Source of the DNA: Pontibacter sp. G13
Lineage (GTDB): Bacteria; Bacteroidota; Bacteroidia; J057
Direction: 5' to 3'
Length of the DNA: 64,000 bases
Assembly (NCBI RefSeq): GCF_031851795.1
Contig: NZ_CP134696.1
Coordinates: 620,001 to 684,000 of the forward strand
The notes beneath the pieces were generated by a model that was not told where the DNA came from, ran no database searches, and saw only the letters and a list, made by a program, of their open reading frames with translations. Of the stretch, positions 1-64,000 are shown piece after piece. Made by a program: the position numbers and the translations under genes. Each line of letters starts with the position of its first letter. Position 1 is the stretch's first letter.

Positions 1-941
1 ATCCCCACAGCCTCTGAAACACTGATATCGCTGTAATGCTCTGCCTCGATGGTCTGTTGCTCGACATAGAAGGTTTCCTTGTCAAGCGTTGACATCTGAG
101 TGTAGATCTTACCCAGTGCTGTGAGACTCACATTGGCGGAATTTTCCAGGAGGAACATGTAGGGGAAATTGTCCGCACTGCCATTTCCACGAGGAATAAA
201 CCATGAATAGCGAAAGATCCGAGGATCGCTTTCCAGATAGTTGAGGACATCGGCCATAAAGCGCTCCTGACTTTCTGGAGTAACGGGGCCATCCCATGCA
301 CAGAATTCAGTCAGCCAGATAGGCTTGCCGTACTTGTCAAATCGATCCAGAAAAGCCTTCAAAGAACCGGGGCTGGTCATATAGCAATGAACGGCAATCC
401 CTTCAACGTCACTCAAGGGAACCAATTCAAAGAATTCATCCAGCCAAACGATGGGGTCTTCATAGCCTTCCAACGTCCCATAATTCATCGCCGGGGAAAT
501 GATCTTGAGACCGTGTTCTTCCGCGGCAGCCTTCACATCGGGCCAACGCTCCGCCGCTACTTCCGGCGTGATATTGGCCTGATCGACCAGATTGGGTTCA
601 TTGAATGCCAGCAGATATTCGCAGTCTGGATTCCGTGATATATATTCCGATAGTAGCTGCGTATTGATGCCATTCCAGGCCATGGGGCAAAAATCGATTT
701 CATACCGATCCATGGCGGGCCCCAAGGCACTATTTTGGGAAGGTCTCCAATTGTAGGACCAAGAAATACCGGGCGCGAGCGCATCGATATCTTGCTCAAA
801 TTGGAACCCAAATGCTACGCCCCGCTTCACGCTACGCTGTTGGACGACAGGTTCGCGGGGGACATAGTGGTCCTCATGCCCGTTGGAACACGAGGACCCT
901 ATCAATACTGCTATTAGGAACAAGCTCTTGGGGATGCGCAT
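1..941 (-). CDS. GH128 endo-beta-1,3-glucanase lipoprotein with CBM6 start (3' end cut off)
   Basis: Reading the minus strand from ATG at 941 gives an open frame of 313 codons running off the window. An N-terminal signal ends in a lipobox with Cys18. Residues about 38-288 match the GH128 'glycosyl hydrolase catalytic core' fold: the NEPN motif supplies the likely acid/base Glu115, and WLTEF supplies the likely nucleophile Glu212. From about residue 292 the motif IEAEHYS marks the start of a CBM6-type carbohydrate-binding module, which continues outside the window. GH128 enzymes cleave beta-1,3-glucan internally; the lipobox suggests attachment to the cell surface. The start is fixed by tight coupling: the stop of the upstream GH16 gene is followed by one base and then this ATG (TAGCATG). 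The family call is from motifs seen by eye; the beta-1,3-glucan assignment is reinforced by the GH16 neighbour. Confidence 0.88.
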   Translation of the reverse strand, partial: MRIPKSLFLIAVLIGSSCSNGHEDHYVPREPVVQQRSVKRGVAFGFQFEQDIDALAPGISWSYNWRPSQNSALGPAMDRYEIDFCPMAWNGINTQLLSEYISRNPDCEYLLAFNEPNLVDQANITPEVAAERWPDVKAAAEEHGLKIISPAMNYGTLEGYEDPIVWLDEFFELVPLSDVEGIAVHCYMTSPGSLKAFLDRFDKYGKPIWLTEFCAWDGPVTPESQERFMADVLNYLESDPRIFRYSWFIPRGNGSADNFPYMFLLENSANVSLTALGKIYTQMSTLDKETFYVEQQTIEAEHYSDISVSEAVG

Positions 942-942
942 G

Positions 943-1986
943 CTATTGCAATTGGTAGACTCGGATGTAGTCTACTTCGTATCGCACAGGCACATCGAAC
1001 ATGCTGTCATCGACTCCCTGTACTCCGCCCCATGATCCACCGATCGCGAGGTTGAGGATAAAGAAGAAGGAGTCATTGAATGGCCAGTCTCCCGCATTGG
1101 CGAGCTGGGCAGTCTCAGCAAATGTCTTGGTCTTCACACCGTCCACGTAGATATGGATTCGGTCTAGACCCATGAATTCTTTTTCGACCCATTCCATGGT
1201 GATCACATGGAACTCATCTGCCACATCGTAGCCCATATCTTGGCTTCCGTGTTGGTTTTGTCCATTCATGCCGTTTTTGTTGGCAGAATGCAAGGCACAA
1301 TGAAAAAGCTGAGGCTCATATCCGACATGCTCCATGATGTCGATTTCACCTGCCTGAGGCCATGATCCATAGCCCAGCATCCAGAATGCCGGCCAAGTAC
1401 CGCGGCCCTTGGGCACTTTGAGTCGAGCTTCTACTCTCCCGTATCGGATGTCCTTCTTGTCCTTGGTGATGATTCTAGCAGAAGTGTACTGCTTGCCGAG
1501 GTAATCTTCCTTGTGGGCTTCGATGACGAGCTTGCCATCTTCCAGTCGGAGGTTCTCTGTGCGATCCGTGTAGTATTGCAGCTCGTTGTTTCCGCCGCCG
1601 CTGCCATTGACCTCATAGGTCCAATTGTCCAAATCCAGTGTAGTTCCGTCAAATTCTTCTGCCCAAACCAATTCGTAAGTTCTGCCTGGGACATGAACTA
1701 CACATTCGGCAGTTTGCTCGCCTAGCTTGGCCGTGATGGTCGCTGTTCCGCTGCCATTGGCTGTAACAGTTCCGAAGAAGACGGACGCCACATTTTCATC
1801 GCTGGAAGACCATTCGATGGATTCGCCAGTGGCAGGGGCTTGAGTGACCGTGATGGTGGTCTTTTCGCCAAATGGAAGATCGATGGCAGACTGGTCTAGT
1901 TCCAGTTGAATGTTGGTCCCATCATTCCCACAGGAGAGCAAGAGCAGCGGGAGGGAGATCAGGAGTATGTTAAGCACCTTATTCAT
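943..1986 (-). CDS. GH16 laminarinase lipoprotein (endo-beta-1,3-glucanase) with Big_2 domain
   Basis: 347 residues. A signal peptide ends in a lipobox (LLLLSC, Cys19), so the protein is probably a surface lipoprotein. Residues about 25-100 are a bacterial Ig-like Big_2 domain (IEWSSSDENVASV). Residues about 105-347 form a GH16 catalytic domain with the signature EIDIME: Glu214 is the predicted nucleophile, Asp216 the helper and Glu219 the acid/base. This form of the motif is typical of laminarinases and related beta-1,3-glucanases. The enzyme would cut laminarin into oligosaccharides for import by the neighbouring SusC/SusD pair. It sits 215 bp downstream of the glycan-binding lipoprotein, with a 9-bp hairpin between them, and couples tightly to the downstream GH128 gene. 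Substrate is inferred from family and context. Confidence 0.93.
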   Translation of the reverse strand: MNKVLNILLISLPLLLLSCGNDGTNIQLELDQSAIDLPFGEKTTITVTQAPATGESIEWSSSDENVASVFFGTVTANGSGTATITAKLGEQTAECVVHVPGRTYELVWAEEFDGTTLDLDNWTYEVNGSGGGNNELQYYTDRTENLRLEDGKLVIEAHKEDYLGKQYTSARIITKDKKDIRYGRVEARLKVPKGRGTWPAFWMLGYGSWPQAGEIDIMEHVGYEPQLFHCALHSANKNGMNGQNQHGSQDMGYDVADEFHVITMEWVEKEFMGLDRIHIYVDGVKTKTFAETAQLANAGDWPFNDSFFFILNLAIGGSWGGVQGVDDSMFDVPVRYEVDYIRVYQLQ

Positions 1987-2001
1987 TTGTCAGTCGAGTT
2001 G

Positions 2002-2024
2002 ATGAGGGGCACGAGGCCCCTCAT
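2002..2024 (-). promoter_or_regulatory. intra-operon hairpin between SGBP and GH16 genes
   Basis: A perfect 9-bp inverted repeat, ATGAGGGGC (2002-2010) with GCCCCTCAT (2016-2024) and a 5-base loop, lies about 15 bases upstream of the GH16 start. No T-run follows on the minus strand, so it is not a standard terminator. It may be an mRNA-processing or stability element that sets relative expression in the operon; that role is inference. Confidence 0.45.
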
Positions 2025-2201
2025 GGTAATTCAATTTGATCCGAGGTGGGTGGATGAAATGAGTTGGGAGATATGGCAGGGAAATTTTGTTCGGAGGTAA
2101 GGAATAAAACGCGAGACTGGCGATTCCAATGACTCATCTTATGACCTAGCAACCGGGCCAAAACTCCAGCTAAAGCCCAAATTCATTCGTCCTCTCACCT
2201 A

Positions 2202-3143
2202 CTATTCTGCCTTCTTGTAGAAGAACATCGCGTCCATGTCCACGGTCGTACCCGCAACACCACCAGCCAACATGGCCATTACATTGACATCAGTGAATGA
2301 ATCATTGTAGAATACTCCCAGTTGCTGCAAGTAGCTGACAGGAATCTCAATCTCATGCCATTCGTTGTCGCGGTCGAAGTTGAGGTAAGGCTCGACATTC
2401 TCGATCGCTACATCACCGATCACTACACGTGCTTCAGCAGTGCCGTCATTGAAGATGAGTGCATAGGAAGTGTTTTCCTGAGCGCTTTTTACAGCGATGT
2501 GGAATACGTAGTCATCAGGATTGTTGAAGAGATTGGTCATATCAATCGCTCCGTAGCCAGTACCCACGAAGAATCCAGCACCAGACCATCCCACGTTTCC
2601 AACTACCAGGCTGATCCAACCTTCGGCGAGGCCATAGGAGTTCAAGCCAGTTGGGTTTCCTGCGGAGAAGGTGTTTTCCCAAACGTAGAGGAACTTGTTC
2701 GTATCGTCTGGACGAAAATCGTGCGCGATTTTGCCATCAATGAATCCAGCAGAGGTCTCATCGAGGTGAATCAAGTAGTAGTCGCTTCCACGCAAAGACG
2801 TAGGCAAGTTGTTTGGATCAATCTCCTTGGGAGTCACCTCAACCTCACAAGTCGCAGAAAATGCGCCAGTAGTAGCTACAATGGTAGCAGAACCCAAGCT
2901 CAAGCCTGTTACTACCCCGTCGTTTACTGCTGCTACAGAAGGATCAGAAGAACTCCATTCGATATCACCGATGGCGCCTGCCGGTTCAAGCGTAGCTTCC
3001 AACGCCACAGAGGCCTCTACCTCAAGCGAAAGTTCAGATTGGTCCAATTTGATACCAGTGGCCAAGATTTCCTCTTCTTCACAGCTGGTAAAAGAGAAGA
3101 CCATCATAGCGGCCATGAAAAGAGAAAAAAACGTGCGCTTCAT
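2202..3143 (-). CDS. predicted surface glycan-binding lipoprotein with Big_2 domain (SusE-like position)
   Basis: 313 residues. The N-terminus is a lipoprotein signal (FSFTSC, Cys21) followed by acidic residues, as is common for surface-exported Bacteroidota lipoproteins. Residues about 28-105 are a Big_2 Ig-like domain that closely resembles the one in the GH16 neighbour (LDQS start, then IEWSSSDPSVAAV). Residues about 110-313 form a beta-rich, aromatic-containing domain ending MFFYKKAE, with no catalytic motif I can recognise. The position directly after SusD is where surface glycan-binding proteins are usually encoded in such loci. It probably holds beta-1,3-glucan at the cell surface for the enzymes and the SusCD transporter. 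The function is from position and architecture; no specific C-terminal family was identified. Confidence 0.7.
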   Translation of the reverse strand: MKRTFFSLFMAAMMVFSFTSCEEEEILATGIKLDQSELSLEVEASVALEATLEPAGAIGDIEWSSSDPSVAAVNDGVVTGLSLGSATIVATTGAFSATCEVEVTPKEIDPNNLPTSLRGSDYYLIHLDETSAGFIDGKIAHDFRPDDTNKFLYVWENTFSAGNPTGLNSYGLAEGWISLVVGNVGWSGAGFFVGTGYGAIDMTNLFNNPDDYVFHIAVKSAQENTSYALIFNDGTAEARVVIGDVAIENVEPYLNFDRDNEWHEIEIPVSYLQQLGVFYNDSFTDVNVMAMLAGGVAGTTVDMDAMFFYKKAE

Positions 3144-3180
3144 AATTTTGAAGTTTAGTAATTAGGAGTAGCTATAAGAA

Positions 3181-4764
3181 TTAGTACCCAGGATTTTGCT
3201 CCATGGGATTTAGGTCAATTTCCTGTGTCGGAATGGGCAGAAGCTCATGCTTCCCGGCGATGAATTCAGACATGTGGCTCTGGGCCTCGGCAGACTCGGA
3301 AGTCTTGTAGGCATCCATCACCTCTTTGGCGATTCCCCAGCGACAGAGGTCAAACCAGCGATGGCCTTCCATGGCGAGTTCGACACGTCGCTCATGGCGA
3401 ATGGCCGCTTTCAAATCCTCTTGGGTATCAGCATATCCTCGATAGCCGGGGAATTCCGGAAGGATGGAATTGTCGCCATGTCTGGCACGCATCCGCACCT
3501 CTTCCAATGCTTCCTTGGCGCTTGAGAGATTGCCTGTTTCGACACAAGCCTCGGCATACATCAACAGCACATCTGCATAGCGGATCAGCTTGACGTTGAG
3601 CGGGCCACGAGATGGGTGTCCCAAATCGATGGCTTGGTCGTTTTCGTCGTAAAAACCGGACTTCCGGTTGAGATATCGGGAACCGAGATAGATCTCCTGC
3701 TCGGGATTTTCGATTTCGGTATCGGTAGGATTCAGGATGGTCGCATCACGACGTGGGTCCTGAGATTCGTACTCGTCATAGAGATTCTGGGTCGGCTTGT
3801 TGAAGCCCCATCCGCCTCCGAGCAACGATGAGCGTGAGCGTGTGAGAATGATCGAAAAGGTTCCACGGGTATATCCATTTCCGCCTTCGCCATTGGACCC
3901 GCCAAAGTCGCCTGTCGGATCTTCGGCATACTGAATCTCGAAGATGGATTCCCAGCCATTTTCATGATCAAGTGTGAAGTTGTCGCCGTATTCGTCGAGC
4001 AATCCATATTCTCCGGAATTCATCAGGGCAGCGCCCCATCTTTCCGCCTCGGAATAGTTGTGCGTGTAGAGATTGGCTTTGAGCAACATCGCCTGAGCTG
4101 CGCCCTTTGTCGCTCGCCCGAGATCTTCCGCTGCGTAGTCGCTTTTGCTCCACAACAATTGCTCTGCATCCTCCAGATCAGCGAGGATCAGGTCAAATAC
4201 CGCTTCGGCAGATGCACGAGGCTGCTGCCAATCCGCTGATGATTCAATCACGAAATCCACCAAGGGAACGCCCCCGAAGACCCGTACCAAACGGAAGTAG
4301 TAATAGGCGCGCAAGAACTTGAGTTCGCCCATCAGGCGGTCCTGCAACACGGGGGTCATCCCGTCCTCTTCGGTCAGATTGGGAATCTCGCGCAAAGCCA
4401 GATTGCAACGCCCGATCCCTTGATATTGAGCACGGTAGAAATCCAGCAACAACCCATTATTCGGAATAGTGCGGAAGTTTTCCATGTCGTAGGCATCGGC
4501 CATATCGCTGATATTCTGACCGCCTTTGAGGGCATCGTCGGACATTACATCGCCGATGAAGAATTCGCTGAAATAGGTGTAGTTATATTCCCAAGAAAGG
4601 GGAGCATAAGCGCCATTCACCGCATAAATGCCGGATTCAGCGCTGGTGAAGTAATCGTTGAGGCCCGTTACGGCCGGTTCGGGTTCTAGTAGCCATGACT
4701 CGCAGGAGGAAAGGACAGTTGCGAGGGCGAGCATCACGATTTTTCCCTTAGAAAAAAGTCTCAT
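3181..4764 (-). CDS. SusD/RagB family outer-membrane glycan-binding lipoprotein
   Basis: The frame opens at 4800, but the better start is the ATG at 4764 (MRLFSKGK), which places a clean signal and lipobox (TVLSSC) at the N-terminus and gives 527 residues. The helix-rich sequence matches SusD: an N-terminal region with TPR-like helices (GRCNLALREIPNL, LRAYYYFRLVRVFGGVPLV) and a C-terminal part with LLMYAEACVETG, RHERRVELAMEGHRWFDLCRWG and the terminal LPIPTQEIDLNP. SusD proteins form a lid over the SusC pore and bind the oligosaccharide. It is 53 bases downstream of SusC and clearly cotranscribed. Context points to beta-1,3-glucan as ligand. Confidence 0.95.
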   Translation of the reverse strand: MRLFSKGKIVMLALATVLSSCESWLLEPEPAVTGLNDYFTSAESGIYAVNGAYAPLSWEYNYTYFSEFFIGDVMSDDALKGGQNISDMADAYDMENFRTIPNNGLLLDFYRAQYQGIGRCNLALREIPNLTEEDGMTPVLQDRLMGELKFLRAYYYFRLVRVFGGVPLVDFVIESSADWQQPRASAEAVFDLILADLEDAEQLLWSKSDYAAEDLGRATKGAAQAMLLKANLYTHNYSEAERWGAALMNSGEYGLLDEYGDNFTLDHENGWESIFEIQYAEDPTGDFGGSNGEGGNGYTRGTFSIILTRSRSSLLGGGWGFNKPTQNLYDEYESQDPRRDATILNPTDTEIENPEQEIYLGSRYLNRKSGFYDENDQAIDLGHPSRGPLNVKLIRYADVLLMYAEACVETGNLSSAKEALEEVRMRARHGDNSILPEFPGYRGYADTQEDLKAAIRHERRVELAMEGHRWFDLCRWGIAKEVMDAYKTSESAEAQSHMSEFIAGKHELLPIPTQEIDLNPMEQNPGY

Positions 4765-4817
4765 CACAATGGTAGTTGTTGGTCTAAATGTGAATAGCAT
4801 GCATGCGGAGCTTCTCG

Positions 4818-7800
4818 CTAGAAGTCCAGATTAACTCCCAAAATCAGGGTGCGAGCCTGCGGATAGTTTCCGTAGTCGACTCCACTTCCCACCTCTGGAT
4901 CGTATCCCGTATAGTTGGTGATGGTGAACAAGTTGGTTCCGCTCACATAAGGTCTCAGGCGGCTGATGCCCAATCGCTCGGTGAGATCGCGAGGCAAGGT
5001 GTACCCCAATTGCAGGTTCTTGAGTCGGAAATAGGCACCGCTTTCCACGAATCGGTCAGATGTGGCACGGTTCAATGGATTGCCGTTGGGGTTGGGGATG
5101 GTACCGTCAGGATTGACCAGTTGGGTCCAATCGATGCCATTGGCCTCCATACTCGCCTTCATGACATCGGTGTAATCCACCCAAACATCTCTCATGGTTG
5201 TGCTCAATGTGGCATCATTTCCAGCTCCTTCTGTGCGGTGGCGCATGGCGTTGTACAATTCATTGCCATAGACCCCTTGGAAAAATACCTGCAGGTCAAA
5301 GCCTTTGTATTCTGCGGAGAGATTCAAGCCGTATGAAAGCCAAGGGAAAGGATTTCCGATATTGGTTCGGTCGTAATCGTCGATTCGGCCATCAGGCACC
5401 CCTTCTGGCCCACTGAGATCGGTGTATTTTGCATCACCAGCACCTACCCCAATTTCATCTTCTGAGTAGAAGTACAAATGTTGCAAGGCTTCTTCGTCAG
5501 AGTAGTAAAGGCCCTCAAACTGGTATCCCCAGTAGGTGTAGAGTGCCAATCCCTCGTCGCTGAGCGTACGGTCTCCGAATACCGGGCTCCCTCCATTCAA
5601 AGCGGTCAATTCGTTGCTGATGAATGAGACATTGCCGTTGACTGCGAAATCAAAATCTCCCAGCTTTTTCTGGTAGCCAAGGGCAATCTCGATCCCTTGG
5701 TTCCGCACGGTACCGACGTTGCTAAGCGCATCGAAACGGTTGCCGATCTGTGCAGGTGCTTTTACGCCCAAAAGCATTTCCCGCGTATTGCGGATGAATC
5801 CATCCACATTACCACTGATCGAACCCTTTTTGAAGCTGAAGTCAATCCCGACATTGATCTGTTCGGTCGTCTCCCATTTTCCGCCCTGATTCGCAAAGGT
5901 GAGCACTGCTGCTCCATTGGCAAGTTCTTGTGTGCCTCCCAGTGGATAGCCTACGAAGGTGTTGACGGATTCGAATACATTGGTGACAAAGCTGTTGGAG
6001 GCGATCTTGTCATTTCCGATCTGACCCCAGCCTGCCCGTACTTTCAGGAAGTCCAAGGAGGAAGCACTTCTCAAGAAAGCTTCTTCACTGACAATCCATG
6101 CCGCAGCCACAGATGGGAAATACCCCCAGACGTTTTCAGGGAATTTGCTCGAACCATCCGTACGGAAGTTGGCAGTCAGGAGGTAGCGACCATCAAAGGA
6201 ATAGTGAACACGGCTCAACAGGGAGAACATCCGAGTGCGAGACACATTGTCGCTGGCAAACGTCTGATCTTCTGTGGTTTTGGACAAATACCAGTTGGCT
6301 TCCACAGGATTCAGGATAGAGGCTCCTGCACCGCCCATGCCGTAGTTTTCGAACTGCTGGGTAGTCTGGCCAGCCATCAGAGACAAGTTGTGCTTCCCTG
6401 CCCGAATATCGTAGGTTGCAATATGCTCGGAGATCAGGGTCCGATAGTGTTGCATGCTGCTGGACAAGAAGTTCTGGTCTCGACGGTCGTAGTCGGAATA
6501 TTGGTAGGCATCGCCGAAGAATCGGTCCCGATTATTCGCCAAATCGATGCTAATGGCGGAGCGCCATTTGAAATTCTTGAAGGGCGTGAATTCCATGTAA
6601 ATGTCTCCTACCCAGCGCTCGGCAGTATTCTCCGGATGGCTATGCTCTACCATAGAGAATGGGTTGGTGACGTTCTTGAAATTGGAACCAGCGGAAATTT
6701 GACCTCCGAGATTCTGGCCCTGATTGTTGATGGAACCTTCAGGATAATGCGTCGGGTCCCAAGGAGCCATTGCCACAGCCGCGGAAAGGATGGAAGCTCC
6801 GGGGCTGGAACTGTTATGCATGGCGTTCCTTCCAGTGGAGTTGATGAAGGAGAGGTTTTGGCCGATCTTGATCTTGTCGGACACCTTCATGGAGGTATTC
6901 ACACGCAAGGTGAGACGTTCGAAGTTGGATCCGAGAATGGTACCATCTTGCGAGAAATAACTGGCGCTGAAGAGATAGCTGTTGCGATCATCTCCGCCAC
7001 TCATGGAGACGTAGTGATCCTGTATCGCCGCATTTTCCTGAAAGACCGCCGCCTGCCAATCCGTTTCTGTGGCTCCGTAATCCATCCCAAATGGGTTGGT
7101 CTCGGTTCTCAGAATCGGAAAATATGGGGAAGCACCTACATTGTCTCGCATCCAGGAATTGAATCCTTCTTGTTCGTAGCGAGCAATGGAAGAGGGCTTA
7201 GGATTGATTCGAAGGAGGGTCTCGGCAAATTCGTCCCGAGACATGAGATCGAGCTGATTCCAGCGATTCTGTACGCCATAGTATGAGCTTGCAGAAATCT
7301 TGGCTTTCCCGTTTCCACCCTTTTTGGTGGTCACAAGGATGACCCCGTTGGCACCCCGAGAACCGTAAATCGCCGTAGCCGAAGCATCTTTCAAGACCTC
7401 CAGAGACAGGATATCATTGGTACTGAGGAAGGAAATATCATCCAGAATGAGACCGTCCACCACGTAGATCGGGGAGCTATTGTTGACCGTTCCGATGCCG
7501 CGAATGCGTACGACCGCACCTTCACCCGGCTGACCACTGTTGGCATTAACCGTGACCCCAGCGACCCGTCCCTGCAAAGCTTGGTCTAGGCCGGAGGTTG
7601 GCAATTTCTTGAGATCTTCCGCCTTGACAGAAGATACAGCCCCTGTCACATCACTTTTCTTCATGGTTCCGTAGCCCACGACGACTACTTCATCCAATCC
7701 GACCAGATCTTGCTCCAACCGGATATCCAGCGTGGATTGACCTGATTCCACCGTGACTTCAGCATTGACAAACCCGTAGTACTTGACCATGAGTTGGTCG

Positions 7801-8006
7801 CCCGCAGACACCTGAATGGTGTAACGGCCATTTTCATCGGAGATCACTCCACTCGTCGCGGTTTGATTCACGATCGTCGCGCCAGGGAGAGGTTGCCCTT
7901 CGTCCTTGCTGGTGATTGTCCCAGACAATGTCCAAGGGGTTTGGGCCATCAGTGCTTCCGTACAGAGCACGAAGCACAGAAGTAGTAGACTACCTAATCT
8001 GTTCAT
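4818..8006 (-). CDS. SusC/RagA family TonB-dependent outer-membrane oligosaccharide transporter
   Basis: 1062 residues, normal for SusC. Signal peptide 1-21 (cut after LMAQ). Residues about 25-105 are a CarboxypepD_reg-like domain (GTITSKDEGQPLPGATI). The SusC signature GLDEVVVVGYGTMKKSDVTG precedes the plug domain (about 115-225, with TSGLDQALQGRVAGV and IYGSRGANGVILVTTKKG). The remainder is the 22-strand barrel, ending in the aromatic LGVNLDF. It imports oligosaccharides across the outer membrane using TonB energy and works with the adjacent SusD. It heads the transport and enzyme genes. Its leader (8007-8221) holds several hairpins. Confidence 0.97.
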   Translation of the reverse strand: MNRLGSLLLLCFVLCTEALMAQTPWTLSGTITSKDEGQPLPGATIVNQTATSGVISDENGRYTIQVSAGDQLMVKYYGFVNAEVTVESGQSTLDIRLEQDLVGLDEVVVVGYGTMKKSDVTGAVSSVKAEDLKKLPTSGLDQALQGRVAGVTVNANSGQPGEGAVVRIRGIGTVNNSSPIYVVDGLILDDISFLSTNDILSLEVLKDASATAIYGSRGANGVILVTTKKGGNGKAKISASSYYGVQNRWNQLDLMSRDEFAETLLRINPKPSSIARYEQEGFNSWMRDNVGASPYFPILRTETNPFGMDYGATETDWQAAVFQENAAIQDHYVSMSGGDDRNSYLFSASYFSQDGTILGSNFERLTLRVNTSMKVSDKIKIGQNLSFINSTGRNAMHNSSSPGASILSAAVAMAPWDPTHYPEGSINNQGQNLGGQISAGSNFKNVTNPFSMVEHSHPENTAERWVGDIYMEFTPFKNFKWRSAISIDLANNRDRFFGDAYQYSDYDRRDQNFLSSSMQHYRTLISEHIATYDIRAGKHNLSLMAGQTTQQFENYGMGGAGASILNPVEANWYLSKTTEDQTFASDNVSRTRMFSLLSRVHYSFDGRYLLTANFRTDGSSKFPENVWGYFPSVAAAWIVSEEAFLRSASSLDFLKVRAGWGQIGNDKIASNSFVTNVFESVNTFVGYPLGGTQELANGAAVLTFANQGGKWETTEQINVGIDFSFKKGSISGNVDGFIRNTREMLLGVKAPAQIGNRFDALSNVGTVRNQGIEIALGYQKKLGDFDFAVNGNVSFISNELTALNGGSPVFGDRTLSDEGLALYTYWGYQFEGLYYSDEEALQHLYFYSEDEIGVGAGDAKYTDLSGPEGVPDGRIDDYDRTNIGNPFPWLSYGLNLSAEYKGFDLQVFFQGVYGNELYNAMRHRTEGAGNDATLSTTMRDVWVDYTDVMKASMEANGIDWTQLVNPDGTIPNPNGNPLNRATSDRFVESGAYFRLKNLQLGYTLPRDLTERLGISRLRPYVSGTNLFTITNYTGYDPEVGSGVDYGNYPQARTLILGVNLDF

Positions 8007-8096
8007 AAATCAAGAGTAGTTCGTAACGTGCTGAGTTCAGCAAGCTCTAGAATAGCGGAGAGGGATGTTGCAGAAGAAATGTGAGTGAGGAGAGGG

Positions 8097-8121
8097 GGGC
8101 CTAGCTGAGGACGCTAGGCCC
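8097..8121 (-). promoter_or_regulatory. perfect hairpin in the SusC leader
   Basis: Inverted repeat GGGCCTAGC (8097-8105) with GCTAGGCCC (8113-8121): a 9-bp perfect stem with a 7-base loop, about 90 bases upstream of SusC. No T-run follows on either strand. It lies beside two more palindromes (8137-8151 and 8153-8215), so the whole 215-bp gap looks structured. It may terminate or attenuate readthrough from the upstream T9SS gene, or stabilise the SusC transcript. Confidence 0.45.
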
Positions 8122-8136
8122 GTAGATATATCGGTG

Positions 8137-8215
8137 AAGCAATCATTGCTTGAAGACAGGGGATACTATCCGACGCTGGAACTGGATAGCCAAGACAGTA
8201 TCCCTCTTTCGTCTT
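8137..8215 (-). promoter_or_regulatory. tandem palindromes after the T9SS gene, possible attenuator or terminator
   Basis: Two structures lie just past the stop at 8222. The first, nearer the stop, has outer arms AAGAC/GTCTT (8153-8157, 8211-8215), middle arms GGGATACT/AGTATCCC (8160-8167, 8197-8204) and inner arms ATCC/GGAT. The second is AAGCAAT-C-ATTGCTT (8137-8151). There is no clear U-tract on the minus strand, so termination is uncertain. Confidence 0.4.
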
Positions 8216-8221
8216 GAGGAG

Positions 8222-9637
8222 CTATTGCTTCAAAATTTTCACGGAGCCAGTTGCTCCAGCAGCCTGCACTTGCAAGAAGTAAAGACCGTTTGCGAAATTG
8301 CTCATATCCAAGGTGTAGGAAGTAGAAACTGGCGCATACTGAGCCAATACTTTCCCAGTCAAGTCATAGACTTGGATCATTTCGATAGGAGCAGTCATGT
8401 CAATCTGTACAAAGTCAGTAGCAGGGTTCGGGAATACTTTCAGGTCCTTCAAGACGGTCTCGGAGATGCTCGTCGCATCAGCGGTCTTCCAGAAGTAGAA
8501 GTTGTCGAAGTAGACAGTTCCATTTCCATCAGTTTTGAATTGGAAGACGTCCGTCAAATCAGGCACTGTGTAATGAGTCAATGGAATGTCCAAGCTCACC
8601 CATTCGCCGGTTACGATACCGAGTTCCTGATCGATGTCAAATGGATTTTCCGCACCAGGGCTAATCAAGAAGAAATTCAGATCCGTCGCATCACCTGTGA
8701 AGTAGTCGATGTGAAGGTATTCCATTTCGGATACATCGGTATTGGGATAGGACATGCCTTGGTAGTTCAATCCTCCATATCTCAGGGTATTGTTTCCTCC
8801 CAATTGCTCTTCGGTGGTAATGGTAGCCTGTCCCCAGTTAGGATTGATCTCAGTAACGATGCTGGTGTAAGTGTCGCTGTAGACAGAGATTACATTGGCA
8901 GAGTCATGAGGAGGGATTGGAGCGCCAACAGCAGGAATTCCATAGACGAAATTAACCGCATACGTATCGACAACGCTTGAATCAGCGGAAGTCACGATGA
9001 TGGCGGTCATCCCCGGCAAAGATCCTGTAGGCTGGATAGCCACAAATGCATTGGAATCGGTAGGAGTCGCTTCAACAGTTGGGATGACAGTCTCTCCGCC
9101 GACCAGTGCATAGTTATAATCGGTTTTGATGGAGGTGAAATCTGGAAGCGTTACGCCATCCACTCTCAAGTCCATCAAAGTGGCATCGGAACCCGCAGCG
9201 GTAGGCTCGTACACCTCCATTTCCCACAGGCTATAGCCCCACTGGGTGGCGCGTACAGTTCCGTACATCCGTACGTATTGACCAGATCCGGAAACGGTGA
9301 TTGCGTCAAGGCCTCCATCTCCATTGGTCTCTGCAAAGAGAGTCGTCCAGTTGACTGTGTCGTTGGACACTTGGATTTCGTAAGCCTGACCAAAGGCTCC
9401 TTCCCAGTGCAGTACGACTTGGCCGATGTTATAAACCTGTCCCAAGTCGATCGTGATCCATTCTGGATCGGCAAATTGAGAGCCCCAACGAGTGTTCATG
9501 TCCCCATCTACAGCAAAAGCTGCGGGAAGTTCTTCAGTAGATGCGAAAGCCGTCTTGTTGAGTGCGATGTTCTGTGCTTGTCCGAATTGGAACAAAGCCG
9601 CGACCAGCATGGCCACGAGAGTAAAGTTCTTTGTCAT
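8222..9637 (-). CDS. secreted T9SS protein with discoidin, cadherin-like and CBM-like domains
   Basis: 471 residues. Signal peptide about 1-21 (ends FGQAQN). Residues about 22-150 resemble an F5/8 type C (discoidin/CBM32) domain (NIALNKTAFASTEE, WITIDLGQVYNIGQVVLHWEG). Residues about 155-245 are a cadherin-like beta-sandwich (DATLMDLRVDGVTLPDF). Residues about 250-385 form a CBM-like beta domain ending YFDNFYFWK. Residues about 395-471 are a T9SS sorting tail (VFPNPATDFVQIDM, then GLYFLQVQAAG). No catalytic residues were recognised, so a polysaccharide-binding role at the surface or in the medium is likely. It lies between the regulator and SusC on the same strand and is probably part of the same regulon. 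The exact ligand is unknown; beta-1,3-glucan is inferred. Confidence 0.85.
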   Translation of the reverse strand: MTKNFTLVAMLVAALFQFGQAQNIALNKTAFASTEELPAAFAVDGDMNTRWGSQFADPEWITIDLGQVYNIGQVVLHWEGAFGQAYEIQVSNDTVNWTTLFAETNGDGGLDAITVSGSGQYVRMYGTVRATQWGYSLWEMEVYEPTAAGSDATLMDLRVDGVTLPDFTSIKTDYNYALVGGETVIPTVEATPTDSNAFVAIQPTGSLPGMTAIIVTSADSSVVDTYAVNFVYGIPAVGAPIPPHDSANVISVYSDTYTSIVTEINPNWGQATITTEEQLGGNNTLRYGGLNYQGMSYPNTDVSEMEYLHIDYFTGDATDLNFFLISPGAENPFDIDQELGIVTGEWVSLDIPLTHYTVPDLTDVFQFKTDGNGTVYFDNFYFWKTADATSISETVLKDLKVFPNPATDFVQIDMTAPIEMIQVYDLTGKVLAQYAPVSTSYTLDMSNFANGLYFLQVQAAGATGSVKILKQ

Positions 9638-9851
9638 AGTAGTCCAGATTATTCCGGTAAGTTGAGTGAGCTAGCTTTTCCTGAGCAGCTGTTTCGAAAT
9701 AATCACAGAATCCCCTCGACCAAAAGAAATCACTGTCAACTAAATCTCTACGAGCCCAAATGAGTGCACAACAATGCTACAACAACACCGACTTAATCCC
9801 TGCAAATCAATCGATTGCAAAAACAAACTTTATGAGAATATTAAGCGATTA

Positions 9852-12530
9852 TTAAAAATCTCGAATGAACTGATCTAGGTCAGATCCCTTCTCCAACGCC
9901 AATTTTTTCCGAAGACGGTAGCGGTGGGTATCGAGACTGCGAGGAGAGATATTCATGAGGTTACAGATCTCCACTTTATCGAGGTTGATCCGGATAAATG
10001 AGAGGACGCGAAGATCGTTGGAAGTCAGCGATGGGAACTCATGTCCCAACCGACTGACAAAGTCTTGATGGATTTCCGAGAAGAGTTTATGGAAGAGGAA
10101 TTCCTTTTTTTCGTTGTTGACCTCATCGGTGATCATGTTGACCCAGCGCTTGGCTTCGTTGTTGCGCATGCCTTCTAGGCCGGACTTGATCTGATTGAGG
10201 AAGGCGTTTTTATGGCTGATGATCTCTAGATATTGGAGCATCTGCTCATTCTTCATCGACAAGCGCTCTTGGGCTTCCCGCTGCTGAAACTGTTCCGCCT
10301 GTTTCTTGAGTTTCCGCAAGTTGATTCTGGCCATGACCGCAACCACTCCAAATATCCAGATCAGACTCAGCAGAGCAATCGGAAGAATCACCCATGCAGT
10401 TTGATACCAGAGCTTGTCAATCTTGATCTCCAAAGAAGTCGCATGGGGGGTTCCTCCGTTGATCCGGCTTTCCAGATGAAAGGTATAGGTCCCACCCGTC
10501 AGTTGTGGAAACATGATTTGATCCGTCTCTGCACTCCACGGGGACCACGCTTCATCTTCAGGCTCCAATCGATATCGGTATTCCACGATGTCATGCTTGG
10601 ATTTATGAATCCCAAATTTCAGTGCGAGATCCTTGTTCCCTGACGAAAAGGAAAGACCTTCCGAGGGGAAAGGAAAAAACAGACGTCGATGATCCTCATT
10701 CAAAACCGTGATCGAGGATATAACGGGCTTGCTATGCTTTTTGAAGGGAGAGCGATGATCGATATCGAATGTCTTCACCCCTCGATCTGTAGCCACCATG
10801 AGCAGGTTTCCATCGAGATCCAGAAACTCATAGTCGGGAATGGTATTCTGCCCGAGCGATTTGAGCAACGTGTGATAACTATAGGGGTTCCCATCAGGCA
10901 GGAGGACGTTGAGCTTGACTTCGTGATCTTGGATGTAGGCGAGAGAATTTCCATCCCGACTCATATCCATCGTTTGGATTTGATTGCCTTTCAGCAAGTT
11001 GATGAGCGGATGGTCGAGCTCCTGAAATTCTCCTTTTCTAAATTCATAGAACCTACTCCGATCGGTGAAAATGAGTCCAAAGTCCGTATCGAACACCTTT
11101 CCCATTTCCCGATATTCTTGCACATCGACAGTGGCATCCGGCTGGAGGGAAAACTTCAGCACATGAAAATGCATGATCTGACCCCAGATGCACTGATTTT
11201 TGGCATCGTAGGTCAATCTAGGTTGGCTCCAAATATTGAGGCTTTGAAGGAATCGAAACCCATTTTCATCTTTCCTAGCCAAGAAAAGGCCGTTGTAGGT
11301 GGTAAAGAGAAAGTAATCTGTGCCTCCAAAACGTTCGATGTCCACAAACCCAAAAACATCCGTCAGTTCACGCATCAGACCGCCTTCCAGCTTCATCAGG
11401 CCCCTTGTGTGACACACATAGAGTACGCCGTCGATTTCTTTGACTTCCCAGACCTGGCCACCTGATTGGGGTACAAATTCAAATTCTCCGCTCGCTGGCG
11501 CTTCGAACAGGCCTTTATTGGTACCGATATAGGTATTCCCCCGAAATGGCTGAATGGAATAGGTGGCTGCCCCCTCGAAGATGGAATTGATGGGACTCTG
11601 CAATTCGACCTTGGCGATCCCGTAATCTAGTCCGAGCCATACATTGCCCAGCTCATCCCGAACCATAGAAAGCACGGTATTGTCCAAAAGACCATTGTCT
11701 GCATGAGCCCATTCCAAGATTTCGCCAGCGTCATCAACGAGTAGAAATCCATCCGAAATCGAACCAAGGGCGATCGAGCTATCATCATAGGGAATGCCCG
11801 CAAATAGGGTCTTTCCGGCCATCTCTTGAGGCAGGGGAACAGCGGTCAACGATTTACCGTCAAACCGATAAATCCGCCCATCTATCAATATGAGATATAG
11901 CTGATCGTCCCGAACGAACAATTCGCGAACCTCAAGACCCGTCAATTCATCGAATCGAGCGACCGGCCGAAAAGTATCTTCATCCAGATATCCAATCTCT
12001 CCATTGCGGAGGACGGTCCAGGGCTGGTCATTCCATTGGACGATATCCCAATAGCCATGATCGGACCACACCTTGCAATGCGTCTGACTGATCTTGTCGT
12101 AAATGATCAAATAGTTTTCCGTCTGAAAAACCACCCGATCCACAAATCCCTCAATATTCCATACCTGTTCGCCGTACAACATCTCCAATTGGCTGTAGCT
12201 CAGCTCTCCACCAGATTTGGTAAAATAGCCAAACTCCTTGCCGCCTGCCCAGATCGTATCCTGCTGGGCCTTCAGCGCACGGATTACCCCTTGTTGCGAC
12301 ATCGTGGCAAATCCCCACTCGCCGAATACGTTGTAGACCAGCCCATCCGAATTGCCGAAATAGACCACTCCTTGGTCATCTATCTCCGCGGCCCAATTTT
12401 GGCGACCTGCCTGATAATCAAGCTTGTCGTATGACACTATATTGGGAAGATTGAAATGGGCGAGGGAAAGGAACGGCAAGCCAAAAAGAAGAAATAAAAG
12501 TAGCTTTGAGCAATAACCAAAGAATCTCAT
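9852..12530 (-). CDS. membrane-tethered propeller / Y_Y_Y / LuxR-type regulator of the glucan locus
   Basis: 892 residues. Signal peptide about 1-24. Residues about 30-615 contain Reg_prop-type beta-propeller blades (IWAGGKEFGYFTK, NVWLGLDYGIAKVE, YIGTNKGLFEAP). Residues about 625-705 are a Y_Y_Y domain (DIVEYRYRLEPEDEAWSPW). One membrane helix follows (about 712-734), then a coiled coil (about 738-775). The last 60 residues are a LuxR/GerE-like helix-turn-helix (LTSNDLRVLSFIRINLDK, EICNLMNISPRSLDTHRYRLRKKL). There is no histidine kinase or receiver domain, so sensing and DNA binding are on one chain, unlike the hybrid two-component regulators common in these loci. It presumably detects glucan oligosaccharides in the periplasm and activates the operon downstream. 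Its target is inferred from position. Confidence 0.9.
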   Translation of the reverse strand: MRFFGYCSKLLLFLLFGLPFLSLAHFNLPNIVSYDKLDYQAGRQNWAAEIDDQGVVYFGNSDGLVYNVFGEWGFATMSQQGVIRALKAQQDTIWAGGKEFGYFTKSGGELSYSQLEMLYGEQVWNIEGFVDRVVFQTENYLIIYDKISQTHCKVWSDHGYWDIVQWNDQPWTVLRNGEIGYLDEDTFRPVARFDELTGLEVRELFVRDDQLYLILIDGRIYRFDGKSLTAVPLPQEMAGKTLFAGIPYDDSSIALGSISDGFLLVDDAGEILEWAHADNGLLDNTVLSMVRDELGNVWLGLDYGIAKVELQSPINSIFEGAATYSIQPFRGNTYIGTNKGLFEAPASGEFEFVPQSGGQVWEVKEIDGVLYVCHTRGLMKLEGGLMRELTDVFGFVDIERFGGTDYFLFTTYNGLFLARKDENGFRFLQSLNIWSQPRLTYDAKNQCIWGQIMHFHVLKFSLQPDATVDVQEYREMGKVFDTDFGLIFTDRSRFYEFRKGEFQELDHPLINLLKGNQIQTMDMSRDGNSLAYIQDHEVKLNVLLPDGNPYSYHTLLKSLGQNTIPDYEFLDLDGNLLMVATDRGVKTFDIDHRSPFKKHSKPVISSITVLNEDHRRLFFPFPSEGLSFSSGNKDLALKFGIHKSKHDIVEYRYRLEPEDEAWSPWSAETDQIMFPQLTGGTYTFHLESRINGGTPHATSLEIKIDKLWYQTAWVILPIALLSLIWIFGVVAVMARINLRKLKKQAEQFQQREAQERLSMKNEQMLQYLEIISHKNAFLNQIKSGLEGMRNNEAKRWVNMITDEVNNEKKEFLFHKLFSEIHQDFVSRLGHEFPSLTSNDLRVLSFIRINLDKVEICNLMNISPRSLDTHRYRLRKKLALEKGSDLDQFIRDF

Positions 12531-12806
12531 AAGAGCAACCTGTAGCCTGAAGTAGAAAGCGAGTCGAGGGATACTATCACCAACAGTCGTAAATTTGGCA
12601 GAAATGGACCAAACAGACGAAAAAAGAGATTACTGCAAATCCCATCATATCGCTGAGTCCGTAATATCTGCAAGTATAATGATACGCAAGTTCGGGCGCT
12701 TTGCCAAAGGAAAGGAACTAAACGAGCAGTCCGGACAATTTCATTCAGATACCGACCACCTGAAGGCGATTTGGTTCCGGTGGGTGGGGTATTTCAGAAG
12801 GCTGAT

Positions 12807-13226
12807 TCATCTACCTCCACGGACATACCATTCCAGTAATTCCCAGAAAGTATTGAATTTCAGCTGTCCATTTTCGTAATAGCGACCATGCTCATCCAGC
12901 CCAAATTGAATGTAAAATTCAGAGTGAGCGCAGGTGATCAGATATTGATGATCCCTCCCATCTTCCGGATCAAACGCTTCATACTCCACAGCCGCAACAG
13001 TAGGATCAAACGGGGCCCCGCCATCCCAGATCAGGCCAAATTCTATCGCCACGATATCCGCATACAACTTCATTCCGCGATATCGTTGCTCGAACTCGAT
13101 GAGTTGAGGGGTAGCAGGAAGGCCATTGGCTTCCAAGGCCAGACGAATCTCAACCTCAGACAATGGAATCTGGGTTTTCTGATGGTCTTCGTAGAGTTCC
13201 AGCACCTTTTCTTGGAGGGACTTCAT
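12807..13226 (-). CDS. hypothetical protein, 139 residues
   Basis: A soluble acidic protein with no signal or membrane segment. It begins MKSLQEKVLELYEDHQ and ends in a WYVRGGR motif. Features such as LIEFEQRYRGMKL and the C-terminal FNTFWELLEWYV loosely recall SUKH/SMI1-KNR4-like proteins, many of which are toxin immunity proteins, but the resemblance is too weak for a call. It is followed 59 bases downstream of its start by the end of another small unknown gene on the same strand. Coding reality is supported by length, plausible composition and absence of a better frame. Confidence 0.6.
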   Translation of the reverse strand: MKSLQEKVLELYEDHQKTQIPLSEVEIRLALEANGLPATPQLIEFEQRYRGMKLYADIVAIEFGLIWDGGAPFDPTVAAVEYEAFDPEDGRDHQYLITCAHSEFYIQFGLDEHGRYYENGQLKFNTFWELLEWYVRGGR

Positions 13227-13284
13227 GGGAATAAGGATTATTCGGTGCTAGCGTTCTCATAGAATGCAGCTGGTTACTTGATGA

Positions 13285-13533
13285 TTATTCAGAATCCTCG
13301 GCAAAGAATTTCCATACGCCATTGGATTGCTCGAGTGCTGCGAATTGAATCAATTGGTCTTTATGTCTGATTTCATATAGCTGCGCCCAGTCGTACCCGG
13401 GTTCATTCAGTCTGCGGATAACCAGTTTCCGTCTATCCCCAATCCACTCGTGACCCCAAATATTGATCCCTTGGATGTTCATTGTTTCGCCCTCGGTACG
13501 GATACCGACTTGACGCCATTCTCGAATTTTCAT
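13285..13533 (-). CDS. hypothetical protein, 82 residues
   Basis: A small soluble protein rich in Trp, Arg and Glu (MKIREWRQVGIRTEG, then NIWGHEWIGDRRKLVIRR). No recognised family, signal peptide or membrane helix. It precedes the 139-residue unknown gene on the same strand with a 58-base gap, so the two may be cotranscribed. An internal start at residue 18 is possible. Confidence 0.5.
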   Translation of the reverse strand: MKIREWRQVGIRTEGETMNIQGINIWGHEWIGDRRKLVIRRLNEPGYDWAQLYEIRHKDQLIQFAALEQSNGVWKFFAEDSE

Positions 13534-13731
13534 AAGAAGATCTAATTTATTTGGTTAGAATATACTGCATATTCAGTTATCGTTCACCTTTTCCACGACA
13601 ACCTTCAAAGGGAAAGATCCTTTGATTTGAGAAGTCGGAACTGCTGGTAGAATTGAAATAATGGTCGACATGGTCCGTCTCACCTTGATGTGGCCAAGTT
13701 CGCTGACCCTCAACCATCCGGAATACACAGA

Positions 13732-13767
13732 AAAGGGGACCTGCTCCAAACTGAGCGGGTCCCCTTT
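13732..13767. terminator. bidirectional terminator-like hairpin
   Basis: Arms AAAGGGGACC (13732-13741) and GGTCCCCTTT (13758-13767) pair perfectly, with an extra inner GCTC/GAGC. A-runs and T-runs flank the stem on both strands. It lies just past the end of the CBS/HEPN-like gene (stop at 13787), for which it is the likely minus-strand terminator. Confidence 0.75.
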
Positions 13768-13786
13768 ATAAAATGAACGGTGCATT

Positions 13787-14581
13787 TTACTGAAAAGCGC
13801 GGTCAAATACCTTGTCGGTACGGAGGGTGAAATCCTCATCCAATACGGCCTGCATGAAGTAGAGGCGGTTGGACACCTGCTTGAGGGCCTTCTCGATGGC
13901 GAGCTTGCCGGTCACCAGTTGATCGAAGGACTTGTAATGATATTGGAAGGGATCTGCGCGGTAATCTTCGCGGCGAACCAAATCCTCGGAGTGGGCAATT
14001 CGGTTGCGAAGGAGCGTGATCTTTTCAGGAGCATTGATGTTGAGAAGCTCGATAGCGCTAGAAAATGCCATGATCTCCTTGAGCGTCATCTTGAAGATGG
14101 AGAAGTCGCGGCGGGTTACTGCCAACTCGAGATCCTTTCGGGCAGGCTTCCCTTGGGCGAATTCGATCAGATCTTCGCGCTTCTTTTCTGCATATTCTAC
14201 AATCAAGAATATCAGTCCCCTTTCGAGCTTGTAGAGCTTCTGGTAAACCTCTTCGTAGACCTCTGGACGATTGTAGTCGCTAAAATGAACCACGCCGAGC
14301 AAACTTCCATGCTCCATCACAAACAGCAATTCGTAGGTCTGGAATTTCTCCACCATGCCATGCTGGAAGATGTCCTCCATGGGATGTACGATTTGCTCCG
14401 GCGGGATTTCGGTGCGGGTAAATTCCTCAGTTTCACGGTTGTATTTGTGATAAAGGCCAGACTGGGAAATGTCGGGCAATGAGGAAATATAGCGAGTAGC
14501 GCAAAACTGGGCGCATTCTTCCGCATACTCCGAATCGAAGTACACGACGGACGAGGTCATTATTTGGTGGAATGTTACCAT
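13787..14581 (-). CDS. CBS-like / HEPN-like fusion protein, putative RNA-binding or nuclease function
   Basis: 264 residues, soluble. The N-terminal half has one CBS-like repeat pattern: ELLFVMEHGSLLGVVHFSDYNR (residues about 84-105) looks like the strand-turn-strand-Asp segment of CBS domains. The C-terminal half is helical and carries LLRNRIAHSE (residues 190-199), which fits the HEPN signature R-N-x3-H (Arg192, Asn193, His197). HEPN proteins with this motif are often metal-independent RNases; without it they are usually structural. No nucleotidyltransferase partner or toxin-antitoxin mate is adjacent. The call is a motif-level reading and needs structural confirmation; an Abi-like or regulatory role is possible but not shown. 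Confidence 0.55.
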   Translation of the reverse strand: MVTFHQIMTSSVVYFDSEYAEECAQFCATRYISSLPDISQSGLYHKYNRETEEFTRTEIPPEQIVHPMEDIFQHGMVEKFQTYELLFVMEHGSLLGVVHFSDYNRPEVYEEVYQKLYKLERGLIFLIVEYAEKKREDLIEFAQGKPARKDLELAVTRRDFSIFKMTLKEIMAFSSAIELLNINAPEKITLLRNRIAHSEDLVRREDYRADPFQYHYKSFDQLVTGKLAIEKALKQVSNRLYFMQAVLDEDFTLRTDKVFDRAFQ

Positions 14582-14631
14582 GATGCTAGGTGCGTTTCAG
14601 AAACAATCGTATGGTTATATGCTATGATAAA

Positions 14632-14669
14632 CAAAAATCAGGCCTCGGCGCAAATTTCGGCGAGGCCTG
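14632..14669 (-). terminator. terminator of rhlE
   Basis: Arms CAGGCCTCG (14639-14647) and CGAGGCCTG (14661-14669) form a 9-bp perfect stem. On the minus strand it is followed by a T-rich stretch (complement of ACAAAAA at 14631-14637). It lies about 50 bases past the rhlE stop. Confidence 0.8.
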
Positions 14670-14720
14670 ACAAGTGTGTTTTCGCGACTTTTGGGGCAAT
14701 CCAACCAACGGGATAGTCCC

Positions 14721-15974
14721 CTATTTTTTCTTCCCGCGCTTTTTCTTTTTCCGTTTTTTGGGATCAGCCAGATAGTCGTTGTGTTCCTTGATCAGGGATT
14801 TCCAGTCAGATTCATTTTCCTCGCTGGTTTCCACGACATGCTGGTAGGTGTTCTTGTCCACCTCCATGACGCTGATCTTGTAGCTCACATACTCCTCAAT
14901 CTTCTGGAGTAATTCATGCTCGCGATCCGAGGCAAAGGAAATGGCCTTTCCACGCGCAGTACCACGTCCCGTACGTCCCACTCGGTGGACGTAGTTCTCC
15001 GCCACATCGGGTAGATCGTAATTGATCACGTATTGTACGTTTGGAATATCGATTCCACGGGCGCTGACATCCGTGGCGACCATCATCTTGATTTCGTTCT
15101 GCTTGAACTTTCGGAGGGATTCCAGACGGAGTTTTTGCTCCTTTCCGCCATGCAGGGCCACCGCCTCAATTCCGACACGCTCCATAGCCTTGATCACTCG
15201 CTCTGCCCGTACCTGTGTCCGGACAAATACCAAGATCTTGTCATCCTTGTACTCTTTGGCCAGCTTTTCCAAGAAGAATCGCTTGTCGTCCATTTCGATA
15301 TGGGCCACAGCGTGATCTACATTCTTGGAGACCGGATCTTTGGGAGACAGTGAGATTCGGATCGGCTTCTTGGTGAGGGAATAGGCCAATTTCTTGATCT
15401 TCTCGTCGATGGTCGCAGAGAAAAACAATGTCTGACGATTGCGTGGAAGCTTTCGAATCAATTGCTGGATATCGTCATAGAAACCCAAATCCAGCATGTG
15501 GTCGGCTTCATCCAAAATGAGGATCTCCACACGATCCAATCTGATATGCCCTTGCGCCGTCAAGTCAAACAGACGACCGGGTGTGGCCACGAGGATATCA
15601 ATGCCTTTTTCCAGCTTCTCGATCTGAGGTCCCTGCTCTACCCCACCAAACACACAGAAGGTCTTCACGCCTGTATGTTTTCCAATCTGCTCAAAGACCC
15701 GCGTAATCTGAATCGCCAATTCACGGGTAGGTTCCATGACGACACATTTAATCCCGTCAGGACGATGACGCTGTTTTTTGAGGTCGAGCATGTGCAAAAC
15801 CGGAATCGCAAAAGCGGCGGTTTTACCTGTACCGGTCTGGGCAATAGCTAATACATCCTCTCCTTTGAGGACATGCGGAATGGCCTTGAATTGGATGTCA
15901 GTGGGTCTTTTCCAGCCCAATTTGCCGATAGCCTGCTTGATTCCGGGCGATATACGATAGTCTTCGAACCTCAT
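14721..15974 (-). CDS. rhlE: DEAD-box ATP-dependent RNA helicase RhlE
   Basis: 417 residues. All helicase motifs are visible: Q motif (GWKRPTDIQFKAIP), motif I AQTGTGKT, Ia PTRELAIQ, II DEAD, III SAT, and in the C-terminal RecA domain VATDVSARGIDIPNV and HRVGRTGR. The C-terminus is a short lysine-rich tail (PKKRKKKKRGKKK), typical of RhlE-type proteins and likely to bind RNA. It unwinds short RNA duplexes and probably helps ribosome assembly or mRNA turnover. It is transcribed alone, divergently from the large T9SS gene, with its own terminator. Confidence 0.96.
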   Translation of the reverse strand: MRFEDYRISPGIKQAIGKLGWKRPTDIQFKAIPHVLKGEDVLAIAQTGTGKTAAFAIPVLHMLDLKKQRHRPDGIKCVVMEPTRELAIQITRVFEQIGKHTGVKTFCVFGGVEQGPQIEKLEKGIDILVATPGRLFDLTAQGHIRLDRVEILILDEADHMLDLGFYDDIQQLIRKLPRNRQTLFFSATIDEKIKKLAYSLTKKPIRISLSPKDPVSKNVDHAVAHIEMDDKRFFLEKLAKEYKDDKILVFVRTQVRAERVIKAMERVGIEAVALHGGKEQKLRLESLRKFKQNEIKMMVATDVSARGIDIPNVQYVINYDLPDVAENYVHRVGRTGRGTARGKAISFASDREHELLQKIEEYVSYKISVMEVDKNTYQHVVETSEENESDWKSLIKEHNDYLADPKKRKKKKRGKKK

Positions 15975-16281
15975 GTTACTCGTCGATTTCCAGTCTTGAG
16001 ACGCTGCGAATCTGCAAAAGTACCAATCTCTACGAGATTAACCAGTTTTCCCAATCGAAATACCAGATTGCGCGCCTGACTCCTCCACAACCCTTTCAGG
16101 GGATGGTACATGATGAAAGTGCGGATTTTTGGAAAGAAATAATTCCGCAAAATCGTCATTCATGCTGATAATCAAATATCTGGATAATTAGATACAATTA
16201 CTTCACCTACTATTTACATAATGGTAATATCGGATGATCAATTAGCGCCCACAAATTGTATTTTACTTTCAAGTATCCATC
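15975..16281. other. divergent intergenic region between rhlE and the 1211-residue T9SS gene
   Basis: About 307 bases without a credible gene. The half nearest the T9SS gene is AT-rich and probably holds its promoter. The strong codon bias of that gene suggests a strong promoter, but no confident Bacteroidota -33/-7 pair was found by eye. Confidence 0.4.
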
Positions 16282-19200
16282 ATGCGTACTTTTATTCTTG
16301 TGATGTCAATGCTTGTTTTGGCTGTTGGACCTACCACCCTATCAGCTCAAAATCAGGCATTGAACTACCTGTCCACCTATCAGGCAGGTACCTTCGATGA
16401 GGGCGCTGCAGAAATTGTAGCATACGACGCCGCTTCGAAGCAGCTGTTCTACACCAACAGCGAGACCAAAACCATCGGTATCCTGAACATTTCCGATCCT
16501 TCCATGCCTACCCACGTGTCCGACATCGACGTGACAGTCTATGGCGAAGGCGTCAATAGCGTAGCTTCCTTTGGCGGGATCATCGCTGCTGCGATCGAAG
16601 GAGATGACCAAGACACCGGCAAAGTAGTATTGTTTGACAATACCGGTGCTTTCGTGGCTGAGTACCCTGCAGGTGTATTGCCTGACATGGTCACTTTCTC
16701 TCCAGACGGCAACTTGATCTTGGTAGCCAATGAAGGTGAGCCAAGCGACGACTACACCGTAGATCCAGAAGGTTCTGTCACCATCGTAGATATCTCCGCA
16801 GGTGCGACGATGGGCGTAGTGACTCAGGTCGACTTCCAAGGCTTCAATGACCAGAAGGCGACTTTGATGAACGCAGGTGTCCGTATCTTCGGCCCCAACG
16901 CTACCGTTGCTCAAGACCTAGAGCCTGAGTACATCGCTGTTTCTCCTGACAACATGTACGCGTACGTAGCTTGCCAAGAAAACAACGCCATGGCTGTCAT
17001 CAACTTGGCTTCTGCTACTGTTGAAGATGTTTTGCCTTTGGGTTACAAAGATCACAACGCGGGTGCTCCTTCCTTGGAAGAGTACTTCATCAATCAGCTT
17101 CCTAACCTTCCTGTGTTGGGAACGCCTGTATACAACGGAGGTCAGCCGACTGTCATGTTGGGTGGGTTCTCTGGTATGTACTTCGACGCGAACGAGTCTA
17201 CCAACGATGATTTGGTATTCTACGCAGTGCCTGACCGTGGTCCAAATGCTTCTCCTGTTTCCAAGGCGAACGTAACTCCTGCCACTTCCCAGAACTTGCG
17301 TCCATTCAAATTGCCTGATTACCAAGCACGCATCGTGAAGTTCACCTTGAATGTTCCTACTGGAACCCTCTCTTTGGACTCTGCTGAACAAGTATACTTG
17401 GTAGCTCCGGACGGCAGAACGCCTATCCGTGGATTCGGCAACGCTCCTGGCGTTGACGAGGTGCCTGTTACCTACACAGACGCCAACACGATGTACAGCG
17501 ACAGCTCCTACGTTGACAACAACGGTGTCTACTATCATGCCCTTCCATACGACGCTTTCGGAGGCGACTTCGAAGGAATCGTACGCGATGCTGACGGCAA
17601 CTTCTGGATGTGTGACGAGTACCGTCCTGCTATCTACAAATTTGCTCCTGACGGGGTAATGCTTGAGCGTTTCATCGCAGGTGGCACCAAAGCCAAAGTC
17701 GTTACCGAGGGAATCTTCTTCTCCGAGTACGCTGAAGGATCTTCTTTCAACAAATACTTCGAGATCTACAACGGTACCACCGATACAGTAGATTTGGAAG
17801 ACTACATGATCGTTTCTTGCTCCAACGGCTGTGCAACTGCTGGTGAGTTCGAATTCAACAACTCCAGCTTGTTCACTGGTCAGAAATTGGCTCCAAACGA
17901 AGTATTCGTGATTGCTCACCCAGATGCTCAAAACGACATCTTGGCCAAAGCAAACGTTACTTTCCAATTCCTCCCCAACGGAAATGACTGGTGGGCGATC
18001 TTGGATGCTACCGATTCTACCGTCATCGACCAAGTAGGAAATAGCACAGACAATGCGCCTTCCGACGGCTGGGATGTTGCGGGCAGCTCCGAAGCTACCA
18101 AAGACCAGACTTTGATCCGTAAGCATTACATCTTGAGCGGAAATAGCGACTGGACTGCATCTGCAGGCACCAATGAGATGGACTCCGAGTGGATCGTCGA
18201 AGAGCGCCCAACTGCGGACACCGTGATGTCTACATTGGGGTCTCACATGGACTTCGGTACCGAGTCTTTGCCAGCCGTTTATGGCAAGCGTCGCGCCAAC
18301 CGTGGATTCGAGGCCATCGCCTTGGACACCGACAATGGCATCCTCTATGGATTCATCCAGTCCCCAATGGACAACTCCTCTTCCGCAGCTCGTAACTCCG
18401 ACGTGATCCGTATCATCGGAATCGATCCTGCCAATGGAACACCGGTTTCCGAGTATGTATACTTCTTGGAGCGCAACAAGAACAGCGCATTCAACGTGAG
18501 CCGTGTCGACAAGATCGGCGACGCAGTATACGCGGGCAATGGCAAGTTCTACGTATTGGAGCGTGACTCCTCTACCCCTGATCAGCCAGAAGGCAAAAAG
18601 TACGTGTTCGAGATCAACTTGAAAGGTGCTACCAACATCTTGGGCACTCCTTTGGCGATGGCTGACACGGGTTCCATGACCTTGGAAATGATGACTGCCG
18701 ACGAAATCGTCAACGCAGGTATCACTGCAGTTGCCAAGCGCAAAGTCCTCAACTTGCCATCTATCGGATACCTCGCTTCTGACAAGCCAGAAGGCTTGGC
18801 CTTGTTGCCAGACGGATCTTTGGCTGTATTGAACGACAATGACTTCGGCCTTGCTGGTGCTGGTGTAAGCGACAACAGCGTGTTGGGAATCATCTCCTTC
18901 GCTGCCAACTATGGTCTCGACGCTTCCGACACGGACGACGCGATCAATATCGCCAACGCTCCGGTATTGGGCATGTTCCAGCCAGATGCGATCGACGCAT
19001 TCGAGTGGAACAACCAGACGTTCTTGATCTCTGCCAACGAAGGGGATGCACGTGATTACGACGCATTCTCCGAGGAAGACCGCATCAAGGACATCATGAT
19101 GGATTCCGTTTCCTTCACCAATTACTCCATACTTCAAACTGACAATGCAATTGGCCGCCTGAACATCACCAACACTTTGGGAGATTTGGACGGAGACGGA

Positions 19201-19917
19201 TACTTCGACGAATTGTACAGCTACGGCGCGCGTTCCTTCTCTATCTGGGATGCTTACGGAAACTTGGTATTTGACTCTGGCGACGAGTTCGAGCAGATCA
19301 TCGCAACCGAATACCCAGATTACTTCAACTCCACCAATGACGACAACGATTCCTTCGAGAACCGTTCCGACAACAAAGGAGTTGAGCCAGAAGCGGTTGA
19401 AATTGCAGACGTTGACTCTGCCATCTACGCATTCATCGGATTGGAACGCATGGGAGGTATCATGGTATACTCCATCACCGATCCTACCGCTCCTCAGTTC
19501 GTCGAGTACGAATTGAACCGCGACTTCTCTGTACCTGCTGATTCTTCCGCTGCTGGTGACTTGGGTCCTGAGGACATCAAATTTATCCCCGCAGACAAGG
19601 CTCCCAACGGAATTCCATTGGTAGTAGTAGGCAACGAGGTTTCCGGTACCATTTCCCTGTACCAATTCTTCGCGCCAGTGATCATCTCCAACGATGACAA
19701 ATTCGAAGTTGCCAACACCCTGAAAGCATGGCCAAACCCTGCCAACGGTGAGTTCATCAACTTGAACCAAACTGGCGATTTCAAAGTCCTCAACATGGTA
19801 GGACAGACGTTGATGGAGGTCACCCATACTGACCGCATCGAAGTAGCCAACTTGAAGCCTGGCGTTTACATCATCGCCGGTGCCAACAACCAAGTAGTTC
19901 GCTTCATCAAAGGCTAA
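16282..19917 (+). CDS. secreted T9SS choice-of-anchor I / esterase-like-phytase protein with inserted lamin-tail domain
   Basis: 1211 residues. Signal peptide about 1-22 (TTLSAQ). Residues about 28-275 match the first half of choice-of-anchor I proteins (GAAEIVAYDAASKQLFYTNS). The second half of that fold appears at about 880-1125 (SANEGDARDYD, GARSFSIWDAYGNLVFDSGDEF, NKGVEPEAVEI). Between them lies an esterase-like phytase-type domain (about 280-475 and 640-870: YAVPDRGPN, DFEGIVRDADGNFWMCDEY, RGFEAIALD). That domain is itself interrupted by a lamin-tail domain (about 476-635: FFSEYAEGSSFNKYFEIYNG). Residues about 1135-1211 are a T9SS tail (AWPNPANGEFINL, LKPGVYIIAG). Codon choice is strongly biased (AAC, GAC, TTC, CGT), pointing to high expression. 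Likely a surface or secreted phosphoesterase; the actual activity is unproven. Confidence 0.88.
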   Translation: MRTFILVMSMLVLAVGPTTLSAQNQALNYLSTYQAGTFDEGAAEIVAYDAASKQLFYTNSETKTIGILNISDPSMPTHVSDIDVTVYGEGVNSVASFGGIIAAAIEGDDQDTGKVVLFDNTGAFVAEYPAGVLPDMVTFSPDGNLILVANEGEPSDDYTVDPEGSVTIVDISAGATMGVVTQVDFQGFNDQKATLMNAGVRIFGPNATVAQDLEPEYIAVSPDNMYAYVACQENNAMAVINLASATVEDVLPLGYKDHNAGAPSLEEYFINQLPNLPVLGTPVYNGGQPTVMLGGFSGMYFDANESTNDDLVFYAVPDRGPNASPVSKANVTPATSQNLRPFKLPDYQARIVKFTLNVPTGTLSLDSAEQVYLVAPDGRTPIRGFGNAPGVDEVPVTYTDANTMYSDSSYVDNNGVYYHALPYDAFGGDFEGIVRDADGNFWMCDEYRPAIYKFAPDGVMLERFIAGGTKAKVVTEGIFFSEYAEGSSFNKYFEIYNGTTDTVDLEDYMIVSCSNGCATAGEFEFNNSSLFTGQKLAPNEVFVIAHPDAQNDILAKANVTFQFLPNGNDWWAILDATDSTVIDQVGNSTDNAPSDGWDVAGSSEATKDQTLIRKHYILSGNSDWTASAGTNEMDSEWIVEERPTADTVMSTLGSHMDFGTESLPAVYGKRRANRGFEAIALDTDNGILYGFIQSPMDNSSSAARNSDVIRIIGIDPANGTPVSEYVYFLERNKNSAFNVSRVDKIGDAVYAGNGKFYVLERDSSTPDQPEGKKYVFEINLKGATNILGTPLAMADTGSMTLEMMTADEIVNAGITAVAKRKVLNLPSIGYLASDKPEGLALLPDGSLAVLNDNDFGLAGAGVSDNSVLGIISFAANYGLDASDTDDAINIANAPVLGMFQPDAIDAFEWNNQTFLISANEGDARDYDAFSEEDRIKDIMMDSVSFTNYSILQTDNAIGRLNITNTLGDLDGDGYFDELYSYGARSFSIWDAYGNLVFDSGDEFEQIIATEYPDYFNSTNDDNDSFENRSDNKGVEPEAVEIADVDSAIYAFIGLERMGGIMVYSITDPTAPQFVEYELNRDFSVPADSSAAGDLGPEDIKFIPADKAPNGIPLVVVGNEVSGTISLYQFFAPVIISNDDKFEVANTLKAWPNPANGEFINLNQTGDFKVLNMVGQTLMEVTHTDRIEVANLKPGVYIIAGANNQVVRFIKG

Positions 19918-19951
19918 TCGCCGAAGCTGACTACCCGTCTTGAAAACAATT

Positions 19952-19990
19952 GGGCCCGTTTCCTTCATGGAGACGGGTCCTTTTATTTTT
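19952..19990 (+). terminator. rho-independent terminator of the 1211-residue T9SS gene
   Basis: Arms GGGCCCGTTTCC (19952-19963) and GGAGACGGGTCC (19969-19980) pair over 12 bp with two G-U pairs and a 5-base loop, followed by TTTTATTTTT. It starts 35 bases after the stop codon. Confidence 0.88.
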
Positions 19991-20003
19991 CAAGTGAATC
20001 ATC

Positions 20004-20177
20004 AAGATTTGGGCGTACCTCGGCGAACTTGGCAAAGGGTTTCCTACCTAGAAATCCCGGTCGCCGAGTCAGGCTGTCCACGGGTCCGCTGGCGCTTCCG
20101 TCCTCCGCTGAAGGCTCCGGACCTCGCCTGTCGGCTCGCCGTTCCCATCCTTTACGCCACACCAGCCAGCCGCACCT
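20004..20177 (+). repeat. dispersed GC-rich repeat, copy A
   Basis: A GC-rich non-coding stretch of about 174 bases. It starts AAGATTTGGGCGT and ends near AGCCGCACCT. The same boundary words, the central GGCTCCGG block and the CATCC...ACGCC block recur in the same order and at similar spacing in the copy at 47402-47575 (opposite orientation). A more diverged copy is at 47129-47316. The family is unnamed to me. This copy lies about 95 bases upstream of the truncated Rpn-like gene. Confidence 0.7.
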
Positions 20178-20272
20178 CAGAAGATGCTCGATGGGTTACC
20201 TCTCCCCAAAAACCAGATTGTCAGACAAGGCAATCCATCAGGAAGTCATTATATTTGGATAAATGAGTCGGC

Positions 20273-20566
20273 ATGCCTGAATTCATCGAAACATATATGA
20301 ATCCATTTACCGATTATGGCTTCAAAAGGATTTTTGGAGAAGAGGCCGAAGCTCATGAGGATAGCCTAAAATCCTACAGGGATTTAAAGAACGCTCTCGC
20401 CACTGCTTTTGAAGAAGGAAGAGAAGAAGGAAAAGAGGAAGGCAGAGAGGAGGAAAAAATGAATACCGTCAGAAACTCGCTGAAGGCCGGGCTTCCCCTT
20501 GAAGTAATTGCAAGGATCACAGGATTGAGTATCTCTGAGATCGAAAAAATGGCCAAAGACCGATAA
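20273..20566 (+). pseudogene. Rpn-family nuclease/transposase remnant with internal deletion
   Basis: 97 codons. The first 24 residues (with YMNPFTDYGFKRIFGEE) are the typical N-terminus of Rpn (PD-(D/E)XK, recombination-promoting nuclease) proteins, which are usually about 280-310 residues. The sequence then jumps to the typical C-terminal end: the Glu/Lys-rich EEGREEGKEEGREEE stretch followed by a short helix-turn-helix (LKAGLPLEVIARITGLSISEIEKMAK). The catalytic core of about 200 residues is missing but the frame is kept. It is most simply a decayed gene. A small DNA-binding or regulatory product cannot be excluded. Confidence 0.8.
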
Positions 20567-20606
20567 CGTTGGGCAATTCGTTATTTCACCACCTCCAACT
20601 CATGAT

Positions 20607-21131
20607 ATGTCTCACTCAGCCTTCCCTCAATTGAACACCCAACGCCTGATTCTCCGAGATACCCTTGCCACAGATTGGCAAGCCATTTCCCATCTTAGAT
20701 CTGACTCCACAATCAACCAATTTATCAAGCGCCCCAGCGCTCATACGCAAGCCGAAGCGATGGCATTCATCCACAAGGTTCAAAAGGGATTCAGGGAGCA
20801 GTCCATCACCTATTGGGCGATCACGCAGAAACCCGCGGAGGAAATGATCGGGAGTATCTGCCTGTGGAATTTCTCAGCGGATAGAAAACAGGCAGAAGTA
20901 GGATACGACCTCATGACCGCGGCGCAAGGCAAAGGAATCATGTCCGAAGCATTGGCGGAGATTCTCCGATACGGGTTCCAAACGCTCCAACTGGAAGTGA
21001 TCGAGGCATACACCCAATTCCAAAACACCCCTTCCCGAAAAATGCTCGAACGTCATGGATTCGTTTTGGCAACAGGGTCCCGGGACGCAAGCAATCCGGA
21101 CAATGTGATATACAAGAGATCCTCGATTTAA
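20607..21131 (+). CDS. GNAT N-acetyltransferase, RimJ/RimL type
   Basis: 174 residues. It begins with the usual LNTQRLILRD strand of the RimJ/RimL/SpeG-like group. The acetyl-CoA loop is AAQGKGIMSEAL and the C-terminal NTPSRKMLERHGFV is conserved. Such enzymes acetylate protein N-termini, amino acids or small amines; the substrate cannot be told from sequence. It follows the Rpn remnant by 40 bases on the same strand but is probably unrelated. Confidence 0.9.
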   Translation: MSHSAFPQLNTQRLILRDTLATDWQAISHLRSDSTINQFIKRPSAHTQAEAMAFIHKVQKGFREQSITYWAITQKPAEEMIGSICLWNFSADRKQAEVGYDLMTAAQGKGIMSEALAEILRYGFQTLQLEVIEAYTQFQNTPSRKMLERHGFVLATGSRDASNPDNVIYKRSSI

Positions 21132-21174
21132 TCCAAATTCAGCTAGAATAATTGATTTTACCCATAATTCGCCC

Positions 21175-21541
21175 ATGATATTCCAAGGAGCCATAGACCT
21201 AGAGATTCCCGGCAGGACGGTTCAGGCTGTGATAGATTTTGAGACGGGCTTGGTGGGATTTGTAGAATGGATCGACGGAGAGACGAAGGAATACCTTTTT
21301 CATCGTTGCCCACATGAATTTCGGATGGCATTTTTCAGAAAAATGGAAGATCGACTCGCGCCATCCAATCTCCATCATTCGCAGATTTCAAGAAATGGGG
21401 AATGGGCCAAATGGACTCGATCCTTCAACTCAGGAGACCCAACAGATGGTCCTCCATTTGATCAGTGAAAGTCTTCGGTTGCCCTCCTTTGAAAGTGAAA
21501 GACCGCACTTGTTTCACCATGCTTCAATCCAATCCTCATGA
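21175..21541 (+). pseudogene. possible frameshifted small gene, unknown family
   Basis: Frame 1 from ATG 21175 reads 97 codons to 21468; its first 60 or so residues (MIFQGAIDLEIPGRTVQ, EWIDGETKEYLFHRC, RMAFFRKMEDRL) look like real protein. After about 21370 the frame becomes low-quality, while frame 2 (ending at 21541) reads plausibly (IIRRFQEMGNGPNGLDPSTQ, HLISESLRLPSFES) up to the start of the next gene. The simplest explanation is one gene of about 120 codons with a single-base indel, either a real mutation or a sequencing error. Alternatively the 97-residue product is intact. No family was recognised. Confidence 0.4.
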
Positions 21542-22290
21542 ATCGTCTTTTCTTGATTTGCCTGCTGGCTGTGATGTCCATTGCCACCGTTCGGGCTCAA
21601 TCCCTCGATTCCTTATTCATGAAAGTCGAGAACCTCAGGCAGCAACGCATCACGCACTACAGCGACTCATTGCGAGATTCCGTTTTCCAACTTTTCGAAG
21701 CAGCTATCATTGAAATAGCCGCGCATCCGGAATTTTGTCATCTTACCCCGCAAGATTCTGCGGAGGATACAACTTCATATTCAGGCAGGGACTACGCTTA
21801 TTCCTTTATGAATCATTCCACTTGGGTGTTTTCTCCGGATGGACGACTGCGCATTTGTTCATGGGACGATCTGGGGGGCGGATCTTATCATTCCTACACC
21901 AATTACCTGCAATTCAGGGACGAATCTGGCGCTTGCACAACCCTGCCAATCGACACCGCAACCTACTCAACCGAAGTCGGCTATTTTAAGATTGCTCAAG
22001 CAGAGATTGAGTCGGGAAGGTTGTATATCGCGTTGGGATATGGCACGTATGGCGGAGGCAAGCAGCACTACCGAGTGAGATTTTTTCAACTGGAGGAAGG
22101 AACGCTCCGAGAGCGAGAGGCATGGTACCCAGATGGGCAGGAACTCACAGTGGTATGTAACAGACCACAAAATCCAGAGCTTACCTACGATCCAGACACA
22201 CAGACGATTTCCTATCTGGAATTCGAGTATGATGAAGACACAGGATTTTACAACGAAACCTTTACGCGTAGGAAAATTCTGCTGAAATAA
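21538..22290 (+). CDS. hypothetical exported protein, 250 residues
   Basis: Signal peptide about 1-20 (MNRLFLICLLAVMSIATVRA). The mature part has a helical start (LDSLFMKVENLRQQRI) and a beta-rich body with WVFSPDGRLRICSWDD, YIALGYGTYGGGKQHYRVRFF and a C-terminal YDPDTQTISYLEFEY. It has no lipobox and no T9SS tail, so it is probably periplasmic. I do not recognise the family. The start overlaps the end of the upstream ORF by a few bases. Confidence 0.75.
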   Translation: MNRLFLICLLAVMSIATVRAQSLDSLFMKVENLRQQRITHYSDSLRDSVFQLFEAAIIEIAAHPEFCHLTPQDSAEDTTSYSGRDYAYSFMNHSTWVFSPDGRLRICSWDDLGGGSYHSYTNYLQFRDESGACTTLPIDTATYSTEVGYFKIAQAEIESGRLYIALGYGTYGGGKQHYRVRFFQLEEGTLREREAWYPDGQELTVVCNRPQNPELTYDPDTQTISYLEFEYDEDTGFYNETFTRRKILLK

Positions 22291-22296
22291 GGGAGG

Positions 22297-22836
22297 TTAG
22301 GACTGCAACCCCAAATGCGTATGACTCGGGCTTTCCGTGGGTTTTTCGCGGTAGGTGAATGCGTACAGGAGGGCGAAAGCGGCACCGGGAAGGAGAACCG
22401 CAATCCACGAGAATCCAAATCTCAACAGCGGAGTGGCAAAACTCAGGATAAAATCCTTTTGAGCAATCAATGCCTCCACGGTCTGATTTTCGCTGATCAA
22501 CTCGTGATATTGGTAGGTGTAATAGTCCTCTCGATGCTCCGGCAATACGAACCAAAGGAAGGAAGTCAATCCACACATCAGACCCGCAACTGCAAACATG
22601 CCCAAGCCGTGGACAAATCCGTCCAGCCATGACCATTGATCGGCTTCCTTGCGAGCACGCCTGATCCCCCCTTTCACCAGCAGGAAAAACGGCAGCTGAA
22701 GGACGATCTTAGAGACCAAGGTGTAGGAAAACATGTGTTCGACCCCCCAAGTGACAAAGTACAGAAGCGCAATGGATACCAGTCCAAAACCAATGTACAA
22801 GCCATACCTGAGGATCACTTCCAGGTTCAGAGACAT
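22297..22836 (-). CDS. DUF4199-like integral membrane protein
   Basis: 179 residues with four hydrophobic segments (about 10-30, 38-55, 75-98 and 140-162). The layout of two N-terminal helices, a basic loop (GGIRRARKEADQWSW), a third helix, a polar region and a fourth helix is like DUF4199 proteins, common in Bacteroidota and of unknown function. It converges on the exported protein gene with only 6 bases between the stops. Confidence 0.6.
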   Translation of the reverse strand: MSLNLEVILRYGLYIGFGLVSIALLYFVTWGVEHMFSYTLVSKIVLQLPFFLLVKGGIRRARKEADQWSWLDGFVHGLGMFAVAGLMCGLTSFLWFVLPEHREDYYTYQYHELISENQTVEALIAQKDFILSFATPLLRFGFSWIAVLLPGAAFALLYAFTYREKPTESPSHTHLGLQS

Positions 22837-23053
22837 GTGCGACTAGGGGTTTAATACCTCATCGCAAACATACGGGATTCGTGATTTCAAGCTGCCTAGA
22901 TTGTTCCCAACGGCATGCCATTGTGCTTGGATGCTGTTTTTCCATACGCGAATGGGAATTGCAGAAGGGGATAATCACACCTCAAAAGTGCCGCTCACGA
23001 GGAATAGCCCAAATCTCTACACCTAGAAATATTGCCACAGCCCATCCTGACAG

Positions 23054-24232
23054 TCAACCAGATAGCGACTGGGAGTTGCGGCCTTCCTCATTGAACCTGC
23101 CCCGATCTGATGCGCGGGGCATTTCGTCTAGATCCCCCAAATGTGCCGGACCTTGGGCGACTTTCTGAATGGTATCCACGATTTGTTTAGCGAAGACCTC
23201 CACCGAAAAATCCCCAGCGCGCAATCGGGCTTGTTGCCCCATTTCCTTTCGCGAAGCCGGATCTTCTATCCATGACCGCAAGCATAGTTCGACCTCCTCC
23301 AGATGACGCATGTCTGCGTGAAATCCATCGATCCCGGGTCTGACGATTTCCACTGGCGCACCGACCGGCGGCACAATCGCAGGCAATCCGTATTGCATCC
23401 CTTCCACAATGGTCATCCCAAATGTTTCAGGCCATTCGATGGGATGAGAAAGGCTCACCAGACAATCAGCGAATTGATAGAAGGGATGGACATCGGTCTG
23501 GGCAGGGTACAATTTGACATTTGCTGGAATTAATTCCGCACCCAGAAATCGATCGATCTGCGACTGGGTTTGGCTGATGACCAAGGTGAATTGAGCCTCC
23601 GGAACCCGACGCGCCAGTTCTAGATATTCGAAGATCCCTTTGGCCTTTTTCAAGGAACAAATCATCAAAACTCGCAATGGTCCGTCATACGATTCCTGCG
23701 GGGCTGACTGTGCCTTGCGGACAAAATCTGCCGACAAGGCATTGAAGATCACGTTTTGAGGAATTCTGGGAAATTCGTGGTAGTCCTGCAAATACCTCGA
23801 AACGAAGATGAGATGATCCGCGGTCCGCTGAATCGTTCCCGTCAGCATCGCTGTGAAGGCGGGAGGCTGGAAGGTTGTCTCATGAATGTGATATATCACC
23901 CGTTTGCCCATCCATTTCGCCGCCCAGCCCGTCGAAGCAGGCAAGATCGTATTCGCAAAAAACACAACCTCTTCATTTCGATACTTCAGCAGCCGGAAGA
24001 ACAGGGCAATCTGACTGAGGGTGAAGTTGATCAACCTGAGATATTTGTTGGGCGACCATCGGTACCAATGCAGAAAATGCCTCGTGCATGGAGCATCGTC
24101 CAGGAAACCCGGTCCATCACTGGTGTATAGATCGGTCTCGATTCGAGCATCTGACAGGGCCCGAAGGGTCTGGGAGAGGACCAGTGGGCTTCCTGTGTAA
24201 TTGTTGTAAAGGTGCGTAACGACTACTTTCAT
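23054..24232 (-). CDS. GT4 family glycosyltransferase (exopolysaccharide cluster)
   Basis: The frame is open from 24358, but the start at 24232 (MKVVVTHLYNNYTGSPLVL) is right: it makes an ATGA overlap with the stop of the upstream glycosyltransferase and gives 392 residues. The GT-B fold shows a C-terminal nucleotide-sugar site with HPIEWPETFGMTIVEGMQYGLPAIV, the E-x7-E-type motif of GT4. The sugar donor is unknown. It is the last gene of the polysaccharide cluster, so it probably adds one sugar of the repeat unit on the cytoplasmic side. Confidence 0.92.
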   Translation of the reverse strand: MKVVVTHLYNNYTGSPLVLSQTLRALSDARIETDLYTSDGPGFLDDAPCTRHFLHWYRWSPNKYLRLINFTLSQIALFFRLLKYRNEEVVFFANTILPASTGWAAKWMGKRVIYHIHETTFQPPAFTAMLTGTIQRTADHLIFVSRYLQDYHEFPRIPQNVIFNALSADFVRKAQSAPQESYDGPLRVLMICSLKKAKGIFEYLELARRVPEAQFTLVISQTQSQIDRFLGAELIPANVKLYPAQTDVHPFYQFADCLVSLSHPIEWPETFGMTIVEGMQYGLPAIVPPVGAPVEIVRPGIDGFHADMRHLEEVELCLRSWIEDPASRKEMGQQARLRAGDFSVEVFAKQIVDTIQKVAQGPAHLGDLDEMPRASDRGRFNEEGRNSQSLSG

Positions 24233-25533
24233 GCGTTTCCGATGGAGGATGGATTGCCAGAATCTTGAGAGGCGCCCGAAGGAGGAAGGGTGTCCGTCCC
24301 CGCTGAGGGGATCAGTTGTCGGTAGATTTGCTGGACAAACTGCGCTTTGACGCGCCAATCAAACCACTGCTCAAATCTCGTCCGAGCGCCAATGCGAAGC
24401 CTATCGAGACTTTGGGGATTGCGGTAAAGCCGCTCAAGCGCATCGGCAAATTCACACACGCTTCGTGCATAATTGGTGTAGGGAACGCGGATTCCACAGG
24501 TCTGGGTCACAAATTCTCCCGGGCCGAAATTGTCGAAGCACACCACGGGCAGACCGTAAGACAATGCTTCAGGAATCACCATACCGGCACCTTCATGGGA
24601 AGGAAACAGGAAGACATCCGCAGATCTATACCGCTCAAACAATTCGGACTGGGGCATCCAGTTGACCAGCTCGATCTGCTGCCCGGCGTCGGCCCGATGG
24701 ATCATTTCCTGCAATTGTGCTTGCATGGGGCCTTTTCCGACCAAGGTGAATCGCACCTGCCGGCGGTCCCGAGGATTCAGCCGAGCCATGAAGGTAGTGA
24801 AAGCCCGAATCGCCAAATCAGGGGCTTTCAGCGGTACAAATCGTCCCACGCATAACACCTCAAACTTGGGATTGGGGACCTTTGCAGCAAGCGGTTTGGA
24901 TGCACATCCGACTGCGGGCATCCGGTGCGTTTTCCGGGCAGGAAGTTCCAGCACTTGCTGTACGGAGGAATTCATCACCAAAATAGCTTCCGCATTCCGT
25001 ACTGAATCCTTCAACCCATTGCTCCATTTCCAGAAGAATTGCTTGACGCCCCATTTCATTTCTTCCATCACCCATTGCTTAGTCCCATAGGGCTTCTTCA
25101 CGTATCCTTCCGGCATTTTGGGATGATGTCCAATCGGTCCCCAGACCACAGGCTTCCCTAGTTTCCAAGTTTGGACCGGGGTCCAGTCATTGTGGAAATT
25201 CAGGCTGTGTACGATATCGAATCTCAGACCGAGGGATTCCACAAACTGAGGCAGGGCCCGTTGCCAAAGCAGATAATAAGGCAACGCCCCAAAGCTTCCT
25301 CGCTTCCAAAATCGTTGCCATTGGGGCAAATCAAACCCCACGAAAGCGAGATGTTCAGGAATCCTGCCCGGATGCTCCTTTCGAAAGCGGTCGATATGCG
25401 GCAGATTATTGGCACGTGTGATCACCGTCACCTGACTATATTCGGCCAGGTTGATCACCCAATTCCAGCCGGTACCATCTTCAGAACCTTTGTAGGGATT
25501 GACAGCATAGGCCGTCACAAGCACATGAATCAT
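24229..25533 (-). CDS. GT4 family glycosyltransferase (exopolysaccharide cluster)
   Basis: 434 residues from the ATG at 25533 (MIHVLVTAYAVNPYKGSED); a TTG at 25548 overlapping the upstream stop is an alternative. GT-B fold: the N-terminal domain carries the GT4-type Gly loop (PYKGSEDGTGWNW). The C-terminal domain has VGRFVPLKAPDLAIRAF and PSHEGAGMVIPEALSYGLPVV with the donor-binding Glu residues. It shares its last four bases with the next glycosyltransferase. Donor and acceptor are unknown. Confidence 0.92.
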   Translation of the reverse strand: MIHVLVTAYAVNPYKGSEDGTGWNWVINLAEYSQVTVITRANNLPHIDRFRKEHPGRIPEHLAFVGFDLPQWQRFWKRGSFGALPYYLLWQRALPQFVESLGLRFDIVHSLNFHNDWTPVQTWKLGKPVVWGPIGHHPKMPEGYVKKPYGTKQWVMEEMKWGVKQFFWKWSNGLKDSVRNAEAILVMNSSVQQVLELPARKTHRMPAVGCASKPLAAKVPNPKFEVLCVGRFVPLKAPDLAIRAFTTFMARLNPRDRRQVRFTLVGKGPMQAQLQEMIHRADAGQQIELVNWMPQSELFERYRSADVFLFPSHEGAGMVIPEALSYGLPVVCFDNFGPGEFVTQTCGIRVPYTNYARSVCEFADALERLYRNPQSLDRLRIGARTRFEQWFDWRVKAQFVQQIYRQLIPSAGTDTLPPSGASQDSGNPSSIGNA

Positions 25534-25544
25534 GTATGAAATCG

Positions 25545-26306
25545 TCAATCAACGGATGAAACAGATCGTTGGGTTGAATCCAACATGGAGAGGTCTGAGG
25601 CTTTGGGAATGGGCGTAGATCTGGTTTTGAGGACTTTGGCTGGGACGCCCCCGATGACGGAATTGGCAGGCATGGATTTGGTGATGACAGCTCCCGCCGC
25701 CAGCACACAATTGTCTCCGATTTCCACGCCGTCTAGAATCGTGACTTTGGCACCAATCCAGCAATTCCGGCCAATCTTGATTCCCTTTCGGGTATGGCCT
25801 TGCAGGCGAATGGGAACTTCGGGATCGGAGAACACATGGTTTTCGGGATGGCAGCTCAGATAGGCACCGATGATGCAATCCGCGCCAATTTCGAGGCCTC
25901 CAGCACCTCCTAGATGAGCAAAATCTCCCAAACCCACTCGATCGCCAATCCGGATGTAGGCACCGAGGTCGTGGAACGTCTGCGAAATCACGAGTCGGCT
26001 GTAGGCACCGATATTCACATGATCGCCAATGACCAACGGATATTTTCCCAAGGCACTCAGATAGGCCCCTTCGTGGATATTCACATATCGGCCGATCTGC
26101 ATGTTGCCGGGGTATTGAATCCTCACCCGAGGTCCCAGAAACCACATTTTTGGCACTTTCCCACGAAATAGCAACATCCAGGAGCGCAGCCACCAGCCTA
26201 GCTTGTGCATGGAAAACGCCCAGATCATCCCCGAGGAAATGGCTGGATCTAATCGAAAATCAGGGTTCTTCCGCCTAGCGAATCGAGTCAGTAATTGTGT
26301 CAGCAT
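25545..26306 (-). CDS. left-handed beta-helix (hexapeptide) O-acyltransferase
   Basis: 253 residues. An N-terminal helical part with an amphipathic stretch (WAFSMHKLGWWLRSWMLLF) leads to repeated hexapeptide units (IGDHVNIGAYS, IGDRVGLGDFAHLG, IGADCIIGAYLS, IGRNCWIGAKVTILDGVEIGDNCVLAAGAVIT). The end has NSVIGGVPAKVLK, typical of WcaF/NodL/CysE-like acetyltransferases. It probably O-acetylates a sugar of the exopolysaccharide using acetyl-CoA. It sits 18 bases after the kinase-like gene. Confidence 0.92.
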   Translation of the reverse strand: MLTQLLTRFARRKNPDFRLDPAISSGMIWAFSMHKLGWWLRSWMLLFRGKVPKMWFLGPRVRIQYPGNMQIGRYVNIHEGAYLSALGKYPLVIGDHVNIGAYSRLVISQTFHDLGAYIRIGDRVGLGDFAHLGGAGGLEIGADCIIGAYLSCHPENHVFSDPEVPIRLQGHTRKGIKIGRNCWIGAKVTILDGVEIGDNCVLAAGAVITKSMPANSVIGGVPAKVLKTRSTPIPKASDLSMLDSTQRSVSSVD

Positions 26307-26324
26307 GGTGTCCTTCCGTCAATC

Positions 26325-27629
26325 CTAAAACACTTCTTTGACAATGGTGGATTCAATGAGCTCCATCGTCTTGGCGAGGTCCCGATTGTTGATTTTCAGA
26401 TAAATGCAATTGGGGTGCTCGCGTTCGAGCGTTTCGAAGAGGTTGAGGTATCCTTTGGTGAGGTGCTGAATATCGTCAGCAGAGAGCTCCTTTTTTCGTG
26501 CCAATATCACTTCGGGGTCTGCGTACAGGAGGATATTCAATCGCGGCTTATTGATCCACCCAAACATGCCCTTGACAGCGCGGGTGTTGATCTTGAGATT
26601 CGCTCTTTTGGGATCGACAATGAAATCATAGAAATAGCGATCGTACAGGAGGATTCTCCCTCGACGATTGTGTCGGAGTTTCACCAACGGTTGGCCAATC
26701 AGATAGTCCAGATAATACCACCCAAAACGCATCCAGGAGGCCAAGACATTCTGATTGTTTCCTTGTCTTGGAAGCGAACTGGCAGCTCTTGCCTCCGCAC
26801 CTTTCTTGCCGTATTTCAAGCTACTCAGGATGGGGAGAATAGAGGGACGCAATCTCAGGACGGTCACTTCCTGTCGATACTTTTCTTCCAGCAGCTTCTT
26901 GGTCATTTCCAGAATCGTGGATTTGCCTGCGCCATCTACTCCACTGAAGGTGATGGTAGGCCTCGTTCGGCTAAATGAATCTCGCATCCATGCCCATTGG
27001 TTTTGCAAAGCCGAGAGGCCTTTATTGGCAGGCATTTGCTCTAAATTGGAAAGCACCCATTCCGCTCGATCGCCGATATCGAATAGATCTGCGGCACTCG
27101 GAAACACCCCCGGAAATTTGGCCTGAAGATGATCCAGAATGTCCTCTTGCGCCAGTTCCGGCAATTGCTCGAAGTAGCTTCGGTATTTTTCCGGAACTTC
27201 TGCATCGTTCAAGCCATAGAATAGAATCAGATATTCGAAGGAATGAACCGTATTGGCGACCTTGACTTGCTCCACATTCATCTGAGCCATATCCAAGACT
27301 TCCTCCACGTCCATGAAGATGACCTGCTTGCGACGGATCTTGTAGATCAGATCGATGTCCAGATAGGAACCATCTTGGAAATACAGCTCGAAATAGGCGG
27401 CATGGTCAAATTCCCGGCATTGGGATTTCAACAGCGAAGGGTGGTTCTGAATCAAGGTTTTCCACTCGTCGAGGTCCTTGAAGTCAATGACCATATCCAC
27501 ATCTGTCCGTGCTCCGATATCTTCTATTCGCGGGTAAAAATATTTGAGATAGGCATAGCGCATACTTCGGATATTTCCGAATAGCTCTTGCAAATATCTC
27601 ATTCGGTCATTGATACGCGTCTTATTCAT
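26325..27629 (-). CDS. nucleotidyltransferase-like / thymidylate-kinase-like fusion (exopolysaccharide cluster)
   Basis: 434 residues. The N-terminal part (about 1-130) resembles a nucleotidyltransferase fold: TDVDMVIDF gives an acidic pair and YLDIDLIYK the third acidic strand. The C-terminal part (about 225-434) is a P-loop kinase like thymidylate kinases: Walker A GVDGAGKST, a DRYFYD motif (as in DRYYYS of TMK) and LLYADPEVILARKKEL in the lid region. Real TMK is about 210 residues and unfused. Related fusions occur in surface-polysaccharide loci, but the substrate is not known to me. It may phosphorylate or nucleotidylate a sugar or lipid intermediate. A start at 27605 is possible. Confidence 0.75.
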   Translation of the reverse strand: MNKTRINDRMRYLQELFGNIRSMRYAYLKYFYPRIEDIGARTDVDMVIDFKDLDEWKTLIQNHPSLLKSQCREFDHAAYFELYFQDGSYLDIDLIYKIRRKQVIFMDVEEVLDMAQMNVEQVKVANTVHSFEYLILFYGLNDAEVPEKYRSYFEQLPELAQEDILDHLQAKFPGVFPSAADLFDIGDRAEWVLSNLEQMPANKGLSALQNQWAWMRDSFSRTRPTITFSGVDGAGKSTILEMTKKLLEEKYRQEVTVLRLRPSILPILSSLKYGKKGAEARAASSLPRQGNNQNVLASWMRFGWYYLDYLIGQPLVKLRHNRRGRILLYDRYFYDFIVDPKRANLKINTRAVKGMFGWINKPRLNILLYADPEVILARKKELSADDIQHLTKGYLNLFETLEREHPNCIYLKINNRDLAKTMELIESTIVKEVF

Positions 27630-27676
27630 ATTCCTGAATTAGGCTAAACCGGGAATTCTCCCATGATGAAGCATCC

Positions 27677-28951
27677 TCAGGGTTTCAGGGTGTCTTGTCT
27701 CAGGTAGGCCTCCAGCGAGCTTTCCCATACATCCAGCAGCCAATACACTTGCTGGTGGACCTTGGGCTCCTGGAGATAAATATTGAGGTAGTAGGTGATG
27801 TTGTCGAGTAGGTATAATCCGTGCAGTAGATGAATATCCAGTTGAAATTGTTCGACCATCATGCGCGTGGTAGGTAGTCTCAAATCGCGCAAAAGCTCTC
27901 TGCGGATCTGCGGCCATTTCTGGCGAAGCAGCATGACCCCCGATTGATAGCTGAAATGAAACATGTCGTACAACAGCGGCCGAGATGCCTTCGAAAGCTC
28001 CCAATCGTACACATAGATTCCTTTGTCGTCGATGTACATGTTCCACGGAGTGAAGTCGCCGTGAGTCATGGACACGCGGATATGTTGCTCTGCAGGAATC
28101 GAATCAAAAACCTCTGTCAGCATGGACACGATGCGCCGGATTTGCACCAACTCGATCGCAGGATCGTGCACTCGACAAACCTTGAGGTGCTGAATTCGGG
28201 TGTGGATTTCGCTCCAAAAGGGCAGCTGAGAAAGTTGGTCCACATATCCGAATGCTTGGTACATCTCCCTGAGTGCCCGGACATGGACCTCGCCAATTCG
28301 TGCCTGTTCCCTCCCATGATCCGGTCTCACATTAGTCAAGATCAGCGCTTGATCGGTCGCACCCGCCACACTTGGCGCATGCATGGCCGAGAAATTCCAG
28401 TCCGCCAAATCTCTCAAACTCTCCTCTTCCCTGCGAATGAGTTGGATCGATTTCAATGAATGGGCAATCTTCACGAAATGGGTGGTGCGACTTCCCTGAT
28501 TGAGTGCCACAATGGTCTTTCGATTCTCTCCGACTGTTCCCGTAAATACCGCATAACTGTCAAATCCCACCTGACTGAGAATTTCTTCCAGTCCTAATAC
28601 TTCCGATTCGGGGATTCCCACTTCGAAATATCCGGAGCAAAGCATTTTGGCCTGACGGAAAAAATAGGCCAGATAGGTCGTCAACTTGTAAGCTTTGGCC
28701 GTCAAGCTAGCAGAATTGTACAGGGCCAGATGACTGGGATGTGGATTATCGGCGGGAAAAAACCAACGAACTCCCCCAGTTGGGTTATTGATGTAGAGAT
28801 ATCGTTTCACCTTCAATCCCGACTTGGGATCGATAGGCTGGTCCCAAGTGAATTCAATTTGCTCGGAAGGTCTTCCAAGCCTGAAATCGGGATTGCCGAG
28901 CAGGATTTGGCCAATACGTTGGCGATCTGGATCTATACTTCTAATCTGCAT
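27677..28951 (-). CDS. APH/choline-kinase-fold phosphotransferase (exopolysaccharide cluster)
   Basis: 424 residues. The catalytic loop THGDFTPWNMYID (Brenner motif HxD) and the metal-binding VYDWELS are those of the aminoglycoside phosphotransferase/choline kinase fold. The N-terminal part is less typical, with the expected Lys around FVKIAHS. In a polysaccharide cluster the substrate is more likely a sugar, a lipid or a polyol than a drug. It follows the polymerase gene by 6 bases and precedes the NTase/TMK-like fusion by 47 bases, suggesting a shared pathway step. Confidence 0.8.
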   Translation of the reverse strand: MQIRSIDPDRQRIGQILLGNPDFRLGRPSEQIEFTWDQPIDPKSGLKVKRYLYINNPTGGVRWFFPADNPHPSHLALYNSASLTAKAYKLTTYLAYFFRQAKMLCSGYFEVGIPESEVLGLEEILSQVGFDSYAVFTGTVGENRKTIVALNQGSRTTHFVKIAHSLKSIQLIRREEESLRDLADWNFSAMHAPSVAGATDQALILTNVRPDHGREQARIGEVHVRALREMYQAFGYVDQLSQLPFWSEIHTRIQHLKVCRVHDPAIELVQIRRIVSMLTEVFDSIPAEQHIRVSMTHGDFTPWNMYIDDKGIYVYDWELSKASRPLLYDMFHFSYQSGVMLLRQKWPQIRRELLRDLRLPTTRMMVEQFQLDIHLLHGLYLLDNITYYLNIYLQEPKVHQQVYWLLDVWESSLEAYLRQDTLKP

Positions 28952-28957
28952 AGGTCA

Positions 28958-30205
28958 TTATCCTAGGTTGGGACGCCCTTTTACCTTCATGAAGTAAATG
29001 TGGACGATAAACAGCCACCACATGATCCCGTAATTAGCATCTCCAAAGATCCCAAACTCGGTCAGGGAATTCACAAAGATGCCGATGAACATCCCCACCC
29101 CTAGGTGTTTCAGAAATTTGTTTTGCTCTCGCATCCATCCTCGGAAGGTGAATAGCATCTGAGAGCCGCAAGTGACCGCTCCCATCAAGCCGAGGTTCAG
29201 CAATAGCTGCATAAATGTGTTGTGGGTCATGGCACCGGGGTAAGACCGGATGGAAGGGAAGCGATCTGTATGGTAAATGCGCATGAATCCGAACCCCTGC
29301 AAAGGCCGTTCTGTGAATCCATACGTCAAGAGATCCTGCCAAAAAGGAAGTCGGCCCGTCATACTCATGACTTCATCCACATCCCCTTCCTTGACGAAGA
29401 TGGTGAAAAATAGCACCGGAGAGACCAACACGCCAATCACAAATGTGGGGATAATTAACTTTGCCTTGCCCGATGCCAAAACGAAATAAAAGGTTGTCCC
29501 GAAAAAGCTGATCAATGAAGACCTAGACTGCGTGAGCAGCAATGCCAACAAGATCAGCACCCATCCAAGGCCTTTCCAAAAGGTCAATTTGCTGCGCATC
29601 AAATGGGTGTACATGCATCCAGCCCCCACCACGCAGAGCATTCCCAACTCATTTGGGTTGATAATCCAACCTCCCAATCGCTGCACCTCCCCTCCATGTG
29701 TGGCTCGAAAATAGGCGTCCGGATTGACGATCGCCCCCAAGAGAAATTGAACCGCAATCCACGATACCGCACAGAACACCACATAATCCAGATGCATCGG
29801 TCGGCTGTATTTCCCTTGGTCATTGTAGATCAAAAAGGATCGCCAGGCGAAAAACACGAAAACGACGCATTCCACATCCATGGCTACTTGCAAGGCAGAC
29901 CAAGCCCGGTCCGAAGACCACATGATGGAGGCAAACCCCAAAAACAAATATTGGATGTAGAGGGCAAACCCGAGGATATTGCGGTATTCGAATTGTGTGG
30001 GATTGCGAGGATCGTCGAATTTGCGGCACATCAGGAAGAATACGCCTGTCAAAAGACTTCTCAATCCGGTCTTGAAAATCCGAGTCACAGCCGCACTCTC
30101 CGAGATCATGAAATAGCTGTTGATCCGGAGAAAAATAAAGATGATAAACAGGGTGATGAGGCCACTCCCTGTCTTCTGGACCTGCTCACGCGTAAGTTCC
30201 GGCAT
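28958..30205 (-). CDS. O-antigen ligase / Wzy-type polysaccharide polymerase
   Basis: The frame is open from 30256, but ATG 30205 (MPELTREQVQKTG) fits better and overlaps the upstream glycosyltransferase by only 20 bases, giving 415 residues. About ten membrane helices are seen. The large periplasmic loop contains LTYGFTERPLQGFGFMRIYH and THNTFMQLLLNLGLMGAV, the latter being the His-containing motif of the WaaL/Wzy family. In this context it most likely polymerises repeat units on the periplasmic side (Wzy role). A ligase role is less likely because no lipid A genes are nearby. Confidence 0.88.
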   Translation of the reverse strand: MPELTREQVQKTGSGLITLFIIFIFLRINSYFMISESAAVTRIFKTGLRSLLTGVFFLMCRKFDDPRNPTQFEYRNILGFALYIQYLFLGFASIMWSSDRAWSALQVAMDVECVVFVFFAWRSFLIYNDQGKYSRPMHLDYVVFCAVSWIAVQFLLGAIVNPDAYFRATHGGEVQRLGGWIINPNELGMLCVVGAGCMYTHLMRSKLTFWKGLGWVLILLALLLTQSRSSLISFFGTTFYFVLASGKAKLIIPTFVIGVLVSPVLFFTIFVKEGDVDEVMSMTGRLPFWQDLLTYGFTERPLQGFGFMRIYHTDRFPSIRSYPGAMTHNTFMQLLLNLGLMGAVTCGSQMLFTFRGWMREQNKFLKHLGVGMFIGIFVNSLTEFGIFGDANYGIMWWLFIVHIYFMKVKGRPNLG

Positions 30206-31313
30206 ACATCTCGATGGTTCGGCGGGCAATCCGCTCCCAATTGTATTCAGTCGCAATCATCGAATGCGCTCGCTCTCCCATCGGGGCTAGCTGCCCTCGG
30301 TGAAATAGGGCCTCTGCTCGTAGAAGTTCCTTGCCGATGCCTTCGGCCGACAGATCCTCCAAATAAATACCAGCATCATGATTCCGAATGGCATCTCCCA
30401 TATTGGTTGGAAATGAAACCATGCAGGGAACTCCCAGTCCTGCAGCCTCCAAGACCGATGTAGGCAATCCTTCGCTATAGGATGGGTGAACAAACAGGTC
30501 GGAATGACCGATCAAATTGAGCTTCTCCGCTCCGAACTTGGGCCCAAGGAAAAGGACCGATTCATTCAGGTTCGCCTGCTCAACACGTTGCTCCAGCTCC
30601 TTGCGGTCTCCCCCATCCCCGATGAGCCAGAGGACACCGGTACCGCCAGTTTTGAGATACCGATACATTCCTTCGATCAAGATGTCCAATCCTTTGTAAC
30701 GGATGTCCAGTCTGCCACAGAATGAAAATAGCGGTCCCTCAGGCCGAGGAATATCGGTCGGGGTATATGCCAGCTCAGACAAGTTCTGACCGTTGGGGAT
30801 CAGCACCTTGTTGGAGAGGGTGATTCGTTTGTCTATCGTTTGAAATTGGTTCTGACCGAGGAACTGCACAGCATGGGCATGCTTGAGCACCCACCCTTCG
30901 AAGAGTTTGAGGTAGAGTTCCTTTCTCCAAGCACTGCGCTGAAGCGCTACAGGGCTCAATCCTCCGTGCGGGCAGAATACGTATGGGATTCCAAGGTGAT
31001 GAAGGGCTTTGGCAGCATGATAGAATTCCGGAATGAATATCCCATGGATGTGCACGAGGGCTTCCTTTCCCTTCAATTCCTCAAAAGCTTGCTGAAGCTC
31101 ATCGTCCAGCCAAAGCTTCCAGGGATTGGCACGAAAGAGCCGGAGTCCGTATTCGCGCTGCTCTACCCCCTGCGTGGGAGTCGGCGTAATGCCCCAAATT
31201 TGAACCGCATGGCCCAAATGGGTCTGATGCAAGGCAAGGTTGTGCGCCACCTTGTTGACACCGTTCATTCGGTTCAACCGCGCTTTTCCGAGGACGAGGT
31301 GGATGATTTGCAT
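30186..31313 (-). CDS. GT4 family glycosyltransferase (exopolysaccharide cluster)
   Basis: 375 residues. GT-B fold: N-terminal NGVNKVAHNLALHQTHLGH (acceptor-side glycine loop) and C-terminal FCGRLDIRYKGLDILIEGM followed by HPSYSEGLPTSVLEAAGLGVPCMV, the GT4 donor-binding region. It overlaps the polymerase gene. The donor sugar cannot be read from the sequence. Confidence 0.93.
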   Translation of the reverse strand: MQIIHLVLGKARLNRMNGVNKVAHNLALHQTHLGHAVQIWGITPTPTQGVEQREYGLRLFRANPWKLWLDDELQQAFEELKGKEALVHIHGIFIPEFYHAAKALHHLGIPYVFCPHGGLSPVALQRSAWRKELYLKLFEGWVLKHAHAVQFLGQNQFQTIDKRITLSNKVLIPNGQNLSELAYTPTDIPRPEGPLFSFCGRLDIRYKGLDILIEGMYRYLKTGGTGVLWLIGDGGDRKELEQRVEQANLNESVLFLGPKFGAEKLNLIGHSDLFVHPSYSEGLPTSVLEAAGLGVPCMVSFPTNMGDAIRNHDAGIYLEDLSAEGIGKELLRAEALFHRGQLAPMGERAHSMIATEYNWERIARRTIEMYAGTYA

Positions 31314-31400
31314 GGAGAGTTAATTTCCCCAAAAATCCACCCATCAAAAAGTTCAATTCAAGTTCTATCCAACCCGAAAAAACAAACCAGCGCGCAAAGG

Positions 31401-31610
31401 CTAAGGCAATACTTCAGCCTTGTCAGACAGGTCGAACTGCTTGAACTGTTGGGTCATCTTACGGTTGGGGAGATCGGACAATCTCATCATAGATTGGCCT
31501 GCTTGTGCAAGGGCAGGGAGAGATTCTGTTCCTGATCCGATGGAATCGGTTGGGGAAAAAGACAAGCAGGAAAGAAGCAGAAGGGTGAAGACGGTAAATA
31601 TTTTCTTCAT
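31401..31610 (-). CDS. small predicted lipoprotein, 69 residues
   Basis: Begins MKKIFTVFTLLLLSC, a compact lipoprotein signal with Cys15; the frame also allows a start two codons earlier (31616). The mature part of about 55 residues is polar and rich in Ser, Gln and Leu (SMMRLSDLPNRKMTQQF) with no known domain. It lies inside the polysaccharide cluster on the same strand, 87 bases upstream of a glycosyltransferase, so it may be a small envelope accessory protein. Coding status is moderately supported by the good signal peptide. Confidence 0.55.
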   Translation of the reverse strand: MKKIFTVFTLLLLSCLSFSPTDSIGSGTESLPALAQAGQSMMRLSDLPNRKMTQQFKQFDLSDKAEVLP

Positions 31611-31849
31611 AATCACGAAGGTAAAGTCTGGAACGAGGCGGGCGAAGCCTTTAAGACCCCTGGATTATGATTACAAGCTACTCCTAAATATCGGAATTTT
31701 CCATGACTTTGCAAATGGGAGCTTACGCTTTTGGGAAAGACTCAAAATTACGGTTCAACGGTTCATTTTTTGTGGAATAACCTGCCCCGTCCCGCACAAA
31801 TGGTCAAAAAGGCCGCTCTGAAGATTCGTAGCCCCCTGAAAGATTTCAA

Positions 31850-31888
31850 CCAAAAGCAGTGCGAGCACCCATCTCGAGCGCTCGCACT
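31850..31888 (-). terminator. terminator after the DUF3300-like gene
   Basis: Arms AGTGCGAGC (31858-31866) and GCTCGCACT (31880-31888) form a 9-bp perfect stem. On the minus strand the stem is followed by GCTTTTGG. It lies 25 bases past the stop at 31913. This suggests that the lower half of the cluster has its own promoter within 31617-31850. Confidence 0.75.
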
Positions 31889-31912
31889 TGCCAATTCCTA
31901 CAGATCTTCCCC

Positions 31913-33385
31913 CTAGTCTGAAGGAGCAAACCATACCCAAAGATTCACTGCACTGGGCGCCCAATCGGTATGGGACAATCCCCCTCGGTTCGAAGGAGTG
32001 GTGACTGGTCGTTGAGTCGGAGTAGGCATACTGGGCCTCGTCGTAGGCGCTGGACGGACAGTCGGAGTTGCCGGTCTATTACTGGGAACACTTGGCCTAG
32101 CCGGAGTCACTGTCGGACGCTGGGTCGGGGGTTGAATATCCCTCGCAGGTCGCTGTGTACTCGGAGGTCGAGTCGAAGGAGATTGATTCCCATGGGTGGG
32201 CCGATTGGTTTCAGGACCGATGGGCCTTCCCGGACGATTCACTGGAACATTCGGATTCTGCACAACTTCATTTCTCACAGAGCGATGAAACCGTGTCTGG
32301 GAATGCGGATGTCGCTGATAATGTCGGTAGTAATGCGCATTCAAATGTGCATAGCGATAGGGATAATATCGATATTGCCAATGCATGTACCATGCTGAAG
32401 GCAGCCCAAAGAATACCATATTCCCCCCGGGGCCCCAAACAAAGCCTGCATGCATGTACCAAGGCATCGGCCTCCAATAAGGCGTAGAAAACCAATACGG
32501 ATATCCATACCAATAGGAGTAGTGATGATACACCCGCACATTGACTTCTGGTGAGAAATCCATGTTTTGGTACTTGTTGTAATCATACTGCTCGCCTTGG
32601 TCCTTGGCATATTGCCGAGCGGCCTGCTGCATTTCCCGGTATGCTTCTGGATCGGCGGCCAACTGTGCTTGAAAATCTGCCAATTCACTTGCCTGTGCCT
32701 CGGCCACTTCCACCGCTACTTGTTTGAGGTAGGAAGCCGTCCATGCAGGATCATCCCGATAAGCCGCCCCGAGATTCACTGCGAACGTCATATTCGAAGT
32801 CAGCACCTCCATGATCTCCGGCAATCCGACCATATCGTACAAAGCGCCTTGAACCTCCCTCGGGTATCTCCGAACCAATTCATCCAAGGCGATATCGATG
32901 TTGGCATTCATTTGGTCGATTTGACTCAAAGCATCGAAGCGCTTCCGGCCAATTCGCTTGGCTTCCGCTTGGATCTCTTCTGGCAAGGTAGGGACCCATT
33001 CCTTGAGTTCGGCTTTGGACATTTTCCCATCCTTCACCAAAGCATGGATCACCCCGGGATACCGAGCCAATTCATAAAGCGCTTCCTGATCCTTGGGCGC
33101 GTAGATTTGTACCAATTCCAAAAATTCAATCTGTGTGGAATTTTGCAACTGCGATATCTTGGTCAAGGCATCTGGATATTGAGCCGTAACTAACACGGAT
33201 TTCAGGATGTCATCGGGATACATCGACAAGGACTCGACGATCGTTCGATCTTGTTCCAAAAGTGAATGATAAGGAGCGTTCCTATCTTGGGCGAATCCGA
33301 TAGATCCGAAGAGACAGAATGCCCCAAAGAGGATGGCTGTGGCCCATTTTGCATACCCCGGGCCAGGTCGGCTGGTAGGTTTCAT
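31913..33385 (-). CDS. exported DUF3300-like protein with aromatic-rich and Pro/Thr/Arg-rich regions
   Basis: 490 residues. Signal peptide about 1-33 (ends GSIGFAQ). Residues about 40-75 (LSMYPDDILKSVLVTAQYPDAL) resemble the start of DUF3300 (YPDxLLxxxLxAxxYP). The middle is helical. Residues about 290-375 are extremely rich in Tyr, Trp and His (YWYGYPYWFSTPYWRPMPWYM). The tail (about 385-470) is a low-complexity Pro/Thr/Arg/Ser region. There is no lipobox or clear T9SS tail. It is probably an envelope protein, and its aromatic belt might contact polysaccharide, but this is speculation. It is flanked by flippase and glycosyltransferase genes. Confidence 0.7.
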   Translation of the reverse strand: MKPTSRPGPGYAKWATAILFGAFCLFGSIGFAQDRNAPYHSLLEQDRTIVESLSMYPDDILKSVLVTAQYPDALTKISQLQNSTQIEFLELVQIYAPKDQEALYELARYPGVIHALVKDGKMSKAELKEWVPTLPEEIQAEAKRIGRKRFDALSQIDQMNANIDIALDELVRRYPREVQGALYDMVGLPEIMEVLTSNMTFAVNLGAAYRDDPAWTASYLKQVAVEVAEAQASELADFQAQLAADPEAYREMQQAARQYAKDQGEQYDYNKYQNMDFSPEVNVRVYHHYSYWYGYPYWFSTPYWRPMPWYMHAGFVWGPGGNMVFFGLPSAWYMHWQYRYYPYRYAHLNAHYYRHYQRHPHSQTRFHRSVRNEVVQNPNVPVNRPGRPIGPETNRPTHGNQSPSTRPPSTQRPARDIQPPTQRPTVTPARPSVPSNRPATPTVRPAPTTRPSMPTPTQRPVTTPSNRGGLSHTDWAPSAVNLWVWFAPSD

Positions 33386-33528
33386 AAGGCATGTATTACA
33401 GAAAACAGGAAATGTATCTGGGGATGCGCCCCATTAGCGAGCCATGCCTTATTGAACGACAATTAAATATTTTAGTTCATCGTATGTATATTTCTAAATA
33501 TGTTAATTCCACCTTAACACGACTCTTT

Positions 33529-34815
33529 CTAGGCCTCTTTGGGCTTCACATTGGCGGGCTTGTATTTCAGGGAAATCAGATACACGACGAGCATAATGAT
33601 TTGCTGCCCGATCAATCCATACATCACGCCCATGAGTCCCCATTCTGCCACAACCGGTTCTGCCAATAACAAACTGAGCACGGTGGTGATTCCATAGGCA
33701 ATGAAAATCGGACGTGTGCGGCCGAGCGTTCTCAACGCAAATCTCAAAGGATAGCCCGGGAAGATGAACACATAAAGTACACAGAAAGCCATCAGCAGGT
33801 AGCTATATTCGCCATATTCCGCCCCATAAATGCCCACGATCAGGGGATGGTGCAAAACCGCCAATACACACAAAATCGCTCCGATCCCCCATGCAGACTT
33901 CCGGGTATTTCTGTTCAGATATTCCCACATGCCTTTTTCCCCTCCTGATCGATAAGCTTGGGCTGCCTTGACGGGCACCATATTTTCCATCGCCAAGAAG
34001 AAGATATGAGAAGCCCCCATCAAGTTTTGGGCGACTTTCAACCCTCCGACCGCAGCCGGTCCCAGTAATGCCGCTGCTGCCAAGATGAAGTAATTGGCCG
34101 AGAAGAACTGCAAGACCGATTTGCCAATCAACCACGACCCCATACTCCAATGCTTCTGAAAAACGGGCATCAAGCTTTTCCAACCAGCCCAGCCCAATCC
34201 CGAAAGTAGGTATCCCAACAGTGCCGCCAATCCAAAGCTCCCGGCCACACTCCAGAAAACAACACGAAGCGTCAAGCCCCCCAAAAAGTAAATAGCCGTA
34301 ACAGTTCCGACAAACCCCACATAGGCCACCATATCTATGATCAACGCATAACCGCTTTTTTGTTGAGCAAAAAACAGCCTCCTGAAATACTCTTGAAACA
34401 AAAAGCTACAGACTGCAAGAGGCAGCACGGGAAACAGGAAGCCAATGCCCCAATCCGGAAACCATTCATCCGCGCCGAACACCAACCCCAATGCCAATAC
34501 GCCCACGATCCCCACGAAAGCCACTTGCAGCACAAAGGTCTGAGCGAGGTAAGCAGGTTTCTCTGATGGCTGAAGAGCAGGAAAAATGCTCATCATGGGT
34601 ACCGAGATCAATGCCTGAAGAAGACTACTGGCAAAAATCACCCCCATCCAGGCCAGACTGTACACCCCATAGGTTTCCACTCCCATAAAGCGGGCCAGCA
34701 AAATAGCGATGGCGAAATTGGAACCGCTTACCATCACTTGATCCGCCAGAATCAATTGAGTCTTGGGATCCATTTTGAGCACGGCATCTTTGAGGGCTAG
34801 CAACTTGGCTTTCAT
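33529..34815 (-). CDS. Wzx-type polysaccharide flippase (MATE/MOP superfamily)
   Basis: The ATG at 34815 (MKAKLLALKDAVLKMD) overlaps the upstream stop as ATGA, so it is preferred over the longer frame from 34932; 428 residues result. About 12 hydrophobic helices are present, with the family-typical N-terminal DQVMVSGSNFAIAILLARFMGVETYGVYSLAW (start of helix 1 and the conserved G-x-E-x-Y-G turn). It should flip lipid-linked repeat units across the inner membrane. Its coupling to the co-polymerase gene supports this. Confidence 0.9.
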   Translation of the reverse strand: MKAKLLALKDAVLKMDPKTQLILADQVMVSGSNFAIAILLARFMGVETYGVYSLAWMGVIFASSLLQALISVPMMSIFPALQPSEKPAYLAQTFVLQVAFVGIVGVLALGLVFGADEWFPDWGIGFLFPVLPLAVCSFLFQEYFRRLFFAQQKSGYALIIDMVAYVGFVGTVTAIYFLGGLTLRVVFWSVAGSFGLAALLGYLLSGLGWAGWKSLMPVFQKHWSMGSWLIGKSVLQFFSANYFILAAAALLGPAAVGGLKVAQNLMGASHIFFLAMENMVPVKAAQAYRSGGEKGMWEYLNRNTRKSAWGIGAILCVLAVLHHPLIVGIYGAEYGEYSYLLMAFCVLYVFIFPGYPLRFALRTLGRTRPIFIAYGITTVLSLLLAEPVVAEWGLMGVMYGLIGQQIIMLVVYLISLKYKPANVKPKEA

Positions 34816-37058
34816 GATTGGGCAGAATCGTTGTAACTGGGCATGGAAAAGGCAAATTGAGGCTTCTTTCGAGGGTTGAGAATCAAAAGCTGGATGGGAC
34901 CGATTCCCCACCCCAATAATTTCTTCCGACATTTTCTAATGCGAGCTTTGGAAGTTCGGTACAGGATGCAGGGAATCAAGGTAAGATCAGCGCGATTCAT
35001 CAATTCTATGGCATCATTCCGCTTCCTTACATCCGGGACTATTACGAACAGATAATCATACTCCTCCTTACAAGCATCGACTTTGGCGAGAAATCGGGGA
35101 TCGTTCAGCAAGGTTGCCGGAGAGATGGGCTGCTCCTGTTTCCCGGCAAACCAGACATCCAGATTGGGAGAAACCGATGGAGTAATCCAAGATCCTTCGT
35201 CAGCATCTCGGAAGTTCCAAATCCCAAGATCGGTATCCATGCCAAACCATTCCTTCATGTTTCCGTCCTCCAATCGAGTCTCGATCAGCAGGGTGCGTTT
35301 CCCGCAAGCAGCGGCGGCCTGTGCCAGATGCGCCATAAGCCGAGTGGCCCCTTGGCCCTTTTTCCAGCCTGCAGCGGTAATGACCTTCACCGAAGGGTCC
35401 ATCGAAAAATAGGTAATCTGGTTGCAGACATCTTGCAACACCTTCCGGGAAGTCGTGGGAAGGTCTGGCAATGTCCCTGCGATGGAATCGGGAAAGCTCA
35501 ATTCCCAATCCGTTTCACGGTTGACACGCCCCCAAGCAAGGCGAGCGAGAAATAGGTACAGGATTCCCTTGAGTAACCCGAAAAAGATCCCCAGTCCTTG
35601 CATGATCGTTCCTTGAGGTTTGATCGGTGCCTGTGGGATGAGTGCCCATTCCAACACGCGGTGAAAGGAAAACTCTGAGGTTTGGGCGACAGCGGCGATA
35701 GAGGCTTTTTCCACCAGCTCGAAATATTCCTTCTCCATCAGTTCCACTTCCCGTTCCAATTCTCGCAGAATATCGGTTCGCAAAGGCAAATCGGAGGTAA
35801 GAGTTTCCAGTTTTCCCAGCTCTTCATTGACGGATCGAAGCTTTTCCCGGTGCGTTTTCAGGGTGCGATCCAAAGCCACCAGCAAGTCCATTCGTTCGGT
35901 CCGCAGCAGGGAATCCATGGCCAACAAGTCGGGATGGATCTCCGTGTAGATTTCTGCCAGTTCCTTTCTGCGAACCAAGTTTCGATGAAATCCTCTCCAA
36001 GCTCTCACGAATGAGGCATCTCCGATTGCTTCGAAATTGAGATCTGGGACAGTTTTGAAATCTTCTTGCTTGAGATATTGGCGGAGCGCATTCATCTCCG
36101 TGAATCCATGAATCAGCCGAATTCGCATGGCTGAGACTTCCTGCTCCTTGTCGAAGATTTCCCCGAGCTCTTTGGAGACTTTTCGCACGCCCAATTCAGA
36201 TTGTACTTCCAGCATTCGAGCCTCAGCAGCTTGAAGCTTCTCCTCCATCAAGGCAGTTTCCGATTCGATGAAATCGAGTGTGGCTCCCGCTTGGGTTTGC
36301 TTATTGTCCACAAAATGGACGATGTAGGTCCTCGCCATAGCATTGGCAACATCGGCTGCTAATTCTGGGACCTCATTCCAAACATAGATATTGATGATGG
36401 GCGTTTTCTCATTCTGCAACCTGACCAGCATATTGGCGAGGATATTGTAAATGTCCATCAGGCCTTCATGACTGTGGATCACCACCTCGTATATGCCCGT
36501 CTTCAATTCCCCGGCAAATGGCCCATTTCGCAGTCTCAACGTGAGATCTCCACGAGGATGCTCATAGGTATCTCCCCATGCTCCCTGCCAATCATGGGAA
36601 CCGAGTTCATCCGCCCACGTAGCCCGGAATTTCCCGTGGTCAGGCAACACTTCGATGTGGATCGGGACATCGAGCCATGAAATTCCACGCAGCTCCCACT
36701 CCAATTTGAAAGGCCACTGTTTGTAGAGATTGTGTTTCCGGTAAGGCCCCACCCGAAAATAACTCGCCTGCACCTCCAATTCCTTCAAAGCCAGCGATAC
36801 AAAATGGTCAGATCGCACGAAGGCCAACTCTGCGAGATATTCCCCCACCCACGAAAACTGCTCGAACTCCTCGATGAATTTAGACTCGGAGGTAGCTTCG
36901 TCACTCAGCTGGATGGTCGATCGGGTCTGATAGATAGGCACGTAGGCTTTCAATTCCTCCCGTGCATTGTACCAGCCATAACTCATCATGATCAGCAAGA
37001 ACCACCAGGCCCGAAAGATGGGGATAAACACCCGTTTGATGTCTCTGGAGTCATTCAT
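34812..37058 (-). CDS. polysaccharide co-polymerase (Wzz/BY-kinase fusion type), kinase domain degenerate
   Basis: 748 residues. An N-terminal membrane helix (about 12-30) is followed by a Wzz-like periplasmic domain with long coiled coils (about 250-460), and a second membrane helix about 480-500. The cytoplasmic domain (about 540-748) corresponds to a BY-type tyrosine kinase, but its active site is broken. The P-loop GWKKGQGAT (564-572) has Ala where the catalytic Lys should be. The Walker A' position reads LLIETRLED instead of IDADxR. The Walker B region (YDYLFVIVPD, about 664-673) lacks the usual Asp. There is no Tyr cluster at the C-terminus. It probably sets chain length as a structural co-polymerase, together with its upstream paralogue, one base away. 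Confidence 0.85.
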   Translation of the reverse strand: MNDSRDIKRVFIPIFRAWWFLLIMMSYGWYNAREELKAYVPIYQTRSTIQLSDEATSESKFIEEFEQFSWVGEYLAELAFVRSDHFVSLALKELEVQASYFRVGPYRKHNLYKQWPFKLEWELRGISWLDVPIHIEVLPDHGKFRATWADELGSHDWQGAWGDTYEHPRGDLTLRLRNGPFAGELKTGIYEVVIHSHEGLMDIYNILANMLVRLQNEKTPIINIYVWNEVPELAADVANAMARTYIVHFVDNKQTQAGATLDFIESETALMEEKLQAAEARMLEVQSELGVRKVSKELGEIFDKEQEVSAMRIRLIHGFTEMNALRQYLKQEDFKTVPDLNFEAIGDASFVRAWRGFHRNLVRRKELAEIYTEIHPDLLAMDSLLRTERMDLLVALDRTLKTHREKLRSVNEELGKLETLTSDLPLRTDILRELEREVELMEKEYFELVEKASIAAVAQTSEFSFHRVLEWALIPQAPIKPQGTIMQGLGIFFGLLKGILYLFLARLAWGRVNRETDWELSFPDSIAGTLPDLPTTSRKVLQDVCNQITYFSMDPSVKVITAAGWKKGQGATRLMAHLAQAAAACGKRTLLIETRLEDGNMKEWFGMDTDLGIWNFRDADEGSWITPSVSPNLDVWFAGKQEQPISPATLLNDPRFLAKVDACKEEYDYLFVIVPDVRKRNDAIELMNRADLTLIPCILYRTSKARIRKCRKKLLGWGIGPIQLLILNPRKKPQFAFSMPSYNDSAQS

Positions 37059-37059
37059 G

Positions 37060-39471
37060 CTACCTTTGATTCCAGATCCGTTTCACATAATTATTCAGCA
37101 TCTTCCGCCGGTCCCCAAATCCAGCTCTCCGGAAACTTCTCCCCCTGGTGGATTCATGCGGCTTCACCCGAGTGAGGTGAAAGAGGACCGCCTTCAACAT
37201 TTTCCTCCTAGCTCCTCCCCCAACCGGTGGAAGCGCGTCCTCATTCAAAGAATATGTCGCCTGAGCGGAAGCTTTTTCCCGTTGGATCAGCAGGACATGG
37301 AGGTCTTCAATCTTGAATCTCTGCATGAGGGATTCCGTCTCGGCGATATCCGCAAACAGCGTGATGTCAGCACGGACCACGAAGAGGTTGAAATCGCAGT
37401 ATTGCATGACCGCAATGCTGTCTCTCACATCTTCAATGGCCGGAAGATTGATGATGATCCGATCGAACTTTTCGCGAAAAGTCTCGATCAAGCGTCGCAT
37501 GTTTCTATGCAAAATCACCAAGGTCGGGATATCGGTCATGGGCTCCCCAGAAGGCAGGAAGAAGAGGTTCTCCTGATCCGTCTCAGCAACGACTTGTTCC
37601 CATTTTGCGGTTTCCTTGACGACTTGCCCCAAGCCACGGACATTTTCACGATGGAAATAACGATGCAGCTCGGGCACATAGAGGTCTGCGTCAATCACCA
37701 GGGTTTTGAGGCCGATGACTGCGAATGATTTGGCCAAATTCAGGGTGACCTTTTCAGCTCCTTCCCTTCGACCGTGGGAGAAAACCGTGATCACTTTGGG
37801 CTCATCTAGCAGCTGAATATTGATCGCCAGATTAATGAAATCCTGCGAAATCATCGACTTGGCTTGGGGGATATGATTGATGGTCGAAATGACCGGACTA
37901 TCCAGGTGGTCCTCAATATCAGAGGGATGAAATACCGAGGCGCGGAGATAATTGTAGAAAAACACGATCCCCAATCCCACGATCATCCCGACCATGACCG
38001 ACATGCCCATGATCAGACCTTTCTGAGGAGAGACGGGCGTTCGGGGGAGTTCTGCGGGTTCGAGCAATTTGTGGAAGGCAATAGTCGCCGCCGCTCCGAT
38101 GGAGGCTTCCGTGCGTTTTTGAAGCAAAAATCCGTACACCTGCTCCAAGGTCAAGAATTGTCTGCGGAGGACCAGCAATTGACGCTCTACATCTGGCAAA
38201 TTGGTGAATTCGGATTCAGCAGATTTCAACTGCGAATCCATGTCATCGAATTTCGCCTGATTGGTACTCAAGGTATTCTGGACACTTCGAACCAGATTAT
38301 TCCTCGTCCGCTCCAACTCCTGCTGAGTTTTCAATACGTCAGGATGCTCGTCAGTGAAATCCACTCGCAATTCCCGAAGGGTAGACCGAAGGGTATTGAT
38401 TTTGGAAATCGCATCCGTAAAGGTGGGGTCTTGGAGCGTCTCGTAATTGGGAGTCAGGGTTTTGCGCTCAATATCCGATTGAAGGTAGCCCAACAGATTC
38501 CGCAGTTCCGTTTGTTGAAGGGAAAGATTCAGCTTGCGCATCTCCAATTCGGTGAGTCGCTTGAGTTGCGCATCGGTCTCCATGGCCAAGTCTACTACCT
38601 GATGTTTGGACTTGAATTCGGCCAACTTTTCCTCCGCGGCCTGAAGTTGTTCTTCCGCGAGGTCTACCTGGCCATTGATGAATTCCAGCGCTTTCCCAGC
38701 CGTTTGTGTCTTGCTATAGATGAAATCCTCGATATAGGTTTCCGCCAAAGTATTGACGACGTCTTGGGCCATTTGAGGCACCTCATGCTTGAACTTGAGC
38801 TTGACAATCGGGACTTCTTTGTCGGGGAGATCTACCGCCAAATTGTGATTGGCATATTGTCCCAAAAGCTTCTGGATGCTATTGATCTTAAACCCAAATT
38901 CCCCTTGATCAAAAGAACCGGGGTTTTCAGCGAGAAAGGTAGCGTTTGGAAGCACCCTAAATTCAATTCCTGACTCCCGGACCCAAGCTCCCAGTTCGGC
39001 GGCTTGATGATACTCCACCCCTTCCTTTTCATACGCCCAAGTGAGCGTTCCTCCGGGCAATAGATTGAAATGAAAGAGGACATCTCTCCAGGTAGAATCC
39101 GAGAGTTTGTATTCGACTTCGAATGGAGCCCCGGGATACAGGAGTCTTGGATTGGATCGGACAAATCGGAATTTGGATAATCGGAGATTGAGTTTTTCCA
39201 CCGTTTTCTTCACCAGATACTTGGACCGCATGACCTCTACCTCGGCAAGTACTTGTCCTGTCTGAGAGAACGCCTCAAACCCTTTCAAGAAGTCGGAAGC
39301 ACCGGTATTCTTGTCATTGATCTGGAGTTTGGCGTGTGCCAAATACATCGGAACGGCATAGTACAAATTGAGATATCCCAATGACCCTCCGATGATTGCA
39401 GCCAACGCGAGTACCCACCACCCTTTGATAAAAGGGCGAAAGAATCGCATTAATTGGCCGTTTGCACTCAT
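37060..39471 (-). CDS. polysaccharide co-polymerase (Wzz/BY-kinase fusion type), kinase domain degenerate, basic tail
   Basis: 803 residues with the same layout as its downstream paralogue: membrane helix about 15-35, Wzz domain, coiled coils (about 260-460, including VDFTDEHPDVLKTQQELE), second helix about 490-510, cytoplasmic kinase-like domain about 540-740. Walker A' is kept (VIDADLYVPELH). The P-loop is distorted (SHGRREGAEKVT, from 565) and Walker B has Asn for Asp (IIINLP, about 672). The C-terminus has no Tyr cluster; instead it ends in a basic stretch (RRKMLKAVL, GRSFRRAGFGDRRKML). It likely controls polymer length without phosphorylating itself. It lies 11 bases after the OPX gene and one base before the second copy. 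Confidence 0.86.
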   Translation of the reverse strand: MSANGQLMRFFRPFIKGWWVLALAAIIGGSLGYLNLYYAVPMYLAHAKLQINDKNTGASDFLKGFEAFSQTGQVLAEVEVMRSKYLVKKTVEKLNLRLSKFRFVRSNPRLLYPGAPFEVEYKLSDSTWRDVLFHFNLLPGGTLTWAYEKEGVEYHQAAELGAWVRESGIEFRVLPNATFLAENPGSFDQGEFGFKINSIQKLLGQYANHNLAVDLPDKEVPIVKLKFKHEVPQMAQDVVNTLAETYIEDFIYSKTQTAGKALEFINGQVDLAEEQLQAAEEKLAEFKSKHQVVDLAMETDAQLKRLTELEMRKLNLSLQQTELRNLLGYLQSDIERKTLTPNYETLQDPTFTDAISKINTLRSTLRELRVDFTDEHPDVLKTQQELERTRNNLVRSVQNTLSTNQAKFDDMDSQLKSAESEFTNLPDVERQLLVLRRQFLTLEQVYGFLLQKRTEASIGAAATIAFHKLLEPAELPRTPVSPQKGLIMGMSVMVGMIVGLGIVFFYNYLRASVFHPSDIEDHLDSPVISTINHIPQAKSMISQDFINLAINIQLLDEPKVITVFSHGRREGAEKVTLNLAKSFAVIGLKTLVIDADLYVPELHRYFHRENVRGLGQVVKETAKWEQVVAETDQENLFFLPSGEPMTDIPTLVILHRNMRRLIETFREKFDRIIINLPAIEDVRDSIAVMQYCDFNLFVVRADITLFADIAETESLMQRFKIEDLHVLLIQREKASAQATYSLNEDALPPVGGGARRKMLKAVLFHLTRVKPHESTRGRSFRRAGFGDRRKMLNNYVKRIWNQR

Positions 39472-39482
39472 TCAGGGTTGTG

Positions 39483-40265
39483 TTAGTTGCTAGGTCTTGT
39501 CAGGGAAATGATCAATGCCGCCGAGGCGAGAATTCCGACAATCGGAACGACAATTCCCGACAAAGACTCTTCTAGGCGCTTTGTACGGCGCTCAGGGATA
39601 TAGAGAATATCTCCACTTTGCATGAGGAGACCAGAAGCTTCCAACGTCCGCACATCGGTCAAATCCACCACGATTTCCTCCATTTCAGGCGTATTGTAGT
39701 TGCGGATCACCTTGATCTGGTTTTTCAGGGCGTATTTGGTAAATCCCCCAGCCTGACCAATCACCTGCACCAAGGATTGTTGTTCTCGCCGTATCTGGTA
39801 GTTTCCGGGCGTATTCACCTCACCCATTACCGTCACAAAATGATTCAGCACCCGCAAATAGACGATGGGAGACTTGATATACTTGGCGTACAATCTATCC
39901 AGATACAGATTGGCCTCACGAACGGTGAGCCCTGCAAGCTTGATGGTCCCGATCAATGGCAAGGATACTTCTCCCCGATGATCGATGGTGATGTATTTTC
40001 CCTCAGCGAGCGTTGATTTGTTGGTACTGAAAGCCGATCCGACCCCCAACTCATCATGTCCCCATATACTGACCGTAATCTTGTCATCCTCCTTGAGCAC
40101 ATGCTCCTTGGATACATCTAGATCTGGACTCACCACTACAGGGGTATCTGTTTCCCGATCTTGAAACAATCGCTGGGTAGTGCATGAATTGACCAGCAAC
40201 GCCAGACCAATCATCCACCATCTTAGGTCGTTTATGAGCCTACCAGCATGATTATTCGATCGCAT
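39483..40265 (-). CDS. OPX/Wza-type polysaccharide export lipoprotein
   Basis: 260 residues. Lipoprotein signal with Cys28 (ALLVNSC); a start at residue 18 is possible. Residues about 55-135 form the Poly_export domain (LKEDDKITVSIWGHDEL, DHRGEVSLPLIGTIKLAGLTV) and about 140-190 an SLBB domain (VTVMGEVNTPGNYQI, SLVQVIGQAGGFTKYA). A C-terminal hydrophobic helix (about 238-256) is typical of Bacteroidota OPX proteins and may anchor it. It forms the outer-membrane or periplasmic part of the export channel with the co-polymerases. First gene of the cluster, divergent from the sigma-factor operon. Confidence 0.93.
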   Translation of the reverse strand: MRSNNHAGRLINDLRWWMIGLALLVNSCTTQRLFQDRETDTPVVVSPDLDVSKEHVLKEDDKITVSIWGHDELGVGSAFSTNKSTLAEGKYITIDHRGEVSLPLIGTIKLAGLTVREANLYLDRLYAKYIKSPIVYLRVLNHFVTVMGEVNTPGNYQIRREQQSLVQVIGQAGGFTKYALKNQIKVIRNYNTPEMEEIVVDLTDVRTLEASGLLMQSGDILYIPERRTKRLEESLSGIVVPIVGILASAALIISLTRPSN

Positions 40266-40475
40266 GAATGAGCAGTACCTGAACGTCTTCCCTCAAAGAA
40301 TCAGGGGATTGTACGGCATTTTAATTCATGCATTAAATATTTCACAATTAATAATAGCTAAGTCCATACAGATCCTTGGCCGGAGGATTTTATCCGCAAT
40401 GAGCGGAAAGGCAAAAAAATTGATCTATTTTAGATTCCCGTTAAACCTCTGGATCACTCAGCTATCTAACCCCAA

Positions 40476-41027
40476 ATGATTGCGTTGAAAGAGACCCATC
40501 TACTGGCTGAATTAAGGGATCCTGCTACCAAAGTGGCGGCATTCGACCGGCTGATCAAAGGCTATCAGGAGGTATTGTACCATCATATTCGGAGGATTGT
40601 CATCAATCACGACGACACCGATGATGTCCTTCAAAACACCCTGATCAAGGCTTGGCAGAATCTGGATAAATTCCGGGGGGACGCCAATATCAAAACTTGG
40701 ATCTACCGGATCGCCACCAATGAAGCCCTGAATTTTCTCAAGAAAAAGAAGCGACAGGCGTTTCAGGAAGTAGAAGACCTTCAAAATGACCTTCGCCATA
40801 GCCTATCTTCTGGCAGGTATGTGGATGGCGATGAGATTCAGATTCGGTTGCAGGAAGCCATTATTGCCTTGCCTGAACGCCAAAAGCTGGTATTCAATCT
40901 TCGATACTTCGATGAGATGCCCTACGATGAAATTTCCAGTATTCTGGGAGTAACCGTGGGTGCGCTCAAGGCTAGTTATCATCACGCTGTCAAAAAGGTT
41001 GAGCATCATTTGAAACGCTATGCATGA
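40476..41027 (+). CDS. ECF-type RNA polymerase sigma factor
   Basis: 183 residues. Region 2 (about 20-90: VINHDDTDDVLQNTLIKAWQNLDKFRGDANIKTWIYRIATNEALNFL) and region 4 (about 125-180: LPERQKLVFNLRYFDEMPYDEISSILGVTVGALKASYHHAVKKVEHHL) are both present, as in sigma-70 family ECF factors. It overlaps the downstream anti-sigma-like gene by 8 bases. With the Spy-like protein it forms a probable envelope-stress operon. Target promoters are unknown; divergence from the OPX gene makes regulation of the polysaccharide cluster possible. Confidence 0.95.
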   Translation: MIALKETHLLAELRDPATKVAAFDRLIKGYQEVLYHHIRRIVINHDDTDDVLQNTLIKAWQNLDKFRGDANIKTWIYRIATNEALNFLKKKKRQAFQEVEDLQNDLRHSLSSGRYVDGDEIQIRLQEAIIALPERQKLVFNLRYFDEMPYDEISSILGVTVGALKASYHHAVKKVEHHLKRYA

Positions 41028-41673
41028 TTCAACTAACTGGGAAAGAATGAACGATCTACACCATCAGCATAACAACCAAGATCCCGAAATTTCCGAGGGA
41101 TCTGTATTGGGCTCCTTGCGAAAACAGCATGTATTCCAACAGCCAGAGGGATACATGGCCCAGATGCGTCAGCGGATGCTGGACATGGCAGAGGATGATT
41201 TGTTGATGCAAGAAGCCCCTCTCCTATCGAGCGTATCCAAGCAATCCATTTTCAAAATTCCAGAAGGATATTTCGAAGGTTTGCATACCGCTTGGAAGGC
41301 CAAAATCAAACCCACTACAGGTCAGGTTGCGAAGATCTTGCCGATGAATGGCCATTGGGCGTCCGTCGTCTGGATGAGTGCTGCAGCGGCTATCACCTTG
41401 TTTCTGATGGTGATCGTGCCACACGAATCCACCCAAAGCGACCTAGATTGGGAGTCCATCGATACAGAGACCCTGTATTCCAGCTTGGAAGAGGAGTGGA
41501 CTTCGGACGCCGATTTGATCTATGAATGGGTGGATGAATCAGCCTTGGCGAGTGTATCTACGCTGGATTTGTCAGATCTGGAGTTGACAGATGAAGAGCT
41601 TTCAAACCTGATGGACGAAATTGACTTAAATGACCTTCAGGAGAGTATATCTTCCGACGAATTTTGGCAATAG
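41020..41673 (+). CDS. putative membrane anti-sigma factor
   Basis: 217 residues with one membrane helix (about 113-133) and an acidic C-terminal domain outside (SLEEEWTSD, LSDLELTDEEL). The N-terminal cytoplasmic part has the motif L-x-S-x-x-K-Q-x-(V/I)-F-x-x-P-E-G-Y twice (about 30-46 and 69-85), as found in Bacteroidota proteins paired with ECF sigma factors. It overlaps the sigma gene by 8 bases, which strongly suggests that it holds that factor inactive. No classical zinc anti-sigma (HxxxCxxC) motif is seen. Confidence 0.75.
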   Translation: MHDSTNWERMNDLHHQHNNQDPEISEGSVLGSLRKQHVFQQPEGYMAQMRQRMLDMAEDDLLMQEAPLLSSVSKQSIFKIPEGYFEGLHTAWKAKIKPTTGQVAKILPMNGHWASVVWMSAAAAITLFLMVIVPHESTQSDLDWESIDTETLYSSLEEEWTSDADLIYEWVDESALASVSTLDLSDLELTDEELSNLMDEIDLNDLQESISSDEFWQ

Positions 41674-41730
41674 CCAAATTCGATTATTTTGACCACCACC
41701 AACACCTTGATATTTGAGAAGATTTTACCC

Positions 41731-42273
41731 ATGAAAAATTTTTGGATATTGACGGGACTGATTGCTTCATTGTGGGCAACACCCATGCAAGCCCAATTCG
41801 AGGATTTAGAGGATGGGCCCAACAAGGAACGGGTAGAGGCGCTTAGAGTAGCCTTTATCACCCAAAAACTGAAACTCACCACCGAAGAGTCCAAAACTTT
41901 TTGGCCTGTATATGAGGAGTTCCAGCAAGAGATGGAGCTACTTCGCGAGGAGCATCGGTCTGTCCGTAAAAAGTTGGAGATCAAATTCAAACGTGCCACG
42001 GATGAAGAGCTTGAAACCCTGATGGAAGAATTCATCAGCTTTCAATTCGAAGAGGCCAAGATCATCGCGACCTATCACGATGAATTCCTCAAAGTGCTCC
42101 CCATCCGTAAAGTCGCACTTCTTTACAAGGCCGAACAAGACTTCAAACGTGAACTCATCAAGGAAATCCGGAACCGGAGCATGAGACCCAACGGACCTCC
42201 CATGGGACGTTCACCACGTACTGGACCAGGAGGACCGGGAACAGGACCGAGAGGGGGAGGTTTACGCCCTTAG
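41731..42273 (+). CDS. Spy/CpxP-like periplasmic stress protein
   Basis: The preferred start is ATG 41731 (MKNFWILTGLIASLWATPMQAQ), giving a signal peptide and 180 residues; the open frame extends 14 codons upstream. The mature part is helical, with the family pattern LTTEESKTFWPVYEEFQQEME and long charged helices, as in LTXXQ-type Spy/CpxP or zinc-resistance-associated proteins. The tail is Gly/Pro/Arg-rich (RTGPGGPGTGPRGGG). It probably acts as a periplasmic chaperone or signal modulator for the ECF operon. Confidence 0.8.
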   Translation: MKNFWILTGLIASLWATPMQAQFEDLEDGPNKERVEALRVAFITQKLKLTTEESKTFWPVYEEFQQEMELLREEHRSVRKKLEIKFKRATDEELETLMEEFISFQFEEAKIIATYHDEFLKVLPIRKVALLYKAEQDFKRELIKEIRNRSMRPNGPPMGRSPRTGPGGPGTGPRGGGLRP

Positions 42274-42304
42274 TCCGTTTCTACATGCTGATGAATTTTC
42301 CGAT

Positions 42305-42336
42305 AGGAGGCGCTCCCCACAGTGCCTCCTTTTTTT
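42305..42336 (+). terminator. terminator of the ECF sigma operon
   Basis: Arms AGGAGGCGCT (42305-42314) and AGTGCCTCCT (42321-42330) pair over 10 bp with one G-U pair and loop CCCCAC, followed by seven T. It starts 32 bases after the Spy-like stop. Confidence 0.88.
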
Positions 42337-42500
42337 GATGAGTGTGATAGAATCCGGTATTTCTCGACCGAAGAAGAGCATTGGAGGTCAAAAGCGGTGT
42401 CCCATCCTTCCAATCCACACCCAAACCTCCCAAAAGGCAATCTCCTTATACCAAGCACTTTATGATGTATCGGTAGGTACAGAACTTTTTACCTCTTGAC

Positions 42501-42539
42501 CAAAATAAATCAGGCGATGTGGAAATTCCACATCGCCTG
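42501..42539 (-). terminator. terminator of the DUF349 gene
   Basis: Near-perfect palindrome CAGGCGATGTGGAA (42511-42524), one base, TTCCACATCGCCTG (42526-42539). On the minus strand it is followed by ATTTATTTTGG. It lies about 40 bases past the DUF349 stop at 42581. Confidence 0.82.
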
Positions 42540-42580
42540 TATTTGTACCCATCAGGGATTTTATCTGATCTAGGGGAGGC

Positions 42581-44791
42581 TTATTCCTCTTCCTTGGCAG
42601 GAGCTTCTTCAGCTTCTACAGGAGCTTCCGCTTCAGCTGCTGGAGCTTCTTCGGTAGCAGGAGCTTCCTCAGTTGCTGGTGCTTCAGCTTCAGCAACTGG
42701 AGCCTCTTCTGCTGGCGCCTCAGGAGCAGGAGCAGGCTTTTCGGCCATTTCACGAAGCTCTTTGATTTGCTTTTTCAGGTCAGCAATGATACGCTCTTCC
42801 TTGTCGATCTCCTTTTGGATTTGAGCACGCAAGGAGTCTCCTTTCTTGCCTTTGGCGATGAAGAGGATGTTGTTGCTGTACTGATCGACCTTTTCTTGAG
42901 CGGCTGTGATCTTCTTGCGGATGCGGAAGATCTTTCCTTTGATGGCGCTGTTGCGCTCAGAATCATCGGAGATGCTGTCCAGATCGTCCTTCATGCGAGC
43001 ACCACGGAATTCGGAGCGCTTCATGTTCAGACCATCGAAGAAGTTATCAAGCTCACCACGGAATTCTTCCCAGATGGTATCTTTTTCCTTGAAAGGAACC
43101 TTACCGATTTCTTTCCACTTAGCCTGCAATTCCTTGACTGCGGCAATATCCTTGTCCACGCTGCCAGAACCCTCAGACTCGTTGAGTTTGCGTACCTCTT
43201 CGATCAAAGCTTTCTTGGCTTCGAGGTTTTCATGCTCACCTTTGTGCATTTCGCGGTAGTGAGAACGACGACCTTCGAAGAAGGCATCACAAGCGGTACG
43301 GAAACGATTCCAGAGCTTGTTGGAGTGACGCTCAGGTACAGGACCGATTTCTTTCCAAGACTTTTGAAGAGCCTTCAATTCCTTGGCAGTCTTTTCCCAT
43401 TCGCCAGCTTCGGCCAATGCTTCAGCTTTCTCGACCAACTCGCGCTTGAGCGTCAAGTTCTCTGCACGCATCTTGTCGAAGCCTTTGAAGAACTCAGACT
43501 TGCGGTTGAAGAACGCATCACAAATCTCGCGGTAACGGGACCAGAGATCGCGGTTCACGCTTTGTGGGCCTTGACCGATCGCCTTCCAAGCATCTTGGAG
43601 TTCTTTCAACTTTTGAGTCGCCTCGTTCCAAGCACGAGGGCGATCAGCAGTGAACTCCTTGAAATCGGCCATTTTGACCAAGATTTCTTCCTTTTGCGTG
43701 GCGTTGTCCTGACGGAGATCGTCAAGCATGGCCATATAGCCTTGGCGAGCTTCGAAGAACTTATCGATGACTTCGCGGTAGGCGTTATTGATGCGGTCCA
43801 TGTCCTCGCGAGGTACATGTCCTGTGGCTTTCCATTGTGCTTGAAGCTCTTGGTAGAGATCCATTTTCTCTTTCCAAATCTCCAAGTTGTTGCGGTCCTC
43901 TTCAGCAGGTACCAACCCTTTGGCCTCCTCGATCAAGCGCTCCTTCTCCTTGAGGTTGATGCTGCGGTCGTAGTTCCGCATTTCGAAGAACATCTCACGG
44001 GACTGATAGAACTTGTCCAACAGGAATCTGTACTGCTTGTAAAGTGTATCGATATCTTCCTTGCGGACGTAGCCGATGCCTTTCCAAGCTTCCTGAATGT
44101 CGCGAACCTCTTGGATCTTTTGCGGATCTTCAGCGTCCACAACAGCCTTGAGCTTGTCGAGCAATTCACGCTTAGCCTTGGAATTGGCGGCTTTCTTAGA
44201 ATCTGCTTCCTTTTGTTGGGTTCCACGAAGCTGGTTGAAGTACTTCAACAAGGTGTGGAAAGTATCCCCATGTGCAGAGTCATAGTTCTCCTGCTGCGAG
44301 AGATAGTCAGCGGTACGCTTCAACAATCCGACTTTGCCGGAGAGTGGGAGCACATCGCTTTCGGCCACAAAGCCATTCAAGATGTGGATCAGATCAGGCA
44401 TGGCAGCCTGCTCCAATACTTTCGTGTTTCCTTCTTTGTCCGCCATCACGGTTTCGATCTCGGCAACTACTGCTTCGTTCAAAGCAGGCAGTCCTTCGAG
44501 GTCTACCTTGACAGGTTCAGGGGCAGGTGCTTCAACCTTTGGTTCAGCAGCTGGTGCCTCCTCGCTGGATGCTTCCTCAGTAGCTTCTGCGACAGGTGCA
44601 GCTTCCTCTGCGGGGCTGGTTTCCTCCACAGCTGGTGCCTCTACAGTTGAATCTTCCTTCGGTGCCTCCTCTTGGGCGGATTCTCCATCTTGCGGCTGTG
44701 GAGTCGGATTCTCCTGCTGAGGGGTCGCTTGAGAGTCAAGCGCTTCATTTTGGGATTCCGACATTTCCGGGGTCTCGTTCTCTAGCAGCAT
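42581..44791 (-). CDS. DUF349 multi-repeat protein with acidic Ala/Pro/Glu termini
   Basis: 736 residues. The N-terminus (about 1-100) and C-terminus (about 690-736) are low-complexity Ala/Glu/Pro segments. In between are five DUF349 repeats, each with the motif WK-x-(I/T)-G and an aromatic helix; the Trp-Lys pairs lie at residues 236, 320, 402, 479 and 559, about 80 residues apart. The repeats are mostly helical. Large DUF349 proteins are conserved in Bacteroidota, and their function is not established. Codon bias looks strong, so expression may be high. Translation may start at residue 10 (MSESQNEAL). Confidence 0.88.
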   Translation of the reverse strand: MLLENETPEMSESQNEALDSQATPQQENPTPQPQDGESAQEEAPKEDSTVEAPAVEETSPAEEAAPVAEATEEASSEEAPAAEPKVEAPAPEPVKVDLEGLPALNEAVVAEIETVMADKEGNTKVLEQAAMPDLIHILNGFVAESDVLPLSGKVGLLKRTADYLSQQENYDSAHGDTFHTLLKYFNQLRGTQQKEADSKKAANSKAKRELLDKLKAVVDAEDPQKIQEVRDIQEAWKGIGYVRKEDIDTLYKQYRFLLDKFYQSREMFFEMRNYDRSINLKEKERLIEEAKGLVPAEEDRNNLEIWKEKMDLYQELQAQWKATGHVPREDMDRINNAYREVIDKFFEARQGYMAMLDDLRQDNATQKEEILVKMADFKEFTADRPRAWNEATQKLKELQDAWKAIGQGPQSVNRDLWSRYREICDAFFNRKSEFFKGFDKMRAENLTLKRELVEKAEALAEAGEWEKTAKELKALQKSWKEIGPVPERHSNKLWNRFRTACDAFFEGRRSHYREMHKGEHENLEAKKALIEEVRKLNESEGSGSVDKDIAAVKELQAKWKEIGKVPFKEKDTIWEEFRGELDNFFDGLNMKRSEFRGARMKDDLDSISDDSERNSAIKGKIFRIRKKITAAQEKVDQYSNNILFIAKGKKGDSLRAQIQKEIDKEERIIADLKKQIKELREMAEKPAPAPEAPAEEAPVAEAEAPATEEAPATEEAPAAEAEAPVEAEEAPAKEEE

Positions 44792-45109
44792 GATTGTTCT
44801 TTTCAGTTCGCTGAATGACCGTTTAATCCTGTTGGGTAATAATCCTAATTCCGGTCATTGTGTTCATCAGGTATGCAATTAAGCGAATTATTTTTATAAA
44901 TGCTTACATCGTCCGCCAATCGGATTAAAATTCAAATTCAGAAAAATTAATGTCAGACGATATTTGAATCACAAGTCCTCTGACCTTGACAAAATCGTCT
45001 CAAATCGGCACCTATTGGGCATTTTTCGCAATCTGACCTCACAAAAAACCAAACCGGAAACCTCGAGATCTCCTCAAAGTTTCCGGTGTATTTTCTTCGA
45101 TCTGGAAGC
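44792..45109. other. lysS-DUF349 intergenic region
   Basis: 318 bases. It contains an 8-bp inverted repeat with wide spacing (AATGACCG 44814-44821 and CGGTCATT 44852-44859) in the DUF349 leader, which may be an operator, and the lysS terminator at the other end. The centre is AT-rich and probably holds the DUF349 promoter. No gene was seen. Confidence 0.4.
45042..45087 (-). terminator. terminator of lysS
   Basis: Arms ACCGGAAAC (45053-45061) and GTTTCCGGT (45079-45087) form a 9-bp perfect stem, and the minus strand continues TTGGTTTTTTG. It lies 23 bases past the stop. Confidence 0.85.
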
Positions 45110-46843
45110 CTATTTGGATGCGCCTTCCACCCATGCCGCAACATCTTCCTTGGCAGGGTTCTTCAAGCCCAATTTGTACTTCTTGTTGATCCCACAAATC
45201 TCCTGATGGAGTTTGTTGGGATTCGCCCCTTGGAGCATCTCCAAATTGGACATCCCCGCCTTGATCAACAGACGATCAAACTCAGCCGGTACACCTGCAC
45301 CCGCCCATTCTTCGCGAGTCGCTACCTGAGTTTTGGTCTCAGGCTTCATCTGCGGGAAGAACAAGACATCCTGGATGGAAGGTGAATTGGTCATGATCAT
45401 GGAGAGACGATCAATTCCGATTCCCAATCCCGCGGTAGGTGGCATGCCGAATTCCAAGGCTCGGATAAAGTCCTCATCCAAGACCATCGCCTCCTCATCC
45501 CCACGCTTGCCGAGTTCCAATTGGCTCTCGAAACGCTCGCGCTGGTCGATCGGGTCATTCAATTCGGAGAAGGAATTACAGATCTCCTTGCCGTTGCAGA
45601 TGGCTTCAAATCGCTCCACCAATCCGGGCTTGCTTCTGTGCTTCTTGGCCAATGGGCTCATTTCCACAGGGTAGTCCGTGATGAAGGTAGGCTGAATCAG
45701 CTTGTGCTCGACAGTCTCACCAAAGATCTCGTCGATCAATTTACCGCGACCCATCGTGTCGTCGATCTCGATCTTGAGCTTGGCGCAGACTTCGCGCATT
45801 TCAGATTCGTCCATTTCTGAAATATCGATTCCGGTATACTCCTGAATCGCCTCATACATGGTATATCGTTTCCAGGGACGCTGGAAGTTGATGACATTGT
45901 CTCCCACCTGTACTTCGGTGGTTCCGTTGGTGGCAATGGCGATACGCTCGACCATCTCCTCCACGAGATCCATCATCCACTCATAGTCTTTGTACGCCAC
46001 GTACAATTCCATCTGGGTGAACTCCGGGTTGTGGAATCGGGACATTCCCTCGTTGCGGAAATCCTTGGAGAATTCATACACACCATCGTATCCTCCTACG
46101 ATCAGACGCTTGAGGTACAACTCGTTGGCAATCCGCAAATAGAGCGTCATGTCCAAGGTGTTGTGGTGGGTCTTGAAGGGGCGTGCAGCTGCACCTCCAT
46201 ACAATGGCTGTAAGATCGGGGTTTCCACCTCCAAGTATCCTTTGCCATTGAGGTAATCACGCATTGCCTGAGTCACCAAGGTACGCTTGCGGAAGGTCTC
46301 ACGTACTTCTGGGTGCAAGATCAGGTCGAGATAGCGCATGCGGTAGCGCTGCTCGGTATCGGTGAATACATCGTATACCTTCTCGTCGGTTTCTTTCCGG
46401 AAATCAATCGGACGGAGGACCTTGCTGAGGAACTTGAATTCCTTGACATTGATCGACTTCTCGCCGGTCTTGGTCAGGAAGACATCTCCCTTCACCCCGA
46501 TGATGTCCCCCGTAGAGGTCAATTTCTTGAATACATCGTTGTACAAGGTCTTGTCTTCCTCCGGGCAGATCTCGTCCCGGCTGAAATACAACTGGATACG
46601 CCCGGTGCTATCTTCCAATTCTGCAAAGGAAGCCTTGCCCATGACACGCTTGTTCACCAGTCGTCCTGCGATGGACATGCCTTCAAATCCTTCGGCACCT
46701 TCTTCGAAGTTGTCTTGGATATGCAGGGCAGTCACATTCACCTCAAATCCTTCCGCGGGATATGGATCAATCCCCAATTCGCGCAGACGCTTCAGTTCGT
46801 CGCGGCGCTGGATTTCCTGATCGGAAAGAAACAATTCGTCCAT
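45110..46843 (-). CDS. lysS: lysyl-tRNA synthetase (class II)
   Basis: 577 residues. The OB-fold anticodon-binding domain (about 60-160) is followed by the class II core: motif 1 region [19 protein letters not shown], motif 2 [20 protein letters not shown] and motif 3 [31 protein letters not shown]. The C-terminus extends about 75 residues past motif 3 ([19 protein letters not shown] ... [12 protein letters not shown]), an extension I associate with Bacteroidota LysS. It charges tRNA-Lys with lysine. Single-gene unit with its own terminator. Confidence 0.97.
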
Positions 46844-47128
46844 TACCTATTTTCTTCAATTTCGAGGCAAAAGTAGACAATTCCCCCGCAACGAGAAAGC
46901 CTTCTTTGCGCCACTTTGCCCAGAGACGCCCAAAAAAGTGCGAGATTCTGGAGTTTCCGGTGTTTCTGGATGATTTTTCCGGGCCTTCTCACAAGGTTGA
47001 CCCAAAGAATGCCTTGGGCAACAGGGCCGCTTTGGAACCGAGGGACCCTCAAGGGGATTCCCCTACCTTTCTGTATCCAATTGCGGCTCTGCATGGGTTT
47101 CACATGGGCCATTGAGACAATGAGAAAA

Positions 47129-47316
47129 ATTTGGGCGTGCCCCCGCGAGACTGGCTGAATCTTCCTCCCAAGGAAAAGGATCGCGGGGTCGGGCTCCTGC
47201 GTACTCGCTGACGCTCGGTCGGGGATCTGGGGGCGAGATATCGCCGCCCCCAGATCCCCGACTCCGACTGGCGTCGGCTACTCCGGAGCCCTCACGCCGC
47301 TGCGAGCCATCCGCAC
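47129..47316 (+). repeat. dispersed GC-rich repeat, copy B, with an 18-bp hairpin
   Basis: Begins ATTTGGGCGTGCCCC, the same boundary word as the copies at 20004 and 47402 (reverse), and ends in a CTCACGCC...CCGCAC block as they do. Its centre differs: it contains a perfect 18-bp hairpin, GTCGGGGATCTGGGGGCG (47218-47235) and its complement (47245-47262), with a 9-base loop. Confidence 0.7.
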
Positions 47317-47401
47317 ATGATCTGGTTGGATGCTAGAAAACCTGATTTTGGGATTGAGCCTCTTTGGCAACAAGGCTTGCGCTCAGAAGTAGATTCATGA
47401 A

Positions 47402-47575
47402 AAGGTGCGGCCGGTCTGTGCGGCGTGAAGAGCCTGGAGGATGAGGCGCAGCCGAAGTCCCGGAGCCAAAGCGGAGGGACCGAAGCGACAGCTGAGTCCG
47501 GAAGGGTCTGACCCTGCGACATGGATACTTAGGAAGGAATCGGATGTCCTGCACGCCGGGGCACGCCCAAATCTT
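47402..47575 (-). repeat. dispersed GC-rich repeat, copy C (inverted relative to copy B)
   Basis: On the minus strand it starts AAGATTTGGGCGTGCCCC (from 47575) and ends in GGCCGCACCT, about 174 bases, matching copy A (20004-20177) in boundary words, central GGCTCCGG block and length. Together with copy B it makes a 444-bp structure (47129-47572) with 15-bp perfect terminal inverted repeats. No transposase is present. Confidence 0.7.
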
Positions 47576-47653
47576 CATGATCGCTATTTCCTTGAAGCTA
47601 GGATTCCATAAGAGGGAGGTTAGGAATACACGGTAAGTTTGGCGCGCCAAATG

Positions 47654-47688
47654 ATCAAACAAAAGCGGCCACCCGATGGATGGCCGCT
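47654..47688 (-). terminator. terminator of topA
   Basis: Arms AGCGGCCA (47664-47671) and TGGCCGCT (47681-47688), followed on the minus strand by TTTGTTTGATC. It starts 20 bases past the topA stop. Confidence 0.75.
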
Positions 47689-47707
47689 ATAAACAGTAAA
47701 TTTGGTT

Positions 47708-50032
47708 CTATTTTTTGGTTGTCTTCTTCTTGCCTCGACCGCGCTTGGGCTTGGTCTTGTGTTCCTCGAGTAGTCGCTGACAATCTTCCAGCGTGAGGTT
47801 TTCAGGCTCGACATCCTTCGGGATCTTGACATTGTTGCCTTCGATCTTGATGTAGGGACCGTATCTTCCCCGCAAGATCGAGCAGTCATCATTGAATTTC
47901 TTGATGATCTTGTTGGCCTCTGCCTGACGCTTTTTGAGGATCAGTTCCACCCCGCGATCGTAAGTGATCTCGTACGGATCATCCCCTTCCTCCAGTGAGG
48001 CAAAGAGTCCGCCCAGCTGAACGTATGGACCAAATCGCCCAATATTGGCCTTGAGGGGCTGTTCTTCCATTTCGCCCAACACACGAGGCAATTTAAAGAG
48101 CTCCAATGCCTCTTCCAAGGTGATCGTCTCCAATCGCTGATCGGAGCGCAACTTGGCGTACTTGGGTTTTTCCTCATCTTCGCTGGAACCGATCTGGATC
48201 ATCGGGCCGTAGCGACCCAATCTGGCGATAATCGGCTTGCCTGATTTGGGATGTTCTCCCAACTGACGTTCGCCTCCTGCACGCTCAGCTTTTTCGACGG
48301 TTTCTTCTACGAGGGGCTTGAAATCCTTGTAGAACTTGTCGATCATCTGGCTCCAAGCCTCGTTGCCATCTGCAATCTTGTCAAACTGCTGCTCGACCTT
48401 GGCCGTGAAGGAATAATCCAAAATGGAGGGGAAGAATTTGACGAGGAAGTCATTGACGACCATACCGAGGTCGGACGGGAACAACTTGTTCTTCTCCGCG
48501 CCGAAGTTCTCGGTTTTGATGGATTCGTCGATTTTGTCCGCGGTCAAAGTCAAGACCTGCAGGTCTCGAGGAGTCCCTTCACGGGTTTCCTTGACGACAT
48601 AGTGACGTTTCTGGATGGTCGAGATAGTCGGTGCGTAGGTAGACGGACGACCGATTCCCAATTCTTCCAGTTTTTTGACGAGAGACGCCTCTGTATATCT
48701 AGGTGCCGAGCGGGAGAAACGCTCCAGCGCGGTCATAGAGTTCAGGAGCAACTTTTGCCCTTCAGACAATGGCGGAAGTACGCCTTTGGCTTCGGACTCC
48801 TCATTTTCATCATCGGTGGATTCGAGGTAGAGCTTGAGGAAACCATCAAACTTGAGCACCTCCCCCTTAGCCTTGAATACAGCATCGTTGGTAGACACGG
48901 CAATATCTACCGTGGTTTTCTCCAATTCTGCCTCGGCCATCTGAGAAGCGAGGGTACGCTTCCAGATCAGGTCATACAGTCGCTCCTCATTGCGGCCCAT
49001 GCCGGAGACATTGTTCACGGAGAGATCCGTCGGGCGGATTGCTTCGTGGGCCTCTTGGGCATTGGCGTTTTTGGATTTGAAGCGGCGAGATTTGGCGTAG
49101 CGATCACCAAAGGATTGCTTGATGACATCTTCCGCCTGGGCAATGGCTTGCTCGGACAGATTGACACCATCGGTACGCATATAGGTGATCTTACCTGCTT
49201 CATAGAGCGTCTGTGCCACCCGCATCGTCTGAGAGACCGAGAAGCTGAGCTTCCGGCTCGCCTCCTGTTGGAGGGTCGAAGTGGTGAACGGAGCTGAAGG
49301 AGATTTTTTGGCTGGCTTGGTTTCCAGCTTGGTGATCTGGTAATCGGCTCCTTTGCAAGATTCGAGGAATTCGCGGGCAGAACCAGCGGAATCATACCGC
49401 TTGCTGAGTTCGGCCTGCAATTTCTCACCGGTCTCCAGATTGAATCCCGCGCTCAGTTTGAAGGAAGAAACCGGCTCGAAATTCATGATTTCGCGCTCAC
49501 GCTCTACGATCAAACGCACTGCGACAGACTGAACTCGTCCAGCGGAGAGTCCAGTACGAATTTTCTTCCATAGGATGGGAGAAAGCTGAAATCCCACGAG
49601 ACGGTCCAAGATCCGGCGAGCCTGTTGGGCGTTCACCAAATCCTGATTGATGGTTCGGGGATTCTGTATAGCAGACTGGATGGCGGGCTTGGTGATCTCA
49701 TTGAACACGATACGGCGAGTGGTCTGAATATCAAGACCCAAGGCTTGCGCCAAGTGCCAAGAAATCGCCTCTCCCTCGCGGTCTTCATCCGTTGCCAACC
49801 AGACGGTTTCGTGTTTGGAGATGAGGTCCTTTAGCTCTTTGATGACCGGCTTCTTGTCAGAGATGACTTCATACTGAGGTTGGAAACCGTTTTGGATATC
49901 GATCGCCTTATCGCCTTTGGGAAGGTCGCGTACGTGGCCGTACGAGGCACGCACAGTGAAGTCCTTACCAAGATATTTTTCAATCGTCTTGGCCTTGGCA
50001 GGGGACTCTACGATCAAGAGGTTTTTAGCCAT
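47708..50032 (-). CDS. topA: DNA topoisomerase I (type IA)
   Basis: 774 residues from ATG 50032 (MAKNLLIVESPAKAKT); the frame opens 11 codons earlier. The Toprim domain has Glu9 (IVESPAKAKT) and the acidic triad in ATDEDREGEAISWH (Asp82, Asp84, Glu86). The catalytic Tyr is Tyr284 in KITYMRTDGVNLS. The C-terminus lacks the zinc-finger (CxxC) repeats of E. coli TopA and instead has three RYGPY-type repeats (ARLGRYGPMIQIGS, NIGRFGPYVQLGG, RGRYGPYIKIEG), then a lysine-rich tail. It relaxes negative supercoils. Single-gene unit. Confidence 0.97.
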   Translation of the reverse strand: MAKNLLIVESPAKAKTIEKYLGKDFTVRASYGHVRDLPKGDKAIDIQNGFQPQYEVISDKKPVIKELKDLISKHETVWLATDEDREGEAISWHLAQALGLDIQTTRRIVFNEITKPAIQSAIQNPRTINQDLVNAQQARRILDRLVGFQLSPILWKKIRTGLSAGRVQSVAVRLIVEREREIMNFEPVSSFKLSAGFNLETGEKLQAELSKRYDSAGSAREFLESCKGADYQITKLETKPAKKSPSAPFTTSTLQQEASRKLSFSVSQTMRVAQTLYEAGKITYMRTDGVNLSEQAIAQAEDVIKQSFGDRYAKSRRFKSKNANAQEAHEAIRPTDLSVNNVSGMGRNEERLYDLIWKRTLASQMAEAELEKTTVDIAVSTNDAVFKAKGEVLKFDGFLKLYLESTDDENEESEAKGVLPPLSEGQKLLLNSMTALERFSRSAPRYTEASLVKKLEELGIGRPSTYAPTISTIQKRHYVVKETREGTPRDLQVLTLTADKIDESIKTENFGAEKNKLFPSDLGMVVNDFLVKFFPSILDYSFTAKVEQQFDKIADGNEAWSQMIDKFYKDFKPLVEETVEKAERAGGERQLGEHPKSGKPIIARLGRYGPMIQIGSSEDEEKPKYAKLRSDQRLETITLEEALELFKLPRVLGEMEEQPLKANIGRFGPYVQLGGLFASLEEGDDPYEITYDRGVELILKKRQAEANKIIKKFNDDCSILRGRYGPYIKIEGNNVKIPKDVEPENLTLEDCQRLLEEHKTKPKRGRGKKKTTKK

Positions 50033-50161
50033 AACACGAGTTACATGCACACTTTGGGGTTGCAATTATAAAGAAATATATCAGAAATGCAGATCAGGGA
50101 CTAGGAACTTTTCATTTTTATTAATTGCTTTACGGCTGCCAATGTAAGGTATTTTCCACTT

Positions 50162-50617
50162 ATGTCAACATCCACCATGGCTCCCGTGATCCGCGTAGAA
50201 AGAGTCGAAACAGACACTCAATTCAACCATGTATTCGATATTCGCACCAGTGTCTTCGTCAATGAATCGTCTATAGACCAAGAGGACGAGTACGATGGAT
50301 TTGACTTTCTTTCCAACCATTATCTGGCATATTACGACAATGTCCCTGCCGGAACTGCCCGTTGGAGAATGGTGCCCGGCTCCGGAAAGGTACGCCTAGA
50401 ACGATTCGCCGTAAGTAAGGAATACCGCAGTAAAGGTATCGGCAAAGCACTCATGGACGCACTCCTAGAGGAGATCCCCAAGAACAAGGAGATCTTCATC
50501 CACGTCCAAACCCACAATGTGCCTTATTACGAGCGATTTGGCTTTGTCACAGAGGGAGAAACCTTCGAAGAGGCCGGGATCGAGCACCAAAAACTGGTGT
50601 ATCAACCCCAACCCTAA
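50162..50617 (+). CDS. GNAT N-acetyltransferase
   Basis: 151 residues. The central VRLERFAVSKEYRSKGIGKALMDALLE holds the acetyl-CoA loop (RSKGIG), and VPYYERFGFVTEGETFEEAGIEH is the C-terminal half typical of the YjcF/ElaA-like subgroup. Substrate unknown. It is divergent from topA; the start MSTSTMAP may be internal by a few residues (Met6). Confidence 0.9.
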   Translation: MSTSTMAPVIRVERVETDTQFNHVFDIRTSVFVNESSIDQEDEYDGFDFLSNHYLAYYDNVPAGTARWRMVPGSGKVRLERFAVSKEYRSKGIGKALMDALLEEIPKNKEIFIHVQTHNVPYYERFGFVTEGETFEEAGIEHQKLVYQPQP

Positions 50618-50642
50618 TTTCTTGTAATAATCTAGATTTGCT

Positions 50643-50684
50643 GGCCGATATCCGCACGTTGGATACCGGCCTGATTCTTTTTTA
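50643..50684 (+). terminator. terminator of the GNAT gene
   Basis: Arms GGCCGATATCC and GGATACCGGCC pair over 11 positions with one mismatch, followed by CTGATTCTTTTTTA. It starts about 25 bases past the stop. Confidence 0.72.
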
Positions 50685-50802
50685 TCAGGGCTAGTTCCAC
50701 AGTCGCCCAAACGTTTCCCACCTGAAAGAATCCAAGGGGGTTAATACTTTCGTTTTCGAATAATTAAGGGAATTTCGACCTTATTCGAAATACACTGAGT
50801 CT

Positions 50803-52167
50803 ATGCGGATTCTCTCTACGCTCATTACCTCCCTAGCTTTTGTATCCTTTCTATTTTCTTTTCAGGCTGCTACCGCTCAATGTGACGGTGGAACCGTGAC
50901 CACTTTCCAAGGTCAAGACACAGCTTACTATTGTATCGCACAATCTGACGGCAACCCATTTGTCCTACAATTCTCCGTGACAGGAAATACAGGCAACGGA
51001 TTCGCCTATGTCGTTACAGATACCAATTTGGTCATTCTTGGACTGCCACCTGCTGACATGGTGGACTTTACAGATGCGGGTCCTGGTGAATGTCTCGTGT
51101 GGGGCGTAGGATACACCGGCTCCTTCACTGCCCAAGTAGGCGATACAGTCGGACAGGTGGACCTGACGGATTCCTGCTTCGATGTTTCAGACGCGGCTGT
51201 ATCGGTATTCCGAGACTCGCTCGAAGGCGGAACCTTGACACTCGCCAATGGAGACACCGTGCTCTATACTTGCCCCGGAGATTCCATCGCCGACTTGGTG
51301 ACCTACTCCACAACGGGATACTCCCTCGCCAACTACACCTATGTAGTCACGAATGTACTGGGTGAAATCCTCGCATTGCCAGATACCACGACCATCGATC
51401 TGGAAGGCGCGGGTGTCGGAGTTTGCATCATATATGGATTCGCGTATTCGGGCGAATTGGTCGTGGATTCCTCCAATCTAGTAGGAGACCTTACCGCTAC
51501 AGGTTGCTATGAAATATCTGACAACTCGCTGGCGATCATCCGTGGTGAACCTCTAGGTGGCATGGTCATGACCACCGATAGCCAAACCACCGTAGTAACC
51601 TGCCCCGGAGACGGAGAGCCAGACGTGATCGCATTCATGGAGAATTCCCTGAATCCAGCCAATTATACCTGGATCGTCACCGACGATAGCGATGTGGTAT
51701 TGGAAGTAGCTCCCTCTAACTTCGTCGATTTTGAGCAGGCTCCTCCCGGCGTTTGCCGCGTGTATGGATTTGCCTATACTGGAACCATCGATGTGATGGC
51801 AGGCATGAATATCGACAGTGTAAGCTCAGATGAATGCTTTGCGCTCAGTGGAAATTTCATCACGGTAGATCGCGATACCGCCAGCTGCACCACTTCCATT
51901 TTTCCAGAGTTCCCTGCTCAGCAGGTAGTCCTCTCCCCCAACCCATCCAATGGATTCATCCAAGTGGAAATGACCTTGGATCGTGCAACCGAGGCGACGT
52001 GGGAAATCATGGACCTTCAAGGCAAAATCTTCCATCAAGCCACCCGCCCAGTTCAGGCGGGCAAGCATACCGAGACATTCAACCTGACGCGATTGGCTGC
52101 AGGTATGTATATCCTCCGAATCTCCAATGACGAAGGCATCAGCCAATTCCGGTTTGTGATTCAGTAG
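50803..52167 (+). CDS. secreted T9SS protein with three Cys-containing repeats
   Basis: 454 residues. Signal peptide about 1-26 (AATAQ). Three tandem repeats of about 110 residues span 29-140, 141-250 and 251-358. Each has three Cys at equivalent places (44/97/125, 157/208/235, 267/318/345), in the settings Y(Y/T)C or VTC, then (E/V)C(L/I/R)(V/I)(W/Y)G, then (S/G/E)C-x-x-(V/I/L)S. Each also has a YxxVVT(D/N)xxxxIL-like strand. A T9SS sorting tail follows (LSPNPSNGFIQVEM, then LAAGMYILRISNDEG). The repeats are probably Ig-like adhesive modules. No enzyme motif. Monocistronic. Confidence 0.85.
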   Translation: MRILSTLITSLAFVSFLFSFQAATAQCDGGTVTTFQGQDTAYYCIAQSDGNPFVLQFSVTGNTGNGFAYVVTDTNLVILGLPPADMVDFTDAGPGECLVWGVGYTGSFTAQVGDTVGQVDLTDSCFDVSDAAVSVFRDSLEGGTLTLANGDTVLYTCPGDSIADLVTYSTTGYSLANYTYVVTNVLGEILALPDTTTIDLEGAGVGVCIIYGFAYSGELVVDSSNLVGDLTATGCYEISDNSLAIIRGEPLGGMVMTTDSQTTVVTCPGDGEPDVIAFMENSLNPANYTWIVTDDSDVVLEVAPSNFVDFEQAPPGVCRVYGFAYTGTIDVMAGMNIDSVSSDECFALSGNFITVDRDTASCTTSIFPEFPAQQVVLSPNPSNGFIQVEMTLDRATEATWEIMDLQGKIFHQATRPVQAGKHTETFNLTRLAAGMYILRISNDEGISQFRFVIQ

Positions 52168-52381
52168 GATTTACCCAAATATCTAAAATCGCACCTATTC
52201 AGGGGATTGCCTTTCGGGGTGATCCCTCTTTGTATGTATGGCACAAGGTGTCTGCCGACAAAGCCCGTAGGCGGCCATTTCTTTTGGAGGATTACGAGCT
52301 TCCTGCTACCGTTTCATGGACCTGTTTTTTGAAGAATCAGCATTCATTTTGAGCCCCTCTACAAAATTCTCGCCCCAAGTA

Positions 52382-52407
52382 GAAAAACCCACGGAAATAT
52401 CCGTGGG
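52382..52407 (-). terminator. terminator of the 245-residue lipoprotein gene
   Basis: Arms CCCACGGA (52388-52395) and TCCGTGGG (52400-52407) with loop AATA; the minus strand continues TTTTTCTAC. It lies about 37 bases past the stop. Confidence 0.85.
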
Positions 52408-52443
52408 CAACCAATTAAGAATCGAATTGCAAAGTCCTTGGGG

Positions 52444-53181
52444 CTACTGGATGAATTGGTAGCGTGTATCTTGAGCTGGCCAGTAGGTCATGCTGATACT
52501 GTCAGTCTTGACGTATGTCTGTGGGTTTGCAGGATTGCCATGCAGATGCAGGCCATCGTTGCGATCCGCTCCCAACAATCCGATGAACATCCGGCTGTAC
52601 GGAAGCTCTGATAGCGGAAAATCGACCTCATGCGCTCCGTAGTGATAGCTGACACTGTGATTGGATTCGCGAAGCTGAACTTGAAAGGTGACGGGAATTT
52701 GCTCTTCTCCGATGATTTTGAGCAGGCCGACACGGTTGTACTCCACCGTAAACACCCTATTTCCGGCCTCTCCAGTAGTTTCGTATCCTACCCAGCCTCC
52801 ATCGAGCGGCCCATCTAGCGACTGACCAATCGACAGTCTGCCGTAGGGAAATAGTTCAAACCCTACCCGTTTCGCTAGGCCATTTTCCATTTCATACCTA
52901 AAAGTTGGGCTATAATCCCAAACGACGTGGAAGTCAGAAAAAACAGAATCGCAAAAGGGAAAATCAAATCCGATGGGCATATCAAAGACCCAATCTTCAT
53001 TGAGATCTTCGTATTCGAGCAGCGTAGGATTTTGGAGGGATTGATAAGGGACCTCCGCGATCGTGTAGTCAAAACAGAAATCGGATTCTTCTACAATGGG
53101 TTCCTCCTGCTTGCAACCAGCAGTTAAGACAATACACAAGACGCAGAATAATCCGACAAGGAGACGATTTGAAAAGCTCAT
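52444..53181 (-). CDS. lipoprotein of unknown function (paralogue of 53394-54152)
   Basis: 245 residues. Signal with lipobox (CIVLTAGC, Cys23). The mature part is beta-rich with FCFDYTIAEVPYQSL, IGFDFPFCDSVF, a HLHGNPANPQTY block and the end YQFIQ. It matches its upstream neighbour in order: CFD start, IGF-x-F-x-FC, NRVFT-x-EY, a final (H/Y)GxPANP block and YQF-x-Q. No known family or catalytic motif. It lies about 210 bases downstream of the paralogue; each has its own terminator. Confidence 0.78.
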   Translation of the reverse strand: MSFSNRLLVGLFCVLCIVLTAGCKQEEPIVEESDFCFDYTIAEVPYQSLQNPTLLEYEDLNEDWVFDMPIGFDFPFCDSVFSDFHVVWDYSPTFRYEMENGLAKRVGFELFPYGRLSIGQSLDGPLDGGWVGYETTGEAGNRVFTVEYNRVGLLKIIGEEQIPVTFQVQLRESNHSVSYHYGAHEVDFPLSELPYSRMFIGLLGADRNDGLHLHGNPANPQTYVKTDSISMTYWPAQDTRYQFIQ

Positions 53182-53315
53182 GTTTCAGTATTGGTAATTT
53201 ATCTTACAACAAAGATCCAATCACTCATCTCCATTTCCTTGTCCAAACGGATATCCGTGGCAGATCGACCTCATATTCGTTGCAAAGGAAGATCATTCGG
53301 TTTGGACGCTTTTTC

Positions 53316-53362
53316 AGGAAAAAAGAAAAGCCCCTGTACCCGACCATTGGGGCACAGAGGCT
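53316..53362 (-). terminator. terminator of the 53394-54152 lipoprotein gene
   Basis: Arms AGCCCCTGT (53329-53337) and ACAGAGGCT (53354-53362) pair with one G-U pair, followed on the minus strand by TTTCTTTTTTCC. It lies 32 bases past the stop. Confidence 0.8.
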
Positions 53363-53393
53363 ATTCATTGACCATCAACAGATTGGCCAAGTA

Positions 53394-54152
53394 CTATTGC
53401 AAGAATTGATAAACGGTCCCGGAATCTGGCCAAGTTTCCATTTCTTTAGAAAAAAGAATAGTGGCACTCGAATCTGGATTGGCAGGATCACCATAGAGGT
53501 AAAATCCCTGATTGGGATCATCTCCGTACAGACCCACTTGAAGCCATTTAAATGGATCTCCCTGAAGTGGAGTAGCTACACTATTTCCACCATAGTGAAT
53601 TTCAATTCGGTTTCCGTTTTCGTACAATTTCAGTGTCATATCAAACACATAGTGGGAAGGCTGACCTAATTGGTTACTCGGAAATCCCCAATCGCGATAC
53701 TCCATGGTAAAGACCTGATTGCCCACAGGACCAGAAGTCTGATAAATCACTTGGGAAATGGTATCAGGACCTCCGCTTCCCAACAATTCGAGGGGCTCTA
53801 CCAACAACTGACCAAAGAGGATCAATTCCTGATATCGCAGATCCAATACATCAGGCAATTGTTCAAAACTGAACGTCGGGGAAGGGGCAAGTTCGTTGAA
53901 ATACAAATGATCAAACGGCTCCCCACAAAAGTCAAAAGAGAATCCGATGGGCACTTCTATCAAAGAATAATCATACAGATCATCTATCATCGTCCCACCT
54001 ACGATCGTGTCGTAAGGCTGCGTAGTCATGGCAAAATCGAAACAATCGGAAATTGGATCAGGAGTAGGTACAGGCGGATCTGGGTCGGGCGTACATCCAA
54101 TGAAAATGAGGGCCATGGCTGCCCAAAGTGTTACATGCTTGAACTGAGTCAT
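53394..54152 (-). CDS. lipoprotein of unknown function (paralogue of 52444-53181)
   Basis: The start is chosen at ATG 54152 (MTQFKHVTLWAAMALIFIGC) because it gives a short lipoprotein signal; ATG 54161 and a longer frame to 54212 are alternatives. About 252 residues. After the lipobox there is a Pro/Asp-rich linker (TPDPDPPVPTPDP), then a beta-rich domain with CFDFAMTTQPYD, VPIGFSFDFCGE, GNQVFTMEYRDWGF, YLYGDPANPDS and the end YQFLQ. The shared motifs with the next gene indicate a tandem duplication. Function unknown. Confidence 0.76.
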   Translation of the reverse strand: MTQFKHVTLWAAMALIFIGCTPDPDPPVPTPDPISDCFDFAMTTQPYDTIVGGTMIDDLYDYSLIEVPIGFSFDFCGEPFDHLYFNELAPSPTFSFEQLPDVLDLRYQELILFGQLLVEPLELLGSGGPDTISQVIYQTSGPVGNQVFTMEYRDWGFPSNQLGQPSHYVFDMTLKLYENGNRIEIHYGGNSVATPLQGDPFKWLQVGLYGDDPNQGFYLYGDPANPDSSATILFSKEMETWPDSGTVYQFLQ

Positions 54153-54212
54153 TGAAATCATGGTTAATGGAGAAGCGCATTCACATGCTCTTTTTCGGCT
54201 ACATACATCCAT

Positions 54213-54548
54213 TTTCAGAATTCTTTTCGCCCCATTTTTTCCTCATGGTCCTTCCATGAACCACAAAAATGGCGACTCGAAAATTCTAAATCGGTCGTAT
54301 CGGCTTCGAAAGATCAAGTAGCTTCAAATGAAAAATTTAGCCGATAAAAAATTTCATTCGGCCTATAACTGCTGCAAATATTCACATATTTTCCCTTTCA
54401 GGATATACGATTTATAAAATTCACCTATCAATCGTACCATTCACCCAACTAAAGCACTGATTCCAAACGCTATACTTCCCCAAAATTTATTGCGCATTAA
54501 ACTTCTCATTTCATCCAACATCCCATTTAATCACGTCCCCCTCCAAAC
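54213..54548. other. AT-rich intergenic region
   Basis: About 336 bases between the lipoprotein gene and the ppc terminator. It is AT-rich and contains no credible gene; it probably includes the lipoprotein promoter. Confidence 0.5.
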
Positions 54549-54585
54549 AAAAATCGCAAGCTACGATGTGCAGCTTGCGATTTTT
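54549..54585. terminator. bidirectional terminator after ppc
   Basis: A perfect 14-bp stem: AAAAATCGCAAGCT (54549-54562) and AGCTTGCGATTTTT (54572-54585) with a 9-base loop. The A/T ends supply U-tracts on both strands. It lies 21 bases past the ppc stop. Confidence 0.88.
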
Positions 54586-54606
54586 CTTCGTCAAAAGTAT
54601 CTGAAA

Positions 54607-57378
54607 TCAACCCGTACTGCGAAGGCCGCCAGCAATCGCATTCACGGAGATCAGGAGTTTCTGCAGCAATGCGTCCACTTCTGGAGATTCCGGATCTTCC
54701 TTGGACAGGACTCTCCAGCGCTTGAGCCAAGCAACCTGCGCCTCATGCAAGTTTGAAAGGGCATCAGAGCGCAACAGGTTGGAGTGATAATGATATCTTC
54801 TCCGCATGGCAAAATCCTCCTGAAACAACTCTCCAAGCATTTCGCGGGTCAGGACGAGCTCCTGTTGGATCAGTGGATAAATGCTATTCCGCACCTCATC
54901 ATCCACGACCAGAGAAGCATACATATCCATGACATGCTCATCTGTTGCCGCCAAGCTGGTATCGACATTCAGGATGACGTATTTCATCAAGCTATCTCTC
55001 AGAACTTCGCCTTTGAGCGCTTCGAATTTTTCAGGAGACTTTTCCTTGAGGTCTGCCAAGGCCGTTCCTACCCCATACCAAGAGGTCAGGTTGAACCGAG
55101 ACTGTGCCCAGCTAAACACCCAGGGAATCGCCCGCAGATCCTCCAAGCTATTTCGCCCAGAACGTCTAGCAGGACGAGAGCCGATTTTGGAGCGCTCAAT
55201 CACGTCGATTGGAGTCGCCTGATTGAAGAAAGGCACAAAATGCTCTTCGTGGATCAACGCAGAATAATGCACTTTACTCACGCGCGCCATTTCCTCCAAG
55301 ACTTCGTACCAGCTATCTTCATCTGGCTCTGTGAACTGATCGAGAATGGAACGTGTGGCGGTATTCGCCATGAGCAGTTCCAAGTTGTAGGCAGAGTTGA
55401 CCTTGTTGGCGTATTTCTGGGCAATGGTTTCACCTTGCTCAGTCAATCTCATATCTCCTTGGATGGTCCCATGTGGCAGCGTCTTGATGAACCATTGGGT
55501 AGGACCTGCCCCCCGACTGATGGAACCTCCTTTGCCATGAAAATAGCGAACGCGAACCCCAAACTCATTTCCGACCGCAGTCAGACGGGTTTGAGCACTT
55601 GCGAGATTCCACTGGCTGGCCAAGATTCCGCCGTCTTTATTACTATCGCTATATCCGACCATCACCATCTGAACCAAATCGCGCTCCTGGCGAGTCAGCT
55701 TCTGGTAAGCCAAGCTCCTTTGGGTAAATGGATGCGCCAAGAACAACCGGAGGGTATCCGGGCTCAGCTGGAGGTCCTCGATTGTCTCAAACAAAGGCAC
55801 CACAGGCAATGGGCACACACGTTCGCCTTTGGCGTCGATATCCTGAAGACCTGCTTCACGCGCCAGCACATACACCGCCAACAGATCCGACAGCGATCTG
55901 GTCATGGAGATGATGAGGGCGCCAATCATGCGGGTGTTCTCGTATTTCTCAAAATGCCTAGCCAACACTCTATAGACACTGACCACGCGCTCTGCATCAG
56001 GCCCCAACTTCATGCTGGGATGCGTAAATGGACGCCCTGATTCGAGTTCTGCGTTCAAGAAGGCCACACGTTCATCTTCGGACATATCCAGATATCCTTG
56101 ACCATCCAATCCTGCCGCATCCATCAATTGGGCCATCGCACGCTCGTGAACCGCGCTGTTTTGGCGAATATCCAGATGGGCCATATGGAATCCGAAAGTC
56201 TGGACAGTTCTAAGGACGCTATTGACATCCGAATAGGCCAGATTCACTGCTCCATATTCGATGAGGCCTTGCTGAAGCAATTCCAAGTCCGCCATCAACT
56301 CTGTGGACTGGTGATAGGCAGCGGCATGTTCACTCAGATGTGTAGCGTGATCCCGGATGGTCTCTACGGGAAGTGCTGCGGTCATCAATTCCGCAAAATG
56401 GCGGAATGCCTCACCCTTGTAATTGCGGTGTGTAATCCCCGCCTCGGCCAACTGGGCTTCCATCTCCTTCATCCGGTCTTGCATGACCTGTGGCGTATGC
56501 TCGCGGTTGTAGGCAAATGAAAGACTGCGCGTCAATGTGCGAAGGCCACGGCGGATGACGACCATGGCATTCAGGCGAAGGTTTTGAAGGGTATCTTCAG
56601 TCACTTTATCCGTGACAAATGGGTGCCCATCACGGTCTCCTCCAACCCAGTTTCCGAACATGATCCGAGGGAATCGATTCGCGGAACGGATGAGTTTGGG
56701 GTCAAAACCAACGGCTTCCCAAGCTTGGGCTAGTCGACGGTCGACAATCGGCAAGGCAATCGGTAGCGCCTCACGGAGGTAGAACATGATGCTGCCTAGC
56801 TCATAATAGACATCTGGTTTTTCCATGTACACCTCGCCTGTGCGGAAGAGGCGATCCAGCAGGAGCTTCACTTCGCGGGCAATTTCCCACTGCTCCATTT
56901 CGGTGTACATCTTATTCTCGCGCTTCACCATCAGGAGATACAGCTTCCGATGGTGTTGGAGCACGACTGGGCGCTTGGCTTCGGTGGGGTGAGCCGTAAA
57001 AACAGGCTCTACCAGCGATCCAGAAAGGTGTTCCGCAATTTGTTCTTGGGAGATGCCCTTTTGCTTGAGCATTTCAAGGTTTTCCGCCCACAGTCCGGTA
57101 ATACTGGCCGGATCTCGCGATTCCATCTCGCGGCGGATTTGCACGGCTCCATTCTCCTCGGCTAGATTGAGGAGGTGAAAAGCCAAGGAATACAATTGGA
57201 CCATTTCCGCGGTGAATCCCTCCGGCGCAACGGCTGTTTGGCTGTTCAACCAGGGTACGGAATGGGCAAGGTCATCACGATTGCTTTCGAGCAGGCTGTC
57301 TCTCAGCAATTTCAAGAGGTATTCGAGGTCGTAATAAGGCTTACCGAGTTGTGATTGGGTTTGGGCCAACAAATTCAT
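54607..57378 (-). CDS. ppc: phosphoenolpyruvate carboxylase
   Basis: 923 residues from ATG 57378 (MNLLAQTQSQLGKPYYDLEY); the frame also opens 7 codons upstream. Key motifs are present: VFTAHPTEAKRP with His130, GGDRDGHPFVT, GYSDSNKDGG, FHGKGGSISRGAGPT (the catalytic glycine/Arg loop) and the C-terminal GGLRSTG (usually ...RNTG). It carboxylates PEP to oxaloacetate, replenishing the TCA cycle. It is transcribed alone with its own terminator. The final Ser for Asn is a small departure from the usual end. Confidence 0.97.
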   Translation of the reverse strand: MNLLAQTQSQLGKPYYDLEYLLKLLRDSLLESNRDDLAHSVPWLNSQTAVAPEGFTAEMVQLYSLAFHLLNLAEENGAVQIRREMESRDPASITGLWAENLEMLKQKGISQEQIAEHLSGSLVEPVFTAHPTEAKRPVVLQHHRKLYLLMVKRENKMYTEMEQWEIAREVKLLLDRLFRTGEVYMEKPDVYYELGSIMFYLREALPIALPIVDRRLAQAWEAVGFDPKLIRSANRFPRIMFGNWVGGDRDGHPFVTDKVTEDTLQNLRLNAMVVIRRGLRTLTRSLSFAYNREHTPQVMQDRMKEMEAQLAEAGITHRNYKGEAFRHFAELMTAALPVETIRDHATHLSEHAAAYHQSTELMADLELLQQGLIEYGAVNLAYSDVNSVLRTVQTFGFHMAHLDIRQNSAVHERAMAQLMDAAGLDGQGYLDMSEDERVAFLNAELESGRPFTHPSMKLGPDAERVVSVYRVLARHFEKYENTRMIGALIISMTRSLSDLLAVYVLAREAGLQDIDAKGERVCPLPVVPLFETIEDLQLSPDTLRLFLAHPFTQRSLAYQKLTRQERDLVQMVMVGYSDSNKDGGILASQWNLASAQTRLTAVGNEFGVRVRYFHGKGGSISRGAGPTQWFIKTLPHGTIQGDMRLTEQGETIAQKYANKVNSAYNLELLMANTATRSILDQFTEPDEDSWYEVLEEMARVSKVHYSALIHEEHFVPFFNQATPIDVIERSKIGSRPARRSGRNSLEDLRAIPWVFSWAQSRFNLTSWYGVGTALADLKEKSPEKFEALKGEVLRDSLMKYVILNVDTSLAATDEHVMDMYASLVVDDEVRNSIYPLIQQELVLTREMLGELFQEDFAMRRRYHYHSNLLRSDALSNLHEAQVAWLKRWRVLSKEDPESPEVDALLQKLLISVNAIAGGLRSTG

Positions 57379-57522
57379 GCTTCCGATAATTTGAAACAAA
57401 TCTAATCATAAACCCGCGAATGCCCTACGAAATTCACAATCATTTAAGGCCCCTTCATTCATTTTGTCAGAAATAACTGAGTTTTGGTTTCATTTTATCA
57501 AAATCCTTTCATCGGGTCCTCC

Positions 57523-57554
57523 TAAAAAAAGCGCCGCTCCAATCGGAACGGCGC
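57523..57554 (-). terminator. terminator of the acyl-CoA dehydrogenase gene
   Basis: Stem GCGCCG (57531-57536) with CGGCGC (57549-57554), extended inward with one mismatch; the minus strand continues TTTTTTTAGG. It lies 57 bases past the stop. Confidence 0.82.
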
Positions 57555-57610
57555 CTCATCAATCATAGATCCCTTAACGAGGATCTGGCACTTTTTTCGG
57601 GGGCAAAAAA

Positions 57611-58816
57611 TTACCGGAATGCGTTGATTCCCGTAATGTCGTATCCTGTAATCAACAGGTGGATATCGTGTGTCCCTTCATAGGTGATCACTGATTCCAA
57701 GTTCATCATGTGGCGCATCATCGGATAATCTCCGGTGATCCCCATACCACCGAGGATTTGGCGTGTTTCGCGTGCGATTTGCAAGGCAGAATCCACATTG
57801 TTGCGTTTCGCCATAGAAATCTGCGCACTCGTCGCCTTTCCTTCGACCATCAGCTGTCCCAGACGCAGGGTCAGGAGTTGCATTTTGGTGATCTCGGTAA
57901 GGGCCTCGGCCAATTTCTTTTGCTGAAGCTGGAAGGAAGCGATCGGCTTTCCGAATTGTTCGCGTTCCTGTGAATATCTCAATGCAGCATAGTAGCAGTC
58001 CATGGCCACTCCGATGGAGCCCCATGCGATTCCATAGCGAGCTTTGTCCAAACATCCCAATGGTCCACGAAGTCCAGATACATTCGGGAGCAAATTCTCC
58101 TTGGGCACCTTGACGTTGTCGAAGACCAATTCTCCAGTATCGGAAGCTCTCAAGGACCATTTGTTGTCGATCTTTGGCGTGGTGAATCCTTCCATACCGC
58201 GCTCGACAATCAACCCATGAATTCGGCCTTCCTCATTTTTGGCCCAAACCACTGCGATATCAGCAAATGGCGAATTGGAAATCCAAGTTTTGGAGCCATT
58301 GAGGAGATAGTGATCGCCCTCATCGGTGTAGTTGGTCAACATTCCACCCGGATTGGAACCATGATCAGGCTCGGTCAATCCAAAGCAGCCCATCATCTCA
58401 CCGGAAGCCAGTTTGGGAAGATACTTCATCTTCTGTGCTTCGCTTCCATATTTGAAGATCGGGTACATCACCAAAGATCCCTGTACAGAACACATGGAAC
58501 GGATGCCGCTATCGACGCGCTCCACTTCCTGCATGATGATTCCGTAGGCAATGTCATCCAGACCGGGACAGCCATATTTCTCGGGCAATGAAGGTCCAAA
58601 CAACCCCAGTGCGCCCATTTCCTTGACCAAGTTGGTCGGACAGTGATTGTTCTGTGCCCATTCGTTGATGTATGGAGACACATGTTCGTTGAGCCAATCT
58701 CGAACACTCTGACGAATCAATTTGTGCTCCTCACTCAGCAGGTCATCCACCATGTAGTAGTCCGGCGCCTCGTACTTGTGCGCAGCTTGGCGGGACACGC
58801 TTTGTTCTTTCAACAT
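57611..58816 (-). CDS. acyl-CoA dehydrogenase, glutaryl-CoA dehydrogenase type
   Basis: 401 residues. The fold signatures are CFGLTEPDHGSNPGGM (FAD and substrate loop), NGSKTWISNSPFADIAVVWAK and the catalytic-base segment ITYEGTHDIH with Glu380, placed as in glutaryl-CoA dehydrogenase. Residues Arg106-Ser107 in SGIRSMCSVQGSLVM match the Arg-Ser of GCDH that binds the glutaryl carboxylate. It would oxidise and decarboxylate glutaryl-CoA to crotonyl-CoA in lysine/tryptophan breakdown. A broader acyl-CoA substrate is possible because only sequence similarity supports the specificity. Confidence 0.88.
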   Translation of the reverse strand: MLKEQSVSRQAAHKYEAPDYYMVDDLLSEEHKLIRQSVRDWLNEHVSPYINEWAQNNHCPTNLVKEMGALGLFGPSLPEKYGCPGLDDIAYGIIMQEVERVDSGIRSMCSVQGSLVMYPIFKYGSEAQKMKYLPKLASGEMMGCFGLTEPDHGSNPGGMLTNYTDEGDHYLLNGSKTWISNSPFADIAVVWAKNEEGRIHGLIVERGMEGFTTPKIDNKWSLRASDTGELVFDNVKVPKENLLPNVSGLRGPLGCLDKARYGIAWGSIGVAMDCYYAALRYSQEREQFGKPIASFQLQQKKLAEALTEITKMQLLTLRLGQLMVEGKATSAQISMAKRNNVDSALQIARETRQILGGMGITGDYPMMRHMMNLESVITYEGTHDIHLLITGYDITGINAFR

Positions 58817-59087
58817 GACGTTTTTCGGTTTAGCTTGACACTTGACAATCCTTCAAAGTAAGCATATTCGATTCAATCTTCAAAAGCATTCGGAAGGAGT
58901 CAGGGCGGAAATCCCGCTCCCTTTCCGAACAGATCTTCCAGATGGTCGTTAGCTGATGGTCCATTCCGGCAAGGAACATTTCTCCCTTCAAATGGGCAAT
59001 TCCAAAGCGATATGGGTGAATGATTGGGATTTTTGGTGCCTCGCTATGTAAATTGACAAGGATTGGAACACTCCATTAAGTCGCCGC

Positions 59088-61340
59088 ATGAGCCGTCTGC
59101 TAAACATCCTCCTCCATCGAAAACTCAGAAATAGTAGATTTCTGGTCAGGACCGCATTGATTTTGGGATTCTTGGTCGCCATGACCCTTCTGATGCCCAA
59201 GAACTTCCGGCTCCAGTTTCAATACGAAGTGGGAAAACCTTGGACAGAGGAGGATCTCAAGGCGCCGTTTGATTTCTCGATTTTCAAGCCCGAAGATTCC
59301 ATCCAGGTGGAACGCGAGCGGGTAGCTCAGGAAGTCTTGGACATTTACACAGTCGACAGTACCGCCATGAATAGATCCCGAGAGCAAGCCATTCGGGCCC
59401 TGTCGGTGTTTGTCCAGCAATTGGAGGCCTTTCAAGACCCGGCGACTGATTCGGCTGCGAAGGCTAAACTTCAGCTAGAATATTTTTCCCTCAAATATCC
59501 GGGATTCTCCCCCGCCGAAGGTCAAATCAATCTATCCAGCAATTGGCTGGCCCGCATGGAAAGCCTGCTTTCCCAACAAATCGATCAGATCTACCAACGG
59601 GGATACATCCGCCTGTTCAGACCCGATACCGCAATGGATTTTGTTGCTCAGCGGATTTCCCCTGGCGAAGAGACTTACCGGTCTGTGGGGTCCATGCTTC
59701 GGTTTCCGTCCAATTTCAAGGCTTTTCTGGAGGGACAGAAATTGACCCTGTCCTTGGCTGATCAATTGGTTCTCTCCCAGACATTGGCCACCGAAATGGC
59801 ACCCAACCTGATTTTCAGCTCAATCCTTACCCAAGAGACACGCCGACAGCGCCAATCTATGGTGTCTCCCATCTACTCCAAAATTTCGGAAGGCGACCTG
59901 ATCATCACCAAGGGCTCAGTCGTGGACAAGGAGACGGATGCCATTTTGCAATCCCTCGTCCGGGAATATGAGACCCGTTCTGGTCCAGAAAACCGATTTT
60001 TGATATTTCTGAGTCAGTTCTTGATCATCCTATTGATCACTGGGCTGCTACTCATTTACCTCAGCACACATCGCCCCAGAATCTACTTTTCCAATTCCAA
60101 GCTGAGCCTGATCTTCTTCACCTTCTTGGTAGCGATTGCCGCAATGGTCATTGCCACGAAGCTGACCGATATCGCGGTCAAGCTCTCGGATCTGCTGGGG
60201 CCAAATGTCAACCTTTCCTACATCTATCTGGCTCCGAGCTGTATCGTTCCGATTTTCATCAGTAACTTTTTCGATCACCGAACGGGTTGGCTGTGTAATT
60301 TGCTTGCGGGGTTGTTTGGGGCGGTTTTGATCCAGCAAGGACTGGAATTTGCCTTCGTGCAGATCATCGCGGGTACGGTAGCTGTGTATGGAATGCGTCA
60401 ATTGCGGAAGCGAGATCATTTCTTCTTCACCCTTGGCTACATATTCTTGGCCTATTCGGTATCGTACATCTGCTTCAATCTATTGAGCAAAGGAAGCTTC
60501 GAAGCGATCAACTACAATACCCTTCTGCTCTTTGTGATCAATGTCGCCTTCACGGTGATTGCCTACAATCTGATCTATCTATTTGAGCGGTTGTTTGGGG
60601 TGACCTCGGATTTGACCTACCTGGAATTGCTGGATACCAATCATCCATTGCTTCGAGAATTGGCACGAAAAGCTCCGGGCACCTTCCAGCACTCCTTGCA
60701 GGTGGCCAATATTGCTGAGGCCACGATCAAATCGCTGGGAGGACATGCCTTGCTGACGCACGTAGGAGCGCTCTACCACGACATCGGGAAGATGAGCAAC
60801 TCCAAGTATTTCATCGAGAATATGGCGGAGGACAAAAGCCAAAATCCTCACAATCAGCTCAAGCCGGAGGAAAGTGCGGACATCATCTTGGGACACGTAC
60901 CCAAAGGGGTGGACATCGCCCAGAAGTACCACCTGCCCAAGGAGATCATCCATTTCATCGAAACCCACCATGGATCTACGCGGGTGGAATTCTTCTATCG
61001 GGCGTGGCTGAATCAGGAAAATTTGGCATTCCCAGAGGGTGAGGCGCGATTTAGATACGAAGGACCCAAACCTGACTCCAAGGAAACCGCCGTCCTGATG
61101 TTGTCTGATTCGATTGAGGCTGCTTCTCGTGCGTTGAAAAATCCAACCCCCGAAAAACTCCGGGAATTGGTGAATACCATCGTCGATCACAAGATTCAGG
61201 ACAATCAGCTGGAAAACTCCAACCTGACCTTCAAGGACATTTCCTCGATTCGGAAAGTGATCTCCCGACAGCTACTCAATATCTATCATGGGCGAATCGA
61301 ATATCCCGAGGAAGCGACAGCTCCTGTCAAACCGAGCTAG
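59088..61340 (+). CDS. PgpH-type 7TM-HD phosphodiesterase (c-di-AMP hydrolase family)
   Basis: 750 residues. One N-terminal membrane helix (about 22-38), then an extracellular 7TMR-HDED domain (about 50-305), then seven membrane helices (about 310-500). The cytoplasmic HD domain (about 525-700) has the HDIG-type metal ligands: FQHSLQVANIAE, ALYHDIGK, FIETHHGS and MLSDSIEAASR. Proteins with this layout degrade cyclic-di-AMP to pApA. It is divergent from the acyl-CoA dehydrogenase. Cyclic-di-AMP as substrate is inferred from the family. Confidence 0.93.
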   Translation: MSRLLNILLHRKLRNSRFLVRTALILGFLVAMTLLMPKNFRLQFQYEVGKPWTEEDLKAPFDFSIFKPEDSIQVERERVAQEVLDIYTVDSTAMNRSREQAIRALSVFVQQLEAFQDPATDSAAKAKLQLEYFSLKYPGFSPAEGQINLSSNWLARMESLLSQQIDQIYQRGYIRLFRPDTAMDFVAQRISPGEETYRSVGSMLRFPSNFKAFLEGQKLTLSLADQLVLSQTLATEMAPNLIFSSILTQETRRQRQSMVSPIYSKISEGDLIITKGSVVDKETDAILQSLVREYETRSGPENRFLIFLSQFLIILLITGLLLIYLSTHRPRIYFSNSKLSLIFFTFLVAIAAMVIATKLTDIAVKLSDLLGPNVNLSYIYLAPSCIVPIFISNFFDHRTGWLCNLLAGLFGAVLIQQGLEFAFVQIIAGTVAVYGMRQLRKRDHFFFTLGYIFLAYSVSYICFNLLSKGSFEAINYNTLLLFVINVAFTVIAYNLIYLFERLFGVTSDLTYLELLDTNHPLLRELARKAPGTFQHSLQVANIAEATIKSLGGHALLTHVGALYHDIGKMSNSKYFIENMAEDKSQNPHNQLKPEESADIILGHVPKGVDIAQKYHLPKEIIHFIETHHGSTRVEFFYRAWLNQENLAFPEGEARFRYEGPKPDSKETAVLMLSDSIEAASRALKNPTPEKLRELVNTIVDHKIQDNQLENSNLTFKDISSIRKVISRQLLNIYHGRIEYPEEATAPVKPS

Positions 61341-61648
61341 TTGAGATACCCATTGGCAGCGCAAAAATTACCATTCACCATACGATTGGCGAACCCGGAT
61401 CAAATCATGGCAATCTATTGCCCCAAAGGTGTATATTCGCACCGTCTTGGGGATTTTGCCCCCAACCTCGCGAAAGGACTCCCCATTTTTCATCTTACTC
61501 TACCTGATGAATGGGCCATACATGCTCTCAGAGCGACATTCTCCCGATGAGTTTGTCGAATTGGAACATGATGGGCCATTATACGCCATTCACCCTCAAT
61601 TCAAGTCTTCAGGTAGGAGTTTTCAGTACTTTTGGGCTGGGAAAAGAT
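61341..61648. other. intergenic region, no gene seen
   Basis: 308 bases between the PgpH-type gene and the first TauE gene. A frame runs through it into the TauE gene but lacks protein-like quality; it probably holds the TauE promoter. Confidence 0.5.
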
Positions 61649-62494
61649 ATGGAATACGTCGACATATTCGGCTTTGGCCTTGCTATGATGGTTGGGATTG
61701 TCATGGGACTGTTGGGATCTGGAGGATCTCTGGTTGTTCCCCTGATGGTCTATGTGTTCGAAAAAGACATCAAAATCGCCACCGCCTATGCCCTATTCAT
61801 GGTGGGAGTGACTGCGCTTTCGGGCGTTGTCAGCAAAATCCGGAGACAGGAAGTGGACTTCTCCACCGCGGCGATTTTTGCCATTCCCGTAATCGTCGGG
61901 ACCTTGATCGCAAGAATGGTGTTGATCACAAGTATTCCAGAAATATGGTTTACGATTGATGGTGTGACGGTCGGAAGACAAGCAGGAATCTTTTTCCTCT
62001 ATGCCATCATGCTCCTCCTTTCCTTTGCCTCGATGATGGGCTTCATTGGAAAGAATTACACGCCAAATCCTCATTTCCGTACCGAGCAACCCTTCCGCTT
62101 CTACCTGACCATCGGGATCGTAGGACTATTTATAGGCATCCTCAGTGGACTGGTCGGTGCCGGTGGTGGCGTATTGGCCGTTCCTGTCTTGGTCATCATG
62201 ATGGGACTTGAGATGAAAATGGCTGTAGGGACCTCACTGGCCATCATGGCAATCAAATCACTGTTGGGTTTTTTGGGAGATGTATTCATTTCTGGAAGTG
62301 CCATCGAGTGGAATTTCCTCCTGATTATTACAGGAATGATGGTGGTCGGAATCTTCTTCGGCTCAGGAATCTCTAACCATATTTCGGGAGTGAGGCTCCG
62401 AAAGAGTTTTGCGTGGTTCATCCTTTTTATGGTCGTATACATCCTGTCAAAGGAAACCGGCCTAATTCCCAATGACCTCATTGCCAGCAACTAG
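61649..62494 (+). CDS. TauE/SafE family permease
   Basis: The start is set at ATG 61649 (MEYVDIFGFGLAMMVG), since the upstream extension is not protein-like and the paralogue begins the same way (MEWIGYLCAASIGIVMG). 281 residues, about eight helices. It has the two family repeats: GIVMGLLGSGGSLVVPLMVY near the start and GILSGLVGAGGGVLAVPVLVIM in the middle. TauE/SafE proteins move sulfite, sulfonates or related organic anions; the substrate is unknown here. Confidence 0.9.
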   Translation: MEYVDIFGFGLAMMVGIVMGLLGSGGSLVVPLMVYVFEKDIKIATAYALFMVGVTALSGVVSKIRRQEVDFSTAAIFAIPVIVGTLIARMVLITSIPEIWFTIDGVTVGRQAGIFFLYAIMLLLSFASMMGFIGKNYTPNPHFRTEQPFRFYLTIGIVGLFIGILSGLVGAGGGVLAVPVLVIMMGLEMKMAVGTSLAIMAIKSLLGFLGDVFISGSAIEWNFLLIITGMMVVGIFFGSGISNHISGVRLRKSFAWFILFMVVYILSKETGLIPNDLIASN

Positions 62495-62605
62495 GCATTT
62501 TGGGTATTGAAAAATCGCCAATGCCCAACATCCAAGCCCACCAAAGGGAAACCAAAAATGCTTCTTTCAATCGTTTCTTCTGCAAAAAACGCCTAGATTC
62601 GCGCC

Positions 62606-63418
62606 ATGGAATGGATAGGATATCTGTGTGCAGCCTCAATCGGAATCGTCATGGGATTGATGGGCAGTGGGGGCTCCATGATGCTTCCTGTGCTCGCCTA
62701 CCTATTTGCGAAGGATGCCAACCTCACTTCTGCCTATTCCATTTTTGTGATTGGCTTGACCTCCATCATCGGGACATTCGGCAAGGTGCGGGAGGACATC
62801 ATTCCCTACAAGGTCACCTTCGCCTTTTTGATTCCGGCGCTTCTTTCCACATGGTTTGCCAGATGGGCATTGGTCCCCATGGTACCTGAGCATCTGCTTG
62901 AAATCGGGGATTTCGTCCTTGTTAAAAAGCAAGGGCTCCTCATCCTATTTGCGGTCATCTTGGTATTTTCCGGACTGTCCATGATCACGGGATTTGCCGA
63001 CAAACTGAAAGAGCGCAGCCAAGCCCATTTCTCCTGGCCTAGCCTGATCATCTCCGCCATTGTGATCGGTCTGCTTTCGGGCATGCTCGGCACGGGTGGT
63101 GGATTCATGATAGTTCCTGCCTTGATTATGACCGCCGGACTCGAGATCAAGGAAGCCGCAGCAGGAGCGCTAGTCATCGTAGCGGTGAAATCGCTGGTGG
63201 GATTCTTCGCAGGAGATGCCATTACGATGGGCGATCAGATCGAATGGAACTTCCTCGCCAAAGTCGCGGGCGTGATGATCACGGGTATCCTGCTGGGCAA
63301 CTGGCTCTCCAATCACCTTCCTGCCGAGCGCATCAAACGTGGATTTGCCTATATCACCTTGGCACTTGCCGTTTTTGTCCTTGGCAAAGAGATGATCTGG
63401 CCGCTATTGGCCCATTGA
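62606..63418 (+). CDS. TauE/SafE family permease (tandem paralogue)
   Basis: 270 residues with the same two glycine-rich repeats (GIVMGLMGSGGSMMLPVLAY and GLLSGMLGTGGGFMIVPALIM) and about eight membrane helices. It follows its paralogue by 111 bases on the same strand. Local similarity over the whole length suggests a gene duplication. Substrate unknown, probably a sulfur-containing or carboxylate anion. Confidence 0.9.
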   Translation: MEWIGYLCAASIGIVMGLMGSGGSMMLPVLAYLFAKDANLTSAYSIFVIGLTSIIGTFGKVREDIIPYKVTFAFLIPALLSTWFARWALVPMVPEHLLEIGDFVLVKKQGLLILFAVILVFSGLSMITGFADKLKERSQAHFSWPSLIISAIVIGLLSGMLGTGGGFMIVPALIMTAGLEIKEAAAGALVIVAVKSLVGFFAGDAITMGDQIEWNFLAKVAGVMITGILLGNWLSNHLPAERIKRGFAYITLALAVFVLGKEMIWPLLAH

Positions 63419-63717
63419 TTCCTCCCCATTCCCCCAAATGGGTGAGTAAGGATTCAGGCTGCCCGAGTAGAATTGCCTGTATGACTGCTCATTTTCTCCC
63501 AGATTTGTCAAAGCCCTTCCTTCTCCTTCTTTGCTGAATTCCCTCCTCAACGGAGACATTCTAGGCCCGAATTGTCCCCAACTGGCTTTCTGGAACCATA
63601 TTCCTGACCATTCCCCCCCAATCCCAACCTGTCAAACATCCGAGCGGATTCGCGCATGTAGTTAATTCAATAATATGCAATATTCAATTCAGAAAGTACA
63701 GAGCATACAGACGCATC

Positions 63718-64000
63718 ATGAAAAACAATCGGAAAGCGAATCAACAAGCCAAATCGGCGCTTTCGCTCAAACTTGCCAAGCGGCTATATTCCGTGGTCGG
63801 GACTGCCTTGGCATTTGGGCTCTTATTTGTAGTCACCTATGATGTCGAGCAGGTCAGTGAGCGTAACCTGATGTACGCCACCAGCATGGACGACGCACTG
63901 TCTCAGGCATTCAGCGAGGACAAACAGTGCTTTGTCTTGTTTTATGCTGATTACTGCTATCCCTGCGATCGAATGGAGCGGATGTTTGCAGAGCACCCTC
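63718..64000 (+). CDS. membrane-anchored thioredoxin-like protein (cut by window end)
   Basis: 94 codons are visible from ATG 63718. A positively charged N-terminus (MKNNRKANQQAKS) and one membrane helix (about 25-42) lead to a thioredoxin-like fold: FVLFYADYCYPCDRMERMF has the CxxC motif CYPC in the position of the Thioredoxin_7/DUF255-like group. It is probably a periplasmic thiol-disulfide or thiol-reducing protein. The rest lies outside the window. Confidence 0.75.
   Translation, partial: MKNNRKANQQAKSALSLKLAKRLYSVVGTALAFGLLFVVTYDVEQVSERNLMYATSMDDALSQAFSEDKQCFVLFYADYCYPCDRMERMFAEHP

Follow-up and report, generated by a model that had tools for sequence, protein, structure and literature searches.

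In the accepted model, Wzc co-polymerases must cycle between a phosphorylated and an unphosphorylated state. Escherichia coli Wzc, a PCP-2a protein with intact kinase motifs, the ExxRxxR motif and a Tyr-rich tail, cycles by phosphorylation. Its Lys-less variant K540M forms stable octamers (PMC8285477), which means that a domain without this Lys can still assemble. A phosphorylation-independent mechanism has already been proposed for EcpK/EpsV of Myxococcus xanthus and for HfsAB of Caulobacter crescentus (PMC12004946). EcpK has the BY-kinase fold without Walker A, A' and B and without a Tyr tail; although it holds none of the motifs, it binds its PCP and is required for EPS, and it ends in a positively charged, basic helix that possibly touches the membrane (PMC12004946). 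The holdfast pathway of C. crescentus likewise has a dead BY-kinase homologue with no Tyr tail. In addition, Sinorhizobium meliloti SMc01795 and Vibrio vulnificus VV1_2305 are described as combining a dead kinase domain with a PCP body in one polypeptide (Cuthbertson et al., via PMC12004946); their likeness to the proteins below lies in this description, and the account of them in PMC12004946, as far as it covers these two, mentions no tandem pair.

We have analysed two adjacent Wzc-like proteins, referred to as copy 1 and copy 2, in a stretch of 64,000 nucleotides (the window) from Pontibacter sp. G13. They resemble EcpK/EpsV in lacking the kinase motifs and the Tyr tail (copy 1 keeps A'), in belonging to a Wzx/Wzy exopolysaccharide pathway, and in the basic C-terminus of copy 1. 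On the other hand, EcpK stands alone and EpsV has no kinase domain, whereas the present proteins carry PCP and pseudokinase in one chain and are encoded as a tandem pair; HfsA and HfsB are also split proteins, and from another phylum. What is new here is a Bacteroidota operon with graded kinase loss, clade-wide loss of the ring motif (ExxRxxR), a tandem pair and a tail repeat in copy 1. Our literature search has found no paper on this operon in Bacteroidota, and nothing on PslE with a Walker A motif.

Two tandem co-polymerases with degraded kinase motifs

Both ORFs are uninterrupted, full length and adjacent on the minus strand of a Bacteroidia genome of 7.67 Mb (Table 1). In sequence searches, both match Wzc in the PCP body as well as in the BY-kinase domain, and Pfam recognises Wzz and GNVR in copy 1 and GNVR in copy 2. 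The domain order and the predicted fold are those of E. coli Wzc. In the AF2 models (mean pLDDT 80 for copy 1 and 82 for copy 2), the periplasmic part is flanked by helices at both ends, which is the PCP-2a layout. The kinase domain of copy 1 aligns with CapA1B1 at Z 31.5 (rmsd 1.6 over 219 residues), and that of copy 2 with CapAB at Z 28.5 (rmsd 1.9 over 221 residues). The models support, without proving, that the BY-kinase fold is retained in both copies, since their input alignments included active homologues and are biased towards the canonical fold.

Table 1 Features of the tandem pair and of its operon, in positions of the window.
Feature	Position	Strand	Basis or remark
Wza-like outer-membrane export protein	39483..40265	-	Poly_export, SLBB
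Copy 1, PCP-2a (Wzc-like), 803 aa	37060..39471	-	periplasmic PCP body, two TM helices, BY-pseudokinase domain
Copy 1 degenerate P-loop SHGRREGAEK (Lys to Ala572)	37750..37779	-	alignment to canonical Wzc
Copy 1 Walker A' LVIDADLYVP (D594 and D596 both kept)	37672..37701	-	alignment to canonical Wzc
Copy 1 Walker B RIIINLPA (Asp to Asn675)	37438..37461	-	alignment to canonical Wzc
Copy 1 C-terminal basic tail, two GxGxRRK repeats replacing the Tyr tail	37063..37236	-	two predicted amphipathic helices
Copy 2, PCP-2a (Wzc-like), 748 aa	34812..37058	-	pseudokinase domain more degenerate
Copy 2 degenerate P-loop GWKKGQGATR (Lys to Ala571)	35340..35369	-	alignment to canonical Wzc
Copy 2 Walker A' LLIETRL (both Asp lost: E593, R595)	35271..35291	-	alignment to canonical Wzc
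Copy 2 Walker B YDYLFVIVP (Asp to Ile673)	35034..35060	-	alignment to canonical Wzc
Wzx-like flippase	33529..34932	-	position and conserved synteny; no Pfam hit
Glycosyltransferase GT-A (GT4)	30186..31313	-	sequence search
Wzy-like polymerase	28958..30256	-	Wzy_C
APH-family kinase-like protein	27677..28951	-	sequence search
Thymidylate-kinase-like protein	26325..27629	-	sequence search
Acetyltransferase (hexapeptide, WbbJ/WcaF-like)	25545..26306	-	sequence search
Glycosyltransferase GT-B (GT4-like)	24229..25548	-	sequence search
Glycosyltransferase-like GT-C	23054..24358	-	conserved with the cluster; putative function

As is typical of PCP-2a proteins, the pair is encoded together with Wza, Wzx and Wzy, with Wzx recognised by synteny and having no Pfam hit. 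The operon runs from the Wza-like gene through copy 1, copy 2, the Wzx-like gene, a secreted protein, a glycosyltransferase, Wzy, the APH-like and thymidylate-kinase-like genes and the acetyltransferase to two further glycosyltransferases. The secreted protein (31913-33385, between Wzx and GT-A) is rich in His/Tyr and Pro/Thr and has no blastp match among those listed for the related clusters examined. A trio of an ECF sigma factor, an anti-sigma-like gene and a third small gene (40476-42273) diverges from the operon and may regulate it; the trio is kept beside the operon in the related genomes G004 (locus L064) and G001 (L065), and the sigma gene also in G077 (L146). Elsewhere in the window, GH16 glycosidase, Big_2 protein, SusD and SusC-like genes (943-8006) make up a polysaccharide utilisation locus.

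Catalytic motifs were called by alignment to canonical Wzc, using MAFFT L-INS-i in place of hmmalign, which had left several degenerate domains unaligned. The first-pass annotation, made from the letters of the window, had described both P-loops as broken, the Walker B Asp as absent from both proteins, and the A' Asp residues as kept in one and lost in the other, and the alignment bears out all three points. It had also assigned the loss of the P-loop Lys to one copy; this has to be corrected, as the Lys is replaced in both (Ala572 and Ala571). No shift of register restores a motif: GK[ST] was sought along the whole of copies 1 and 2 and is absent, which excludes a rescued P-loop. A Lys in GWKKGQGAT of copy 2 falls at the MinD signature-lysine position, but we take this as chance, because the other copy-2 protein does not have it. 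The tails hold two Tyr in copy 1 (Y740, Y795) and one in copy 2 (Y742), so that the C-terminal Tyr cluster is indeed missing, as had been noted. Overall, both copies lack the Walker A Lys, the Walker B Asp, the Tyr cluster and ExxRxxR that mark an active BY-kinase, and show the profile of a BY-pseudokinase, i.e., the fold without catalytic motifs and without a Tyr tail, with A' alone kept in copy 1. A sequencing error or a pseudogene can be ruled out, considering that the ORFs are full length and that the degenerate state is repeated in relatives.

Some P-loop proteins bind nucleotide despite a missing Lys. With its A' Asp pair kept, copy 1 may thus retain some nucleotide or metal binding.

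The apparent lack of a nearby phosphatase also stands, as the window genes that went through the Pfam scan include none. A genome-wide search with two Pfam families has found no CpsB/CapC-type PHP phosphatase and one LMW-PTP, which lies ~3.5 Mb from the tandem pair. A fourth Wzc-like protein of this genome (L070:7976-10144) keeps the P-loop GSGKTS and DTN, with the Walker B Asp and the Tyr tail absent.

Graded kinase loss across the operon family

The gene order of the operon is shared by 28 Bacteroidota genomes, with 29 clusters and 31 Wzc proteins, and the hosts include four Chryseobacterium species, Flavobacteriales and Saprospiraceae MAGs, and several further families. Of 395 Bacteroidia genomes, 20 have yielded the operon in a search anchored on Wzy. 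A single Wzc is present in nearly every cluster, and two are found only in the window genome and in G004, where Wza sits between them. G004 has a second cluster (L151), a diverged operon copy whose Wzc has likewise lost the kinase motifs. The APH-family and thymidylate-kinase-like genes, separate in the window (26325-28951), form one fused gene of ~770-920 aa in most other clusters.

We have searched these proteins for conservation of the substitutions, as the first-pass annotation had proposed, and the P-loop Lys or the Walker B Asp is lost in 18 of the 31, while 13 keep both. The Lys is absent from 16 and the Walker B Asp from 16, with both absent from 14. When the tree is built from the PCP body, with the kinase domain excluded, parsimony requires at least four losses of the Walker B Asp. 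One is in own4 and three are in the operon clade: one in the window family, one in the second G004 cluster and one in a clade of ten rows that includes Chryseobacterium. Since the loss recurs in operon relatives, the loss of the kinase site in copies 1 and 2 is real, and it falls within the recently recognised pseudokinase type.

The other elements of autophosphorylation are missing more widely. ExxRxxR upstream of the P-loop is found in none of the 31 proteins vs 42 of the 49 other PCP-kinases collected. All 31 are without the poly-Tyr tail of canonical Wzc, and their last 45 residues hold a median of 2 Tyr, against 9 in the others (p 1e-11, which is only indicative because the rows are related). 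Among the cluster proteins, those that have lost the site show fewer tail Tyr than those that have kept it, but not significantly (p 0.067). The absence of ExxRxxR from all 31, together with the few tail Tyr, indicates that this lineage left canonical autophosphorylation before, or apart from, the loss of the ATP site.

One may still suppose that the domains bind ATP as nucleotide switches without Tyr phosphorylation, with activity provided in trans by a canonical Wzc. Such a protein is encoded in the genome (L069, with intact motifs and a Tyr tail), copy 1 retains the DAD of A', and some relatives have neither a poly-Tyr tail nor ExxRxxR but still possess Lys and Asp. However, both copies have lost the Lys and the Walker B Asp and have no Tyr-rich substrate tail, and EcpK is apparently independent of the active BY-kinases of its host (PMC12004946). 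We consider this explanation very unlikely.

Purifying selection acts on the dead domain in Chryseobacterium. For the two closest pairs, the pseudokinase shows dN/dS of 0.10 (95% interval 0.05-0.17) and 0.13 (0.08-0.23), with ~0.05 for the PCP body; these values come from relatives and not from the window genus. Synonymous sites are saturated in most of the other pairs, which were therefore given no weight. Such low ratios reveal that the Chryseobacterium domain is constrained though catalytically empty. Within the window family, copy 1 is 38-40% identical between genera in this domain and 46-49% in the PCP body.

Origin and role of the second copy

Copy 2 of the window (WIN2) and the second Wzc of G004 (G004_2) are sisters with support 100/100. 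A recent, genome-specific duplication, which would place the two window copies together (WIN1 + WIN2), is rejected (p-AU 0.0012). Taken together, these results indicate a single duplication that is older than the divergence of the two genera, though both copy-2 branches are long and long-branch attraction could help their grouping. Long open frames persist in both copies. Copy 2 is an old paralogue that two genera have retained, most likely for use as an accessory subunit or in a hetero-oligomer.

The copies also differ at their ends. The paired GxGxRRK tail of copy 1 also closes the first Wzc of G004 (G004_1) and that of G001, and is absent from copy 2 and from the protein of G005, whose kinase motifs are intact. 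No such pattern occurs among the other ORFs of the six loci scanned. The pattern of the pair fits a division of labour and is compatible with a hetero-oligomer of copies 1 and 2, which the first-pass annotation had put forward as a possibility. A stricter form of this idea, an obligate hetero-oligomer (e.g. a mixed octamer) in which different pseudokinase halves have different jobs, draws on the adjacency of the two genes, on their single common duplication, kept in two genera over a long divergence, and on the tail that only copy 1 carries. Against it, the operon of relatives works with a single copy, Wza separates the copies in G004, and copy 2 evolves much faster (branch 2.25 vs 0.72), so that we rate an obligate complex as rather improbable.

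It is also conceivable, though doubtful, that copy 2 is a duplicate in decay that does little, the work of the co-polymerase being left to copy 1. Operons with a single copy prevail, and copy 2 has diverged fast, with 19% identity in the pseudokinase and 32% in the PCP body between its two known members; the former value is close to that of unconstrained sequence, and constraint on copy 2 is therefore weaker. Nevertheless, long intact ORFs (748 and 736 aa) persist in both genera, and S83, Y245 and P425, invariant across 25 homologues, are kept.

A co-polymerase with a probable scaffolding pseudokinase

Based on the above analyses, we consider it probable, at roughly 70%, that the pair acts as a phosphorylation-independent PCP-2a of the Wzx/Wzy exopolysaccharide pathway, with the fused BY-pseudokinase serving as a scaffold. 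Phosphorylation independence, already suggested by the first-pass annotation, is well supported by inference from the lost motifs, the tails, the missing ring motif, the degeneracy of relatives and the purifying selection in Chryseobacterium. The co-polymerases would form a ring-shaped oligomer in the inner membrane, and this ring would couple the Wzy polymerase to the Wza exporter and set the chain length. The cytoplasmic domain would be a structural assembly scaffold rather than an ATP-driven tyrosine autokinase, and is presumably inactive in both copies. Cycling, if there is any, might proceed by binding and unbinding, perhaps via the basic C-terminal tail of copy 1, without phosphorylation.

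A more speculative and, in our view, fairly unlikely history is that a Bacteroidota lineage dropped phosphorylation first, with its ring motif and poly-Tyr tail, then lost the ATP site repeatedly, and that two genera duplicated the co-polymerase into a tail-controlled hetero-oligomer. If true, the copy 1 tail would be a new basic control element, and the complex would be a hetero-oligomeric machine with two different pseudokinases.

Since orthologues range from intact to fully dead within one operon type, the family forms a natural series on the purpose of phosphorylation in these co-polymerases, and it also bears on which regions of the domain are still important when phosphorylation is absent.
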